Positions 1 to 64,000 of a stretch of DNA of 64,000 bases are shown here, piece by piece. The notes under the pieces were generated by a model, which saw only the letters and a list, made by a program, of their open reading frames with translations, had not been told where the DNA came from and searched no databases. Source of the DNA: Sipunculus nudus (lineage: Eukaryota; Annelida; Sipuncula; Golfingiida; Sipunculidae); assembly GCA_026874595.1 (NCBI GenBank), contig CM049314.1, positions 3,433,318 through 3,497,317 on the forward strand, given 5' to 3'. The position numbers and the translations under genes are program-made. The number at the start of each line of letters is the position of its first letter. Position 1 is the first letter of the stretch.

Positions 1-314
1 TGTGAGAGGCGTTTGCAGTCGATCCAGACACAGGCACCGGGCGTTAACATCTGGACTTAATCAGTGATTTTACCGTAAAACCTGTGTGGTAAGCCCATCC
101 GTGGGACTGGCCAAAAGAGGTCTCATTCACAGGTGGTCTTTATTAAAAAGGTCCGTTATACCGGAAACCAATGTTTTCTGTTCACTCAAAAGTGGTCGTA
201 GTAGAAAAGTTTTCTTTCAGACAGGTTCCACTGTATATAAGATATACACATCCTATGAGTAACCTATATGAGTACTCGGAGGAAGTGAATATCGTCTACA
301 GTTTAAAAATAAAA

Positions 315-1945
315 CTAGATATTTTTTGGCACCGCAGGTGCCATAGTATCCCCAGACAATTATCCCCCCCCCCCCCCCTTTAAGAATAGGCCCCCATCTT
401 CAGCAACAATTAATATCAGACCACACTCATAGAAAAGGTCACTCTCATAGAAAAGGTCATGACCCCAATTTCAATATACATCATCCCCTAACCCATGTCA
501 ATGTATATGGGTAATATAAAAGAAATCTGTCCATTAGTTTTTGACTTATAATGCTCACAGTACTGTTAAGTGGCAATGATGGGGTATTAAACGGCACGAA
601 AACAAGTAAAAGAATAACAGGTGGCGCTACCAGTTTCCGGTACATGACAACACTATCCAAGATCTTCGATCAAATTGATTTTAGGACCAATCAATGCATC
701 CCTTATAGAGATATTAATGATTTTGTGGGATTTTTACCATATATGGCAATATTCAAGGTCAAGGCCACTCTCATAGGAAAGGTCATGACCCCAATTTAAA
801 AAGACATCATCCAAAACCAATATCTATGTATATGCATAATATGGAAGAAATCTGTCCATTAGTTTTTGACTTATAATGCTCACAGTACTGTTAAGTTACA
901 ATGATGGGGTATATTAAACGGCACGAAAACAAATAAAAGAATAACAGGTGGCGCCACCTGTTTCCGGTACATGACAATACTATCCAAGATCTTTGATCAA
1001 GTTGATTTTTGGACCAATCCTTGCATCCCTTATTGAGATATTAATGATTTTGTGTAATTTTCACCATATATGGCAATATTCAAGGTCACGGCCACTCTAA
1101 TAGGAAAGGCCATGACCCCAATTTATATATACATCATCCCATAACCCATGTCTCTGTATATGCATAATATGAAAGAAATCTGTCCATTAGTTTTTGACTT
1201 ATAATGCTCACAGTACTGTTAAGTGGCAATGATGGGGTATTAAACGGCACGAAAACAAGAAAGAATAACAGGTGGCGCCACCTGTTTCCGGTACATGACA
1301 TTACTATCCAATATCTTCGGTCAAGTTGATTTTTGGACCAATCCATGCATCCCTTATTGAGATATTAATGATTTTGTGTGATTTTCACCATATATGGCAA
1401 TATTCAAGGTCAAGGCCACTCTCATAGGAAAGATCATGACCCCAATTTAAATAAACATCATCCCATAACCCATATCTATGTATATGCATAATATAAAAGA
1501 AATCTGTCCATTAGTTTTTGACTTATAATGCTCACAGTACTGTCAAGGGGCAATTTTGGGGGTATTAAACGGCACGAAAACAAGTAAAGAATAATAGATG
1601 GCGCCACCAGTTTCTGAAACATGACAACCCTACTCATGATCTTCCATCAACTTGATTTTGGGATCAATCCATGCAAGATTTCTTGAGATATTTAAGAATT
1701 TGTGTGATTTTCCCCCAAATTGGACCTATTCAAGGTCAAGGACACTCTCCTAATCAAGGTCATGACCTCATTTTAAATAGGCGTTGTCCTCTCACCCATA
1801 TCTATACATTTATCAAGTTTGGTAAAGATTCGTGAAATATTTTTTGAGTTATCGCGCCAACAAGATTTATATGCGGCGGCGGCGGCGGCGGCGGCGGGAC
1901 CGGTAGGAAAACATAGTATCCCCCGACTTTGTCTGGGGATACAGT
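315..1945 (+). mobile_element. Non-autonomous hairpin-ended element, family P3, copy 1
   Basis: The element opens with a hairpin, TGGCACC-GC-AGGTGCCA near 327-343. It carries about four tandem core units of 325 bp, a (CGG)n microsatellite at about 1874-1897, and closes with a second hairpin (GTATCCCC...GGGGATAC) at about 1914-1941. The same order, read in reverse, is seen at 43571-45305, including the shared string AAAACATAGTATC just after the microsatellite, which is why I treat them as one family. There is no coding capacity. Core repeats followed by a microsatellite and a terminal hairpin fit bivalve pearl/Helitron-like non-autonomous elements; that assignment is inference. The exact 5' boundary is uncertain by about 10 bp. 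Confidence 0.65.
421..1830 (+). repeat. Tandem array, ~325-bp unit, about 4 copies
   Basis: The landmark TCTGTCCATTAGTTTTTGAC starts at 526, 851, 1179 and 1503, giving periods of 325, 328 and 324 bp. The last unit is the most diverged. This is the core of the P3 element. Open frames inside it are not coding: they restart in each unit and share no product. Confidence 0.85.
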
Positions 1946-2114
1946 AAAAACTAGTAGTATGTTATAGATTTATACGTCAAGTGGCTTTGGATAACGGGCC
2001 CTTATTGTACGTCATTGGACAATAAAACTTATATATTAGTCAGCTTTTCAGTAATTAATCTAATTATTAAAAAAAATATCACATAGTCTAATAAATCCTA
2101 TATTTTCATTGCAG

Positions 2115-2231
2115 GAGGACGTGGTGCGGACCTTTCGTGCGTCCGGTGACGCGTCTGTGTTTTGGGTTCTCAGTTGCGTCGGGGCCATTTTTGGATTCGC
2201 GGCGACAGTAATGTCTGCTTTAGACGTTTGA
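2115..2231 (+). CDS. Candidate terminal exon ending in a membrane segment
   Basis: A pyrimidine-rich stretch and AG acceptor (TATATTTTCATTGCAG) precede a 117-nt open frame that starts in phase 0 and stops with TGA at 2229-2231. The 38 residues begin EDVVRTFRASGDAS and end with a roughly 22-residue hydrophobic run, VFWVLSCVGAIFGFAATVM, then SALDV and the stop. The exon is much richer in GC and CpG than its surroundings, as real exons are here. It would be the C-terminus of a single- or multi-pass membrane protein whose other exons lie left of the window. I do not recognise the family. The antisense open frame here looks like a shadow. Confidence 0.4.
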   Translation, partial: EDVVRTFRASGDASVFWVLSCVGAIFGFAATVMSALDV

Positions 2232-2982
2232 GGGCGCCACCTCATATTCATTCAATCCATATCGAGCACCGGTGCATCAAGACACGAACGCCGTTTGTGC
2301 TTAAAGCCAAATCATATCTGGCCTTTCACTAATTACCAAGGGACCTAAGGAATCAGTGTAATATGATTTGGTACGAAAAATATATCATTTTCTTCGAGAA
2401 GCAATCATTTTATATCAATCATGTGACAAAGATTGATTATTTCCTTAAATTTTTTGTAGATATTATATCATAATCAGACACGCGAGCTTTCATTGTTTTG
2501 CAAATTTTGATCTTATCATCATATCGTATGTGTAGCAAGAAAGGGAAAATGTGTGAAATTGTGTGCATGAATAGCGCGGCAACACTATGGCATAAACAGA
2601 TTAAGATTGTGTCAAGAGCATAATATTTGTAGGTTTTCATCTTCTGCTGCCAATCAGAAAGATACCAATTGAGGACTTATTTATTTCAAACATCTTTTAC
2701 CAGGATAGCCTATATTCAGCTCATTTGCTGGTTTTTAACAGAGTCCTGGATAAAGTTAGAACATATAAAATGAATAAAATATACATCATACAGATACAGA
2801 TTAAACATGACATAGTGCTATATATATTAAATACATAGTTCAATACATAGCGCGAACGATTAAAAGATGTTATGCAGTAATGGAACATAGTCGTTACATA
2901 GAAGACATTGAAAATAAAATAAAATAAAATACATATCAATCTCATGAAATTGATGAAAGGTAGATTTATGGTAATATACAAG
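2232..2982. other. Unassigned AT-rich sequence
   Basis: No convincing exon or repeat end is seen. An (AAAAT)n-like stretch with several AATAAA hexamers lies at about 2905-2932. It could serve as the poly(A) signal of a plus-strand transcript ending with the 2115-2231 exon. Confidence 0.3.
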
Positions 2983-3350
2983 TTAGAATAATATAAAATG
3001 CTTAAAATGGTCGTGATCTGAGGCATACTTTAAGGATAAAGGCAGTTGATTCCATAGTTATGGACCTGCATAGTTAAAACTAGATTTAAAACGTTCACGT
3101 CTGGGCCTGGGTAAAATCAAATTATGGCTGTCAGAAGATCGTGTTTCATATGGCATCCGTTGCAACCTGAGAACAGTTTTAAAATATTCAGGTACGTCTT
3201 CAGACAAACATTTATATACAATTGAACACAACAAATACCGATACCTTTCTTCGCACTTTTGAAAGTGCCTGTAAGCTTGCGCCACCTGATGACACGGGCA
3301 CAAACCAGAAGGTGACGTTGTAAGCCTTTAATTTCACCTTCGACTTTTTA
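2983..3350 (-). pseudogene. LINE reverse transcriptase C-terminal fragment, broken
   Basis: On the minus strand the frame reads a pattern typical of the end of non-LTR retrotransposon polymerases: a CSIVYKCLSEDVPEYF segment, then MPYETRSS, LPRPRRERFKSSFNYAGP, an in-frame TAA, LWNQLPLSLKY, and a final stop at 2983. The well-known GxxLWNSLP-like motif is thus split by a stop codon. Just upstream (about 3303-3350) the matching text GLQRHLLVCARVI is in another frame, so a frameshift is also present. Only the last ~120 residues of an RT of over 900 residues remain. It is a dead remnant. The clade (CR1/Jockey-like or other) cannot be set from this piece. Confidence 0.7.
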
Positions 3351-3960
3351 ACATAAATTTGGAGCGTTTTCTACTTATAAATATGTTAATATTTTGAAGA
3401 AAATATAATGCAAATTTTATACATGCAGATCAGCATGAGACTTTCAGTGATTAATATGCACAATAGTTTCCTATATCAGACAATGACCAGGCCTAATATT
3501 GCTGAAGAATTATTTAAAAAAATTATAGAAATACAACTTTATAAGAGTCGCCCATAGCGTGGATAAACATATTATGGTCACGGTGTTAAAATTAGGCTGC
3601 TTTCACTTAAATTTCCAGGGTGTATTTATCACCCAGTTTCGCCCCTGTACGATGTCGTAAGGTAAGAGAATGAACGACATTTCAGAACTGCCGTCGCAAA
3701 TCGTAGCTTAGGAATTGTAGGGTATGGTCATGTGTACGCATCCTGGCATACCGTAGGATATAGTATAGGCAATAGTTTTAAAATCGCAGCATGAAATGGT
3801 GGCAGAAAATCTAAGACGATCGCGGGCAATTGAACCTATAGTAAACTATAGTAGGCCTACCTGTCGGTCGGGGGGGGGGGGGGGGGCGGGGAGGGGGGGA
3901 GGAGGATTGTTTTACGGAGGGGCAGAGAATCGTCGGATTGAGTGACGGGTGTTTTTTCAG
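3351..3960. other. Unassigned sequence with a long G-rich tract
   Basis: This stretch is mainly AT-rich with no exon I can support. A run of G interrupted by single bases lies at about 3870-3901 and is a candidate G-quadruplex. The CT-rich reverse complement produces a spurious proline-rich open frame. Confidence 0.4.
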
Positions 3961-4341
3961 GTATTGTTGTGGGAGCAAATCGAAGCTTATAATGTAGACC
4001 AAAAATTTGCACGGTGTGTTGAGGCCTTTACATGTGGACCCTTAGTATTTCCACCATATATGTTGGCGCAACGTTCGCAAAAGGGGCATGCGTTGCTGAA
4101 TAGATCTGATAAAATTAACCAATTTAAGATTCACAATGTATATATGATTCTGAGTGGGTTTACTCGTCACGCTGAAAAGAACAAACAATTTAGCCAGAGC
4201 GTTTTATACGGAGGATTTATCTTTAGCAATCGGCCGTCTGTCCAGCTATTGACCGTGTGTAGCGCCACCTTCAGTAGCCAATTTACACTTAGGAGCCTTG
4301 GTTTGATTTGCAGAGAATTTGTGAGATATTTTTGCGACTGA
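3961..4341 (+). CDS. Candidate terminal exon, 127-codon open frame, unknown product
   Basis: After a T-rich stretch and CAG (about 3952-3960) a frame stays open for 126 codons and ends at TGA 4339-4341. It begins VLLWEQIEAYNVDQKFARC and ends ICREFVRYFCD. AATAAA at about 4440 would be a poly(A) signal some 100 nt downstream. The residues show no motif I know and composition is only mildly coding-like, so a chance open frame is quite possible. If real it could be the last exon of a plus-strand gene; a partner exon cannot be named. Confidence 0.25.
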   Translation, partial: VLLWEQIEAYNVDQKFARCVEAFTCGPLVFPPYMLAQRSQKGHALLNRSDKINQFKIHNVYMILSGFTRHAEKNKQFSQSVLYGGFIFSNRPSVQLLTVCSATFSSQFTLRSLGLICREFVRYFCD

Positions 4342-4819
4342 CTATGGTTGTGATGTCTGAATAATTCAGTCCTTGTGAATATGAAACTAATTTTATAGAT
4401 ATGATGTCATCCTTATGTATTTTATAAATCACGAGATGCAATAAATTTATTTCTTTATATTACAATGAATTACCTTTTTGTTACAATTAAGTATTTGACC
4501 AGTGATTTATTTGTCTTGGTGCTAACCCAGTACACTGCGCAGAATCGGACTTTAATAGTACCTCTCTGCTGGTCAGAGTTTGTGGGCTTCAAAATCTGCC
4601 ACCCACAATGCACCGGGGCTTCTACATACACCAGAAGCGTACCTATAGATGTAGTGAAGAGGGTTATGTAGTCTGTTTATTTGTTTGACCAGATGTTCTA
4701 AGGCAAATTACCTGAGCATGGGTGTTTTTGTTGTATGAACTTCACAGAATGAGTAATGTTTTGTAAGCACACGCATATTAAATGTAAAAAAGTGGTGATG
4801 TAGGATTTTCCCCCACAGA
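4342..4819. other. Unassigned AT-rich sequence
   Basis: A candidate poly(A) signal (AATAAA, about 4440) lies at the left. A short GC-richer patch at 4530-4660 has open frames but no splice context that I trust. Confidence 0.3.
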
Positions 4820-4977
4820 TAATAGAAATAAACACGGGAATTTAAGTTTAAAATCGCCAAACGACCGAAAGGTCTGCCCCAAAGATATACTGCCAGTCTA
4901 TCAGGTAAACGTGATAAAGGGGGAAGCCAGAACTATCGTGGCGGCTACTGAACTTTACCTTGTGTCGATAAACGTTT
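4820..4977 (+). CDS. Candidate terminal exon, 52 residues, unknown product
   Basis: A good acceptor (TTTTCCCCCACAG) ends at about 4819. Phase 2 then reads NRNKHGNLSLKSPNDRKVC, PKDILPVYQ, VNVIKGEARTIVAATELY, LVSINV and TAG at about 4975. The charged-hydrophobic mix and codon use look coding. Beyond the stop another frame also looks coding up to about 5100 (PDVGRWAHVWIIQAQEKKWC). Either a frameshift or a short intron starting at the GTAAAC after PVYQ is possible. A 67-codon minus-strand frame (5051-4848) overlaps the same bases, so the coding strand is not certain. I do not recognise the family. Confidence 0.3.
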
Positions 4978-5224
4978 AGCCCCTCAACACGTCCAAATGA
5001 CTTAACCATGTGCCGACCAGACGTTGGCCGCTGGGCCCACGTCTGGATCATTCAAGCCCAAGAGAAGAAGTGGTGCCCTGCAATTGGCCAGCCTACTTTA
5101 CAATAAGGATGGATTATTAACTGGTCAGTCAGAATATGAATATGAGAGGTAGAAGGTACTGATGTCTTAGTGTTTCCTTGAAATGTAACAAATTTTCATT
5201 TTAAAGTTTGTCAGATAAGACAAA

Positions 5225-7305
5225 CAAGGCCTATAGCGAACCAGTGCAATGGGATTTACACCAGGTATAATGGTTCAATGCTGGAACATTACTTTTAAAG
5301 TACATGTGTAACATATACATGAACAAATCATTTACTAAACATTTTGAACAAGGACCAATTACACAAACATCATTGCTGAAATACTGGCATGGGTGCACAC
5401 AACACAAAAATGATTGTAGTTTTCGCCACCAGCCTTATATACAACAGAGCTATGCTAAATGTATACAAATGCCCAATTTTAGGCTGATATATCAAACCCA
5501 TCCTGAGAAACAAACAGGGACATACACTTTGCAAAAATTATTGTATGGGGTACCACTCGTCTTGTATATGACTTAAAGCTATCCAATTTGAATAAATATG
5601 CACAATTTCAGGCTGATATATCAAATCCCTCCTGAGAAATAAGCAGGCACATACACTGTGCATAAGTCATGGTATTTGGCGACACCAGTCTTGTGAACGT
5701 TAAAGCCATCAAAGATGTATGGATAGGTCAAAATACCAGGCCAATACATCAAACTTCTCTTGAATCAGGTGCACTGGGCTAACCAGGCTAAGGTGAGAAA
5801 GGCAGTTGCCCCGAGTGAACCGGAACAAATTGCTAGCTCTAGCTACTGTACTGAGCGAACTCTTGACCTGCACCTGGTTCCACTGAGTGATCTCTTGACC
5901 TGTAATTAGCTGCACTGAGTGAACTCTTGACCTGTTGCATAATTTGACACAGTTTGCAGTATGTCAAAGTTATAAACAGATCCAGACTGACCTTTGGCCC
6001 GTTGCCAAATCTGAAATAGATAGCAGTCTGCCAGGCTATTTATAGATACAGACTTAACCTTGGCCTGTGTGTAAATCTTTTTACACATAGTGGAAGTTTT
6101 TTGCGACAGTGCTTCTGTCATGCTGACATATCCATTAGATTTTTTTTTATCAAAATATTTAGGATAATAAAAGATGTAGTCCTTTCATCGTTAAAGGTCC
6201 AATAATTCTGCCAACAATCAATAAAGTAAACTTAAACAAAGGCCTCCTATGAATCATTTTTGTGCAATGTTACAGAAGTTGAAACAACAGTTTTGCAAAA
6301 GAAGGCCATTGCAGTCCTCAGTTTGAAATAGGCTTACTAAAATTATGAGGTTTATGTCCATAAAATACAGGTCAATGTAGGTGGTGCCAAAAAAAAACTG
6401 CAATTTTAAAAATGAGTCATGTGATCAACATTTGTACTAAACTTGGTGATGCAAGCTCCTGTAGTTTCTGAGATTATTTCAGTTTGTCTACTTGGGCAAA
6501 TGACCGAAGTCCAAATTCCTGTAAATCGGCCTAAATTAATCAAACCAAAATCATTTGAACATACTTGAGAGAGCTTATATCTGGAATTATATCCTCAAAA
6601 TATTGAACATTTTGGCTGAACAATTTCAGCAGAGAAGATTTTCAAATGTTTTCTGGCTTTGTCCCCGTAAAATGTAAATTTATGCAGGTAGCGCCACAGA
6701 ACGCTCAATCCCACATTTGATAAGCGACAGATTTTGCATAAAATTTGGGGATGCTAGCTCCTGCTTTTCCTGAGAAATTATGGGTTAATGTACTGATGAC
6801 CAACAACCCTTGTACAGAAAAGGTTGATGCAGGTGGCGCCACCAATACCTCAAATTCATATATAAGTCATGCAACCACTTTTTGCATAAAATTTTGCAAG
6901 ATTGCTCCAGCTGTTACTTATATTGTTATTTTAGTATCTTTTTTGACCAAATGACCAAGTTCAGCTTCCTGTAACTTGGCCAAAATTCACCAACTGGAAC
7001 CATTCAAAAAAACTTGAGAGAGACTGTTTCAGAGAGTTCCTTTGAAATATTGAAAAATGTGGAAAGACAGTTTCGGGGAAGAAGATTTTTAAAGTATTTT
7101 TTGCCTTTTCTCTATAAAATCTAAGTAAATGCAGATAGAAAAAAAAGGAAAATGCAATAGAGATTTAAAGTTTTTTCTTAAGATAAGACTGATTTTTTGC
7201 ATAATATTTGTTGATGCTAGCTCCTGCTGTTTTTAAGATATTGTGAGTTAACATACAGATTATAACACAACACCACACCATTACACAAGCTAACAGATTT
7301 GCTAA
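5225..7305 (+). mobile_element. Non-autonomous element, family P2, copy a
   Basis: The 5' end is CAAGGCCTATAGCGAACC, matching CAAGGCCTATTGTGAACC at 13233 and the start at 39485. The 3' end (CACAAGCTAACAGATTTGCTAA) is a decayed form of the family 3' end CACAGGTTCGCTAA at 29243 and 45679. The interior has short tandem units containing CACTGAGTGAACTCTTGACC (about 5780-5940) and longer units with GCAGGTGGCGCCACC (6830). No protein is encoded. This copy is older than the 39485 copy, judging by substitutions at both ends. Confidence 0.6.
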
Positions 7306-7510
7306 AAAAGGCAGTCCCACAATGCCAAACTGGAAAAGGTTGGTTTTGAGTAGAAACAACATCTGGCGAAAGTGTGCTAAACCAGATCCTTCAGTAGAAA
7401 CGAATAATGGAAAAAATACATTCCCAGCTTTTCATGTCCCTGGATTTTACCCATAAATGATTTAAAAAGGCAAATCTTTATTAAACTGTGTGATTCATTG
7501 CCCAAAAATA

Positions 7511-9948
7511 CAAGTGACCCATGGGTCATGAAGCTCAGCTGCCAAGCATGACCTGTGACATCATGGACTGAGATTCACAACTTCCAGTCAAATTTTGAAG
7601 AACCAATTCGCCAATTTGTTGAAAATTTTCTATGACAACAGAAATATATATTACCTATGTCTGGTTAAAACACAGTGAATTGATGGTCTGAGGAAAATGC
7701 ATGATTGTTAAGCTATCAGGAACTATTCCAACAGCTTGCTTGAAACCTGTCAGTCTCAAAAGGAACACCACAAAGGGCAAATATAAGATCAAAATATATA
7801 GCAAAAATCAAGGAAATACATGCAAGAATTATTGAGAAACATGTGCTTCTGTATGAATTTTTATTCAATACAAGCCAACTGTACTGCACTTTTATAAATG
7901 ATGGTAATATTTATTCAGAAATATTTGACCCAATCCTTTACAAGATTACATAAATATACATCCAACTGCATTCACTTTAACTGTTCTTGAGATAATATGA
8001 TCAAAAGGAATTAAAAGATGGTTGCCTGGTGGCCATATTGGACTTCTGACAAGTCTGAAATCAGACAACAAACATTCTCTAAATCGGACCAAACATTAAA
8101 GAAAAATTACTGAAACTGCCCTGAAGAAAGAATTTCTAAGGTGGCTAACTGGCAGACATAATGGATTTCTGACAAGTATGACATTTGATATCCCACATTC
8201 TCCAATAAGAGACCAAACTTGGGGCAAATTATCCAGTAATAAATGCCCAAAATAATTCAAAAGGCATGTCCAGGCCCTCATATCAGATTTATAGATATGC
8301 AATTGTAAAAAGTGTAAGTCCAATATTTTTATTATCACTCTGCTTTTCAATGGGGTCAGCAGGGTAGGTAAACTGCCAAACCTGAAAGAAAAGAAATGCA
8401 GAAAGCATGACTAGGAGTCTTGAAATTAAACAAAAAGCCATCCTAAATCAAGGTACACATCCACATATTATGAGAACAAACACTTGCTTTTATATGTGGT
8501 GATATATATTAAAATATTCAGATATCTAGGAAACTAAGTTTATTGCTAGGATTCCAAAAAAAAAACTGCAAAATGTTCCCATCATCTTATAAATCAGTAG
8601 CTAAACCTTAATACTATACTCTCATAGTCTTAATGCCTGGCTGAAGCATTCTGACAACAGTGTTTTTGTTATGAAGTACCGAGGTACTTATCACTGAGCC
8701 TTATCACTTAATAGGCTGATACAAAAGGGAGTCATATGTCACCAGTGTTACTCACAATTACAGCCACACAGGCAGATGTACCAGCTGGAGTGGGATGGTT
8801 ATATATACAAGAAAAATAGAGATGGTCTATAAAATAAGTAATTGTGAACATCCCTGACCTATGACCTTGGCCTTTTGCCCATATATCAACTGGATTCTTT
8901 CTAAATGATGGGTAACTACTGACCACTTAAATCTGGTGTCATTACTTGGCAACCAATGGGTGAATAACTTTGACCTGCAACCTTTAACCTGCTGACCAGC
9001 TGACCCCAAAATCAATAAGTTATTTATTCAAGCAAAAAGACCCATAAATATGAAGTTGAGTCAAAATGAGTGATGCATAGATGTGGCATATGTGAAAGAC
9101 TGAAGGTTTGGGTTGAACAGTTACACTTGAAATATGCTCACAAGCATTTAGAACAATTAAATATTGTGACCTTGACCTTTGACTTTTTGACCTCAACATC
9201 AATAGGCTTCTTCCCTTATTGGTAGGTAAGCCATATATGACAGATGGAAGGTACAGATTGAAAAGTTTGCCTGAAAATGACTCCACACAAGAAGTGGGTG
9301 CTGTGAACTTGACCTTTGACCTCAAAATCAACAGGTCTTTTCCCCTGTTGGCAGAGAAGCGATATCAGTGCTGGAAGGTTTGGAATGAAAAGTCTAGCTT
9401 GAAATGTGTCCACTACCTTTTCAAAGAAGTGGATCCTGTGATCCTGACCTTTGACCTTGTGACCTCAAAATCTATAGGATTCTTCTCCAACTTAGTAGGT
9501 GAGCTATATGTGAAAGATCAAAGAATTGGGATGAAAGGGTTGGCTTAAAATGCATCCACAGGCTTTTCAAAGAAGAGGCTCCTGTGACCTTGACCTTTGA
9601 CCTTTTGACCTAAAAAAAATTATGGTTCTTCCCCTGTTGGTAGGTGAGCTGTATGTGAAAGATGGAAGGTTTGGGATGAAAATTTTGTCTCAAAGAGTTA
9701 TTTCTGGGGGGTGCAAACACACCCCATAACTTCGAGAATATAGGTCGCAATGACCTAATTTCAGGTTTGCAAGGAGATCTTTTTATAACCTCTAAGACTG
9801 CATAGGGTTCATGGCCCTAGCCCCTACGGTTACGATTTGTGCCCTGCTAACGGATGGACGGCCGGCCGGACGGCCGGCAACAGACGGAAGGACGCCGGAC
9901 AAAGACCCATCGCTATAGCCCAGCATGACTGAAAGTCAGCTGAGCTAA
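7511..9948 (+). mobile_element. Non-autonomous element, family P1, copy A1 (2.44 kb)
   Basis: The 5' end is CAAGTGACCCATGGGTCATG followed by GCTCAGCTG. The 3' end is (ACGG/CCGG)n at about 9853-9890, then CGCTATAGCCCAGC...AGTCAGCTGAGCTAA. The core from about 8860 to 9690 is a tandem series of ~130-bp units rich in TGACC half-sites. The layout matches pearl-type elements of bivalves (Helitron-like, non-autonomous): tandem core, (ACRG)n microsatellite, hairpin 3' end. Open frames inside (for example 9219-9548) recur only because the element is repeated and are not genes. A nearly identical copy lies at 32730-35162. Confidence 0.8.
9167..9611 (-). promoter_or_regulatory. Cluster of nuclear-receptor half-sites with perfect DR1 elements
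   Basis: TGACCTTTGACCT, the complement of the DR1 consensus AGGTCAAAGGTCA, is found intact at 9310-9322, 9445-9457 and 9591-9603. TGACCTTGA, the complement of the extended half-site TCAAGGTCA used by NR5A/ERR-type receptors, is at 9167-9175 and 9585-9593. At 9585-9611 four half-sites stand in a row with spacers of 0, 1 and 2. Binding is inferred from known consensus only. Confidence 0.45.
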
Positions 9949-10878
9949 AAAAAATATAACAACAATGATTTTACTTCACACATTATATTTCAGTATAGAT
10001 ATGCAAGTCTGAACACAATGAATATGCGTTTATTGCTGTCCATATTTATATTTAGAGTTTCTAATATTTTTTTGTGTACACACAAGTGCAGTTGTGCTTA
10101 AATGCATTGAGATGATAGTTCAAGTTCATAAAAGATTATGGAAGAAGTTTACTAATACCTCTGGCAAATAAATGAGCTGCACAAATGGTTTATGCCATAG
10201 TTGAGACTAGTATATATGGTCTCTAATTATTAGACTAATACAATAAGGGTTACACTAGCTTTCTGGTGCTCAACTCTTTTTGCAAGTGGATGCAGTCTGG
10301 TAGTGGTTTCCAGCTGGTAAACCAGGCTTACCTACACCTGAACAAGGGAACTGAACACCTAAAAGTGAGTGAGTGAGTGAGTGAGACCTCATCTGGCTAA
10401 TCTGAACAATGGAGTCTAATTCACTTTCTCATGTATGCCAACAAACTAGCACCACAGCTCGACCCTAAGAGTAGCCCTTATACATGACAAACTGCAATTA
10501 TTATGGAATAACATTCAATACAGGTTTAGATTCATATAATAAACTGAGGAATAAATGTGAGCAACTGTATCAAAATAAGTCAACATTCAAGCCAACTCAA
10601 GATTTCCATAATTTTCAACCCCGGTTTTATTTGGGACCTGAACTTTACAGTTTTCATAATCTAGATATTATTTATAGCTTGCGGATAGTTTGCACACTGC
10701 TTTGTTCAATCAAATACAAGACCATGCAACCTCAGCTGACTCTGGAGAAAGTCTAGACACAACATCAGAGGGGTATTAACTTCAAGACTAGTTCTGAAAT
10801 TAGTTCACGTCACCTCAATTATCAGTTTGTTTTACATATGCAAAAAAAAAATCCATGGACTCTCTCCACTGAATGACA
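9949..10878 (-). other. Probable CCNC 3' UTR and downstream flank
   Basis: Immediately downstream of the CCNC stop. AATAAA on the minus strand at 10631-10626 lies about 250 nt after the stop and is a candidate poly(A) signal. A (TGAG)n microsatellite is at about 10364-10384. No other gene is seen; the 90-codon plus-strand frame at 10484 has no coding signature. Confidence 0.4.
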
Positions 10879-10975
10879 TCATGTTTGACCTTGCTGCAGG
10901 GACCCTTGTTGCTGAGCATTTTGTTGTGAACCCTGACCGCCAGAGTTTATTTCCTGTGATGCCTGAGATGGTGGC
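10879..10975 (-). CDS. CCNC: CCNC exon 11 (C-terminal tail and stop)
   Basis: The acceptor TTCCATGCAG precedes G|CCACCATCTCAGG. It encodes PPSQASQEINSGGQGSQQNA, then QQQGSLQQGQT and TGA at 10881-10879. The tail is low-complexity and polar; the corresponding human tail is also polar but not similar in sequence. Confidence 0.9.
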
Positions 10976-12136
10976 CTGCATGGAAATATAAAAACAAGGT
11001 GAAATGTACAATGAGGATATCAGGGCTGGTATGATTCAAAGCACTGTCAAAAAGTCATTAAAATCATGAAAATTTATTTTTCTTAAGTAAACTGATTGAT
11101 TGCCATACCAGTATATCTCACTTTATTATGAATTATAAAACATAACAAAATCACCAAATGATAGGATATAGGATATATCAGATGAGAAACAGTTTTTACC
11201 AAAGCAACAGATATGCTACAGTTTGTGAAATGAGGCACACAGTTTACCATATACCAAACTGAGGGAGAGCACCAAACTGAGGGAGAGCACCAAACTGAGG
11301 GAGAGCAACAAACTGAGGGAAAGCAACACACTGAGGGAGGGCAACAAACTGAGGGAGAGCTACAAACTGAGGGAGAGCAACAAACTGAGGGAGAGCAACA
11401 AACTGAGGGAGAGCAACAAACTGAGGGAGAGCAACAAACTGAGGGAGAGCAACAAACTGAGGGAGAACAACAAACTGAGGGAGAGCACCAAACTGAGGGA
11501 GAGCACCAAACTGAGGGAGAGCACCAAACTGAGGGAGAGCACCAAACTGAGGGAGAGCACCAAACTGAGGGAGAGCTACAAACTGAGAGAGAGCTACAAA
11601 CTGAGGGAGAGCAACAAACTGAGGGAGAGCTACAAACTGAGGGAGAGCTACAAACTGAGGGAGAGCAACAAACTGAGGGAGAGCAACAAACTGAAGGAGA
11701 GCTACAAACTGAGGGAGAGCTACAAACTGAGGGAGAGCTACAAACTGAGGGAGAGCAACAAACTGAGGGAGAGCAACAAACTGAGGGAGAGCTACAAACT
11801 GAGGGAGAGCTACAAACTGAGGGAGAGCAACAAACTGAGGGAGAGCTACAAACTGAGGGAGAGCTACAAACTGAGGCAGAGCAATAAACTGAGGGAGAGC
11901 ACCAAACTGAGGGAGAGCTACATTGTTCCTTGACTTGCTAAAATCAACTAACCTCCATAGCTGTAAATATGTTTGCTTTCATTTAGGAGATATATACAAT
12001 TTACTGCAACAGTGATAACTGATCAAAGGGTATATGAATTGATATCGAATCAATTCTAAGTCACAGTTCGCAAGCCTACTATTAAAATCATTTGACTTTC
12101 CTGCTCTTTAAAATCTGCAATGTTCCAGTTTTATCA

Positions 12137-12173
<37 letters not shown>

Positions 12174-15100
12174 ACACCCATAAGAAGTAAATAAGTAATT
12201 CATTCCACTGTTGCCCTGGGTGAACCAGGAACCTGGCTGTGTTGAAGACCTTGGCTAGAGGTCTTAGTGTGGCTGATTTTTTTTGGAAAAACTATAAAAT
12301 CACACCTTGATGCTGACTAACCCAAAGCCTTACCAATGACTAAATATGAGGGGTCTTACCTTACATGTGAATCAATGACTGGACTCACCTTGAAGGAGCT
12401 AGTTTTGGTTTCGGCATTTTACTCAGTACGCCTGATATTTCTTCCTTCTCTTTGTAACCTTTCCAGAGTTCATAAAACCCTAGTATATATCTGGTAATTT
12501 CAAGTATCTACAACAATAAATTGAATATTCACATAATTCATATAACACTGTCCCCTTGGATTTTATCCTGCAAATGTGTACAATTTTTGTAACAACAGTT
12601 TACTTAAATATTATCTAACTAATAATCCAAATTTAGCAATAATTTGAATAAAATAAGCAGTTCTCTTATGGTCTGTTTCATCCTAACCAAGACTTGTGTC
12701 TCAATAAGTATACACAGTATAGATAAATGAAGATGGACAGGAAAGTAATGAAGGAAAAATGTGATAATGTTCACACCTTTCCTTAAATTCTAAACATTTA
12801 GCCTTGTGAATGAAATGTTTGGTGTCAGTTGAAATATTCCTCAAAAGCAAATTTATTTTTTATTGTATATTTACATTAAGTGACAACAAAGCTTTACGAG
12901 TAAATAGGATTGCTTGCACTGTTTTACCAAAATCTGCATAATTTGTGAATTTGTGAATTTTTTTTTTACGATTTTGAAAAATCTTTTTTGATACTTTACT
13001 AGGATTTATTTTTATTTCAATCCATTTTTTATCATACCTGCCCTTATCATAGGTCATTTAATTCATCAATTCAACTAATCAGACAGAATCTTACTTGATC
13101 AAGATCCACTGAGAGCTCTGCAAACCACTGCTTTTTATCCCTGTCTTTAATTACACAAGCCATGTGTAGACAACCTGAAAAACAGGGAAGAACACATTGC
13201 TTATAATAATACAATGTGCATATTCATAAGAACAAGGCCTATTGTGAACCTGTGCAAACTTTAGGAGTATGAATTTTTATTTTTAAAATTTAATATTGAT
13301 CCTCTCATGACCTGCATATCTACCTTAGTCATTATGATTTCAGCCAAATGAACGTTTTGGACCTGCACATTTCGGACCAGGACATTTTAAAACTAGGATG
13401 TATCAGTCAGGATATTTTGGATATGTTCTTCTTGCCAGGAAGTGATATTGGGACAGATGAAGGGACAATTTAGCAGCATGGTTTTGGAGAAGAACATTTT
13501 AAAATGTTTTTTTAGCTTTTTCCCTATAAAATCTAAGAACAAGTTCCTCTTTTAGCCTTGGTATTGAGTCACACCTATTCATGCACGCTGGCAATGGAGG
13601 CTCAGCTTTCCCCCAGGTCAAGTTTACCTAATGTGCCACATGTAACCTTACCACTGGCTCTAACAGACTGAAACTTACCACTGGCTCTTACAGACTGAAA
13701 CTTGACCTGTTGGCAAATCTGAAATGGTTAGCAGTCTGCCAAAGTTATTTATAGATACAGAGTGCAACTTGACCTATTGTAAAATCTGACACAGTTGGCA
13801 GGTTTTAGATGTCTAGACGCTGTGTCTAGACACATCGTCTAGACGTCTGGACTGTATCTGGACACCAGGCAGAGCCAGGTCAGTTGCCATGGTGATGTCT
13901 GGACTGCACCTGGATGCACTGATTGACCTCTTTGACTTGACATGTTGAAACTTGCCATGCTGCCAAATCTGTTTTCAAACACTGAAAGCCTTTTTCAATT
14001 GGCTACACTTTTTTTTTAAGCTGTCTTTACTCTATTTATTCTAATAAAACTGACAAAACAATACCATAGAACAATTCTTGTAAAGTTTAAACCAATCAGC
14101 TTAACAGGTTCTTGAAACAAGGGACCCATGGGTCACGGCGCTCAGCTGTTATATATGATGAAAATATGATTTGGGAAAGAGGCACATGCTTGTTTTGTGT
14201 GGTAATAAATATAAGCTTTATTATGAGTTTTTGGTGTTTAGCTTATGTATGATTTTGATAGTATCTTTGGAGACAGGGAAGAGGATTGATTTCATTTATT
14301 TTATTAACAAATGGAGTGCTATTGTCACACAGATTTTGACTTGGCCATATAACTTATTAGCAGCACATATGGTAAAAGAGTTTAACTATTTATTAAATTT
14401 AACAACAAATATTGTGCCAATATAATTTTTATTAAAAAAAATATTAAGAAAATCATATGATTTTTTTTTAAAATTAAATATAACTGAAATGATTATTGAA
14501 ATAATATTATAGAATATATTCATGAATGCATTCATGAATACATTTTGAAAGCATCTGCACTGGTATTCAAATACTTTCATTTTTACCTGAATTCCCATTC
14601 TTATGCAATAAAATTTTTTAATGCAGTACATATTCATATTCGTATTCAAATACATTTGCAAAGCATTCGCACCATGTCTAGTATTTATTCAGTTTTAGCC
14701 AAACAATGATGTTGAGAATCCAGAATATACAAAATTCACAAATTTAAATAATGATCGTAAGTACCTGGTTTTATGGCTTTTATTTATGTTAAAAAAAATA
14801 AATGTAATATATTCACTTTGGACTACTTTCACATCAATCTACACACTAGACACAGTAGGAATCTAGATTAATATTATCAACTGCATCTTTGTCTATCATT
14901 AATTTCCTTCATATGATCCCTAATGATTAGTAATGAATAATTTGATTTATTTTTTTATCATTAAAATTTCACTGAAAAATACCATAGGTGACTGCATGGT
15001 GTTATTTGGAATAACATTGACATTGACATTCTATCCATCCATACAAGATTCTTACATCATCAGTAACAGCAAGTTAATTTTCTGTTACTCATCAACTAAC

Positions 15101-18100
15101 AAATTCCTTTTCTATAAATTTTTCTTTAATTTGTTATAAAAAAACCAATACAAAATTATTAATTTATTGTTTATTGTTATGTTGTTTTTCAAAACAACTA
15201 CTAGATGAGTTGGGTTGGACACCTGGATCAACTGTGGCTGGGCATTAGCTGCCTGGCTGCCCCAGTGTATGCTTCGCTCAAGCATGCATAATCTGATGAA
15301 AGGTCAACAAGGTCAACATACAGGTGACTGAAGAGGGGCTGGATTAAGCCTGGGTCTGACATGGTCTCATAAAAACATTAATAAAAGCTACAATATTTGG
15401 CCAATTTCTTTCAGCTTTCTAAACTACAAAGATGAAATCCTTATGTGTGCATTATATGAAAATTATATCAACGGTGCTCTCAGGAAACAAACGTGCCATG
15501 GCCAAAGTTGGGCAAAATTTAAGGTACTAATTTTATATTTATACTAATAACTTATAAAATTTGAAAAATTCAGAACTAATTTTTGGTATTCAATTGAATC
15601 TTGATTAAATAATGTTACATCCCTGAAAAAAAATCTCTAGCTTCAGCAATCCTCTTGTTAAGGGAGTAAATATATTTCTTGATTTTTTAAAAAGTGCATT
15701 ATGTTTGGGCCCATAACTTAAAACAATTACGCAATACTGACATCATTTCTGGCATGTGCATAGCGAATGTATAGAAAAATATGTATATTATATATGATCA
15801 AAGTCAGATCAGTGGTTTTGATATTAGGCAGTCTTACAGTGGAACAATGGGTTTTTAATGGAAAAATGAAGTTTCTCATTAATATTTCGAAGGAATTAAG
15901 TCTTAGTGATCAAATTCTTGGCATGGTGGGGGATTTTGGAGACATCTAACTGTATGCTAAATTTAAGGAACTTAGAGCTGAAGCTGGGGAGCTGAGCTCG
16001 AGCAAACTGCATATCACTAGCTTGATGTAAACTTGATGTGACATGATGCTTGAAAACTTGAATAAAATCCACAGTTTTTGATCAACTGGTTTCAAATTTT
16101 TGGTGTTAACAGACAAAATGCTAACAAAAACATGCTGTGAAAATTAAATCCACAGTACTTACAGGAAAAAACGTGCCATGGTCAAACTTGGGCAAAATTT
16201 AAGGTACCAATTTTATATTTTTGACAATTAAAAAAAAAATTAACAGATTTTGATCTAATTATTGGTATACAATTACATTTTGATCAATTAAAGTTGTATT
16301 ACTGAAAAAAAGTCCCTACCTTTCACACTTTTGGTCTTAAGTGACCAAATATCTTCCTGATTTTTTTTACAAAGTCCATTATGTTTGGGCCCATAACTTT
16401 TTTAAATTAAATAATACTGACTTAATTTCTGGCATGTACATAGGAACTATATAGAGGAATATTTATGGTAAATATGAAGAAAACCAGATGAGTGGTTTTG
16501 ATATTAGGCAGTCCTGAAGTGTGAAAATAGATTTCTAATAAAAAATTGAGGTTTTTCCTTAATATTTCAAAGGAACGAAGTCCTATTGACCCAATTTTCG
16601 GCATGGTAGGAGATTTTGGGGACATCTAACTGTATGGGGAATTTCAGATTCGTAGGTCCAATGGTGTCCAAACGTGCCAGTCTTACGGACGGACAGCAAG
16701 ACAGACAGACGACGGACAATGGACCACGACTATAGCTCAGATGACTTATAGTCAGCTGAGCTAAAAACAGTGTATAAGCTAGACACATCGTCTAGATGTC
16801 TGGACTGTAACTGGACACCAGGCAGAGCCAGGTCAGTTGTCATGGTGATGTCTGGACTGCACCTGGATGCACTGATTGACCTCTTGACTTGACATGTTGA
16901 AACTTGCCATGCTGCCAAATCTGTTTTCAAACACTGAAAGCCTTTTTCAATTGGCTACACTGCTTTGTTAAAGCTGCCTTTACTCTATTTATTCTAATAA
17001 AACTGACAAAACAATACCATAGAACAATTCTTGTAAAGTTTAAACCAATCAGCTTAACAGGTTCTTAAAAAAAACAGTGTATAATCTAGAAGAGTCTAAA
17101 CTTACATTTTTGCTTGTAAAAAAAAAAAAACAGATCAATGTTCGTGGCACAACCAACACCTCAATTTCAGATATGACTCAGGGGACAAACATTGGCATAA
17201 AATTTGGTGATGACAGCTCCAGTACGCTCTTTACACAGCGCTTTAACCATAGGTCTAGAACCTATATCGTAAGCGCTGTTTGTTATGACCTCATATCCTG
17301 AATTGCTACACCAGAGGGGAGCACTGTATTTTTGTCCAATCAGGTAAGACCTTGTGCTGGAAGACACTGCCAAGCGAGAAATACACGGAGTCAATCATGT
17401 TCATTTTGTTTTGATTGACAGCTCATCGCCACGGTAACCATCTGAACAGGCCACAGGCTCAGAGAGAATTGCCCCAGATGTGGTTTGCTTAGGGCCTTGG
17501 GCACATAGGATGCCTGGCCTGTGAGCTGTAATTCAAACCAAACTTAACAACAAAGGCTGCGTGCACATCTCGCTGGCTTGTTTAAGTTCTGCAGACAACA
17601 GATACATGGCTACGCTAACACAGTCATAATGTCATAATGTCATAATCCAATTGGTCGATGATGCGACAGAGCCCAGCGCAGAAGCAAAATCGACGTCACG
17701 GGGGTTCCCTGCAGATGGTCCCTGAAGGTTCCCGCGGATTATATTTTGACCGACGCCATCTTTTGGGGCCCAGCTTGAGATATCTGGACAGGAACCCTTA
17801 CATTCTGTTTGTTGCATAGCCAGCATTTCCAGGACTTGTCTAGTGTAGATATCGTCCCTCGTCGAGTGTCGCCCACCAGCGACGTGGCCTTCTTGCTGCG
17901 GTTGCTGCTCAGACGGGTTCTGCTGAGAGTTGGCATGGTCGTTGTTTGGCTGGTTGGTTAATCCTATATCAGAATTAGGTTTCATGGTACTCATTGCCTT
18001 TAAAACAAGTTTTCTCTGACCTCTAGATATCTTAGTCTTAACCAAGTCCACGGCCTCTAAAAGTTCTAATGCCTCCAGGGAGGTAAACCCTTCATTTTCA

Positions 18101-21100
18101 AGTAACTGCACAGTTAGGGCGTCAATTTTATGTTTCTGTGCCCATAAGAAGACTTTGGAGTCGCCGGTATCACCCATAATCTCAAAAATATGAACACATG
18201 TTGACTAAAAAGTTCAAATGGCGTGTAACTTTTAACAAGGGACCCATGGGTCACGGCGCTCAGCTGATCGTGATTGGACTATAAATGTTTCTCCACTGTG
18301 ATACTATATCAAGTCTATAAAGCTTATGAATATCATGTACATGTTGGGCTATTATAAAGGAATGTAATGTAATATGTGAGTAAATGATAAATGAAATTAC
18401 CTGACTGATGGATTAATAGAGTCAAATAAAGTGGTTTATTTTTTATTTATTTAGGAGGGGTTGAAAATTGTGATATATTTGAGCAAATATGAATGCAATG
18501 ACAGCAGTAATAAGCAGTATTAGATGATAAGGCTATTTGTTGAAGGATCTAAAGTGTATGGTAGTCTGCAAGCGTTCAATTTGACAGATATGATGTTATG
18601 ATTAACTATGCTGATGAAGTGATTTATGAATATGTGACTGTATGACACAATTTCTCTTTAGTCTTGACAAGGTACATTATTGTGATGCCCACTATGTCTA
18701 CATATTACACAATATTGACATAATTTCTGGCATGTACATAGGTACCTATGGACGAATAGTTATACAAAATATTAAAGTATGAATATATCTGATTCATCTT
18801 GTTCTTGCTTACTGAGGCTGACTTTGGGATGGGGTTCGGAGAAGGGAAAAGTGAGGGCAGCACGAAGGTGGATGTAGAAATATTCTATTGTAATGTTTTT
18901 CATTTATATAAGAATATGAAAAGCTAAGAGGAAAGGGGCCCTCCTACTTGGTAATAGTAAAGTTCTAAATATATGATTGCAAACTAATACTCTGACAAGA
19001 CTGTCATGAAGAAAAACAGTATAAGTTTTGAGATACTGTGTTGCATACGAAAATTTACAGATGGACAGGCAAGTGGACAGAATGGACTAATACCTTTATT
19101 TCACTTTCAAGAGAATAATGCATTTAAGTTTATGTATAATCCTATTTTTTTAAGCAGATCCACTTTTTTCATTAAGAAGTTTTTATCTGTATCATTTTTT
19201 TATTTACAGGTTTATAAATTTTTAATTAAAACAACCTGAAAATATAAGTTAAAATATTAGAATTGTTGCAAAAGTTGCAATCATTATTTATACAGAGTAA
19301 AAAACATTGGGTCATGTTATGCATACACATATATTTTATTATTTTTAAATCATAAATGTTTTAACTGATTTTAAAAGAAAATAATGCCACAACATGGCAT
19401 CTACAAGAATATTCCTTGAATCACTATTAAAAAGTTTTGCATATTGGAGTTTTCAGGACATGCCTAATTTTATTCACCAAAATAAAATAAAAGTAAATTT
19501 GACAAAATAAAACATCTTTTCAAATAAAGTATACACACTGTTGGTTGAATGAGGGACAAACAATATCATTGTGCTAATAACTATCCCAGTTTTAATTAAT
19601 TACTGGAATTAATAGTCAATTTCACACCTGGTGAAGTTTTTACTCTTCTGAAGTAAGGAATTACTTATCTCATGAACATCCAGACTTTCACAGCAATACA
19701 CCACTTTGTGGACACAATTAAATGTACACTTTAATCATTGTAACCCTGGTGGTTCAATACAACATCTAAAATGTAGCATGTCAAAGAATAAAATAAAATA
19801 CAGAAAAATTATAACATTCATCTAGTTTATGCACCAGCTGGGGGGGGGGGGGGATGAGTGCAGGGCCAGGGGAAGCCTGCTAGTAGTGGCCAAGCTGGGC
19901 CAAGGTAAGCTGCCTGGGGTGGGTTACATAATGCAAGTGAAGGCTGTACTACTAGGTGGGCTAGATGTAAACAACACTTGACATGGTGTGTGAAAACATG
20001 AATAAAAGCTATTCATTCCAATCAATTTCTTTTAAAAGTTCAGATTTTAAAAGATTAAATCCTTATGCATATATGCTGGGAAAATTAAATCAACAGTGCC
20101 AAAGTTGGACAAAATTTAAGGTATTGTTTTTTATTTATGCTAATAACTTGAATAATTTGCAAAATTCAGATCTAATTTTGGGTAAACAATTGAATTTTGA
20201 TTAAATATAGTTATATGCCTGAAAAAAGGTCTCTAGGTTCAGCAATTCTCATGTGAGTAAATATATTTCTTGATTTTTTAAAAAATTGCATTATGTTTTG
20301 GCCCATAACTTCAAAATAATACTCAATACTGACCTAATTTTTGGTATGTTCATAGAAAATGTATAAAAGAATGTGAATACTAAATACGATCAAAAACAGA
20401 TCAGTGGTTTTGATATTAGGCAGCCTTGAAGTGTAACAATGGCTTTTTTTTATGGAAAACGGAGTTTTTTTCCTTAATATCTCGAAGGAACAAAGTCCTA
20501 ATGACCCAATTTTCGGTATGGTAGGAGATTTTGGGGACATCTAAAATTATGTCAACAGCCTGGGGAGCATATAGATGTGCACTGAATGACCTACAGTCAT
20601 CAAAGTGGACTGCTTGACAATGTAAGGGAATACAACAAGAGCCTCCAAAAAAATTCAATAACTAGCCTAATTTTGCAGCTTTTATTTTCAAATTTCAGAT
20701 TTTAACAGATTAAATCCTTATGTATACATGGTGTGAAAATTAAATCCACAGTACTTACAGGAAAAAAACGTGCCATGGCCAAAGTTGGGCAAAATTTAAG
20801 GTACCAATTTTATATTTTTGCCAATATTTAAAAAAAAATAACAGATTTTGATCTAATTTTTGGTATACAATTAAATTTTGATTAATTAAAGTTGTATTAC
20901 TAGAAAAAAGTCCCTACCTTTAACACTTTGGGTCTTAAGTGACAAAATATCTTCCTGATTTTTTTACAAAGTGCATAATGTTTGGGCCAATAACTTTTTT
21001 AAATTATATAATACTGACTTAATATCTGGCATGTACATAGGAACTAAATAGAGGAATATTTATGGTAAATATGAAGAAAACCAGATGAGTGGTTTTGATA

Positions 21101-21293
21101 TTAGGCAGTCCTGAAGTGTGAAAATAGATTTCTAAAAAAAATTGAGGTTTTTCCTTAATATCTCAAAGGAACGAAGTCCTATTGACCCAATTTTTGGCAT
21201 GGTAGGAGATTATGGGGACATCTAACTGTATGCCGAAATTCAGATTCGTAGGTCCAACGGTGTGGAAACGTGCCAGTGTTACGGACGGACATC

Positions 21294-21326
<33 letters not shown>

Positions 21327-24300
21327 AGACGGATGGACGACGGACAATGGACCATGACTATAGCTCAGATGACTTATAGTCAGCTGAGCTAAAAATGCAG
21401 CTGCATGCTCCGCCACCGCAAGACAAAGTGAGCTAACAAAGCGCGGTACCCCACCACAATGACTCCGGGATCCTCCAGGTGGGGCCCAAATTACCTATAG
21501 ATACATCATACATTCAAAGAGCTACAGATACTGGTTGAAAACCTGAAAGAAACAATATGCTTCATATTCCTCTTTCATGTTAATATTAATGATTTCTATG
21601 TACATAGTTTATTTCTACATATGATACTATATGAAGGGGAAAGATTGCACCTGAACTGAACTGTTGAATCAGCCAAGGCCGTTCCCAGCCTGCTCTCTCA
21701 ATAACATTTAATTGTTTTTGAGTTTTATTTTGACCAAGTTTAGGAGAAATTTTGAAAGGATAGAGGTCAGATACAAAAAACTTATAGCTATATATTTGTA
21801 GATGCTACTCTGAGTCCAGTGCCCAGTCAAAAGCCCAAATGTCAAGGACACCCCAGCACAGCTCCAGACCACACAGCCAGAGGAAGCAGGGCAGCAGCAA
21901 GTTAACAACCATGACCACATGAAGACAGTTGGGCACCTTCTAGAACCCTTGTCAAACTCTCTGACTGCTGGGGGAAGGGGTGTTTAAGTGACTGGTTGTT
22001 TTTACATGCACAAAAAAATCTGTAGCAAACTGAATTTATGCTCCATACATGTTGAAGTAGAAATGGAATAAGACCATTAAATCTATCTCAGTCCAACACT
22101 ACCCACTAATTCTGCTATGTGTGCATAATAGAAGAATCAGTTCACATAGCACTGGATTTCTCTGTCAACTGACCTCACCACCACAGCCCTTACCCCCTTT
22201 TTACCTAATTATTATAATGAGACCCCAAAATGCTTCACACAGGTTTCCTTGCGACAGCTTTTAACAAGGCAATAATAATGTCACAAAGGTCTATGACGTA
22301 GACGTCACATTGATTGAAGTCATCGACTGAATCGCTGCACTGATGAATATCTTGCAGTCATTGTGAACTGTCTTGCTATATTTTGGATTATTTGTCCCAT
22401 ATGAACTACGTGCCATGCAGGTAAAACATTATTATTCATGCAGTAGATGGGGGAATGGCCCCTGCAACCTTTTGCCTAGAACTTTTTATACTGTCTAATT
22501 TGTTTTTAAAAATATCCAGGAAAACATGCTAACAAGGGTACAGGTACAGACTACACGTGTTCTGTTTGGGAGATGTCTCCCAAATTATGCAGATTATAAT
22601 ATGGTCAGGTGACTCACTGTTTACATTAATATCAGCGATCTGATTGGCTGCAAGGGACAGTTATTCTCATGATTATTCATTAAATGAATATGCTGTTAAG
22701 GTCATATAAAGTTCATGGTGAGGTCATTTTGAGGTGATATTTGGACTGACCTTGACAGGAATGACCTGATCCAATAACCCAGCGTGATCTTAATAGTCAC
22801 TTGACCTGACTCAATGTAAATATAGAAAGAAATGTGACCCACACTTTAGTTGGTTAGGACAAGCCAGACCTTTCTGATGGTAATGGGTGTTAATGATTTT
22901 ATATCAGATCAAATCTGATGTTAATGGTACTGATAAGTCTGATCAAAACCTGCAGATGTGGATAAGTGTAAGTTGTTCAGCTGTAAAGTTACTACATGAA
23001 AAGTCTGGTCACACATGTGTTAAATGATGTAACTCTGAAATGATCTAAAATACACTTACTGAGTGCAATGAGATATGGTGGGTACATGAGTGACACATCT
23101 GTCCTTAAACTGTCATTGACTATTTTCCTGCAAACAGAACACAAGTTATAGAAAATAATCAGTCATTTAAGTCCTTCTAATAAGTCCTTCTAAAAGGACA
23201 TTACAACATATACCTTGAAGTATACCAAATCAAATTTTCTGAGTTACAAGCATTAATTTGACATCCAAACAGATTTCTTTTGATAAATAAAAGTAAAGTA
23301 ATACAAGAACAGAGAGTAAAATGACATTATACATGGTTGGATTTCTTCATCTGTTTTATTATATATGTCATCTTCAGCAGTATTATTAAATCTACAGAGT
23401 TTATTGACTCATGTGCAGTATTATTAAATCTACAGAGTTTATTGACTCATGTGTATTAATTAACTACAAACCCTACAAATGCCTTGAGCACTAGGGTATG
23501 CACAAAAAGGGTACGAGTTTCCAATAGTTCAGACTGTGTGGGTGAAAAGAAGCTGAAACTTTACTTAATAAATGTGCAGAATCTATTAGTAAACCTACAG
23601 GAGGAATTGAAATTTGAGAAGATAATTCTGCTACAAACATAAAGGACTTTCAAGGGCTTCAAAGAAAAGAGTCCTAATTAAAGTACTTTAAAGGCGTTGA
23701 AATTATCGTTTCCAATAAAAGCATTTTCCAGGTTTTCAAGGACATCTCAACTCCCTGTCTCTGTTCTTACCATGAGATACTGAGGAGTTCTTCATCATCC
23801 TGAGCGATGTCTGCAGAGTACTGTAGGAGGGGTCTGTATGGGTGATACAGGATCAGACAACAGTCCTACAGGGAAAAAATAAACAAGTTATAATGGGTGA
23901 GATGCTGAGGAGTTCTTCATCATCCTGGGCAATGTCTGCAGAGTACTGTGGGAGGGGTCTGCACGGGGGATACAGGATCAGACAACAGTCCCACAGGGAA
24001 AACATATGGTAGATGAGATGGAAAAAACAAGTGACCCATAGGTCATGATGCTCAGCTGAATGGGAAGAGATTCGCAAAAGGAAATCATCTGAATGGTAGT
24101 ATATACCCATTCAACTGAAGCATCAAACAGATTAACCAACAGGCCAAGATTGTGTCTGTATTTATATATCTCAAAAAAGAGAAAAAAATGTGTAAAAAAT
24201 ACAGGTGGCTCCACGAGTCTGCAGAAACTAATAAAAAGACTTAATGGTTAATATGCATGCAAAGAATCATGGTGATCTCTGCATTAGTTGTTCAGATACT

Positions 24301-27300
24301 TCAGCTTTTGTATCAAATTTTCCATTATTCTGAGGGATACTTCGGAGTCCTACAGCTTGAAGGATACAGGTAACAGAGACCTAATTTCAGGTTTCCACAG
24401 ACACTTTTCATGGGCCTCCTTGCATGACAAGAATGAAGATTCTAGGTCCAGTTTGTGCCATGTTAACAGATGGCAGCATCCTTAAAGGTCTCAAAAATAG
24501 AGGAAAAATTAAAAATGGGACCCACGGCGCTCAGCTGTTATATATGATAAAAAAATATGATTTTGAAATGAGGCACATGCTGGTTTTGTGTGGAAATAAA
24601 TATAAGCTGTATTATGAGTTGTTGGTGTTTAGCTTATGTATGATTTTGATAGTTTCTTTGGAGACAGGGAAGAGATTGATTTCATTTATTTTATTAACAA
24701 ATGGAGTGCTACTGTCATACAGATTTTGACTTGGCCATATAACTGATAAGCAGCACATATAAGATAAGAGTTTAACTATTTATTAAAATTAAATAACAAA
24801 TATTGTGCCAAATATAATTTCTATAAAAAATAATAAGAAAATCATATGATTTTTTAAATAAAATATAACTGACATGATTGTTAAATTAATATTATAGAAT
24901 GTATTCATAAATGCATTCATGAATACATTTTGAAAGTATTTGCACTGGTATTCAAATACTTTCATTTTTACCTGAATTCCCATTCTTATGCAAGAAATTT
25001 TATAATGGAGCACTGATCATATTCATATTCATATACATTTGCAAAGTATTTGCACCATGTCTGGTATTTATTCAGTTTTAGCCAAACAATGATGTTGATC
25101 ATCCAGAATATAAACAAAGGACCCATGGGTCACGATGCCCAACTTAAGTTTGAAATTTTTGCAAATGCAAAATATGTAAAATATTCTATTGTAATGTTTT
25201 TCATTTATATAAGCATATGAAAAGCTGAGAGGAAAGGGCCCTCCTACTTGGTTATAGTAAAGTTCTCAATATATGATTGCAAACTAATACTCTGACAAGA
25301 CTGTCATGAAGAAAAACAGTAAAAGTTTTGAGATACTGTGATGCATATGAAAAATTTACAGATGGATAGGCAAGTGGACAGAATGGACTAATACCTTTAT
25401 TTCACTTTCAAGGGAATAATGCATTTAAGTTTATATATAAGCCTTTTTTTTAGCATATTCACTTTTTTCATTAATAGTTTTGATCTGATTCATTTTTTTT
25501 TATTTACAAGTGTTATAAATTTGTAATATAAAAACTGAAAATATAAGTTGAAATATTAGAATTCTAAGTTGCAATCATTATATATCCAGATTGTAGCTCA
25601 TATTGGGTCATATTATGCATACACATATATTGTATTATTTTTAAATCAAATGTTTTAACTGAATGTAAAAGAAAATAATGCCACAACATGGCATCTACAA
25701 AATTATTCCTTGAATCCCTATTAAAAAGTTTTGCACATTGGAGTTTTCAGTACATGCTTAATTTTATTCACCAAAATAAAATAAAAAATTCAGTAAATTT
25801 GATAAAATAAAACATCTTTTCAAATAAAGTATACACACTGTTGGTTGAATGAGGGACAAACAATATCATTATGCTAATTACAATCTCAGCTATAATTAAT
25901 TACTTGAATTAATAGTCAATTTCACACCTGGTGAAGTTTTACTCTTCTGAAGTAAAGTATTACTTATCTGATGAACATCCACACTTTCATAGCAATACAT
26001 CACTTTGTGGACACAATTAAATGTGCACTTTAATCATTGTAACCCTGGTGGTACAATACAAAATCTAAAATGTAGCATGTCCAAGAATAAAATAAAATAC
26101 AGAAAATTATAACATTCATCTAGTTTATGCACCAGCTGGGGGTGGGAGTGCAGGGCAGAGGGGAAGCCTGCTAGTAGTGGCCAAGCTGGGCAAAGGCAAG
26201 CTGCCTGCGATGGGTTACATAATGCAAGTGAAGGCTGTACTACTAGGTGGGCCAGATGTAAAAATCACTTGACATGGTGTATGAAAACTTGAATAAAAGC
26301 TACTCTTTTCAAACAATTCCTTTGAAATTTCAGATTTTAAAAGATTAAATCCTTATGTATATATGCTGTGAAAATTAAATCAACAGTGCTTACAGGGGAA
26401 AAACGTGCCACTGCCAAAGTTGGACAAAATTTAAGGTATTGTTTTTTATTAATGCTAATAACTTGAAAAATTTGCAAATTCAGATCTAATTTTGGGTGAA
26501 CAATTGAATCTTGATTAAATAAAGTTATATTCCTGAAAAAAAGTCTCAAGCTTCAGCAATTCTAATGTAAAGTGAGCAAATATATTTCCTGATTTTTATA
26601 AAACTGCATTATATTTGGGCCTACAACTTCAAAATAATACCCAATACTGACCTAATTTTTTGTATGTTCACAGAAAATGTATGGAAGAATATGAATACTA
26701 AATATGATCAAAAACAGATAAGTGGTTTTGATATTAGGCAGCCTTGAAGTGTAACAATGGCTTTTTTATGGAAAACGGAGGTTTTTCCTTAATATCTTAA
26801 ATGAACAAAGTTCTAATGACACAATTTTTGGTATGGTAGGAGATTTTGGGGACATCTAATGGTATGCAGAATTTTGGATTCATAGGTCCAATGGTTTTAA
26901 AACTTGCCCTGTTAACAAACGGACGGCCGGACAGCCGGACGGCCAGACGGACGGACGACGGACAAAGGACCACGACTATAGCTCAGATGACTTATAGTCA
27001 TCTAAAAGTGAATAAAATATAGGTGGCACCACCAGTCTCCAGAAACTTATGAAACATTCCATAATCAGTATCCATGCAAAGAATCATGGTGATCTCTGCA
27101 TTAGTTGTTTAGATACTTCAGCTTTTGTATCAAATTTTTCATTATTCTGAGGGATACTTCGGAGTCCTATAGCTTGAAGGATATGGGAAACAGAGACCTA
27201 ATTTCAGGTTTCCACAGACACTTTTCATGGGCCTCCTTGCATGACAAGAATGAAGATTCTAGGTCCAGTTGTTACAATTTGTACCCTGTTGGCAGATAAC

Positions 27301-28668
27301 CTATTCTTTGAAGGTCTCAAAAATAGAGAAAAAAATTCGTAAAAATTTGAAAAAAATAGAGGTGGCACACCCAGTCTGCAGAAACTGATGAATCACCTCT
27401 TGATCAATATGTATGCCGAAAATCATGACCATCAGTGTTGTAGTTATTGAGATGTAGCAGTTTGTTTTTATCAAATTTTTCATTATTCTGGGGGGGGGGG
27501 GGGGGGGGGGGGGGAGTAATTTGGAGCATCACAGCTCAAAGAATATGCGAAACAGAGACCTTATTTCAGGTTTCCATGGAGACTTTTCATAGGTCTCTCA
27601 CTGTGTCAAGAATGAAGATTCTAGGTCCAGTCCATACGATTTGTGCCCTGTTAACAGATGTTCACATTTTTAAAGGTCTCAAAATTAGAGAAAAATATTC
27701 TTGAAAAATCGAAAAATACAGGTGGCGCATCAGTCAGCGGGAATTGATGGAACATCTCATGATCAATATGTATGCCGCAAATCAAGACCATCAGTGTTGT
27801 AGTTAATGAGATATTGAAGTTTTTGAATGAAATTTTTACTATTCTGGGGGGTACTTTGGGGCCCTATAGCTTGAAGGATATGGGTAACAGAGACCTAATT
27901 TCTGATTTCCATGGAGACTTTTAAAAGGTCTCTCACTGTGTCATGATGAAGATTCTAGGTCCAGTCTTTACGATATGTACCCTGTTAACAGATGTTCACA
28001 TTTTTAAAGGTCTCAAAAATAGAGAAAAAAATTCGTAAAAAAATTGAAAAATACAAGTGGCGCAACCAGTCTGCAGTAACTGATGGAACATCTCATGATC
28101 AATATGTATGCTGCAAATCAAGACCATCAGTGTTGTAGTTAATGAGATATTGAAGTTTTTGAATGAAATTTTTTACTATTCTCGGGGTTACTTTTGGGCC
28201 CTATAGCTCGAAGGATATGGGTAACAGAGACCTAATTTTTGATTTCCATGGAGACTTTTAAAAGGTCTCTCACTGTGTCATGATGAAGATTCTAGGTCCA
28301 GTCTTTACGATATGTACCCTGTTAACAGATGTTCACATTTTTAAAGGTCTCAAAAATAGAGAAAAAAATTCGTAAAAAATTGAAAAATACAAGTGGCACA
28401 ACCAGTCTGCAGGAACTGATGGAACATCTCATGATCAATAAATATGCCAAAAATCATGACCATCGGTGATGTAGTTAATGAGATATTGAAACTTTTGTAT
28501 GAAATTTTTGACTATTCTGGGGGTACTTTGGGGCCCCATAGCTCGAAGGATATGGCTAACAGAGACCTGATTTCTGGTTTCCAAGGAGATTTTTCATGAA
28601 CCTCTTAGAATGTCAAGTTACAAGATTCTAGGTCCAGTGGTTACGATTTGTGCCAGGTTAACGGACAG

Positions 28669-28701
<33 letters not shown>

Positions 28702-31700
28702 AAAGAGTGATCGCTATAGCTCAGATGACTTACAGTCAGCTGAGCTAAAAAAGGCCGATGCAGGTGGCGCCACCAATACCTCAATTACAGATATGACCTA
28801 TGTGACCAACATTGGCATAAAATTTGGTGATGGTAGCTACAGCCGTTTCTGAGATTTAAATTTTAATATGCTTTTTTGCACAGTTAACAAAGTTCAACCT
28901 TCTGTAACTTGGCCAAAAATCTATGAACTGGAACCATTAGAACAAACTTGAGAAAGACTGTTCGAGGGGTCATTTCTGTGAAATATTGGGCAATTCGGCT
29001 AAACAATTTCGGAGAAAATGATTTTTAAAGCTTTTTTAGCTTTTTCCCTATAAAATCTAGTAAAAAAATAAACAAAATCCAATATAGGTTTTTGTATGAC
29101 TGATTATTTGCAAAAAAATTGGTGATCCTAGCTCCTGCCATTTTTGAGATAGCTATGGTTAACATACAGATGACGCACGACGCAAGACAGACGACGCACA
29201 ACGGATAACGCTGCACCATCCCATAAGCTCACAGGTTCGCTAAAAACAGATCAGTGGTTTTGATATTAGGCGGTCCTGAAGTGTGAAAATAGGATTTTAA
29301 CAAAAAATTGAGGTTTTTCCTTAATTTCTCAAAGGAACAAAGTCGCAAACAGCCAGTTTTCGGCTTGGTAGGAGATCTTGGGGACATCAAACATTATGCA
29401 GAATTTTGGATTCCTAGGTCTTACGGTTTCAAAACGTGCCACATCTACGGACGGACAGATCGACAGACAATGGACCACGACTATAGCTCAGATGACTTAT
29501 AGTCAGCTGAGCTAATAAAATTCTCATGTAGAAAAATAATGATTTTGTTCCAATAGTAAATTTGAGGTGTATGGATTTGAATGATTTTCCGTGGACATAA
29601 GGGCAGTCCAAACTCTTTTTGACTAACATAAATTTGATATTTAGAGGCAGCAGAATTCTAAACTACTGTACTTTCTCAATTTATTAGGAATCTTTTTTTA
29701 TTTTGTAAACGCTTGTTTAGTTAAACCTTATATTTTTCTTTACTATATAATTTTGAATGAAAAAAACTTGGCGCTCAGCTGTCAGGTAGCTGGTTTCATG
29801 TTGGCTGCAAACCATTCCAGCTGTAACGACAATTGTAACAATTACTTGTTTGATGAAGGTGTGTTTTGATCCAGCATATTAATCATCAAAGAATTGGCAT
29901 GGGAGTCTTGCGCCCTTGTGAATTTCCTCTGTAATTTATTAAAATATTTTGAAAGCCAAAATGATTCTAATTTCGGGACTGCCGTCAATGTTAACTGCCG
30001 ACGATGTTTAGGTGAAACGCCTCTGTCTCTCATGGGCAATGCAGTTTGTACCTGACAAGCATTCTTTCAAGCATTTCATGACATGATATCAAGCAGCATC
30101 CATATCAAACTTGAGCTTGTTTGCAAAGCATTTTATTTTTAAGATACCAAGATGCATGCCTGGTACCCCCATGCCCCATGTGCAATTCACACGGGATATT
30201 TAGCAATAAAGATTAAAAATATAATAAAGCAAATTCCATTGTTATTTACCATGATAAATCTAAATCGTTACTTCATTTATATTTTTTTTGGTCCAGGGAA
30301 GCAATGAACATCTAAACATTACACCCTTTTTGCAACATATTTATATGACTGTGTGATGGAACAACAGTAACACAGTTAGAATGATCATTTTATTTAAGCT
30401 TGATCGAGCTCGGTTAGCTTTTGGATGGGTGACCGCGTGTACAAAAGTGCCATATTGAGTGCACGGGAGCTAAGACTATTTCCTATTTTAAACATTTTAA
30501 TGCGCCTTTACTTTTCCATATTAATTTGGTATAATGCAAATCAAAGTATTCTGATAATAGGCAGATATTTTTTATAAAGTCTACTTTAATCTTATGTACA
30601 GCTACTTGCCCCTCTGTCCGCCGGTATCGCCATCTGGTGGGTAAACTTAAAACAACTGGTAGTACCATGAGTGATTGTCGTATGTCAAGTGATCGTAACT
30701 AGGCTACGTGTATAGTAGTGATCATTTTGTAAAATGACTGAGCTCAGTTTGATAAATCATTTGCGGACTCTGTAAAATCAATGTGACAGTAGGAAGCCTG
30801 TTTGTAGGAAATACTATTACCATAACAAAACAAATTTAAATATCCCTTATTTCTACTCAATCCATACAAGGGACCCATGGGTCACGGTGCTCAGCTGATC
30901 GTGATTGGACTATAAATGTTTCTCCACTGTGATACTATATCGAGTTGATAAAGCTTATGAATATCATGGACATGTTGGGCTATTATAAAGGAATGTATGG
31001 TAATATGTGAGTAAATGATAAATGAAATTACCTGACTGATGGATGAATAGAGTAAAATATAGTGGTTTATTTTTTATTTATTTAGGAGGGGTTGAAAATT
31101 GTGATATATTTGAGCAAATATGAATTCAATGACAGCAGTAATAAGCAGTAGTAGAAAGATGATAAGGCTTTTTGTTGAAGGATCTACAGTGTATGGAAGT
31201 CTGCAAGCTTTTAATTTGACAGATATGATGTTATGATTAACTATGCTGATGAAGGGATTTATGAATTTGTGACTGTATGACACAATATCTCTTTAGTCTT
31301 GACAAGGTACATTATTGTGATGCCCACTATGTCAACATATTACACAATATTGACATAATTTCTGGCATGTACATAAGTACCTATGGACGAATAGTTATAC
31401 AAAATATTAAAGTATGAATATATCTGATTCATCTTGTTCTTGTTTACTGATGCTGACTTTGGGATGGGGTTCGGAGAAGGGAAAAGTAAGGGCAGCACGA
31501 AGGTGGATGTAGAAATATTCTATTTTTAAATGTTTTTCATTTATATAAGAATACGAGAAGCTAAGAGGAAAGGGGCCTCCTACTTGGTTATAGTAAAGTT
31601 CTAGATATATGCTTGCAAACTAATACTCTGACAGGACTGTCATGAAGGAAAACAGTAAAAGTTTTGAGATACTGGGATGCATAAGAAAATTTACAGATGG

Positions 31701-34700
31701 ACAGGCAAGTGGACAGAATGGACTAATACCTTTATTTCACTTTCAAGGGAATAATGCATTTAAGTTTATATATAAGCCTATTTTTTAGCATATCCACTTT
31801 TTCCATTAAGAAGTTTTAATCTGAATCAATTTTTTTATTTACAAGTTTTATAAATTTTTAATAAAAAAAAAACTGAAAATATAATTTAAATATTAGAATT
31901 GTTGCAAAAGTTGCAATCATTATATATACAGAGTAAAAAAACTGAAAATATAAGTTAAAATATTAGAATTGTTGCAAAAGTTGCAATCATTATATATCCA
32001 GAGTGTAGCTCATATTGGGTCATATTATGCATACACATATATTTTATTATTTTAAAATCACAAATGTTTAAACTGAATTTAAAGGAAAATAATGCCACAA
32101 CATGGCATCTACAAGATTATTCCTTGAATCACAATTAAAAAAGTTTTGCACATTGAAGTTTTCAGTATATGCTTAATTTTATTCACCGAAATAAAATAAA
32201 AGATTCAGTAAATTTGATAAAATAAAACATCTTTTCAAATAAAGTATACACACTGTTGGTTGAATGAGGGACAAACAATATCATTGTGCTAATTACTATC
32301 CCAGCTTTAATTTATAACTGGAATTAATAGTCAATTTCACACCTGGTGAAGTTTTTACTCTTCTGAAGTAAGGAAATACTTATCTGATGAATATCCACAC
32401 TTTCATAGCAATACACCACTTTGTGGACACAATTAAATGTGCACTTTAATCATTGTAACCCTGGTGGTACAATACAAAATCTAAAATGTAGCATAGCCTA
32501 GAATAAGTATGAATCAAATACAGAAAATAATAACATTCATCCAGTTTATGCAACATCTGGATGGGGGGGGGGGGGAGAGGGGAGTGCAGGGCAGAGGGGA
32601 AGCCTGCTGGTAGTGGCCAAGCTGCGCCAAGGCTAGCTGCCTGGGGTGGGTTACATAATGCAAGTAAATGCTGTACTACTAGGTGGGCTAGATGTAAACA
32701 ACACTTGATATGGTGTATGAAAACTTGAACAAGTGACCCTTGGGTCATGACGCTCAGCTGCCAAGCATGACCTGTGACATCATGGACTGAGATTCACAAC
32801 TTCCAGTAAAATTTTGAAGAACCAATTTGCCAATTTGTTGAAAATTTTCTATGACAACAGAAATATATATCACCTATGTCTGGTTAAAAGTGAATTGATG
32901 GTCTGAGGAAAATGCATGATTGTTAAGCTATCAGGAACTATTCCAACAGCTTGCTTGAAACCTGTCAGTCTCAAAAGGAACACCACAAAGGGCAAATATA
33001 AGATCAAAATATATAGCAAAAATCAAGGAAATACATGCAAGAATTATTGAGAAACAGGTGCTTCTGTATGAATTTTTATTCAATGCAAGCCAACTGTACT
33101 GCACTTTTATAAATGATAGTAATATTTATTCAGAAATATTTAACCCAATCCTTTACAAGATTACATAAATATACATCCAACTGCATTCACTTTAATTGTT
33201 CTTGAGATAATATGATCAAAAGGAATTAAAAGATGGTTGCCTGGTGGCCATATTGGACTTCTGACAAGTCTGAAATCAGACAACAAACATTCTCTAAATC
33301 GGACCAAACATTAAAGAAAAATTACTGAAACTGCCCTGAAGAAAGAATTTCTAAGGTGGCTAACTGGCAGACATAATGGATTTCTGACAAGTATGACATT
33401 TGATATCCCACATTCTCCAATAAGAGACCAAACTTGGGGCAAATTATCCAGTAATAAATGCCCAAAATAATTCAAAAGGCATGTCCAGGCCCTCATATCA
33501 GATTTAATGATATGCAATTGTAAAAAGTGTAAGTCCAATATTTTTATTATCACTCTGCTTTTCAATGGGGTCAGCAGGGTAGGTAAACTGCCAAACCTGA
33601 AAGAAAAGAAATACAGAAAGCATGTTTAAGAGTCTTGAAATAAAACAAAAAGCCATCCTAAATCAAGGTACAGATCCACATATTATGAGAACAAACACTT
33701 GCTTTTATATGTGGTGATATATATTAAAATATTCAGATATCTAGGAAACTAAGTTTATTGCTAGGATTCCATAAAATAAACTGCAAAATGTTCCCATCAT
33801 CTTATAAATCAGTAGCTAAACCTAAATACTATACTCTCATAGTCTTAATGCCTGGCTGAAGCATTCTGAAAACAGTGTTTTTGTTATGAAGTAACAAGGT
33901 ACTTATCACTGAGCCTTATCACTTAATAGGCTGATACAAAAGGGAGTCATATGTCACCAGTGTCACTCACAATTACAGCCACACAGGGAGATGTACCAGC
34001 TGGAGTGGGATGGTTATATATACAAGAAAAATAGAGATGGTCTATAAAATAAGTAATTGTGAACATCCCTGACCTATGACCTTGGCCTTTTGCCCATATA
34101 TCAACTGGATTCTTTCTAAATGATGGGTAACTACTGACCAATTAAATCTGGTGTAATTACTTGGCAACCAATGGGTGAATAACTTTGACCTGCAACCTTT
34201 AACCTGCTGACCAGCTGACCCCAAAATCAATAAGTTATTTATTCAAGCAAAAAGACCCATAAATATGAAGTTTGAGTCAAACTGAGTGATGCATAGATGT
34301 GGCATATGTGAAAGACTGAAGGTTTGGGTTGAACAGTTACACTTGAAATATGCTCACAAGCATTTAGAACAATTAAATATTGTGACCTTGACCTTTGACT
34401 TTTTGACCTCAACATCAATAGGCTTCTTCCCTTATTGGTAGGTAAGCCATATATGACAGATGGAAGGTACAGATTGAAAAGTTTGCCTGAAAATGACTCC
34501 ACGCAAGAAGTGGGTGCTGTGAACTTGACCTTTGACCTCAAAATCAACAGGTCTTTTCCCCTGTTGGCAGAGAAGCGATGTCAGTGCTGGAAGGTTTGGA
34601 ATGAAAAGTCTAGCCTGAAATGTGTCCACTACCTTTTCAAAGAAGTGGATCCTGTGACCCTGACCTTTGACCTTGTGACCTCAAAATCTATAGGATTCTT

Positions 34701-37700
34701 CTCCAACTTAGTAGGTGAGCTATATGTGAAAGATCAAAGAATTGGGATGAAAGGGTTGGCTTAAAATGCATCCACAGGCTTTTCAAAGAGAAGGCCCCTG
34801 TGACCTTGACCTTTGACCTTTTGACCTAAAAAAAATTATGGTTCTTCCCCTGTTGGTAGGTGAGCTGTATGTGAAAGATGGAAGGTTTGGGATGAAAATT
34901 TTGTCTCAAAGAGTGATTTCTGGGGGGTGCAAACACACCCCATAACTTCGAGAATATAGGTCGCAGTGACCTAATTTCAAATTTGCAATGAGATCTTTTT
35001 ATAACCTCTAAGACTGCATAGGGTTCATGGCCCTAGCCCCTACGGTTATGATATGTGCCCTGCTAACGGACGGCCGGCCGGCCGGCCGGACGGACAGACA
35101 GAAGGACGCCGGACAAAGACCCATCGCTATAGCCCAGCATGACTGAAAGTCAGCTGAGCTAATAAAAACTACTGTTTTCAATCAATTCCTTTGAAATTTC
35201 AGATTTTTAAAGATTAAATACTTATGTATATATGCTGTGAAAATTAAATCAACAGTGCTTACAGGGAAAAAACGTGCCATTGCCAAAGTTGGACAAAATT
35301 TAAGGTATTGATTTTTTATTTATGCTAATAACTTGAAAAATTTGCAAAATTCAGATCTAATTTTGGGTAAACTTGATTAAATAAAGTTATATTCCTGAAA
35401 AAAAGTCTCTAGCTTCAGCAATTCTCATGTTAGGTGAGTAAATATATTTCCTGATTTTTTAAAAATTGCATTATATTTTGGCCCATAACTTCAAAATAAT
35501 ATCCAACACTGACCTAATTTTTTGTATGTTCACAGAAAATGTATGAAAGAATGTGAATACTAAATATGATCAAAAACAGATCAGTGGTTTTGATATTAGG
35601 CAGCCTTGAAGTGTAACAATGACTTTTTTATGGAAAATGGAGGTTTTTCCTTAATATCTCGAAGGAACAAAGTCCTAATGACCCAACTTTCGGTATGGTA
35701 GGAGATTTTGGGGACATCTAATGGTATGCAAAATTTTGGAATCATTGGTCCAACGGTTTCAAAACGTGCCCTGTTAACGGCCGGACGGACGATGGACAAA
35801 GGACTGCCACTATAGCTCAGATGACTTATAGTCAGCTGAGCTAAAAATGGTTATTGCACTGGAAAAGAAGAAATGGGTACTGCAGGTATAAATTCATTCA
35901 AAGCATTGCAGTGATCACCCAATGCCATACTTTATTCATTCATCACTCATTACACAGAATTAGGGTTTTTATGTTCTCTGCCCTTATACAACTGAATATG
36001 TATAAATTTACCTATGTGCATTAATAATTAGCAGGGTGCAATTCTACAATATACAAGTCTACAATATAAATGTGTTTTTCCTGACTTAGTATTTTCAGTT
36101 GATTCTGTGATGGTCTTTATATCTGAGGGGTTAAATTTTCACAATCTTCATGTTTTTAAGTAAGTTTAAATTAGTGATCTCCCCATATGAAAAACCTACA
36201 CATAATATAGCATTATTATATTAATTAATTATATAAAATATGTGCACAAAATCTTTATAATTGGACAACTGAACATTGCAAGAGTTGAAAAAATTGTTTT
36301 TAATGACATGTAATTTTAAAGATCTTACATCATTTATAATATAGCCATCTCTGAACATACAGGATCTTATTATTTATGTTAAATATCAATCATTAACCTT
36401 TTGAGTTGCTTTCCATAAAGGGACTTTTATTCTCAAAGGTTTTATTTTTGTGATTATTCCCTTCTGCAAATTCGCTAATTTGAAACCCTTGCAAACAAAA
36501 AGGCAACTACAGTAGCTGGAGTTCCAGCTGAGCTTTAACACTCACAGGTCTCATGTATCAGAAACCGATCAGTACATGTTCTTATAATTGAATAAATATT
36601 AGAATTGTCTGACTGTTTGATATTTTAATTTTTTCCTACCCTCAGCTCTTCTATAAAATATTTGTATTTTTTTTTAATCTGGCCAAATTACATGTTATAG
36701 TTACAATATTTTAGATCCACCCTTTCATCGAATTCTGTTCCACTGTCACATATTCTACTGGGGAAGATATGTGCAAATTTATTTCAGGGTCCAATCTTAT
36801 AACTATCTTTTCTGTTTATGTATGTTTTTTTTTATTTCATTAAGCAATAAAGCAAGTATGTGTACCTATCAAGGTTCTCTCCGGTAATACAGTGAAATGT
36901 AAACACATTTTATGAAGCATTTACTTACAGATGAATGTGTGTAGCTTTGGGGCTCTTACTGTAATGTTATTTATAATTTCAATGATCAAACATATTTGTC
37001 CAGGTAATATTTATCAATAATGTATCAGTTCTTGAGATCTAGCAAGTGTTAAAGGGACTCTTAAGGATACAAGTATATTATTTTTATTTAAGTAACCTTA
37101 TATAAGAAACTAAGACTTACCATTAGTTCCAATAAATTGAATTCACATTCCAGTATATGGTTTATTCTGTAGGGAAACTCTTGTGACCAAGCATACTGGA
37201 ATCTGTTTTTAACTGGAAACATGAAAGTAACAATCATTCAGCAGGTAATGGAAAAACATTCATGACATTAACTAACATGTTTTGAATTTCCATTACTCCC
37301 CGCCCCCCTTTCCCCTAACAAAGTGTATATATTTCTTTTTCATTTCCCCCAATAATTTTTCAATGCTTTCATTCTATAAACTGTGAGACTAATTCCAGAA
37401 CTATATTTTCACTTATGCTAAGTATCACATGTCTATTGCAGATTTGCAAATGAGAAACAGTGTTAAACCTGTATATATATTTGCCAAGTGAACTGTTAGT
37501 CTGTTCAGTTATAATTGAATTTTATCACTTTGCTAAATCTGTATGAATGTATATTAAAATACATGCATTACATTTGATGAAGACAACTAATTATTGGGAG
37601 GTTCAAGTTCTTTGCAAGCAGGCATTAAATGCCAATTCTTACAGATTACAATTATTAAACAAAGCTTTTACTTGTTTCCATGTTAAAAATGTTTAATGTG

Positions 37701-40700
37701 ACTCTGAGAAACCTCAGAAATTTATCCTTTTCTATGCTGCTCATACTTACCTACTGTTTGGCATGTTGAAAGCAATCTGCTGTTAGAAATGACCCCAAAT
37801 TCCTATATCAAATCACAAATTATATAACATTATGCTAAAGTGAATGTCAAAGAATGGAGTTCCTCACTAATTTTAAAATGAAATTGCATGGTGACTTTAA
37901 TAAACTGCTCAGCTGCAAAATCTTAAAATAAAAAAAAATGATATATCAACCAGCAGTTACCAAAAGAAAATTAAACATACACATTGAAAATTGCATGATT
38001 CTTCATTCTAACAAACTTGACAAAATGATTCATGATGAGATCGAAAGCTTTACAGGAAGAACTTTTTAATGATCTTTACATGCAAAGTACTTCATAGCAT
38101 TACGCATATATGTGACCTATACGTTTTGTAGTTCATCAGAAGATCTTGACCTTATGTTTTACACATTCTAAAGGAGGTTGTCTTTTTATTATTTACACGT
38201 ACCTCTACTTTGGAAGCTAGTAATACACATGTAGGGGCCATCAACAAGGGATCAACACATTTCAGTGAATTTCTGAAATACAAATCGACAAAAATCATAC
38301 AATTACCACATGCTGCAGGAGTGTAAAAATTTAAATTAAATTTCTTTCAATAAGGTTCAACAGGAACCCCCTTTCATTGCAATAATATAAACCAATTTTT
38401 TAGCCAAAAAATAATCTTGTGGTTCTTTTGTCTACAGAGTGCATATGCAGCATCAATTAACACTTAATCTTTAACACCACCACTTCATTCTCAGTCTGTG
38501 TGTTTATATGTACAGGGGATGATACTCTGCTGCATGTCAGTCTTATTACACGGTGCCTGATGAACCATTTATTTATGATGAACCCAATCAATAAGTACTA
38601 TAGGAAATATTTACTGCAGGTTTCTATATAAGATTAGTAATACTGGTAACATACACTTTGGTGTTTGTGAATAAAGTGTTCACATATAAAAAGGAGATTT
38701 AACAATTAACTACACTTTAACACATAACAATTTTTTTTTTTTGCTGTTACTTTACTTCAGGAACAGCAAGTACCAAGTCTGGTAACACAAACAAAAAGAC
38801 CACTTTCTAAGTCAGCAATTACTAGTACTCTTATTTTCAACAGGTATTCAACTATAGCATTAATTTTAATTATATTCAACACATACTTTATTAACATTAA
38901 TCATGTATGAATACAAATTCAAAGATGATTGTTTTTTACCTTTAATGGCATGTTCTAATAAAAAATTACAAACCTGGCATAAAACCTTTTGAAGTAAACT
39001 GTGGCTGTTGCAATGACCTGTTGTCTAAACTTGAGCTGTTCACCTAATGTCTGTATAACTGGAATATTAATAATTTATTTACACATATGGATGTATACAC
39101 AACAACATAGTGCTCAACAGATGATCCTACATAATTCAGTTACATTATAGAAACAGCTTGTGAAGATATACAGAATATGGAATACAATGCAGAGTAAAAC
39201 CTAGCTATAATTACCACAGAAGCATAACATAAGCAGCACAAAAGTGCATAATATGCCTGTTGTAATATGCTTTAAAGATGAGTAAAAGGTCAATTTTTGT
39301 TAAGTATTGAATTCAAGTGAGATATTTTTTTTGGTGGTAAACATTTATATAAAGTTTCATAAAAATCTACTTAATTCCTGCCAAGTTATTGCAGCCACAC
39401 CAGAAACAAGTCTGGTGACCCCTGACCATATCAAATATATGCTGATATGCCCACAATCAAACTCAAGCAAGATATTTTATTGAACAAGGCCTACATGCCT
39501 AGTGCGAACCTGTGCATTGGGGATACACCAGGTATAATGCTTCAATGCTGGACCATTACTTCTCATGTATATGAACAATGCAAGTACTAAACATTTTGAA
39601 TAAGAAACAATTACACAAACATCACTGCTAAAATTCTGGCATGGGTGCATACAACACATCTAGGGACCCATGGGTCTCAACGCTCAGTTTCTACAGGTTT
39701 CCTAACTTTGGGCAAGTAAGCCATGTGTGAGCGTTGGAAAGTTCAGGATGAAAAGTTGGTCATTATTAAAGCCTGTCTGTCTATCCAAAGCAGAATTATC
39801 ATCCATAAACTAATTTGTGAATGGATGGGCTATGTGACCTTGACCTTTGAACTATGACCCAAAAATCAAACAGAATCTCCCCTAGTGGCAGGTTAGCAAT
39901 ATCTTGAAGATGGAAGGTTTGCGATGAAAAGTTTGGCTTCAAATGCATACAAATTCCTTTTAAAGAAATGGGTCCTGTGACCTTGACCTTTGACTGTTGG
40001 ATCCCAAAATCAACATGGTTCTTACTTTAGTGGTGGGCCAATTATAAGTTAAGTTTGAAACCAGTATATCAAACTTAACTGGAATTATCATCTGGAAACT
40101 AATTTGTGTGGATGGACGGATTGACAGACAGACAGACATACAAAAAGACAGACTGACAGACAGGGTGATTAGCATAGGGCATCCACTTGTGATCAATAAA
40201 CACTCCAGGTTTTGAGACACCAGATGTAATGACAGCTGAGAAACTGACATGATTGTTGTCATTTTATAGTAAATAAATAGAAAAATATTTGTTAAAATAG
40301 GAAAACCACCACAATTCAGGAACTGACAAAACTAGTCATGGTCAATATTCAAGGCAAGATTCATGACAAACCATACATTAATTATTAAGATATTGGAGGT
40401 TTTGTATCAAATTTTTTATTATTCTGGGGGGTACTTTCAATCCCCATAGCTCGAAGGAAAAAGGTCGCAGTGACCTAATTTCAGGTTTCCAAGGAAATTT
40501 TTAATTGACCTCCCTGGATATTCTCTTAGAAGTTTCTTGCACCAGCTGTTATGATTGGTGCCCTGCTTACGGACGGCCGGACGTCCAGACGGACGAGGGA
40601 CAAAGCACCATTCCTATACCTCAGTTGACGTACAGTCAGCTGAGCTAAAAATGATTGTAGCTGGCACCACCAGTCTTGTATACAAAAAGGTTTCAGAGAT

Positions 40701-43700
40701 ATATACATATGCCCAAGTTCAGACTGATATATCAAACCCCTCCTGAGAAATAAGCAGGGACACACACTGTGCAAAAAATTATTGTAGGTGGCACCACCAG
40801 TCTTGTATACGACAAGTATACGATAATTAAAATACGATAGGTATAAATATGCCCAATTTCAGGATGATATATCAAATTCCTCTGTAGAAATAAGCAGGCA
40901 CAAAAATCACACACTGTGCAAATGTCATTGTAGGTGGTGACACCTGTCTTGTGAACGAGAAACCCATCAGACACATAGACAGGTCAAAATATTAGGCCAA
41001 TACATCAAACTTACCTTAAGTCTGATACATGGGGCTGACCACGCTTAGGTGAGAAAGGCAGTTGCCTCGAGTGAACTGTGACAAATTTGCTAGCTCAGGC
41101 TACTGCACTGAGTGAACTCATGACCTGCACCTGGCTAGACTGGGTGAACTTTTTACCTGTACCTGGCTGCACTGAGTGAACTCTTGACCTGTTGCCTAAT
41201 CTGATACAGTTGGCAGTCTGCCAAAGCTATAAACAGATTGGCTCCACATGCAGCCCTGAGGGGAATGACACCAATGAGGTGATCACATGGTGCCAATGAG
41301 GTGTTCACATGTCACCCATGAGGGGATCACATGCCTTGTGCTTGGCTGCACTGACTAAACTCTTGATCTATTGCCAAATCTGAAACAGCTGGCAGTTTCT
41401 TAACCTATGTAAATATACAGACACAATCTTGGCCTGTTAGCAAATCTGTTTATACATACTGAAAGACTTTGGCTAAAATGCTTTTTTTTCAAGCTGAAAT
41501 ATTCATAAACTTTTTATCAAAATATCTAGAAAAATAAAAGATTCAGTTCTTTCATTGTTAAAGGTCCAATAATTCTGCCAAAAATCATTCAAGTAAACTT
41601 GAACAAAGGCCACCTAAGAATAATTTTTGTGCCATGTAACAGAAGTTATAATTGAAACAATAATTTTGTAGAAGAACAGTTTTGCTTTCCTCAGTTTGGG
41701 TTCGTCATAATAATGGCCATAAGACCAACTTAAGTTTTTCTGATATTATTGAAAGAACCATGTCCTACGATAATTTTTTTGAAAAATTGAATGATTCAAC
41801 TTAACAGTTTCATCATAAACATTTTAAGCTGAAAGAGGCTAAAATTATGAGGTTTTTGCCCATAAAAAAACAGGTCAATGTAGGTGGCACATCAAAATCT
41901 GCAACTTCAAATATGAGTCATGTGACCAACATTTGCACAATACTTGGTAATGCTAGCTTCTGTCATTTCTGAAATTCTGAGATAACTATGTCAGTATGCT
42001 TACTTTGCCAAATGACCGTTCAAACTCATTTTACTCCACTAAAATTCATCAAATGCAAACATTTGAACAAACTTTGAGAGTGCTTGCCTCTGGAATCATT
42101 TATGTAAAATATTGAACAATTTGGCTGGACCGTTTACAAGAAGACTTTTAAAGGTTTTTCAGCTTTTCCCCTATAAAATCTAAGTAAATGCAGATAGCAA
42201 AAAACATAAGCTGAATCCCACAACATTTGATATGTGACAGATAGTTGCATAAAATCTGGGGATGGTAGCTCCTGCAATTCCTGAGAAATTATGGGTTGAT
42301 ATACAGATGACCAATGATGCCACAGGTGGCGCCACCAATACCTTAATTTCATATATGACTCATGTGACCAACACTGGCATAAAGTTTGGTGATGATAGCT
42401 CTGGCCGTTTCTGAGATAGTCATTTTAGTATGCTTTATTGGACAGATTACTAGGTTCAAATTTCTGTAAATTCTGCCAAAATTCACCGAACTTGAATTAT
42501 TTGAACAAACTTGAGAGAGATGGTATAAAAGATTATTTCTGTGAAATATTGAACAAATTGGCTTGACCATTTCAGAGGAGAAGATTTTTAAAGGTTTTTT
42601 AGCTTTTTCTCTATAAAATCTAAGAAAATGCAGATTTTTTTCAGATGGCTAATTTTTTGCATTAAATTTCATGATGCTTGCTCCAGTCGTTTTCGAAATA
42701 GTATGGGTTAACATATACCTGTGATTGTAAACATTGCCTGGCATAAGAGGAATAAAATCATAAATCTACATTTTTTAAAAGTTTTTAAAAAACAATCTTG
42801 TCAATATTAACCAAAGATAACCTGAAATCTAAATGTCTGGAGGCATGATGTAACGGATGCTGATAAACTGGTGCCAGGCTAGATGTATCTGCTTCACACA
42901 GCTAACATTTATGGTAAAATGACTCAATTCAATCTTTTTAATTCAGCCAAAATTCATTCTTTGGAACCATAAAAGACAATTATTATAAGAATTACTCAGG
43001 GGATTAGTCCTGTAAAATATTAAACAAATTGGCCTCAGTGACATCAGTCAAAAAACGTTTTGCAGGGATATAACTCATATGGGAAAATACAGCAAAATGG
43101 CTAAGTTAAGCTTCCCATAACTCAGCCAAAATTTACTGAACCAAAACCATTTGAACAATATTATATTATCAACATCGAAGGATAATTTATGTGTGAGATT
43201 TAAGAATTTGCCCGAGTGGTTTTTGAGAAAAGTTTTTTGTAGCCACTGAGCTAAAATGGGCTGTTATGGCATATGACTAAATTCTGCTTCCCATAACTCA
43301 GCCAAAAGTCACTGAACTGAGACCATTTGAACAAACTTCTGAAAGCAATACCCTAGGATCATTTCTCTATGATATTAAACAATTTGGCCATATGGTTTCA
43401 GAGAAGAAAGTTTTTGTAGCAGTCATTATGATACGGGCACTGATGACCCCCGTACAAAAAAGGCTGATGCAGGTGGTGCCACCAATACCTCAATTTCAGA
43501 TATGACTCATGTGACCAACATTGGCATAAAATTTGGTGATGATAGCTCCAGCCATTTCTGAGATTGTAATTGTATCCGCCAAAACAGAGTTTTGCGGATA
43601 CTATGTTTTAAGCTGCACGCCGCCGCCGCCTAGGTTTCCGGAGAACTCCTCCGTAACCGCTGGGCGGAATTTTACGAAACCCGGGATTATGTTCGGTCAC

Positions 43701-46700
43701 ATGTGAACTGCTGCGCCCCGATTTTGTTTTGACCTCTGACCTTTCCTCTGCGCTCTGCGTCCGTTTGTGCGTCTGTTTCCACACATAAACCCACATATCT
43801 CGGGAACCGTTTGACGGATCAGGAAAATTTTTTTGCACAAATGTAGCCCTTGGAGAGCTTTATAACATACACAAAAATGGTGGCGCCACCTGCAACCATG
43901 TTTGCACAGTGTCCATCTGTTCGTCTGCCTTGGGTTAAAATCACTCATATCTCTGCAGTGACTTGACTAATTCACCTGAAATTTGGCATGCGTATACATC
44001 CTGGATAGCTTTTCTGATTTTGTGACAGGTGGCGCCACCTACATTCACGTTTACGCTGCAGACATCCAAGCTCATATCTCAGGAACCGTTTGACCGATCA
44101 GGAAAATTTTTTTGCACAAATGTAGCCCTTGGAGAGCTTTATAACATACACAAAAAATGGTGGCGCCACCTGCAACCATGTTTGCACAGTGTCCATCTGT
44201 TTGTCTGCCTTGGGTTAAAATCACTCATATCTCTGCAGTGACTTGACTAATTCACCTGAAATTTGGCATGCGTATACATCCTGGATAGCTTTTCTGATTT
44301 TGTGACAGGTGGCGCCACCTACATTCACGTTTACGCTGCAGACATCCAAGCTCATATCTCGGGAACCGTTTGACCGATCAGGAAAATTTTTTTGCACAAA
44401 TGTAGCCCTTGGAGAGCTTTATAACATACACAAAAAATGGTGGCGCCACCTGCAACCATGTTTGCACAGTGTCAATCTGTTTGTCTGCCTTGGGTTAAAA
44501 TCACTCATATCTCTGCAGTGACTTGACTAATTCACCTGAAATTCGGCATGCGTATACATCCTGGATAGCTTTTCTGATTTTATGACAGGTGGCGCCACCT
44601 ACATTCACGTTTACGCTGCAGACATCCAAGCTCATATCTTGGGAACAGTTTGACCGATCAGGAAAATTCTTTTGCACAAATGTAGCCCTTGGAGAGCTTT
44701 ATAACATACGCAAAACTGGTGGCGCCACCTACAGCCATTTTTGCACAGCTCCTGTCTGTTTGTCTGCCATGGGATAAAATCACTCATATCTCAGCAGTGG
44801 TTTGACATATCTGGCTAAAATTTTGCAGGTTTATACATCCCCGACAGATCTCTTGATTTTATGACAGGGGGAGCCACCTGCATTCTAGTTTATGCAGCAG
44901 ACATCCGAGCTCATATCTTGGGAACTGTTTGACCGATTGGGCCAAAGTTTTGCATGTGTATAGTTCTCACATAGCTCTTTATCATACGCAAAACTGGTGC
45001 CGTCACCTGCAACCATTTTTGCTCAGCGTCCATCTGATTGTCTGCCTTGGGCTAAAATCACTCATATACATGTAGTGGTTTGACTTATCTGCCTTAAATT
45101 TTGCATATGTATACAACTGGGACGGCTTTCTGGATTTTGTGGTAGGGGGGGCAACCTTCATACACAATTTGGCTGCAGACATCCATGCTAATATGCAACA
45201 CTTCACTCTATTTCCCCTTGCCACTTAATCCATGCCTCACTTCACCCGTTCCACTCTGATTTAGGCAGATACACATAGTCGCTTGTCGACTACCCGTATT
45301 CTAGTTTTAGTATGCTTTTTTGGACAGATGACTAAGTTCAACTTCCTGTAACTTGGCCAAAAATCACCGAACTTAAACCATTCGAACAGACTTGAGAGAG
45401 ATTGTTCCAGGAATCATTTCTGTGAAACATTGGACAATTTGGCTGCACAGTTTGGGATAAGAAGATTTTTAAAGCTTTTTTAGCTTTTTCACTATAAAAT
45501 CTAAGAAAATGCAATTAGTCAAAACATAAGCAAAATCCGATAGAGTTTTTTAGAAGACTAATTTTTTGCATAAAATTTCGTGATGCTTACTCTTGCCATT
45601 TGCAAGATAGTATAGGTTAATGTACAGACAACTTAGACGGACGACGCCACATCATCGCATAAGCTCACAGGTTCGCTAAAAATATAAGCATTAAATTTCA
45701 TGAAAAAAAAAATCAATTTCAGGATTATCAGCTACAACAGCACCACCAAAGGCCAATGGGCAGATGTGCATAAGGCCAGATCAACCCTGGCTGTACCATT
45801 AACTGATAAACAAACTTTTTTACCTCCAAAAACACTGGGGAATTGGTTGGTGATAAGTAGTTCCCGAGACATTGCCGAATGTACTGACAATAGTGGAATG
45901 ATAAAAATTTTTATATCATTACCAAGATAAAAAAGACTGATATCATCCCAAAACTGAGATATTCTGTACTTACAATTGGCAAAGAAGATCATTATTTTCT
46001 GATATGTTTCTTCTGTCAGGAGTTTTAGGTCACTCTGTCTCTCCCTTAACAGGTCCTGTCTGTCCAGGAGCCACTGATGACTGTAAAATAAAACACATGA
46101 GAACCATTACTATCTTCTGTCATGAGTTTTAGGTCACTTTGTCTCTCCCTCAACAGGTCCTGTCTGTATAGGAGCCACTGATGACTGTAAAACAAAACAC
46201 ATGAGAACCATTTCTATCTTCTGTCAGGAGTTTTAGGTCACTCTGTCTCTCCCTCAACAGGTCCTGTCTGTCCAGGAGCCACTGATGACTGTAAAACAAA
46301 ACACATGATAACCATTACCATCTTCTGTCAGGAGTTTTAGGTCACTCTGTCTCTCCCTTAACAGGTCCTGTCTGTCCAGGAGCCACTGATGACTGTAAAA
46401 TAAAACACATGAGAACCATTACTATCTTCTGTCAGGAGTTTTAGGTCACTCTGTCTCTCCCTCAACAGGTCCTGTCTGTCCAGGAGCCACTGATGACTGT
46501 ACAACAAAACACATGATAACCATTACTATCTTCTGTCATGAGTTTTAGGTCACTTTGTCTCTCCCTCAACAGGTCCTGTCTGTCTAGGAGCCACTGATGA
46601 CTGTAAAACAAAACACATGAGAACCATTTCTATCTTCTGTCAGGAGTTTTAGGTCACTCTGTCTCTCCCTCAACAGGTCCTGTCTGTCCAGGAGCCACTG

Positions 46701-49700
46701 ATGACTGTAAAACAAAACACATGATAACCATTACCATCTTCTGTCAGGAGTTTTAGGTCACTCTGTCTTTCCCTCAACAGGTCCTGTCTGTCCAGGAGCC
46801 ACTGATGACTGTAAAACCAAAACATGATAACCATTACTATCTTCTGTCAAGAGTTTTAGGTCACTCTGTCTACCCCTCAACAGGTCCTGTCTGTCCAGGA
46901 GCCACTGATGTCTGTAAAACAAAACACATGATAACCATTACCATCTTCTGTCAGGAGTTTTAGGTCACTCTGTCTCTCCCTTAACAGGTCCTGTCTGTCC
47001 AGGAGCCACTGATGACTGTAAAATAAAACACATGAGAACCATTACTATCTTCTGTCAGGAGTTTTAGGTCACTCTGTCTCTCCCTCAACAGGTCCTGTCT
47101 GTCCAGGAGCCACTGATGACTGTACAACAAAACACATGATAACCATTACTATCTTCTGTCATGAGTTTTAGGTCACTTTGTCTCTCCCTCAACAGGTCCT
47201 GTCTGTCTAGGAGCCACTGATGACTGTAAAACAAAACACATGAGAACCATTTCTATCTTCTGTCAGGAGTTTTAGGTCACTCTGTCTCTCCCTCAACAGG
47301 TCCTGTCTGTCCAGGAGCCACTGATGACTGTAAAACAAAACACATGATAACCATTACCATCTTCTGTCAGGAGTTTTAGGTCACTCTGTCTTTCCCTCAA
47401 CAGGTCCTGTCTGTCCAGGAGCCACTGATGACTGTAAAACCAAAACATGATAACCATTACTATCTTCTGTCAAGAGTTTTAGGTCACTCTGTCTCCCCCT
47501 CAACAGGTCCTGTCTGTCCAGGAGCCACTGATGTCTGTAAAACAAAACACATGATAACCATTACCATCTTCTGTCAGGAAATTAAGGTCACTCTGTCTCT
47601 CCCTCAACAAGTCCTGTCTGTCCAGGAGCCACTGATGTCTGTAAAACAAAACACATGATAACCATTACCATCTTCTGTCAGGAAATTAAGGTCACTCTGT
47701 CTCTCCCTCAACAGGTCCTGTCTGTCAAGGAGCCACTGATGACTGTAACACAAACACATGATATTTATAACCATTACCATGATGTAATAATTTATAATGC
47801 GTCATGATTTTCTCAACCTGATGGCCTGTGGCAAGGTAGAAAAATAATGATTTTTATTACTTTCATCATTAAAAGTTCAAATTTATTAAAAAGTAGTAAT
47901 GAAAATCTATAACCTAGTCAACCACTCTGCAATAAGAATATAATAACTCATGCACTTAAAGAGGTTGTATATTAATCCCCCCCCCCTAACTATCCAGAAT
48001 CACAGATCACTCGCTGATGTATACAAGGGAAGGTATAACATCCTTAGTCATAAATTGTCTTTAAACCTGTCACCTGATGATCAGGAACATTCACCCTAAT
48101 AAACAGCACCCCACATGCTGCAAGGCAGATAGCCCTGGCCCCACTGATCTTTTTTATCTACACTGTGAGAGAGCACTAGAAGAACATTTTAATGAACAAG
48201 AGAAATGCAAGTTAACAATAAAATTATTAAATGACCAGTGAAAAGTCATATTCATAATAAAAAAAAAGATGGTTAATTTTGTTGTTGATACTGGTCAGGG
48301 AACCGGACATAATTTATGCAGACTGAACATCAGGCACTTCCCATAGCAATACACAGTCAGACCAGTGTGAGTTATTGCACAGCACTAACCATCTGACCAA
48401 GAACTTTACTTTTGGTCTGGGGTAAGCCGGCCAAAGGTATTTCATTGATAATTTTCAGCAACTGCATCAGAGTTAGGAATTTTCTTGAATTCAGAGAATC
48501 TGCATCATCCAAGAAAATTACCAAATAATGTTCAGAATTGCTGAATGTTATCTAGGATTTATTGACTACAGTAGATAAACTGGAACATTTAAATTATTTT
48601 ATTGCTTTTATTATAGTCAATAAATACCAAATATTAACATGAATAAATTTACTTTAATCATTTTGCAGTCTGAGGTGAGTTTTATATTTTATGGAAGTGT
48701 ATTGAAAAAAAAACAGAATTACTCCCAAACATATAATCATGAAAATAGTGAAAAATATATTAAAAAATTTCTGTTTCTTGTATATTTGTCTTATCTTATT
48801 ATCATTACTCATAAGGAACTCAAATAAGTACCGTACTTCAAAATACTTAATTGTGCAATCCTTGAAAATCTGTTTATACTGATTCACATCACCTTATTTT
48901 TTGTCAAGTATACTCTGATATTCTCTGTTTGTATTATCATGAATATTTTGTCATCTGATGGATTACTTACAATAAATAAAAGAAACAAAATTAAGCCAGA
49001 ATGTTTATTTTTTTAGCTGTTATCTTTCTGTAAAGAATGCTTCTCCAAAATGGGCTAGTTTTCATACAATAGCTAAATCTGAGTGGAAACTGGAAATGGT
49101 ACAGACCTCTAGTTCTGGGACAGACATATTACAGATTTACAGTGTGTCTTGAGCTTCAGATACTTCATATCTTTATTCAATTAGAGAATGCATTTCATTT
49201 ATCTAGCAGATGGAACGCATACAAACAGTCTACATAGCATTTGTTCTGAGTACTTCTGGCCCTGTGTGTTGATAGCCTGTCCTAGTGAGTGGAAAACTCA
49301 AAACTGGTTACTGGCACATGAAATTGTTCTAGCCTGCAAGGTGCATGTACTACATTTCAGCTGGGTGGGCAGGGAAGCAAGGGTTAGCAGTGATGATATA
49401 ACACTTGCATGCACATAACCGCAATATATACAGCAATATCCAGGATCCTGGATACCGCCGCATAAAAAGCTTCAGAGTAAACATGAGAACTTAAAACCCT
49501 TGTCGAAAAAAATTGTGTATAATCAAATATTGCGTTTATGACAAGAAAACTTAAGTTATCTTAAGAAGATTAGTACTTTATTTGAATGACTAAGAAATTC
49601 AGCTAAATATTTTGTTTTTGTATGTAAACAAGACTTGCTTTCAAAACTTTGCGACCCAGGCGTTGGAAATTGTCTCAAAATCTGAAAAAGAACTGCGTGA

Positions 49701-51248
49701 CCTTTCCTTGTTGAGCCAACACCACCCTTTACAACTGGTTACACAGGCAGCTGCTGGCCAGCTGTGGCTTGGGGAAAACCCAGAGCAGACATTGTTCCCT
49801 TGTATCACTGTTTATAAGGACAATATATTCTTCGAATCAACATTTAAAGTGGACAAACACTGTCTAGGTGGTATGTAATATGCGCATTTGATAGGAATAT
49901 CTTTATTTCATAATGAATACAACATTTTCAAACAAAATATAAGAATTTAATTGTCATGTGGAATGTCTCCAGTTTTCTCAAATCATCTTCTAGGGCTCTC
50001 GCACAGCGTAGCGAAGTAAGAGAGCACGGGAGCTAGGGCTAGCATGCACTAAGCTGGCTGAAACAATCACGCCGGCTCACCCAGGCACCTTGTCTCGGCC
50101 CAAGACGTGTGATTCCGATCCGCACGCTCCTCTCTGTCAACGTCTTGGGAACGACTCTTAGGAAAACGCCTCGTAAGGTTCCAAATAGGAGACCCCTTTG
50201 GAATCGTATAATTGATATTTCAAGCGGTGTCAACATAAAATAATTACCTTTTTGTTGTCTTTGGATGTTTTGTTAAACATCTGTAAAGTATTGGCACCAA
50301 AATAATGCTCAATAGCCCTACTTATCCATAATTTTGCCAAGAGCTGATGTGTTTACATAGAGAACATGCCGCCATGATTACATTAAATGACCGACAATCC
50401 TTTGCAACGGGATTTAGACTGGGAACCCACTCTGATCTTATCGCTGTTTGATCTGGAAAAAGCGGGCGATAAATCTCGGTGGCAAGTACCAGTCGATCAA
50501 TGTCCGCTCATTACAAATTCCTGTATATTGTTATGTTTAAATCATGGCGGGCTTATAAGGATTGTTAGGGATAATATTTCATTAATATATTAAGGTAAGA
50601 ACGTGGTAAAGTTGCCAGAAAGACCCATTTACTACCAAAGACACTAACAGATGCATTTTGGTGTGTATATTTAGTAATTTTAAGAGTTTTTTTGGTGCCT
50701 TCTACCAGTGTCTACCATTTCACCATTACAAGGCCTAACTGTACAGGCCATTTCCACAACTGTGATCGTATCACAGTTGTGGATCCCCAACAACCAGGCA
50801 CCCAACACACAGGGTCAGAAGTAATCAGAACAAGTGCTGCGAGACCCTTTGTAAATACTGCATCCGCTCGATAAATGAAGACAGTAGCCTGTAGCTCTAT
50901 ATGATATACATTTCACAGCTCAGAGCCACAACTGGGTGACGGACCCTGGGTCTAATATAAAATAAGGACATACCACTTAGTGTTTCTTTACTTTATATAT
51001 CGAACGGATTATCGTTTAATTACTAATCAAAAAGAAATTATCAGTGAGTACAACATCTATGAAGGTGTCGTCAAGCCTAAAATACCGGTGAATTGTCCAG
51101 TAATCAGTCCTGACGAATGACATATTTGACTGTCAACTGTCATTTGCCCACTGTAACGATCTCTCACTTCTCACGGCCAAAGTATTATTTAATATCGACA
51201 AATATGTGAATCTTACTAATGTGAACTCTGCCAGAAGTTCCCCGCCAT
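10879..51248 (-). CDS. CCNC: Cyclin C, whole gene (11 coding exons, 298 codons)
   Basis: Cyclin C is the regulatory partner of CDK8/CDK19 in the kinase module of the nuclear Mediator complex. The spliced CDS joins, in minus-strand order, 51248-51217, 46080-45974, 39058-38974, 38272-38203, 37802-37751, 37212-37121, 23865-23771, 23127-23060, 13174-13095, 12507-12389 and 10975-10879. Phases agree at every junction, and the total of 897 nt gives 298 residues plus stop. Hallmarks of animal cyclin C are present: MAGNFWQSSH at the start, QQVIATATVYFKRFYAR and LASKVEEFGVISNSR in the cyclin box, ILECEF, KIVND, QWFAELSVD and SKMPKPK. The tail after that is a Q/S/G-rich stretch of ~35 residues, making the protein somewhat longer than the ~283-residue human form. 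All introns have GT/AG ends. Introns 1, 2, 6 and 8 are 5.1, 6.9, 13.3 and 9.9 kb and hold the mobile elements; the rest are 0.4-1.4 kb. Confidence 0.96.
11253..11921. repeat. 18-bp minisatellite, about 37 copies
   Basis: The unit CAAACTGAGGGAGAGCAC (variants ...GCAA, ...GCTA) repeats without interruption inside CCNC intron 10. Two main sub-variants, ACC and AAC/TAC, occur in blocks. Because 18 is a multiple of 3 the minus strand shows a leucine-serine frame, which is an artefact of the repeat and not a gene. Confidence 0.95.
12140..12169. repeat. (CA)n microsatellite
   Basis: About 14 uninterrupted CA dinucleotides in CCNC intron 10, between exons 11 and 10. Confidence 0.95.
12389..12507 (-). 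CDS. CCNC: CCNC exon 10
   Basis: The acceptor is TTGTTGTAG and the donor AG|GTGAGT. It encodes ILEITRYILGFYELWKGYKE, then KEEISGVLSKMPKPKLAPS and two bases of an Arg codon. This matches the last helix of the second cyclin fold and the conserved SKMPKPK. Confidence 0.95.
13095..13174 (-). CDS. CCNC: CCNC exon 9
   Basis: The acceptor is TTTTTCAG and the donor CAA|GTAAGA. After completing a split Ser codon it encodes CLHMACVIKDRDKKQWFAEL, then SVDLDQ. The QWFAELSVD motif is diagnostic of cyclin C. Confidence 0.95.
14118..16764 (+). mobile_element. Family P1, copy B (2.65 kb), inserted in P2-b
   Basis: The 5' end is CAAGGGACCCATGGGTCACG followed by GCGCTCAGCTG. The 3' end is a purine/pyrimidine (ACRG)n-like stretch (16689-16715), then the hairpin AGCTCAGATGACT-TAT-AGTCAGCTGAGCT and AA. 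The core has two ~680-bp units marked by CGTGCCATGG at about 15494 and 16173. No coding capacity. The flanking unit copy at 16765-17092 gives the sequence of the site without insertion. Confidence 0.8.
16765..17068 (+). repeat. Second copy of the ~300-bp unit that flanks P1-B
   Basis: This stretch repeats 13829-14117 almost base for base: GACACATCGTCTAGA, then CTGGACACCAGGCAGAGCC, down to CAGCTTAACAGGTTCTT. It is part of the P2-b core rather than a duplication made by the insertion, because the unit also continues past the second copy. Confidence 0.7.
17235..17279. repeat. Two-step hairpin at the edge of the ORF-bearing insert
   Basis: Outer arms ACAGCGCTT (17235-17243) and AAGCGCTGT (17271-17279) pair perfectly. 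Inner arms ATAGGT and ACCTAT (17249-17254, 17260-17265) pair inside them. It stands just where P2 similarity ends, so it may mark the end of a separate mobile element that carries the 181-codon ORF. Confidence 0.5.
17632..18177 (-). CDS. 181-codon ORF with SAM-like N-terminal domain, probably mobile-element derived
   Basis: The frame is intact from ATG 18177 to a stop at 17632 and is the longest in the window. Residues 8-62 alternate hydrophobic and charged positions like a small helical SAM/death-type fold: FLWAQKHKIDALTVQLLENE, GFTSLEALELLEAVDLV, ISRGQRKLVLKAM. Residues 70-95 are an N/Q-rich linker. Residues 100-125 include GGRHSTRDDIYTRQVLEMLA. The last residues run into a short ATGACATT repeat, so the natural C-terminus may be lost. 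In my recollection similar N-terminal modules occur in many bivalve mobile-element proteins; this is inference. It lies in CCNC intron 8 on the CCNC strand, GC-richer than its surroundings. No catalytic motif is visible. Confidence 0.55.
   Translation of the reverse strand: MGDTGDSKVFLWAQKHKIDALTVQLLENEGFTSLEALELLEAVDLVKTKISRGQRKLVLKAMSTMKPNSDIGLTNQPNNDHANSQQNPSEQQPQQEGHVAGGRHSTRDDIYTRQVLEMLAMQQTECKGSCPDISSWAPKDGVGQNIIRGNLQGPSAGNPRDVDFASALGSVASSTNWIMTL
18236..21392 (+). mobile_element. Family P1, copy C (3.16 kb)
   Basis: The 5' end is CAAGGGACCCATGGGTCACG followed by GCGCTCAGCTG. The 3' end is (ACRG)n at about 21281-21340, then the hairpin AGCTCAGATGACT...AGTCAGCTGAGCT and AA. The core carries two ~670-bp units (AAGTTGGACAAAATTTAAGG at about 20100 and AAAGTTGGGCAAAATTTAAG at about 20780). 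The 5' half is shared with copy C2 at 30867. A G-run lies at about 19841-19853. No genuine ORF. Confidence 0.8.
21393..23059. other. CCNC intron 8, repeat-poor part
   Basis: I see no exon or known repeat end in these 1.7 kb. A GC-richer patch at 21830-21930 has an open antisense frame without splice sites. Confidence 0.4.
23060..23127 (-). CDS. CCNC: CCNC exon 8
   Basis: The acceptor is TTCTGTTTGCAG and the donor CTCA|GTAAGT. It encodes KIVNDSLRTDVSLMYPPYLI and AL, plus the first base of the next codon. The segment matches the cyclin C KIVNDTYRTDLCLLYPP region. Confidence 0.95.
23378..23453. repeat. 38-bp direct duplication
   Basis: The string CAGTATTATTAAATCTACAG followed by AGTTTATTGACTCATGTG occurs twice in tandem in CCNC intron 7. 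Confidence 0.85.
23771..23865 (-). CDS. CCNC: CCNC exon 7
   Basis: The acceptor is TTTTTTCCCTGTAG and the donor CATG|GTAAGA. It encodes DCCLILYHPYRPLLQYSADI, then AQDDEELLSIS and two bases of Trp, completed by exon 8. A decayed copy lies 126 bp further upstream in transcription. Confidence 0.96.
23897..23990 (-). pseudogene. Decayed tandem copy of CCNC exon 7
   Basis: The copy reads DCCLILYPPCRPLPQYSADI then AQDDEELLSIS in one open frame, so it arose from exon 7. Its acceptor is CCCTGTGG in place of CCCTGTAG, destroying the AG, and the donor GTAAGA is replaced by CACCCATTA. It also has His-to-Pro, Tyr-to-Cys and Leu-to-Pro changes in the conserved stretch. It cannot be spliced as an exon by the usual rules. 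It arose by a local ~126-bp duplication that included some intron. Confidence 0.85.
24517..25114 (+). mobile_element. Family P1, 5' part only (E), related to copy B
   Basis: It starts GGGACCCACGGCGCTCAGCTG-like with the ATGGGTC of the usual palindrome deleted, and then follows the 5' 600 bp of copy B (GAGGCACATGCTGGTTTTGT, TGTATTCATGAATGC-type text). No 3' end of its own is seen before element F begins. Confidence 0.6.
25115..27004 (+). mobile_element. Family P1, copy F, related to copy C, damaged 3' hairpin
   Basis: The 5' end is CAAAGGACCCATGGGTCACG followed by ATGCCCAAC, without the usual CTCAGCTG. The interior follows copy C from its position 18885 on. The 3' end has (ACGG)n and CTCAGATGACTTATAGTCA, then TCTAAAA: the GCTGAG half of the hairpin is lost. 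Confidence 0.65.
28749..29243 (+). mobile_element. Family P2, copy c, 3' part only
   Basis: It begins within a P2 unit (GATGCAGGTGGCGCCACCAA) directly after the 3' end of D, and ends with the intact P2 3' end AAGCTCACAGGTTCGCTAA. A 5' end is absent. Confidence 0.65.
29244..29515 (+). mobile_element. Family P1, 3' part only
   Basis: It begins inside the copy-C core (ACAGATCAGTGGTTTTGATA) immediately after the P2 3' end and runs to the full P1 3' hairpin ending AGTCAGCTGAGCTAA. It is the fourth family 3' end in 2.5 kb. Confidence 0.7.
29516..30866. other. CCNC intron 6, unassigned part
   Basis: No exon is supported. GGCGCTCAGCTG at about 29770 resembles a P1 5' end lacking its first bases. 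The minus-strand frame 30039-29842 is open for 65 codons and mildly coding-like, without recognisable homology or splice sites. Confidence 0.35.
30401..30470 (+). repeat. 5S rRNA-like stretch (pseudogene or 5S-derived SINE piece)
   Basis: The string CGGTTAGCTTTTGGATGGGT then GACCGCGTGTAC resembles the 3' half of animal 5S rRNA (GGTTAGTACTTGGATGGGAGACCGCCTGGGAATAC), including the box C region. The 5' half is not recognisable. It is either a 5S pseudogene or a fragment of a 5S-derived SINE. Confidence 0.5.
30867..35844 (+). mobile_element. Family P1, copy C2, split by P1-A2
   Basis: The 5' end is CAAGGGACCCATGGGTCACG followed by GTGCTCAGCTG, and the 3' end is AGCTCAGATGACT...AGTCAGCTGAGCTAA at 35844. 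Outside the insert (32730-35162) it runs collinear with copy C. It contains a local ~65-bp duplication at about 31870-31998 and a G-run at about 32562-32575. Confidence 0.8.
32730..35162 (+). mobile_element. Family P1, copy A2 (2.43 kb), nested in C2
   Basis: It is nearly identical to copy A1 (7511-9948) from end to end by eye, including the same pseudo-frames. The 5' end is CAAGTGACCCTTGGGTCATG and the 3' end AGTCAGCTGAGCTAA. DR1 elements TGACCTTTGACCT are at 34526-34538, 34661-34673 and 34807-34819. The host copy C2 gives the uninterrupted target when compared with copies C and F. Confidence 0.85.
35845..37120. other. CCNC intron 6, repeat-poor AT-rich part
   Basis: No repeat end, exon or RNA gene is seen between the end of P1-C2 and exon 6. 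Confidence 0.4.
37121..37212 (-). CDS. CCNC: CCNC exon 6
   Basis: The donor is ATG|GTAAGT. Of two possible acceptors, the one at TTTCCAG (37213-37215) keeps the frame and restores KNR before FQYAWSQEFPYRINHILEC, then EFNLLELM. The nearer AACAG site would lose 10 nt and break the frame. It corresponds to TRFSYAFPKEFPYR...LLELM of human cyclin C. Confidence 0.93.
37751..37802 (-). CDS. CCNC: CCNC exon 5
   Basis: The acceptor is GATATAG and the donor GTAG|GTAAGT. It encodes EFGVISNSRLLSTCQTV plus one base; the frame fits exons 4 and 6. The upstream pyrimidine tract is weak. Confidence 0.93.
38203..38272 (-). CDS. CCNC: CCNC exon 4
   Basis: The acceptor is TTGTATTTCAG and the donor GAG|GTACGT. 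It completes Arg and encodes NSLKCVDPLLMAPTCVLLAS, then KVE: the core of the first cyclin fold. Confidence 0.95.
38974..39058 (-). CDS. CCNC: CCNC exon 3
   Basis: The acceptor is TTAATATTCCAG and the donor CCAG|GTTTGT. It encodes IQTLGEQLKFRQQVIATATV, then YFKRFYA and two bases of Arg. The donor departs from GTRAGT at +3 and +4. Confidence 0.95.
39660..40648 (+). mobile_element. Family P1, copy X (0.99 kb), nested in P2-d
   Basis: The 5' end is TAGGGACCCATGGGTCTCAA followed by CGCTCAG. The 3' end is (ACGG)n at about 40570-40595, then CCTCAGTTGACG...CAGTCAGCTGAGCTAA. TGACCTTGA is found at 39835-39843 and 39978-39986 in its core. Comparison with P2-a at 5394-5430 gives the uninterrupted site. 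Confidence 0.8.
43571..45305 (-). mobile_element. Family P3, copy 2 (1.74 kb), reverse orientation, nested in P2-d
   Basis: Read on the plus strand: hairpin GTATCCGC...GCGGATAC (43572-43604), (CGC)n at about 43618-43631, 280-bp core units, and at the far end the hairpin TAGTCG-CTTGT-CGACTA (about 45277-45293) and CTAG. On the minus strand this is the same order as P3-1. It contains no coding frame that survives from unit to unit. Confidence 0.7.
43833..45180. repeat. 280-bp tandem array, about 4.5 copies
   Basis: The phrase TGCACAAATGTAGCCCTTGG recurs at about 43833, 44113, 44393 and 44673, an exact 280-bp period. The first four units are almost identical and the last one and a half are diverged. 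Each unit carries two GGTGGCGCCACC palindromes. The 70-codon plus-strand frame repeated in each unit begins in the same box and is a by-product of the repeat. Confidence 0.9.
45974..46080 (-). CDS. CCNC: CCNC exon 2
   Basis: The acceptor is TTTTATTTTACAG and the donor AATT|GTAAGT. After completing Tyr it encodes HQWLLDRQDLLRERQSDLKL, then LTEETYQKIMIFFAN. Its first 72 nt (46080-46009) are the source of the array at 46081-47755. Confidence 0.96.
46081..47755 (-). repeat. Array of 16 copies of the 5' part of CCNC exon 2 with its splice acceptor
   Basis: The unit is 104 bp: 72 nt of exon 2 (through ...CTGACAGAAGA) plus a 32-nt spacer that reads TGGTAATGGTTATCATGTG then TTTTGTTTTACAG on the minus strand. 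The box CCACTGATG (plus strand) recurs at 46175, 46279, 46383, 46487, 46591, 46695, 46799, 46902, 47006, 47110, 47214, 47318, 47422, 47525, 47629 and 47733. Every unit keeps an AG acceptor with a T-rich tract and a GTAATG at the place where the exon would continue, but none keeps the last 35 nt of exon 2. Two 103-bp units 623 bp apart reveal a second-level six-unit repeat. The array lies in intron 1 just upstream of the true exon. 104 is not a multiple of 3, so read-through would shift frame. Confidence 0.93.
47756..49638. other. CCNC intron 1, AT-rich, unassigned
   Basis: No exon, repeat end or RNA gene is seen. A short C-run lies at about 47978-47986. The overlapping open frames near 48640-48890 on both strands are AT-rich chance frames. 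Confidence 0.35.
49639..49870 (+). CDS. Candidate internal exon on the strand opposite to CCNC
   Basis: An open frame with coding-like composition runs ALEIVSKSEKELRDLSLLSQ, HHPLQLVTQAAAGQLWLGEN, PEQTLFPCITVYKDN and ends at a good donor, GTG|GTATGT (49871). The left edge is an AG in GCGACCCAG (49658) or in AAACAAG (about 49630). It sits in CCNC intron 1 in antisense. I do not recognise the family. No partner exon could be joined with confidence, so an isolated exon of an overlapping gene or a retained transposon fragment are both open. Confidence 0.35.
49871..51216. other. CCNC intron 1, GC-richer part with short open frames
   Basis: Two stretches (about 50045-50240 and 50376-50500) are GC-richer than the rest, with open frames on both strands, for example MTDNPLQRDLDWEPTLILSL from 50387. 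None has a full splice context that I can defend. They may be remnants of a mobile element or of an antisense gene. Confidence 0.3.
50753..50783. repeat. Perfect 14-bp inverted repeat with 3-nt loop
   Basis: TCCACAACTGTGAT (50753-50766) is followed by CGT and then its exact complement ATCACAGTTGTGGA (50770-50783). It would form a very stable hairpin or cruciform. No T-run follows, and no known element end is nearby. Confidence 0.9.
51217..51248 (-). CDS. CCNC: CCNC exon 1 (start codon)
   Basis: ATG at 51248-51246 in the context GAAAATGG (A at -3, G at +4). It encodes MAGNFWQSSH and two bases of Tyr, then the donor TTA|GTAAGA. The match to the invariant cyclin C N-terminus fixes the start. 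Confidence 0.95.
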
Positions 51249-51400
51249 TTTCTTTCTGCACTTTACACGAGGATAAGCTAATCATTCATGAAATATGACG
51301 AATAAATTGACTGATTGACTCTTTGGCGGTCCTCTTTGTTCCCTAATTTCGCCCATCAGAAAGCCGGGTGTCACCGGAAAACATATTTTCTTAAGTTTTT
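51249..51400 (-). promoter_or_regulatory. CCNC: CCNC 5' UTR and likely promoter
   Basis: This is the sequence directly upstream of the CCNC ATG. There is no TATA box at a suitable distance. TTTGGCGG at about 51322-51329 resembles an E2F-type site (TTTSGCGS). The start of transcription is not determined. The assignment rests on position. Confidence 0.35.
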
Positions 51401-53929
51401 CCTGGATTTTTATATAATATGAACCACCGTTATGTTTCAGCTTTGTTACTTTTTCTACACTTATAATTACACCTTACTTCTAAGATTAATAATAAAATAC
51501 ATAAAATGATGAAAATATCTGAATGTTAAATATAAAATAATTTAGGCTATGCATTTAAGGTTTGAAGAAATTTACAAAATCATAGCCTTAATTTTTACGC
51601 AACTCTACATTCTATGGTACACGTAGTGTACAATAAAATTTCATATGTCAAAATAATTCCGTGGATAATTTCTTTTACAAATGTAAAACTTCTTTAAATC
51701 AGACACCTCTAGATATATGCAAAATATACAAATTATCATATTAAGTTTGCAAAATATCAAAGGAACAGTGGGCCTACTGGTTATTATGAAAAAAAAATAC
51801 AAAAAGACGACCAAGGGCTCTTTGAATCCCCTATCATAACTCATAAAATACGTACAGTTGTAGGGGGTTTCCCCACAAATAATATAAAACAACACAGAAT
51901 TTACAGTTCAAGTAACAATAAGTGATTTTTTTTTTTATTTTTAATTTTCTAACAGATAAGGTAATGATGGTTTATGCTTCAAGATACCTCACAATTAATT
52001 CAAGATAATCTACAAATAGTGTCATCCACGATTTATTTAGCTCATAATTATGCAAAATGTACAAACTACCTCATTAAATATCCAATAATCGAAAAGGCCC
52101 CTGGGCTCATTAGACCCTACTGAAAAAAAAAACAAGTAAGCTTTGACTCCTCCATTATAAAACACGTCCAGGATTTCTTTCACAATGCATGGTGATTAAT
52201 TAATTCACTTTTTTACTTGAGGAATGATATGTAAAGTCTCTAACGTTTTTAAAGATTTTTGTCTGTCTTTTACATTAAGATAATAGTCCTAATTAAAAGT
52301 GTAAGAAATGTACTGAATTAATAAAAAAAGAGCACATGTTTATTTTCTAAAATTATTAAATTAAAAAAAACACACACACGCACAAAACATATCACACACA
52401 CAATTAAATACTCAAATGACCGTGTTAACAACATTACGGGCCCCTGGGTAAAACAATAGCCCGGGCCCCCCACGTGCAACTAATTCAATAGGCCGGGCCC
52501 CCTACACGCAACTAATAAAAACTCGACAAAGGCCTAGTTTACTCATATGAACGAAGCCATTTTTTCAACCCCCCCCCCCCCCCAACACTAGCTTACTCCT
52601 TTAAATTTCTCCAAGCCCTTTTGTGCGACTGTTTAAAAAATGAAAGTATAATAGCATAATATAATTAGTGAGGCATAATTAGTAGTATAATTTTGATTGC
52701 TGGTATAGGTACACTGTACAGGGTGACACCATGATTCTGCAGTCCTTAAAGGGGTACACATAATTTAGTCTGGTAGAAATTACACTTCACAGTAGCGTTT
52801 ATACATCCAGACATTTATATATAGAATTTTAACCACTTAAATAACAGATAATAATCTAGTCCACCCCTTGATGATTAAAGAGTAATTGCTTGAAAAACAA
52901 ACCAGTATAATCAGTGAATACTTAAATTATGTGCACCGGCCCTCATATGTTCACAGCTGCACAAAGAATTGCATCTGTATAATGACAACATTTGCTGAAC
53001 ATCGATACCAAATTTACCCGCAGTTACCACTACCATGCAAATGACACTAAATGATACCATTTGATCATCATAATTTATTATCATTACAGTCAACTGATCT
53101 TCATTACGTCAGGCAAGTTCTGCTGCTTCATTGTTATCAAGAGCTCCAGCGAAACAAAGCGACTAATATGCAGGTTGAACACTCCTGTATATAGCAGTTC
53201 TTGAACATGTTTTTTTGCACAAAAAAGTGCATTACTCTGAAATTAAATGAATAAAGTAAAAAAAAAAACTTGTTAAAAGAGACTTTTATTCCTAATATTT
53301 ATCAATATTTTTCTCGCGTTTTAAAAAATTAATGCTGATATACGTAGATATGGCCCTTGACCACGTGCCCAGTTTACCGACCCCCCCCCCCCCCCCCCCC
53401 ACATCACTTACACACGTCATAGGGCATTCACACACAATCATTCAAGACTTACACTCGCACACTCGGTATATTTTCTACAATGCCTGATATGCCTGCATCT
53501 AAATGTTCCACAAAATCTGTAAATGTGGTAGCATATAAGCATTGTATGTCTTGGTTTGAAATTAGAATTATTACAGTTAAAAATAGTTCGAACATGGCCA
53601 TACCCATACAGCTCTACAATGCTCACAGGTTTCACATGCTCAAATCATAAGTGAGGATAGGAACATGTTATATAGATCTGTATTGATATGGAAATTTGAA
53701 AGTAGATAAAAATACTCTGTTTTAACTCAAACTTGATCACTGCATGATACATCCACGAAAATATGAGTATACAAGTATATATGTTTATGAGAAATTACAA
53801 GTTCACGTTATTCGGTAGTACCGGTTCCCTTAATCATCACTGTGACAGCTACAACAACACACACACACACGTATATACGACTTTTCTGTGTTTACCTTTT
53901 TCATATATAAACAATGAACCAGCATGGCT

Positions 53930-53990
<61 letters not shown>

Positions 53991-54290
53991 ACAAATATTA
54001 TACAAGGTTCAAACCCAGGAAACACATAAAATTATACAAACACAAACTCAATGCAAAGCATCTTCACAACAAGAACCAAGATTACCCAAAAGTACTACCC
54101 AGCACGAAGTCTGACATGTTAACATATAAGGTACATAGACATTTGCAATATAAATTGTGTATTGTCTGTTCATTTTGGCTGAATACAATAGTTTGTCAGC
54201 AAAACCATCCCTCCACGTCAAGGACTTTTTATCTGGGAGTTAACACAATCCACGTGTGATTGTTTGTGATTGACTGCATGAACAGACTTC
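51401..54290. other. Intergenic AT-rich sequence with C-runs
   Basis: No exon is supported. C-runs lie at about 52568-52582 and 53381-53400. A short tandem stretch of GGGCCCC with GCAACTAAT is at about 52440-52520. A (TA)n microsatellite follows at 53942-53985. Confidence 0.4.
53942..53985. repeat. (TA)n microsatellite
   Basis: About 22 uninterrupted TA dinucleotides. It produces the isoleucine-tyrosine frames on the plus strand, which are not genes. Confidence 0.95.
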
Positions 54291-54430
54291 CGATCTTGCG
54301 CATGCGTGACAACTCCAAAACAAAGCAAATAAACATCACAGAAGACCCACAGAAGAAACATCAGTTGGAAACTTGAAAAATCTTGAGTTGTGAAGTTGTA
54401 CGGTACGGCCAATAGGTGGCGTGTGCTCTA
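54290..54430 (-). promoter_or_regulatory. Weak promoter candidate with NRF1-like and CCAAT motifs
   Basis: TGCGCATGCG (54297-54306) matches the NRF1 core, which is uncommon in this AT-rich region, and CCAAT is at 54409-54413. A 64-codon minus-strand frame (54412-54218) contains a hydrophobic stretch, MFLLWVFCDVYLLCFGVV, but has no donor site that supports it as a first exon. The orientation is therefore uncertain. Confidence 0.2.
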
Positions 54431-55391
54431 TTTTCACGTTTCAAGCGGACCTATGATGAATGAATAATATTTAATATGTAAAAATGTAATTTCAGTTTAA
54501 AAAGCATTTGCAAGCCATTAAAAGAACAAACAACCATTACCTCAATTATCCAAGAGTTTTATTTTCAAAATTTAGGAAGAAAGACAGAGTAGTACTTTTA
54601 ATCTGTAGATTTTTATTTGTATATTAAGATGTTGTTATAGTTAAGTGCTTAATTGTTGCTAGATGTGAGATATATCGTATGTTTGTTTGTTTTTTTTTTT
54701 ACTTCTTAATATTGAAATCTTCAAACCAACTGAAAAAAATGTGTTTAATATATAGCGGATATAATATAAGATGAACTGAGCATTGCACATATGTACATTA
54801 CATCATTTACATGGAGCTAAAAGTTATTTGAACACATTTAAAAGTAAAATGAAAGTAATGTAGATTCACAATACTCGAACCTTGCGTGTAGTACGGAAGC
54901 ACATACAATCAGCTCTTGATGGACTTTTACTAATGACATTTGATCTTAGACTTTGGTGACCGCAGTAAGGAGCAGCTAGGGCGCTCAACACATTGGGAAA
55001 AAGGGTCTAATCACACATGAGCAAACAAAAGTTGGAGGAACCATTATAACTTTACAGTACTAGTATCTCATTGTATACAATCAACACACAGTAAATGTCT
55101 TTGTATGTTTTCATGCTGTCTGATGGCTGATATACCAATTAATCAGTAAAGAAACATGTGAAAACTGTACATATTGTTGCAACTTGTGTGCCTACAAATA
55201 TGTTTATTTTTTTTGGGGGGGGGGGGGGGGGGGTTGCCGACCAGTAAGATTTTTCAAGATCGGCCCCTACCCTGGTTGAACGCTCTGCAGATATCCTATG
55301 TTATGAGAGTGCCTAACAGTCGTGCTTCACTCAAATATGTCTCTGCCTTTTTGGGAACCTTCAGTGTGACGACCCTCACTGTTTTTTTTTT

Positions 55392-55422
<31 letters not shown>

Positions 55423-55800
55423 GTGCGAGGGGGTTGAATACATACCCAGGACCCGCAGGTGAGCTCGTTCGAGGCCAGGATAGTCGTGTGAAAATGCGCT
55501 GTCACGTGGTCCGAAATCCACATGTAATCCTGCAGATGTGTATAAACTTGGTGGCAAACCATATAAAACTGAAGGCAGTTTCCTCTTCCAATAGAAAAAA
55601 ATAATAAGAAGATAATCAAAAAGTTAATTCACACCTGGACAGCACCGCTCGTTGATCTGATTCCTAGTCCTGTGCCAGAACCGGTCTTATTGTGGAGATA
55701 CAGGCGCAATGCGATACCACGCTCTTATTGGTCGAATACAATTATTTGTTCTGTGCGTACCCTGGTGTTCGGACCCGGAAAATCTTTGATGTACAAAGCA
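54431..55800. other. Intergenic sequence with long G-runs
   Basis: No gene is supported. G-runs are at about 55214-55233 and, after a T20 run, at about 55401-55423. These create glycine- or proline-rich pseudo-frames on both strands. Confidence 0.45.
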
Positions 55801-55835
55801 TTGGTTACAAGAGAGGAGTTCTTGGACGAATGCAG

Positions 55836-55842
55836 TATATAA
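55836..55842 (+). promoter_or_regulatory. TATA box candidate
   Basis: TATATAA follows an ATTGG (reverse CCAAT) at about 55727 and another at about 55803, in a GC-richer stretch (55640-56040). Transcription would begin near 55865, and the first suitable ATG is at 55991. Confidence 0.35.
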
Positions 55843-55990
55843 CCGCTGCGTGACGAGCGTAGAAGTTGAGCAGCATAGGCCATTTTGTTGCAACAGGTTC
55901 CCACGAGGTCACTCGGTGCGCGTTATATCTGTGCGGGAATGGGCCTTTAATACTGGGAGTCAGTGGGCATTTACATTTGACATCGTGGCA

Positions 55991-56025
55991 ATGAAAACTG
56001 CTCTGCATTGGCCATACATCCTGCT
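55991..56025 (+). CDS. Candidate first coding exon with signal-peptide-like start
   Basis: ATG opens MKTALHWPYIL with a lysine followed by hydrophobic residues, as in the start of a signal peptide. CT|GTAACG could serve as donor; otherwise the frame stops at TAA two codons later. The call rests on the TATA box 155 bp upstream and the residue pattern only. Confidence 0.2.
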
Positions 56026-56039
56026 GTAACGTTATGGCT

Positions 56040-57711
56040 ATAAGAGCCTGTTAGTTTAACATTTAACTGACGCATTGACACAAAACATACATATGAATGT
56101 ACAGATAATGTACAGATAATGTACAGATATGCCTGTTTGCTGTCGGGAATTTAATAAACATATAGGAGGGTTATACAATATGTTCTGTTATAATGGATTC
56201 GGTTTCGCACATGGTGGGTTAGAAAAATACCGAAACACCTAATTTATGTTTAGTAACAATATACTTGTAGGTCGTGAGGCGTTGTCATAAGTCAGGAAAA
56301 ATATATTTTTTCATAGGGATTTCAAGTGTGATGTTTAATAATACAAGTTCGGCCACTATGACATCTGCAAACTCCCTTGTGTCGGAGGGATTCTCTGATG
56401 TATTAGACTGACACGTTTCATTTAATCAGAATATAGATAAAACATGGTCTCAGCTACGATTGGTTTACACTTCATCATATAAAAACAACATATTGCTTTT
56501 TATCAAAATAGGAAGCCCAAATATGCTATTCAAAGTAACAGAATTTAGGTCGTGGTAAAACGCTACACATCGACGATATAGTACTACAAATGGACTGCTA
56601 TGTACTTATTCAACGCAATTGTATGTCTTTAATTTTTTTTTCAGGATTATTTCTTACAAACTTGATAAACGACATGTATTCAGTGATCAACTAACATTTG
56701 TAATCTACCTGACCACAGTCAAAGAAGTTACACACTTGTTGCTTAAGTTCACATAGACAATAGCGACATTTTGTCCCTCATAAGAGAGACCATCGACATG
56801 TCAGTGTATAGGCCCTATCATGCAGTCCAATATAAATGCTTACAGAGTCATGTATTCACGGCGATGTGGAGAGAGGGGAAGCTCAAACAAGTTCATAAAG
56901 GCTGCGCGACTTCAGCCGTTGCAATTGGAGATTAAGCCAGTGGTGTCTGGATGAAAAATGACATGATCTGCCAAAGGTTGATTATGGTTTTGCTCTCACG
57001 TCAGAGACTGTGCTGAAATCCGGAAATGCCCGTCTCCCCTCGTGCCCACGTTCAGCGATAAGTCACCTGAAATGTCGGCGTTATTACATGTTACCAACGG
57101 CCCGGGCTTGTGCCGGCCTACTTAATGAAGTAAGCACGGAAGGGATATGTGTCAACTGCCCACATGCAAAGATAAACCATGTCACTCTACACTTTCAGCA
57201 TGACGATGTGATTCCCAGAATGATTTCAAACATGACGATTTTACAGAGTTGACTGCGGCCTGGATCATCATAAACTTTGGAGGCCTCCGCTTCCTGCAAA
57301 AAAAAATCTTTAAAAATTACCATTCATTTGATTTAATTTGTAACTTTAAAAAATCTACGTCGGTTCTGCTCCAAAGTAATATATAAGAGCAAGTCCAAAA
57401 TACTCGGACGTATTGGAGTGACTGAAGAACGCACTCGCCCTTGATTTAAATTTCTTTCGCTCAGATGCTTGGGAACATTAAACATTTATAGGTTAATATA
57501 TTAAGAGCGGCCCCAGTGTAAAACATTGTATAAATCCTTTAATCAATATCAAAATTTCAGATTTGAGAATATAAAACAACAACTAGGTTTTGTTATTGAT
57601 ATTCAATGCTATTATATTTTTGTCATTCATGGTCACATAGAGCTAAGCCCCCAATTGCGTTAATTCGGCACATGGGGTCTGCTGTCATGCCCATGTCATA
57701 GTGTCTGGGTG
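56040..57711. other. Intergenic sequence, unassigned
   Basis: A 13-bp unit (ACAGATAATGT-like) is repeated three times at about 56100-56127. The 80-codon plus-strand frame at 57010-57252 is GC-richer than average but shows no motif or splice context that I can support. Confidence 0.35.
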
Positions 57712-60700
57712 GATCTTTGACGGAGTCCGGGTTTTCTTTTCACGAATCAACTCTGCACTGTCATGTCTCTTCAGACCTACTTTCTATCATAGATCTTTAA
57801 CGGGGTCCTGGTTTTCTTCTGAAGAATCAACTCTTCACCATCATGTCTCTTCAGACCTGCATTCTATCAAAAATCTTTAACAGGTTCCGGGTTTTCTTCT
57901 GAGGAATCAACTCTGCACCGTCATGTCTCTTCAGACCTGCATTCTATCATAAATCTTTAACGGAGTCATGCGTTTTCTTCTGAGAATTCAACTCTGCACC
58001 GTCATGTCTCTTCAGAACTGCATTCTATCATAAATCTTTGACGGAGTCAGGGTTTTCTTCTCATGAATCAACTCTGCACCGTCATGTCTCTTCAGACCTG
58101 CATCCTATCATAAATCTTTAACGGAGTCCAGGTTTTCTTCTCATGAATCAATGTCTCTTAAGACCTGCTTTCTATCATAGATCTTTAACGGGGTTCGAGC
58201 TTTCTTCTCATGAATCAACCCTTCACCGTCATGTCTCTTCAGACCTGCTTTCTATCATAGATCTTTCACGGGGTCCGAGTTTTCTTCTCATGAATCAACT
58301 CTGCACCGTCATATCTCTTCAGACCTGCTTTCTATCATAGACCTTAAACGGGGTCCGAGTTTTCTTCTCATGAATCAACCCTGCATCGTCATGTCTCTTC
58401 AGACCTGCATTCTATCATAGATCTTTAACGGGGTCCGAGTTTTCTTCTCATGAATCAACTCTTCACCGTTATGTCTCTTCAGACCTGCTTTCTATCATAG
58501 ATCTTTAACGGGGTCCGGGTTTTCTTCTCATAAATCAACTCTGCACCGTCATGTCTCTTCAGACCTGCTTTCTATCATAGATCTTTAACGGGGTCCGGGT
58601 TTTCTTCTCATGAATCAACTCTTCACCATCATGTCTCTTCAGACCTGCTTTCTATCATAAATCTTTAACGGAGTTATGCGTTTTCTTCTGAGAATTCAAC
58701 TCTGCACCGTCATGTCTCTTCAGACCTGCATTCTATCATAAATCTTTGACGGAGTCAGGGTTTTCTTCTCATGAATCAATTCTGCACCGTCATGTCTCTT
58801 CAGACCTGCATTCTATCATAAATCTTTAACGGAATCCGGGTTTTCTTCTCATGAATCAATGTCTCTTCAGACCTGCTTTCTATCATAGATCTTTAACGGG
58901 GTCCGAGTTTTCTTCTCATGAATCAACCCTTCACCGTCATGTCTCTTCAGACCTGCTTTCTATCATAGATCTTTAACGGGGACCGAGTCTTCTTCCTTAA
59001 ATGAATCAACTCTTCACCGTCATGTCTCTTCAGACCTGCTTTCTATCATAGACCTTTAACGGGGTCCGAGTTTTCTTCTGAGAATTCAACTCAGCACCGT
59101 CATGTCTCTTCAGACCTGCATTCTATCATAAATCTTTGACGGAGTCAGGGTTTTCTTCTCATGAATCAACTATGCACCATCATGTCTCTTCAGACCTGCA
59201 TTCTATCATAAATTTTTAACGGAGTCCGGGTTTTCTTCTCATGAATCAATGTCTCTTCAGACCTGCTTTCTATCATAGATCTTTAACGGGGTCCGAGTTT
59301 TCTTCTCATGAATCAACCCTTCACCGTCATGTCTCTTCAGACCTGCTCTCTATCATAGATCTTTAACGGGGTCCGAGTTTTCTTCTCATGAATCAACTCT
59401 TCACCGTCATGTCTCTTCAGACCTGCTTTCTATCATAGACCTTAAACGGGGTCCGAGTTTTCTTCTCATGAATCAACTCTGCATCGTCATGTCTCTTCAG
59501 ACCTGCATTCTATCATAGATCTTTAACGGGGTCCGAGTTTTCTTCTCATGAATCAACTCTGCACCGTCATGTCTCTTCAGACCTGCTTTCTATCATTGTC
59601 CTTTAACGGAGTCCGGGTTTTCTTCTCATGAATCAACTCTTTACCGTCATGTCTCTTCAGACCTGCTTTCTATCATAGACCTTTAACGGGGTCCGGGTTT
59701 TCTTCTCATGAATCAACTCTTCACCGTCATGTCTCTTCAGACCTGCTTTCTATCATAGATCTTTCACGGGGTCCGAGTTTTCTTCTCATGAATCAACTCT
59801 GCACCGTCATATCTCTTCAGACCTGCTTTCTATCGTAGACCTTAAACGGGGTCCGAGTTTTCTTCTCATGAATCAACCCTGCATCGTCATGTCTCTTCAG
59901 ACCTGCTTTCTATCATAGATCTTTCACGGGGTCCGAGTTTTCTTCTCATGAATCAACTCTGCACCGTCATATCTCTTCAGACCTGCTTTCTATCATAGAC
60001 CTTAAACGGGGTCCGAGTTTTCTTCTCATGAATCAACCCTGCATCGTCATGTCTCTTCAGACCTGCATTCTATCATAGATCTTTAACGGGGTCCGAGTTT
60101 TCTTCTCATAAATCAACTCTTCACCATCATGTCTCTTCAGACCTGCTTTCTATCATAGACCTTTAACGGAGTCCGGGTTTTCTTCTCATGAATCAACTCT
60201 TCACCGTTATGTCTCTTCAGACCTGCTTTCTATCATAGATCTTTAACGGGGTCCGGGTTTTCTTCTCATAAATCAACTCTGCACCGTCATGTCTCTTCAG
60301 ACCTGCTTTCTATCATAGATCTTTAACGGGGTCCGGGTTTTCTTCTCATGAATCAACTCTTCACCATCATGTCTCTTCAGACCTGCTTTCTATCATAAAT
60401 CTTTAACGGAGTTATGCGTTTTCTTCTGAGAATTCAACTCTGCACCGTCATGTCTCTTCAGACCTGCATTCTATCATAAATCTTTGACGGAGTCAGGGTT
60501 TTCTTCTCATGAATCAATTCTGCACCGTCATGTCTCTTCAGACCTGCATTCTATCATAAATCTTTAACGGAATCCGGGTTTTCTTCTCATGAATCAATGT
60601 CTCTTCAGACCTGCTTTCTATCATTGATCTTTAACGGGGTCCGAGTTTTCTTCTCATGAATCAACCCTTCACCGTCATGTCTCTTCAGACCTGCTTTCTA

Positions 60701-63700
60701 TCATAGATCTTTAACGGGGACCGAGTCTTCTTCCTTAAATGAATCAACTCTTCACCGTCATGTCTCTTCAGACCTGCTTTCTATCATAGACCTTTAACGG
60801 GGTCCGAGTTTTCTTCTGAGAATTCAACTCAGCACCGTCATGTCTCTTCAGACCTGCATTCTATCATAAATCTTTGACGGAGTCAGGGTTTTCTTCTCAT
60901 GAATCAACTATGCACCATCATGTCTCTTCAGACCTGCATTCTATCATAAATTTTTAACGGAGTCCGGGTTTTCTTCTCATGAATCAATGTCTCTTCAGAC
61001 CTGCTTTCTATCATAGATCTTTAACGGGGTCCGAGTTTTCTTCTCATGAATCAACCCTTCACCGTCATGTCTCTTCAGACCTGCTCTCTATCATAGATCT
61101 TTAACGGGGTCCGAGTTTTCTTCTCATGAATCAACTCTTCACCGTCATGTCTCTTCAGACCTGCTTTCTATCATAGACCTTAAACGGGGTCCGAGTTTTC
61201 TTCTCATGAATCAACTCTGCATCGTCATGTCTCTTCAGACCTGCATTCTATCATAGATCTTTAACGGGGTCCGAGTTTTCTTCTCATGAATCAACTCTGC
61301 ACCGTCATGTCTCTTCAGACCTGCTTTCTATCATTGTCCTTTAACGGAGTCCGGGTTTTCTTCTCATGAATCAACTCTTTACCGTCATGTCTCTTCAGAC
61401 CTGCTTTCTATCATAGACCTTTAACGGGGTCCGGGTTTTCTTCTCATGAATCAACTCTTCACCGTCATGTCTCTTCAGACCTGCTTTCTATCATAGATCT
61501 TTCACGGGGTCCGAGTTTTCTTCTCATGAATCAACTCTGCACCGTCATATCTCTTCAGACCTGCTTTCTATCGTAGACCTTAAACGGGGTCCGAGTTTTC
61601 TTCTCATGAATCAACCCTGCATCGTCATGTCTCTTCAGACCTGCTTTCTATCATAGATCTTTCACGGGGTCCGAGTTTTCTTCTCATGAATCAACTCTGC
61701 ACCGTCATATCTCTTCAGACCTGCTTTCTATCATAGACCTTAAACGGGGTCCGAGTTTTCTTCTCATGAATCAACCCTGCATCGTCATGTCTCTTCAGAC
61801 CTGCATTCTATCATAGATCTTTAACGGGGTCCGAGTTTTCTTCTCATAAATCAACTCTTCACCATCATGTCTCTTCAGACCTGCTTTCTATCATAGACCT
61901 TTAACGGAGTCCGGGTTTTCTTCTCATGAATCAACTCTTCACCGTTATGTCTCTTCAGACCTGCTTTCTATCATAGATCTTTAACGGGGTCCGGGTTTTC
62001 TTCTCATAAATCAACTCTGCACCGTCATGTCTCTTCAGACCTGCTTTCTATCATAGATCTTTAACGGGGTCCGGGTTTTCTTCTCATGAATCAACTCTTC
62101 ACCATCATGTCTCTTCAGACCTGCTTTCTATCATAAATCTTTAACGGAGTTATGCGTTTTCTTCTGAGAATTCAACTCTGCACCGTCATGTCTCTTCAGA
62201 CCTGCATTCTATCATAAATCTTTGACGGAGTCAGGGTTTTCTTCTCATGAATCAATTCTGCACCGTCATGTCTCTTCAGACCTGCATTCTATCATAAATC
62301 TTTAACGGAATCCGGGTTTTCTTCTCATGAATCAATGTCTCTTCAGACCTGCTTTCTATCATTGATCTTTAACGGGGTCCGAGTTTTCTTCTCATGAATC
62401 AACCCTTCACCGTCATGTCTCTTCAGACCTGCTTTCTATCATAGATCTTTAACGGGGACCGAGTCTTCTTCCTTAAATGAATCAACTCTTCACCGTCATG
62501 TCTCTTCAGACCTGCTTTCTATCATAGACCTTTAACGGGGTCCGAGTTTTCTTCTGAGAATTCAACTCAGCACCGTCATGTCTCTTCAGACCTGCATTCT
62601 ATCATAAATCTTTGACGGAGTCAGGGTTTTCTTCTCATGAATCAACTATGCACCATCATGTCTCTTCAGACCTGCATTCTATCATAAATTTTTAACGGAG
62701 TCCGGGTTTTCTTCTCATGAATCAATGTCTCTTCAGACCTGCTTTCTATCATAGATCTTTAACGGGGTCCGAGTTTTCTTCTCATGAATCAACCCTTCAC
62801 CGTCATGTCTCTTCAGACCTGCTCTCTATCATAGATCTTTAACGGGGTCCGAGTTTTCTTCTCATGAATCAACTCTTCACCGTCATGTCTCTTCAGACCT
62901 GCTTTCTATCATAGACCTTAAACGGGGTCCGAGTTTTCTTCTCATGAATCAACCCTTCACCGTCATGTCTCTTCAGACCTGCTCTCTATCATAGATCTTT
63001 AACGGGGTCCTAGTTTTCTTCTCATGAATCAACTCTTCACCGTCATGTCTCTTCAGACCTGCTCTCTATCATAGATCTTTAACGGGGTCCGAGTTTTCTT
63101 CTCATGAATCAACTCTTCACCGTCATGTCTCTTCAGACCTGCTTTCTATCATAGACCTTAAACGGGGTCCGAGTTTTCTTCTCATGAATCAACCCTTCAC
63201 CGTCATGTCTCTTCAGACCTGCTCTCTATCATAGATCTTTAACGGGGTCCGAGTTTTCTTCTCATGAATCAACTCTTCACCGTCATGTCTCTTCAGACCT
63301 GCTTTCTATCATAGACCTTAAACGGGGTCCGAGTTTTCTTCTCATGAATCAACTCTGCATCGTCATGTCTCTTCAGACCTGCATTCTATCATAGATCTTT
63401 AACGGGGTCCGAGTTTTCTTCTCATGAATCAACTCTGCACCGTCATGTCTCTTCAAACCTGCTTTCTATCATAGTCCTTTAACGGAGTCCGGGTTTTCTT
63501 CTCATGAATCAACTCTTTACCGTCATGTCTCTTCAGACCTGCTTTCTATCATAGACCTTTAACGGGGTCCGGGTTTTCTTCTCATGAATCAACTCTTCAC
63601 CGTCATGTCTCTTCAGACCTGCTTTCTATCATAGACCTTTAGCGGGGTACGGGTTTTCTTCTCATGAATCAACTCTTCACCGTCATGTCTCTTCAGACCT

Positions 63701-64000
63701 GCTTTCTATCATAGACCTTAAACGGGGTCCGAGTTTTCTTCTCATGAATCATCTCTGCACCGTCATGTCTCTTCAGACCTGTTTTCTATCATAGATCTGT
63801 AACGGGGTCCGGGTTTTCTTCTCATGAATCAACTCTTCACCGTTATGTCTCTTCAGACCTGCTTTCTATCATAGATCTTTAACGGGGTCCGGGTTTTCTT
63901 CTCATGAATCAACTCTTCACCGTCATGTCTCTTCAGACCTGCTTTCTATCATAGATCTTTAACGGGGTCCGGGTTATCTTCTCAGGAATCAACTCTTCAC
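57712..64000. repeat. 80-bp satellite with 1,738-bp higher-order repeat, continues past the window
   Basis: About 79 units of 80 bp, containing CTTCAGACCTGCTTTCTATC, ATAGATCTTTAACGGGGTCC, GAGTTTTCTTCTCATGAATC and AACTCTTCACCGTCATGTCT. Some units lack 13 bp (67-mers, for example near 58856, 59244, 60594, 60982, 62332 and 62720). Marker variants recur at exactly 1,738 bp: GAGTTATGCG at 58671, 60409 and 62147; GACCGAGTCTTC at 58981, 60719 and 62457. The higher-order copies look identical in the stretches I compared. 80 is not a multiple of 3 and the frames do not persist, so it is non-coding. Confidence 0.97.

Follow-up and report, generated by a model that had tools for sequence, protein, structure and literature searches.

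How does a cell find the start of an exon that is presented to it seventeen times? The window, the stretch of 64,000 nucleotides of DNA analysed here, raises this question in the cyclin C gene (CCNC), whose second exon is preceded by sixteen partial copies of its own beginning. We consider it probable that the array formed by these copies is a mirage minisatellite, recently expanded and tolerated as a by-product of duplication, and not a regulatory device. The elements on which the question turns are the following.

10879..51248, reverse strand: CCNC gene, 11 coding exons, 298 aa (gene model and genome protein matches)
51217..51248, reverse strand: coding part of CCNC exon 1 (MAGNFWQSSH + TA), donor at 51216 (gene model)
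45974..46080, reverse strand: true CCNC exon 2, 107 nt, unit 17 plus a unique 35-nt tail, donor GTAAGT at 45973 (sequence and gene model)
46009..47763, reverse strand: tandem array (mirage) of 17 units, 104-bp period (TRF and unit split)
46081..47742, reverse strand: 16 decoy units, acceptor/exon starts at 47742, 47638, 47534, 47431, 47327, 47223, 47119, 47015, 46911, 46808, 46704, 46600, 46496, 46392, 46288 and 46184
46320..47565, reverse strand: higher-order repeat of two 623-bp blocks, units 3-8 (47565-46943) and units 9-14 (46942-46320)

Of the solved structures, cyclin C chains match the CCNC product best. All 26 matches of the protein to the 1.43-Gb genome fall within the CCNC locus, and no second copy or retrocopy is found among them. 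Since every match belongs to this one gene, correct splicing must occur.

The array itself is unmistakable. TRF reports it as a single block at 46009-47763 (period 104, 16.9 copies, 94% matches, score 3111), far beyond chance, in which each unit consists of the 31 nt that close intron 1 and the 72 nt that open exon 2, and the spacing is 104 nt in 14 of the 16 intervals and 103 nt in the other two. The preliminary description was thus right that 104-bp units with the 72-nt exon head stand before the true exon, that the decoys lack the last 35 of its 107 nt, and that the exon-1 donor lies at 51216, exon 1 ending at 51217. The AG acceptor is kept in the true unit as in every decoy, and only unit 17 (acceptor 46080) runs on into the rest of exon 2 and GTAAGT. 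Two details require correction. The GTAATG said to lie just past the break is missing from three of the 16 decoys, units 5, 11 and 15, which have GAAATG in its place, and present in the other 13; moreover, GTAATGG is intron sequence found also ahead of unit 1, and was not created by the break. The sequence next to the acceptor, given as TTTTACAG for all units, is TTGTACAG in units 7 and 13 and GTGTTACAG in unit 1.

Repeats across a splice boundary are already known as mirages from amphioxus, where passages of the literature describe them in Adh, globins, TnC and PGBD5. The CCNC array resembles them in its tandem units over intron end and exon start (31 and 72 nt per unit), in the splice signals kept in many units (AG in 16/16 decoys), in the authentic exon that continues from the last unit of an otherwise intact gene (11 exons, 298 aa open), in a unit length within 10-160 bp and in its blocks of near-identical units. 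It differs in its host, which is probably not a cephalochordate, in the occurrence of two mirages within one gene, and in that splicing is deduced here from sequence. The host is more likely a mollusc or another spiralian: for an intronless HSP70, the first match of ordinary size that bears a name is from an oyster, at 78%, and no cephalochordate stands among the named entries in the 120 of 7,992 rows listed. A COX1 search gave ten long frames of bacterial appearance and one short fragment, and in the cyclin C tree the window groups only with two unnamed proteins. In contrast to the two BflGb6 haplotypes, with 6 and 3 units, CCNC has 17, and its true exon head joins the block duplications, whereas the cluster-boundary units of BflGb6 are reported to lie outside homogenisation. 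The original paper on the amphioxus Adh mirage is said to date from 2002. Minisatellites that stem from an exon and retain its splice site, called unusual in the preliminary description, are a kind already named and recurrent in this genome.

Indeed, CCNC holds a second mirage, together with a further minisatellite that mimics an acceptor.

23771..24006, reverse strand: second CCNC mirage, exon 7 (23865-23771) and one 109-bp partial copy at 24006-23898 (TRF and comparison)
11255..11922, reverse strand: 37-copy 18-bp minisatellite in the last CCNC intron, acceptor-like, not exon-derived

The partial copy of exon 7 is 91.7% identical to its source, but its acceptor AG is now GG and the exon-7 donor does not stand behind it. 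The 18-bp unit reads, on the gene strand, as a pyrimidine tract followed by CAG. Tandem arrays make up 15% of CCNC; of 20 arrays, hand-merged from TRF output, two overlap a splice boundary, against a random mean of 1.4 (P=0.42). Elsewhere in the genome, boundary-spanning arrays were found in three of the 57 myosin exons tested (57 of 75 myosin matches) and in none of the 20 kinesin exons tested (20 of 126 kinesin matches), the latter count being one that does not favour a tolerated mirage. Neither the CCNC arrays nor the exons of other genes revealed an enrichment of arrays at splice boundaries over random placement. Nine myosin exons have a second match: three are the boundary arrays, four are dispersed alternative exons in L018, and the remaining two are a weak copy at C2:44854097, which fits no class, and L035, with intronic arrays nearby but outside the exon. 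Weak second matches occur in three of the 20 kinesin exons, two of them inverted and the third (L053) stemming from an intronic array that stops about 20 nt short of the true acceptor. The presence of boundary arrays in other genes of the same genome suggests that mirages extend beyond amphioxus; a literature search of limited coverage noticed none outside that group, and the passages of the amphioxus huntingtin paper (PMC2206037) mention tandem repeats but name no boundary arrays.

The relationships among the CCNC units point to block-wise expansion. The two blocks (units 3-8 and 9-14) differ at a single one of 623 positions, units 15, 16 and 17 are similar to units 11, 12 and 14, and units 8, 14 and 17 are identical over 103 nt, that is, over the intron end and the true exon head. 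As the true head equals two decoys, sequence can probably pass between a coding exon and its own intronic copies. For length instability, a trait of mirages, the near-identical 623-bp blocks offer only indirect support. With units 1, 4 and 10 excluded, variation touches 5 of the 31 intron columns and 12 of the 72 exon columns; most columns being invariant, the invariance of AG in the decoys is unremarkable. Among the variants of the exon part, 8 of 15 are silent, with a P of 0.012-0.11 set by the assumed transition bias. This excess, which depends on the same assumption, hints that some units may once have been the real exon; it is also an observation that sits uneasily with a tolerated by-product.

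What, then, marks the true acceptor? Acceptors and donors were scored with a weight matrix, on which nine of the sixteen decoy acceptors lie above the true one, two equal it and five fall below. The preliminary description was correct in placing 17 near-equal acceptors ahead of the exon-2 donor. With no difference among units 8, 14 and 17, nothing in the acceptor region can single out the true site, and its mark must lie in the sequence that follows, which points to exon definition as the likely means. The same identity favours the proposal that distance to the donor selects the true site. However, distance alone does not settle the choice, since six decoys (1, 2, 4, 8, 10 and 14), two of the identical ones included, have ATG|GTAATG 74 nt downstream, a donor-like site that scores 0.64 on the same matrix, compared to 1.64 for the true exon-2 donor and -0.91 for the CCNC exon-1 donor. 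According to passages of PMC9225289, the sites closest across the exon are favoured in long-intron genes, and the upstream preference for 3′ sites is significantly reduced in the long/long class. A reduced preference is less than the clean choice needed among 17 sites, a point that weighs against the tolerated mirage. An RNA structure hiding the decoys was not apparent in a two-unit fold (z = -1.08), as 29 of 200 shuffles folded equally well or better.

The array lacks a defining feature of each of three other arrangements. The decoys are not complete exons, each being without 35 nt, as mutually exclusive exons would have to be; TCATC or ACATC follows all 17 acceptors, with no GT directly after AG as in recursive (ratchet) splice sites; and the AGs are 103-104 nt apart, not a few nt as in close tandem acceptors of the NAGNAG type.

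The tolerated mirage would have begun as a tandem duplication of a segment that spans the end of intron 1 and the opening 72 nt of exon 2. Unequal exchange would then have expanded the array, latest in six-unit blocks that took in the true exon head, the extra copies remaining within intron 1. We infer that exon 2 is most probably recognised by the spliceosome as one entity, committed to the last acceptor by its tail and by GTAAGT, 107 nt downstream; that an occasional joining of a decoy to the true donor would give an early-stop transcript destined for nonsense-mediated decay; and that the array is neutral, a side product tolerated in a genome with many tandem duplications. As claimed earlier, such joining would damage the mRNA: it would bring an early stop in 16/16 cases, at codon 11, 51 or 57. 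This outcome, the anatomy and spacing of the units, the identity of unit 17 with units 8 and 14, the closed frames of all micro-exon additions described below, the confinement of the protein matches to this gene, the random rate of boundary overlap, the favouring of sites closest across the exon, the amphioxus precedent and the recurrence in myosin exons all argue for the tolerated mirage. The donor-like sites of six decoys, the nine stronger acceptors and the in-frame replacement described below argue against it.

The preliminary description had also proposed that the array could act as a splicing throttle. On that reading the decoys would compete, some transcripts would stop early and decay, and the amount of cyclin C, a member of the Mediator kinase module, would depend on how long the array is. 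Sixteen intact decoy acceptors, 11 of them at or above the true score and six with a plausible donor behind (both by the weight matrix), speak for such a device, and so do the early stops from every decoy joined to the true donor, which in units 2, 3 and 9 would be immediate (TA|A). Yet the kept AG carries little weight among mostly invariant columns, the exon-7 decoy acceptor is dead, arrays overlap boundaries at about the random rate, and passages of PMC3087553 and PMC3902484 report normal splicing, undisturbed by the mirages, for the amphioxus cases. Nothing observed points to selection for a throttle, and we regard one as unlikely.

Still less probable, in our judgement, is an alternative or nascent exon, in which a 74-nt decoy head ending at GTAATG takes the place of exon 2, so that cyclin C would lose 11 residues, or represents a step towards a new intron. 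Thirteen of the 16 decoys do offer an acceptor with GTAATG 74 nt further on, and one such micro-exon in place of exon 2 leaves a 287-residue frame open in 10 of 13 cases, the other three stopping after residue 10. But seven of the thirteen GTAATG sites score only -3.21 on the weight matrix, residues encoded by the exon-2 tail and conserved in the alignment would be missing from the shorter protein, and none of the 4,095 combinations of one to six of the thirteen micro-exons added before exon 2 keeps the frame open. Intron gain by tandem duplication has reportedly been the subject of published studies (PMC4974935, PMC2809761); here too the duplicated segment carries splice signals, but CCNC retains its original intron and shows no sign of a new one. 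Passages of the amphioxus globin paper (PMC3087553) propose that route for intron gain, which lends the idea some precedent. Finally, an assembly artefact in unit number, unit order or the array itself is very improbable, for although an assembler could duplicate or collapse two blocks so nearly identical, units 1, 2 and 16 have private variants, the unit types of 3-8 are mutually distinct, the contig is chromosome-sized (C9, 79.8 Mb) and boundary arrays also occur in other genes of the same assembly.

Beyond CCNC, we would give somewhat less than even weight to the idea that splice boundaries have been duplicated in tandem throughout this spiralian-like genome, at perhaps several percent of exons and thus thousands of sites, with decoy acceptors and donors ignored by exon definition and exon heads rewritten by unequal exchange, in a concerted evolution of coding exons and intronic decoys. 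Laboratory pre-mRNAs with tandemly duplicated splice sites are used for studying splice-site choice, and in both cases identical acceptors compete in a row; the CCNC array differs in being natural, 17-fold and placed in a conserved gene without a second copy found. The locus is thus a natural duplicated-splice-site experiment, with three identical 103-nt acceptor regions in one transcript, two of which (units 8 and 14) have a weaker donor-like site 74 nt on and the third (unit 17) the true donor at 107 nt. Counts of CCNC junctions would show how stringent the cell's choice of the right site is, and by which feature that site is recognised.

The cyclin C gene (CCNC) is complete on the minus strand of the window, with 11 coding exons from 51248 down to 10879, ten introns that are all GT...AG and a 298-aa frame without interruption. 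Among solved structures the protein best matches cyclin C chains (E about 7e-129). In the genome searched (1.43 Gb, 153 contigs), all 26 of its matches among the candidates scored fall inside this gene, and a 220-bp probe of the exon-2 array gives nine matches among the candidates scored, only to that array. Since CCNC has a single place among the genome matches, it must be spliced correctly often enough. A comparison of the 11 exons, extended by 60 nt on either side, with the window revealed a second mirage, i.e. a minisatellite whose units span an intron-exon boundary, in the gene:

46009-47763, minus-strand gene: exon-2 tandem array, period 104, 16.9 copies, 94% matches
23771-24006: second CCNC mirage, exon 7 with one upstream 109-bp partial copy, 91.7% identity

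Divided by acceptor position, the exon-2 array comprises 17 units of 31 nt of intron end and 72 nt of exon head, spaced by 103 nt in two of 16 cases and by 104 nt in the remaining 14. Units 1-16 are decoys; unit 17, the true exon head, alone continues into the 35-nt exon tail and the donor gtaagt. Exon base 73 is A in true exon 2 and T in the decoys. The exon-7 partial copy has a decayed acceptor, GG in place of AG. The array coordinates and numbers of the preliminary description hold on re-analysis, but GTAATG, said to follow every decoy, stands behind 13 of the 16, and TTTTACAG, said to occur in every unit, is variant in units 1, 7 and 13. Nor does GTAATGG arise from the unit break: it is original intron sequence, also present upstream of unit 1.

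Units 3-8 and units 9-14 form two 623-bp blocks with a single difference in 623, units 15-16 are identical to units 11-12 at 207 of 208 positions, and unit 17 shares all 103 nt of true exon head and intron end with units 8 and 14. The latest expansions thus involved six-unit blocks, true exon head included, and the coding exon is itself an array member, rewritable by exchange with the decoys. Units 1 and 2 read AAT TTC (N F), the remaining units AAA CTC (K L), and the K is nearly invariant across 18 aligned cyclin C proteins; this is as expected if the far end of the array were its oldest, decayed part. Eight of the 15 distinct exon variants are silent, an excess over a uniform model (P=0.012) that no longer holds when transitions are given more weight (P up to 0.11), and it is not used here as support. 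Variable columns number 5 of 31 in the intron and 12 of 72 in the exon (units 1, 4 and 10 excluded), and because about five sixths of columns never vary, retention of the AG in all 16 decoys is unremarkable.

The expected harm of decoy use to the frame is supported: joined to the true exon-2 donor, every decoy acceptor leads to an early stop, at codon 11, 51 or 57. Inserting one to six of the thirteen 74-nt decoy exons before exon 2 leaves an open frame in none of 4,095 combinations. Substituting one decoy micro-exon for exon 2 preserves an open frame of 287 residues with 10 of the 13, whereas the other three stop after residue 10; the predicted shorter protein would be missing 11 residues encoded by the exon tail.

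How is the true acceptor chosen? By a weight matrix, nine of the 16 decoy acceptors score higher than the true one, two (8 and 14) equal it and five score lower. Units 8, 14 and 17 do not differ in intron end or exon head, so sequence farther on must decide: the tail of the exon and the donor, which lies 107 nt past the true acceptor. We infer, with caution, that this acceptor is picked by exon definition. PMC9225289 reports that, transcriptome-wide, long-intron genes prefer sites nearest across the exon, and describes the upstream preference for acceptors (3'ss) as reduced. The earlier proposal that the true site is chosen by its donor agrees with the identity of units 8, 14 and 17, but six decoys (1, 2, 4, 8, 10 and 14) carry a slightly weaker donor-like site, ATG/GTAATG, 74 nt past the acceptor. 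By a weight matrix it scores 0.64, compared with 1.64 for the true exon-2 donor, -0.91 for that of CCNC exon 1 and -3.21 for seven other decoys; the margin between decoy and true donor is therefore narrow by this crude score, and the exon-tail sequence may be as important as the donor. A masking RNA structure left no sign in a two-unit fold (z=-1.08).

Elsewhere in the genome, 75 myosin-head matches were found, of which the 57 lying whole within fetched stretches were tested. Boundary-spanning arrays occur in three of these exons (exon limits in the array genes were read by eye):

C9:5933472-5933938 (L028): ERNYHIFY exon, preceded by six decoys plus its true acceptor
C5:8167675-8167865 (L029): repeated exon end and probable donor
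C8:6313735-6313890 (L034): repeated exon end, the second copy with T for G before GT

The L028 units are mostly about 80 bp; the acceptor pattern demanded CAG, and the seven starts lie 58 to 86 nt apart, with no space for a missed unit. L029 and L034, which lie in two other myosin genes, are probable donor-side boundary duplications. None of 20 kinesin exons (the best 20 of 126 matches) bears a boundary-spanning array, and the exons not chosen for arrays give, pooled, 3 of 77, which are small numbers.

Other repeats were seen along the way. At C13:59088209-59089197 an acceptor-like unit of 17 bp, ATCTTCTACAGACCTTG, is repeated about 24 times, and the repeats end some 20 nt before the true acceptor of a kinesin exon. 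In the window, an acceptor-like 18-bp minisatellite (37 copies, 11255-11922, unit CTCTCCCTCAG on the gene strand) sits some 280 nt before the final CCNC exon, and an 80-bp satellite runs from 57713 past the window end at 64000; its higher-order repeat recurs about every 1738 bp (59249, 60987, 62725). At C2:44849337-44852248, one myosin-head exon is present in four alternative versions, separated by about 0.7-1.2 kb, that resemble mutually exclusive exons.

It had been suggested that the array could act as a splicing throttle on cyclin C, a Mediator subunit. This role is possible but unsupported, the retained decoy AGs being unremarkable and the boundary overlap not above random. In CCNC, 15% of the gene lies in tandem arrays, and 2 of the 20 arrays overlap a boundary against a mean of 1.4 at random placement (P=0.42); at the myosin loci, arrays with a period of at least 30 are met by 10.7% of 160-nt segments drawn at random and by 5.3% of exons (3 of 57; P=0.13). 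Neither set shows any sign, relative to random placement, that arrays target splice boundaries. Boundary arrays are the expected product of a tandem-repeat-rich genome, perhaps thinned by selection.

Exon minisatellites that keep a splice site had also been called unusual; the kind is already named and recurs in the Sipunculus nudus genome. In PMC3087553, mirages are described from amphioxus globin genes BflGb6 and BflGb9, with Adh3 cited; AG/GT signals occur in many units, not all, the authors' RT-PCR and the Adh3 data suggest undisturbed regular splicing, and intron gain from mirages is proposed. PMC3902484 adds PGBD5 and cites Adh and troponin C. The CCNC array resembles these in its boundary-spanning units, its kept acceptors and an intact gene continuing from the last unit. 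It differs in unit number (17, against 6 and 3 in the two BflGb6 haplotypes of PMC3087553), in the presence of two mirages within one gene, and in that the true exon head shares in block duplication, whereas BflGb6 cluster-boundary units are there reported outside homogenisation.

It also probably lies outside amphioxus, the source of the described mirages. Among the best 120 of 824 cyclin C matches, the closest named homologue is from Acanthosepion (75% identity; 78% for the closest overall) and no named cephalochordate protein occurs; in the tree, the window protein joins two other proteins, its placement among spiralians and others being without resolution. Among the 120 HSP70 matches listed (of 7,992), the first named one of ordinary size is from oyster (78%), and none is a named cephalochordate HSP70. 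Taken by themselves, these comparisons would place the animal probably with the molluscs or another spiralian group. Small contigs such as C60-C62, C72, C74, C89 and C123 carry long intronless COX1-like frames, several with HSP70/DnaK-like frames, which suggests bacterial sequence in the assembly, from symbionts or contamination.

In conclusion, the CCNC array is a real and striking case of a known, little-studied kind, and mirages are apparently recurrent in this new lineage. The CCNC locus and its sibling arrays offer a direct natural test of splice-site choice.
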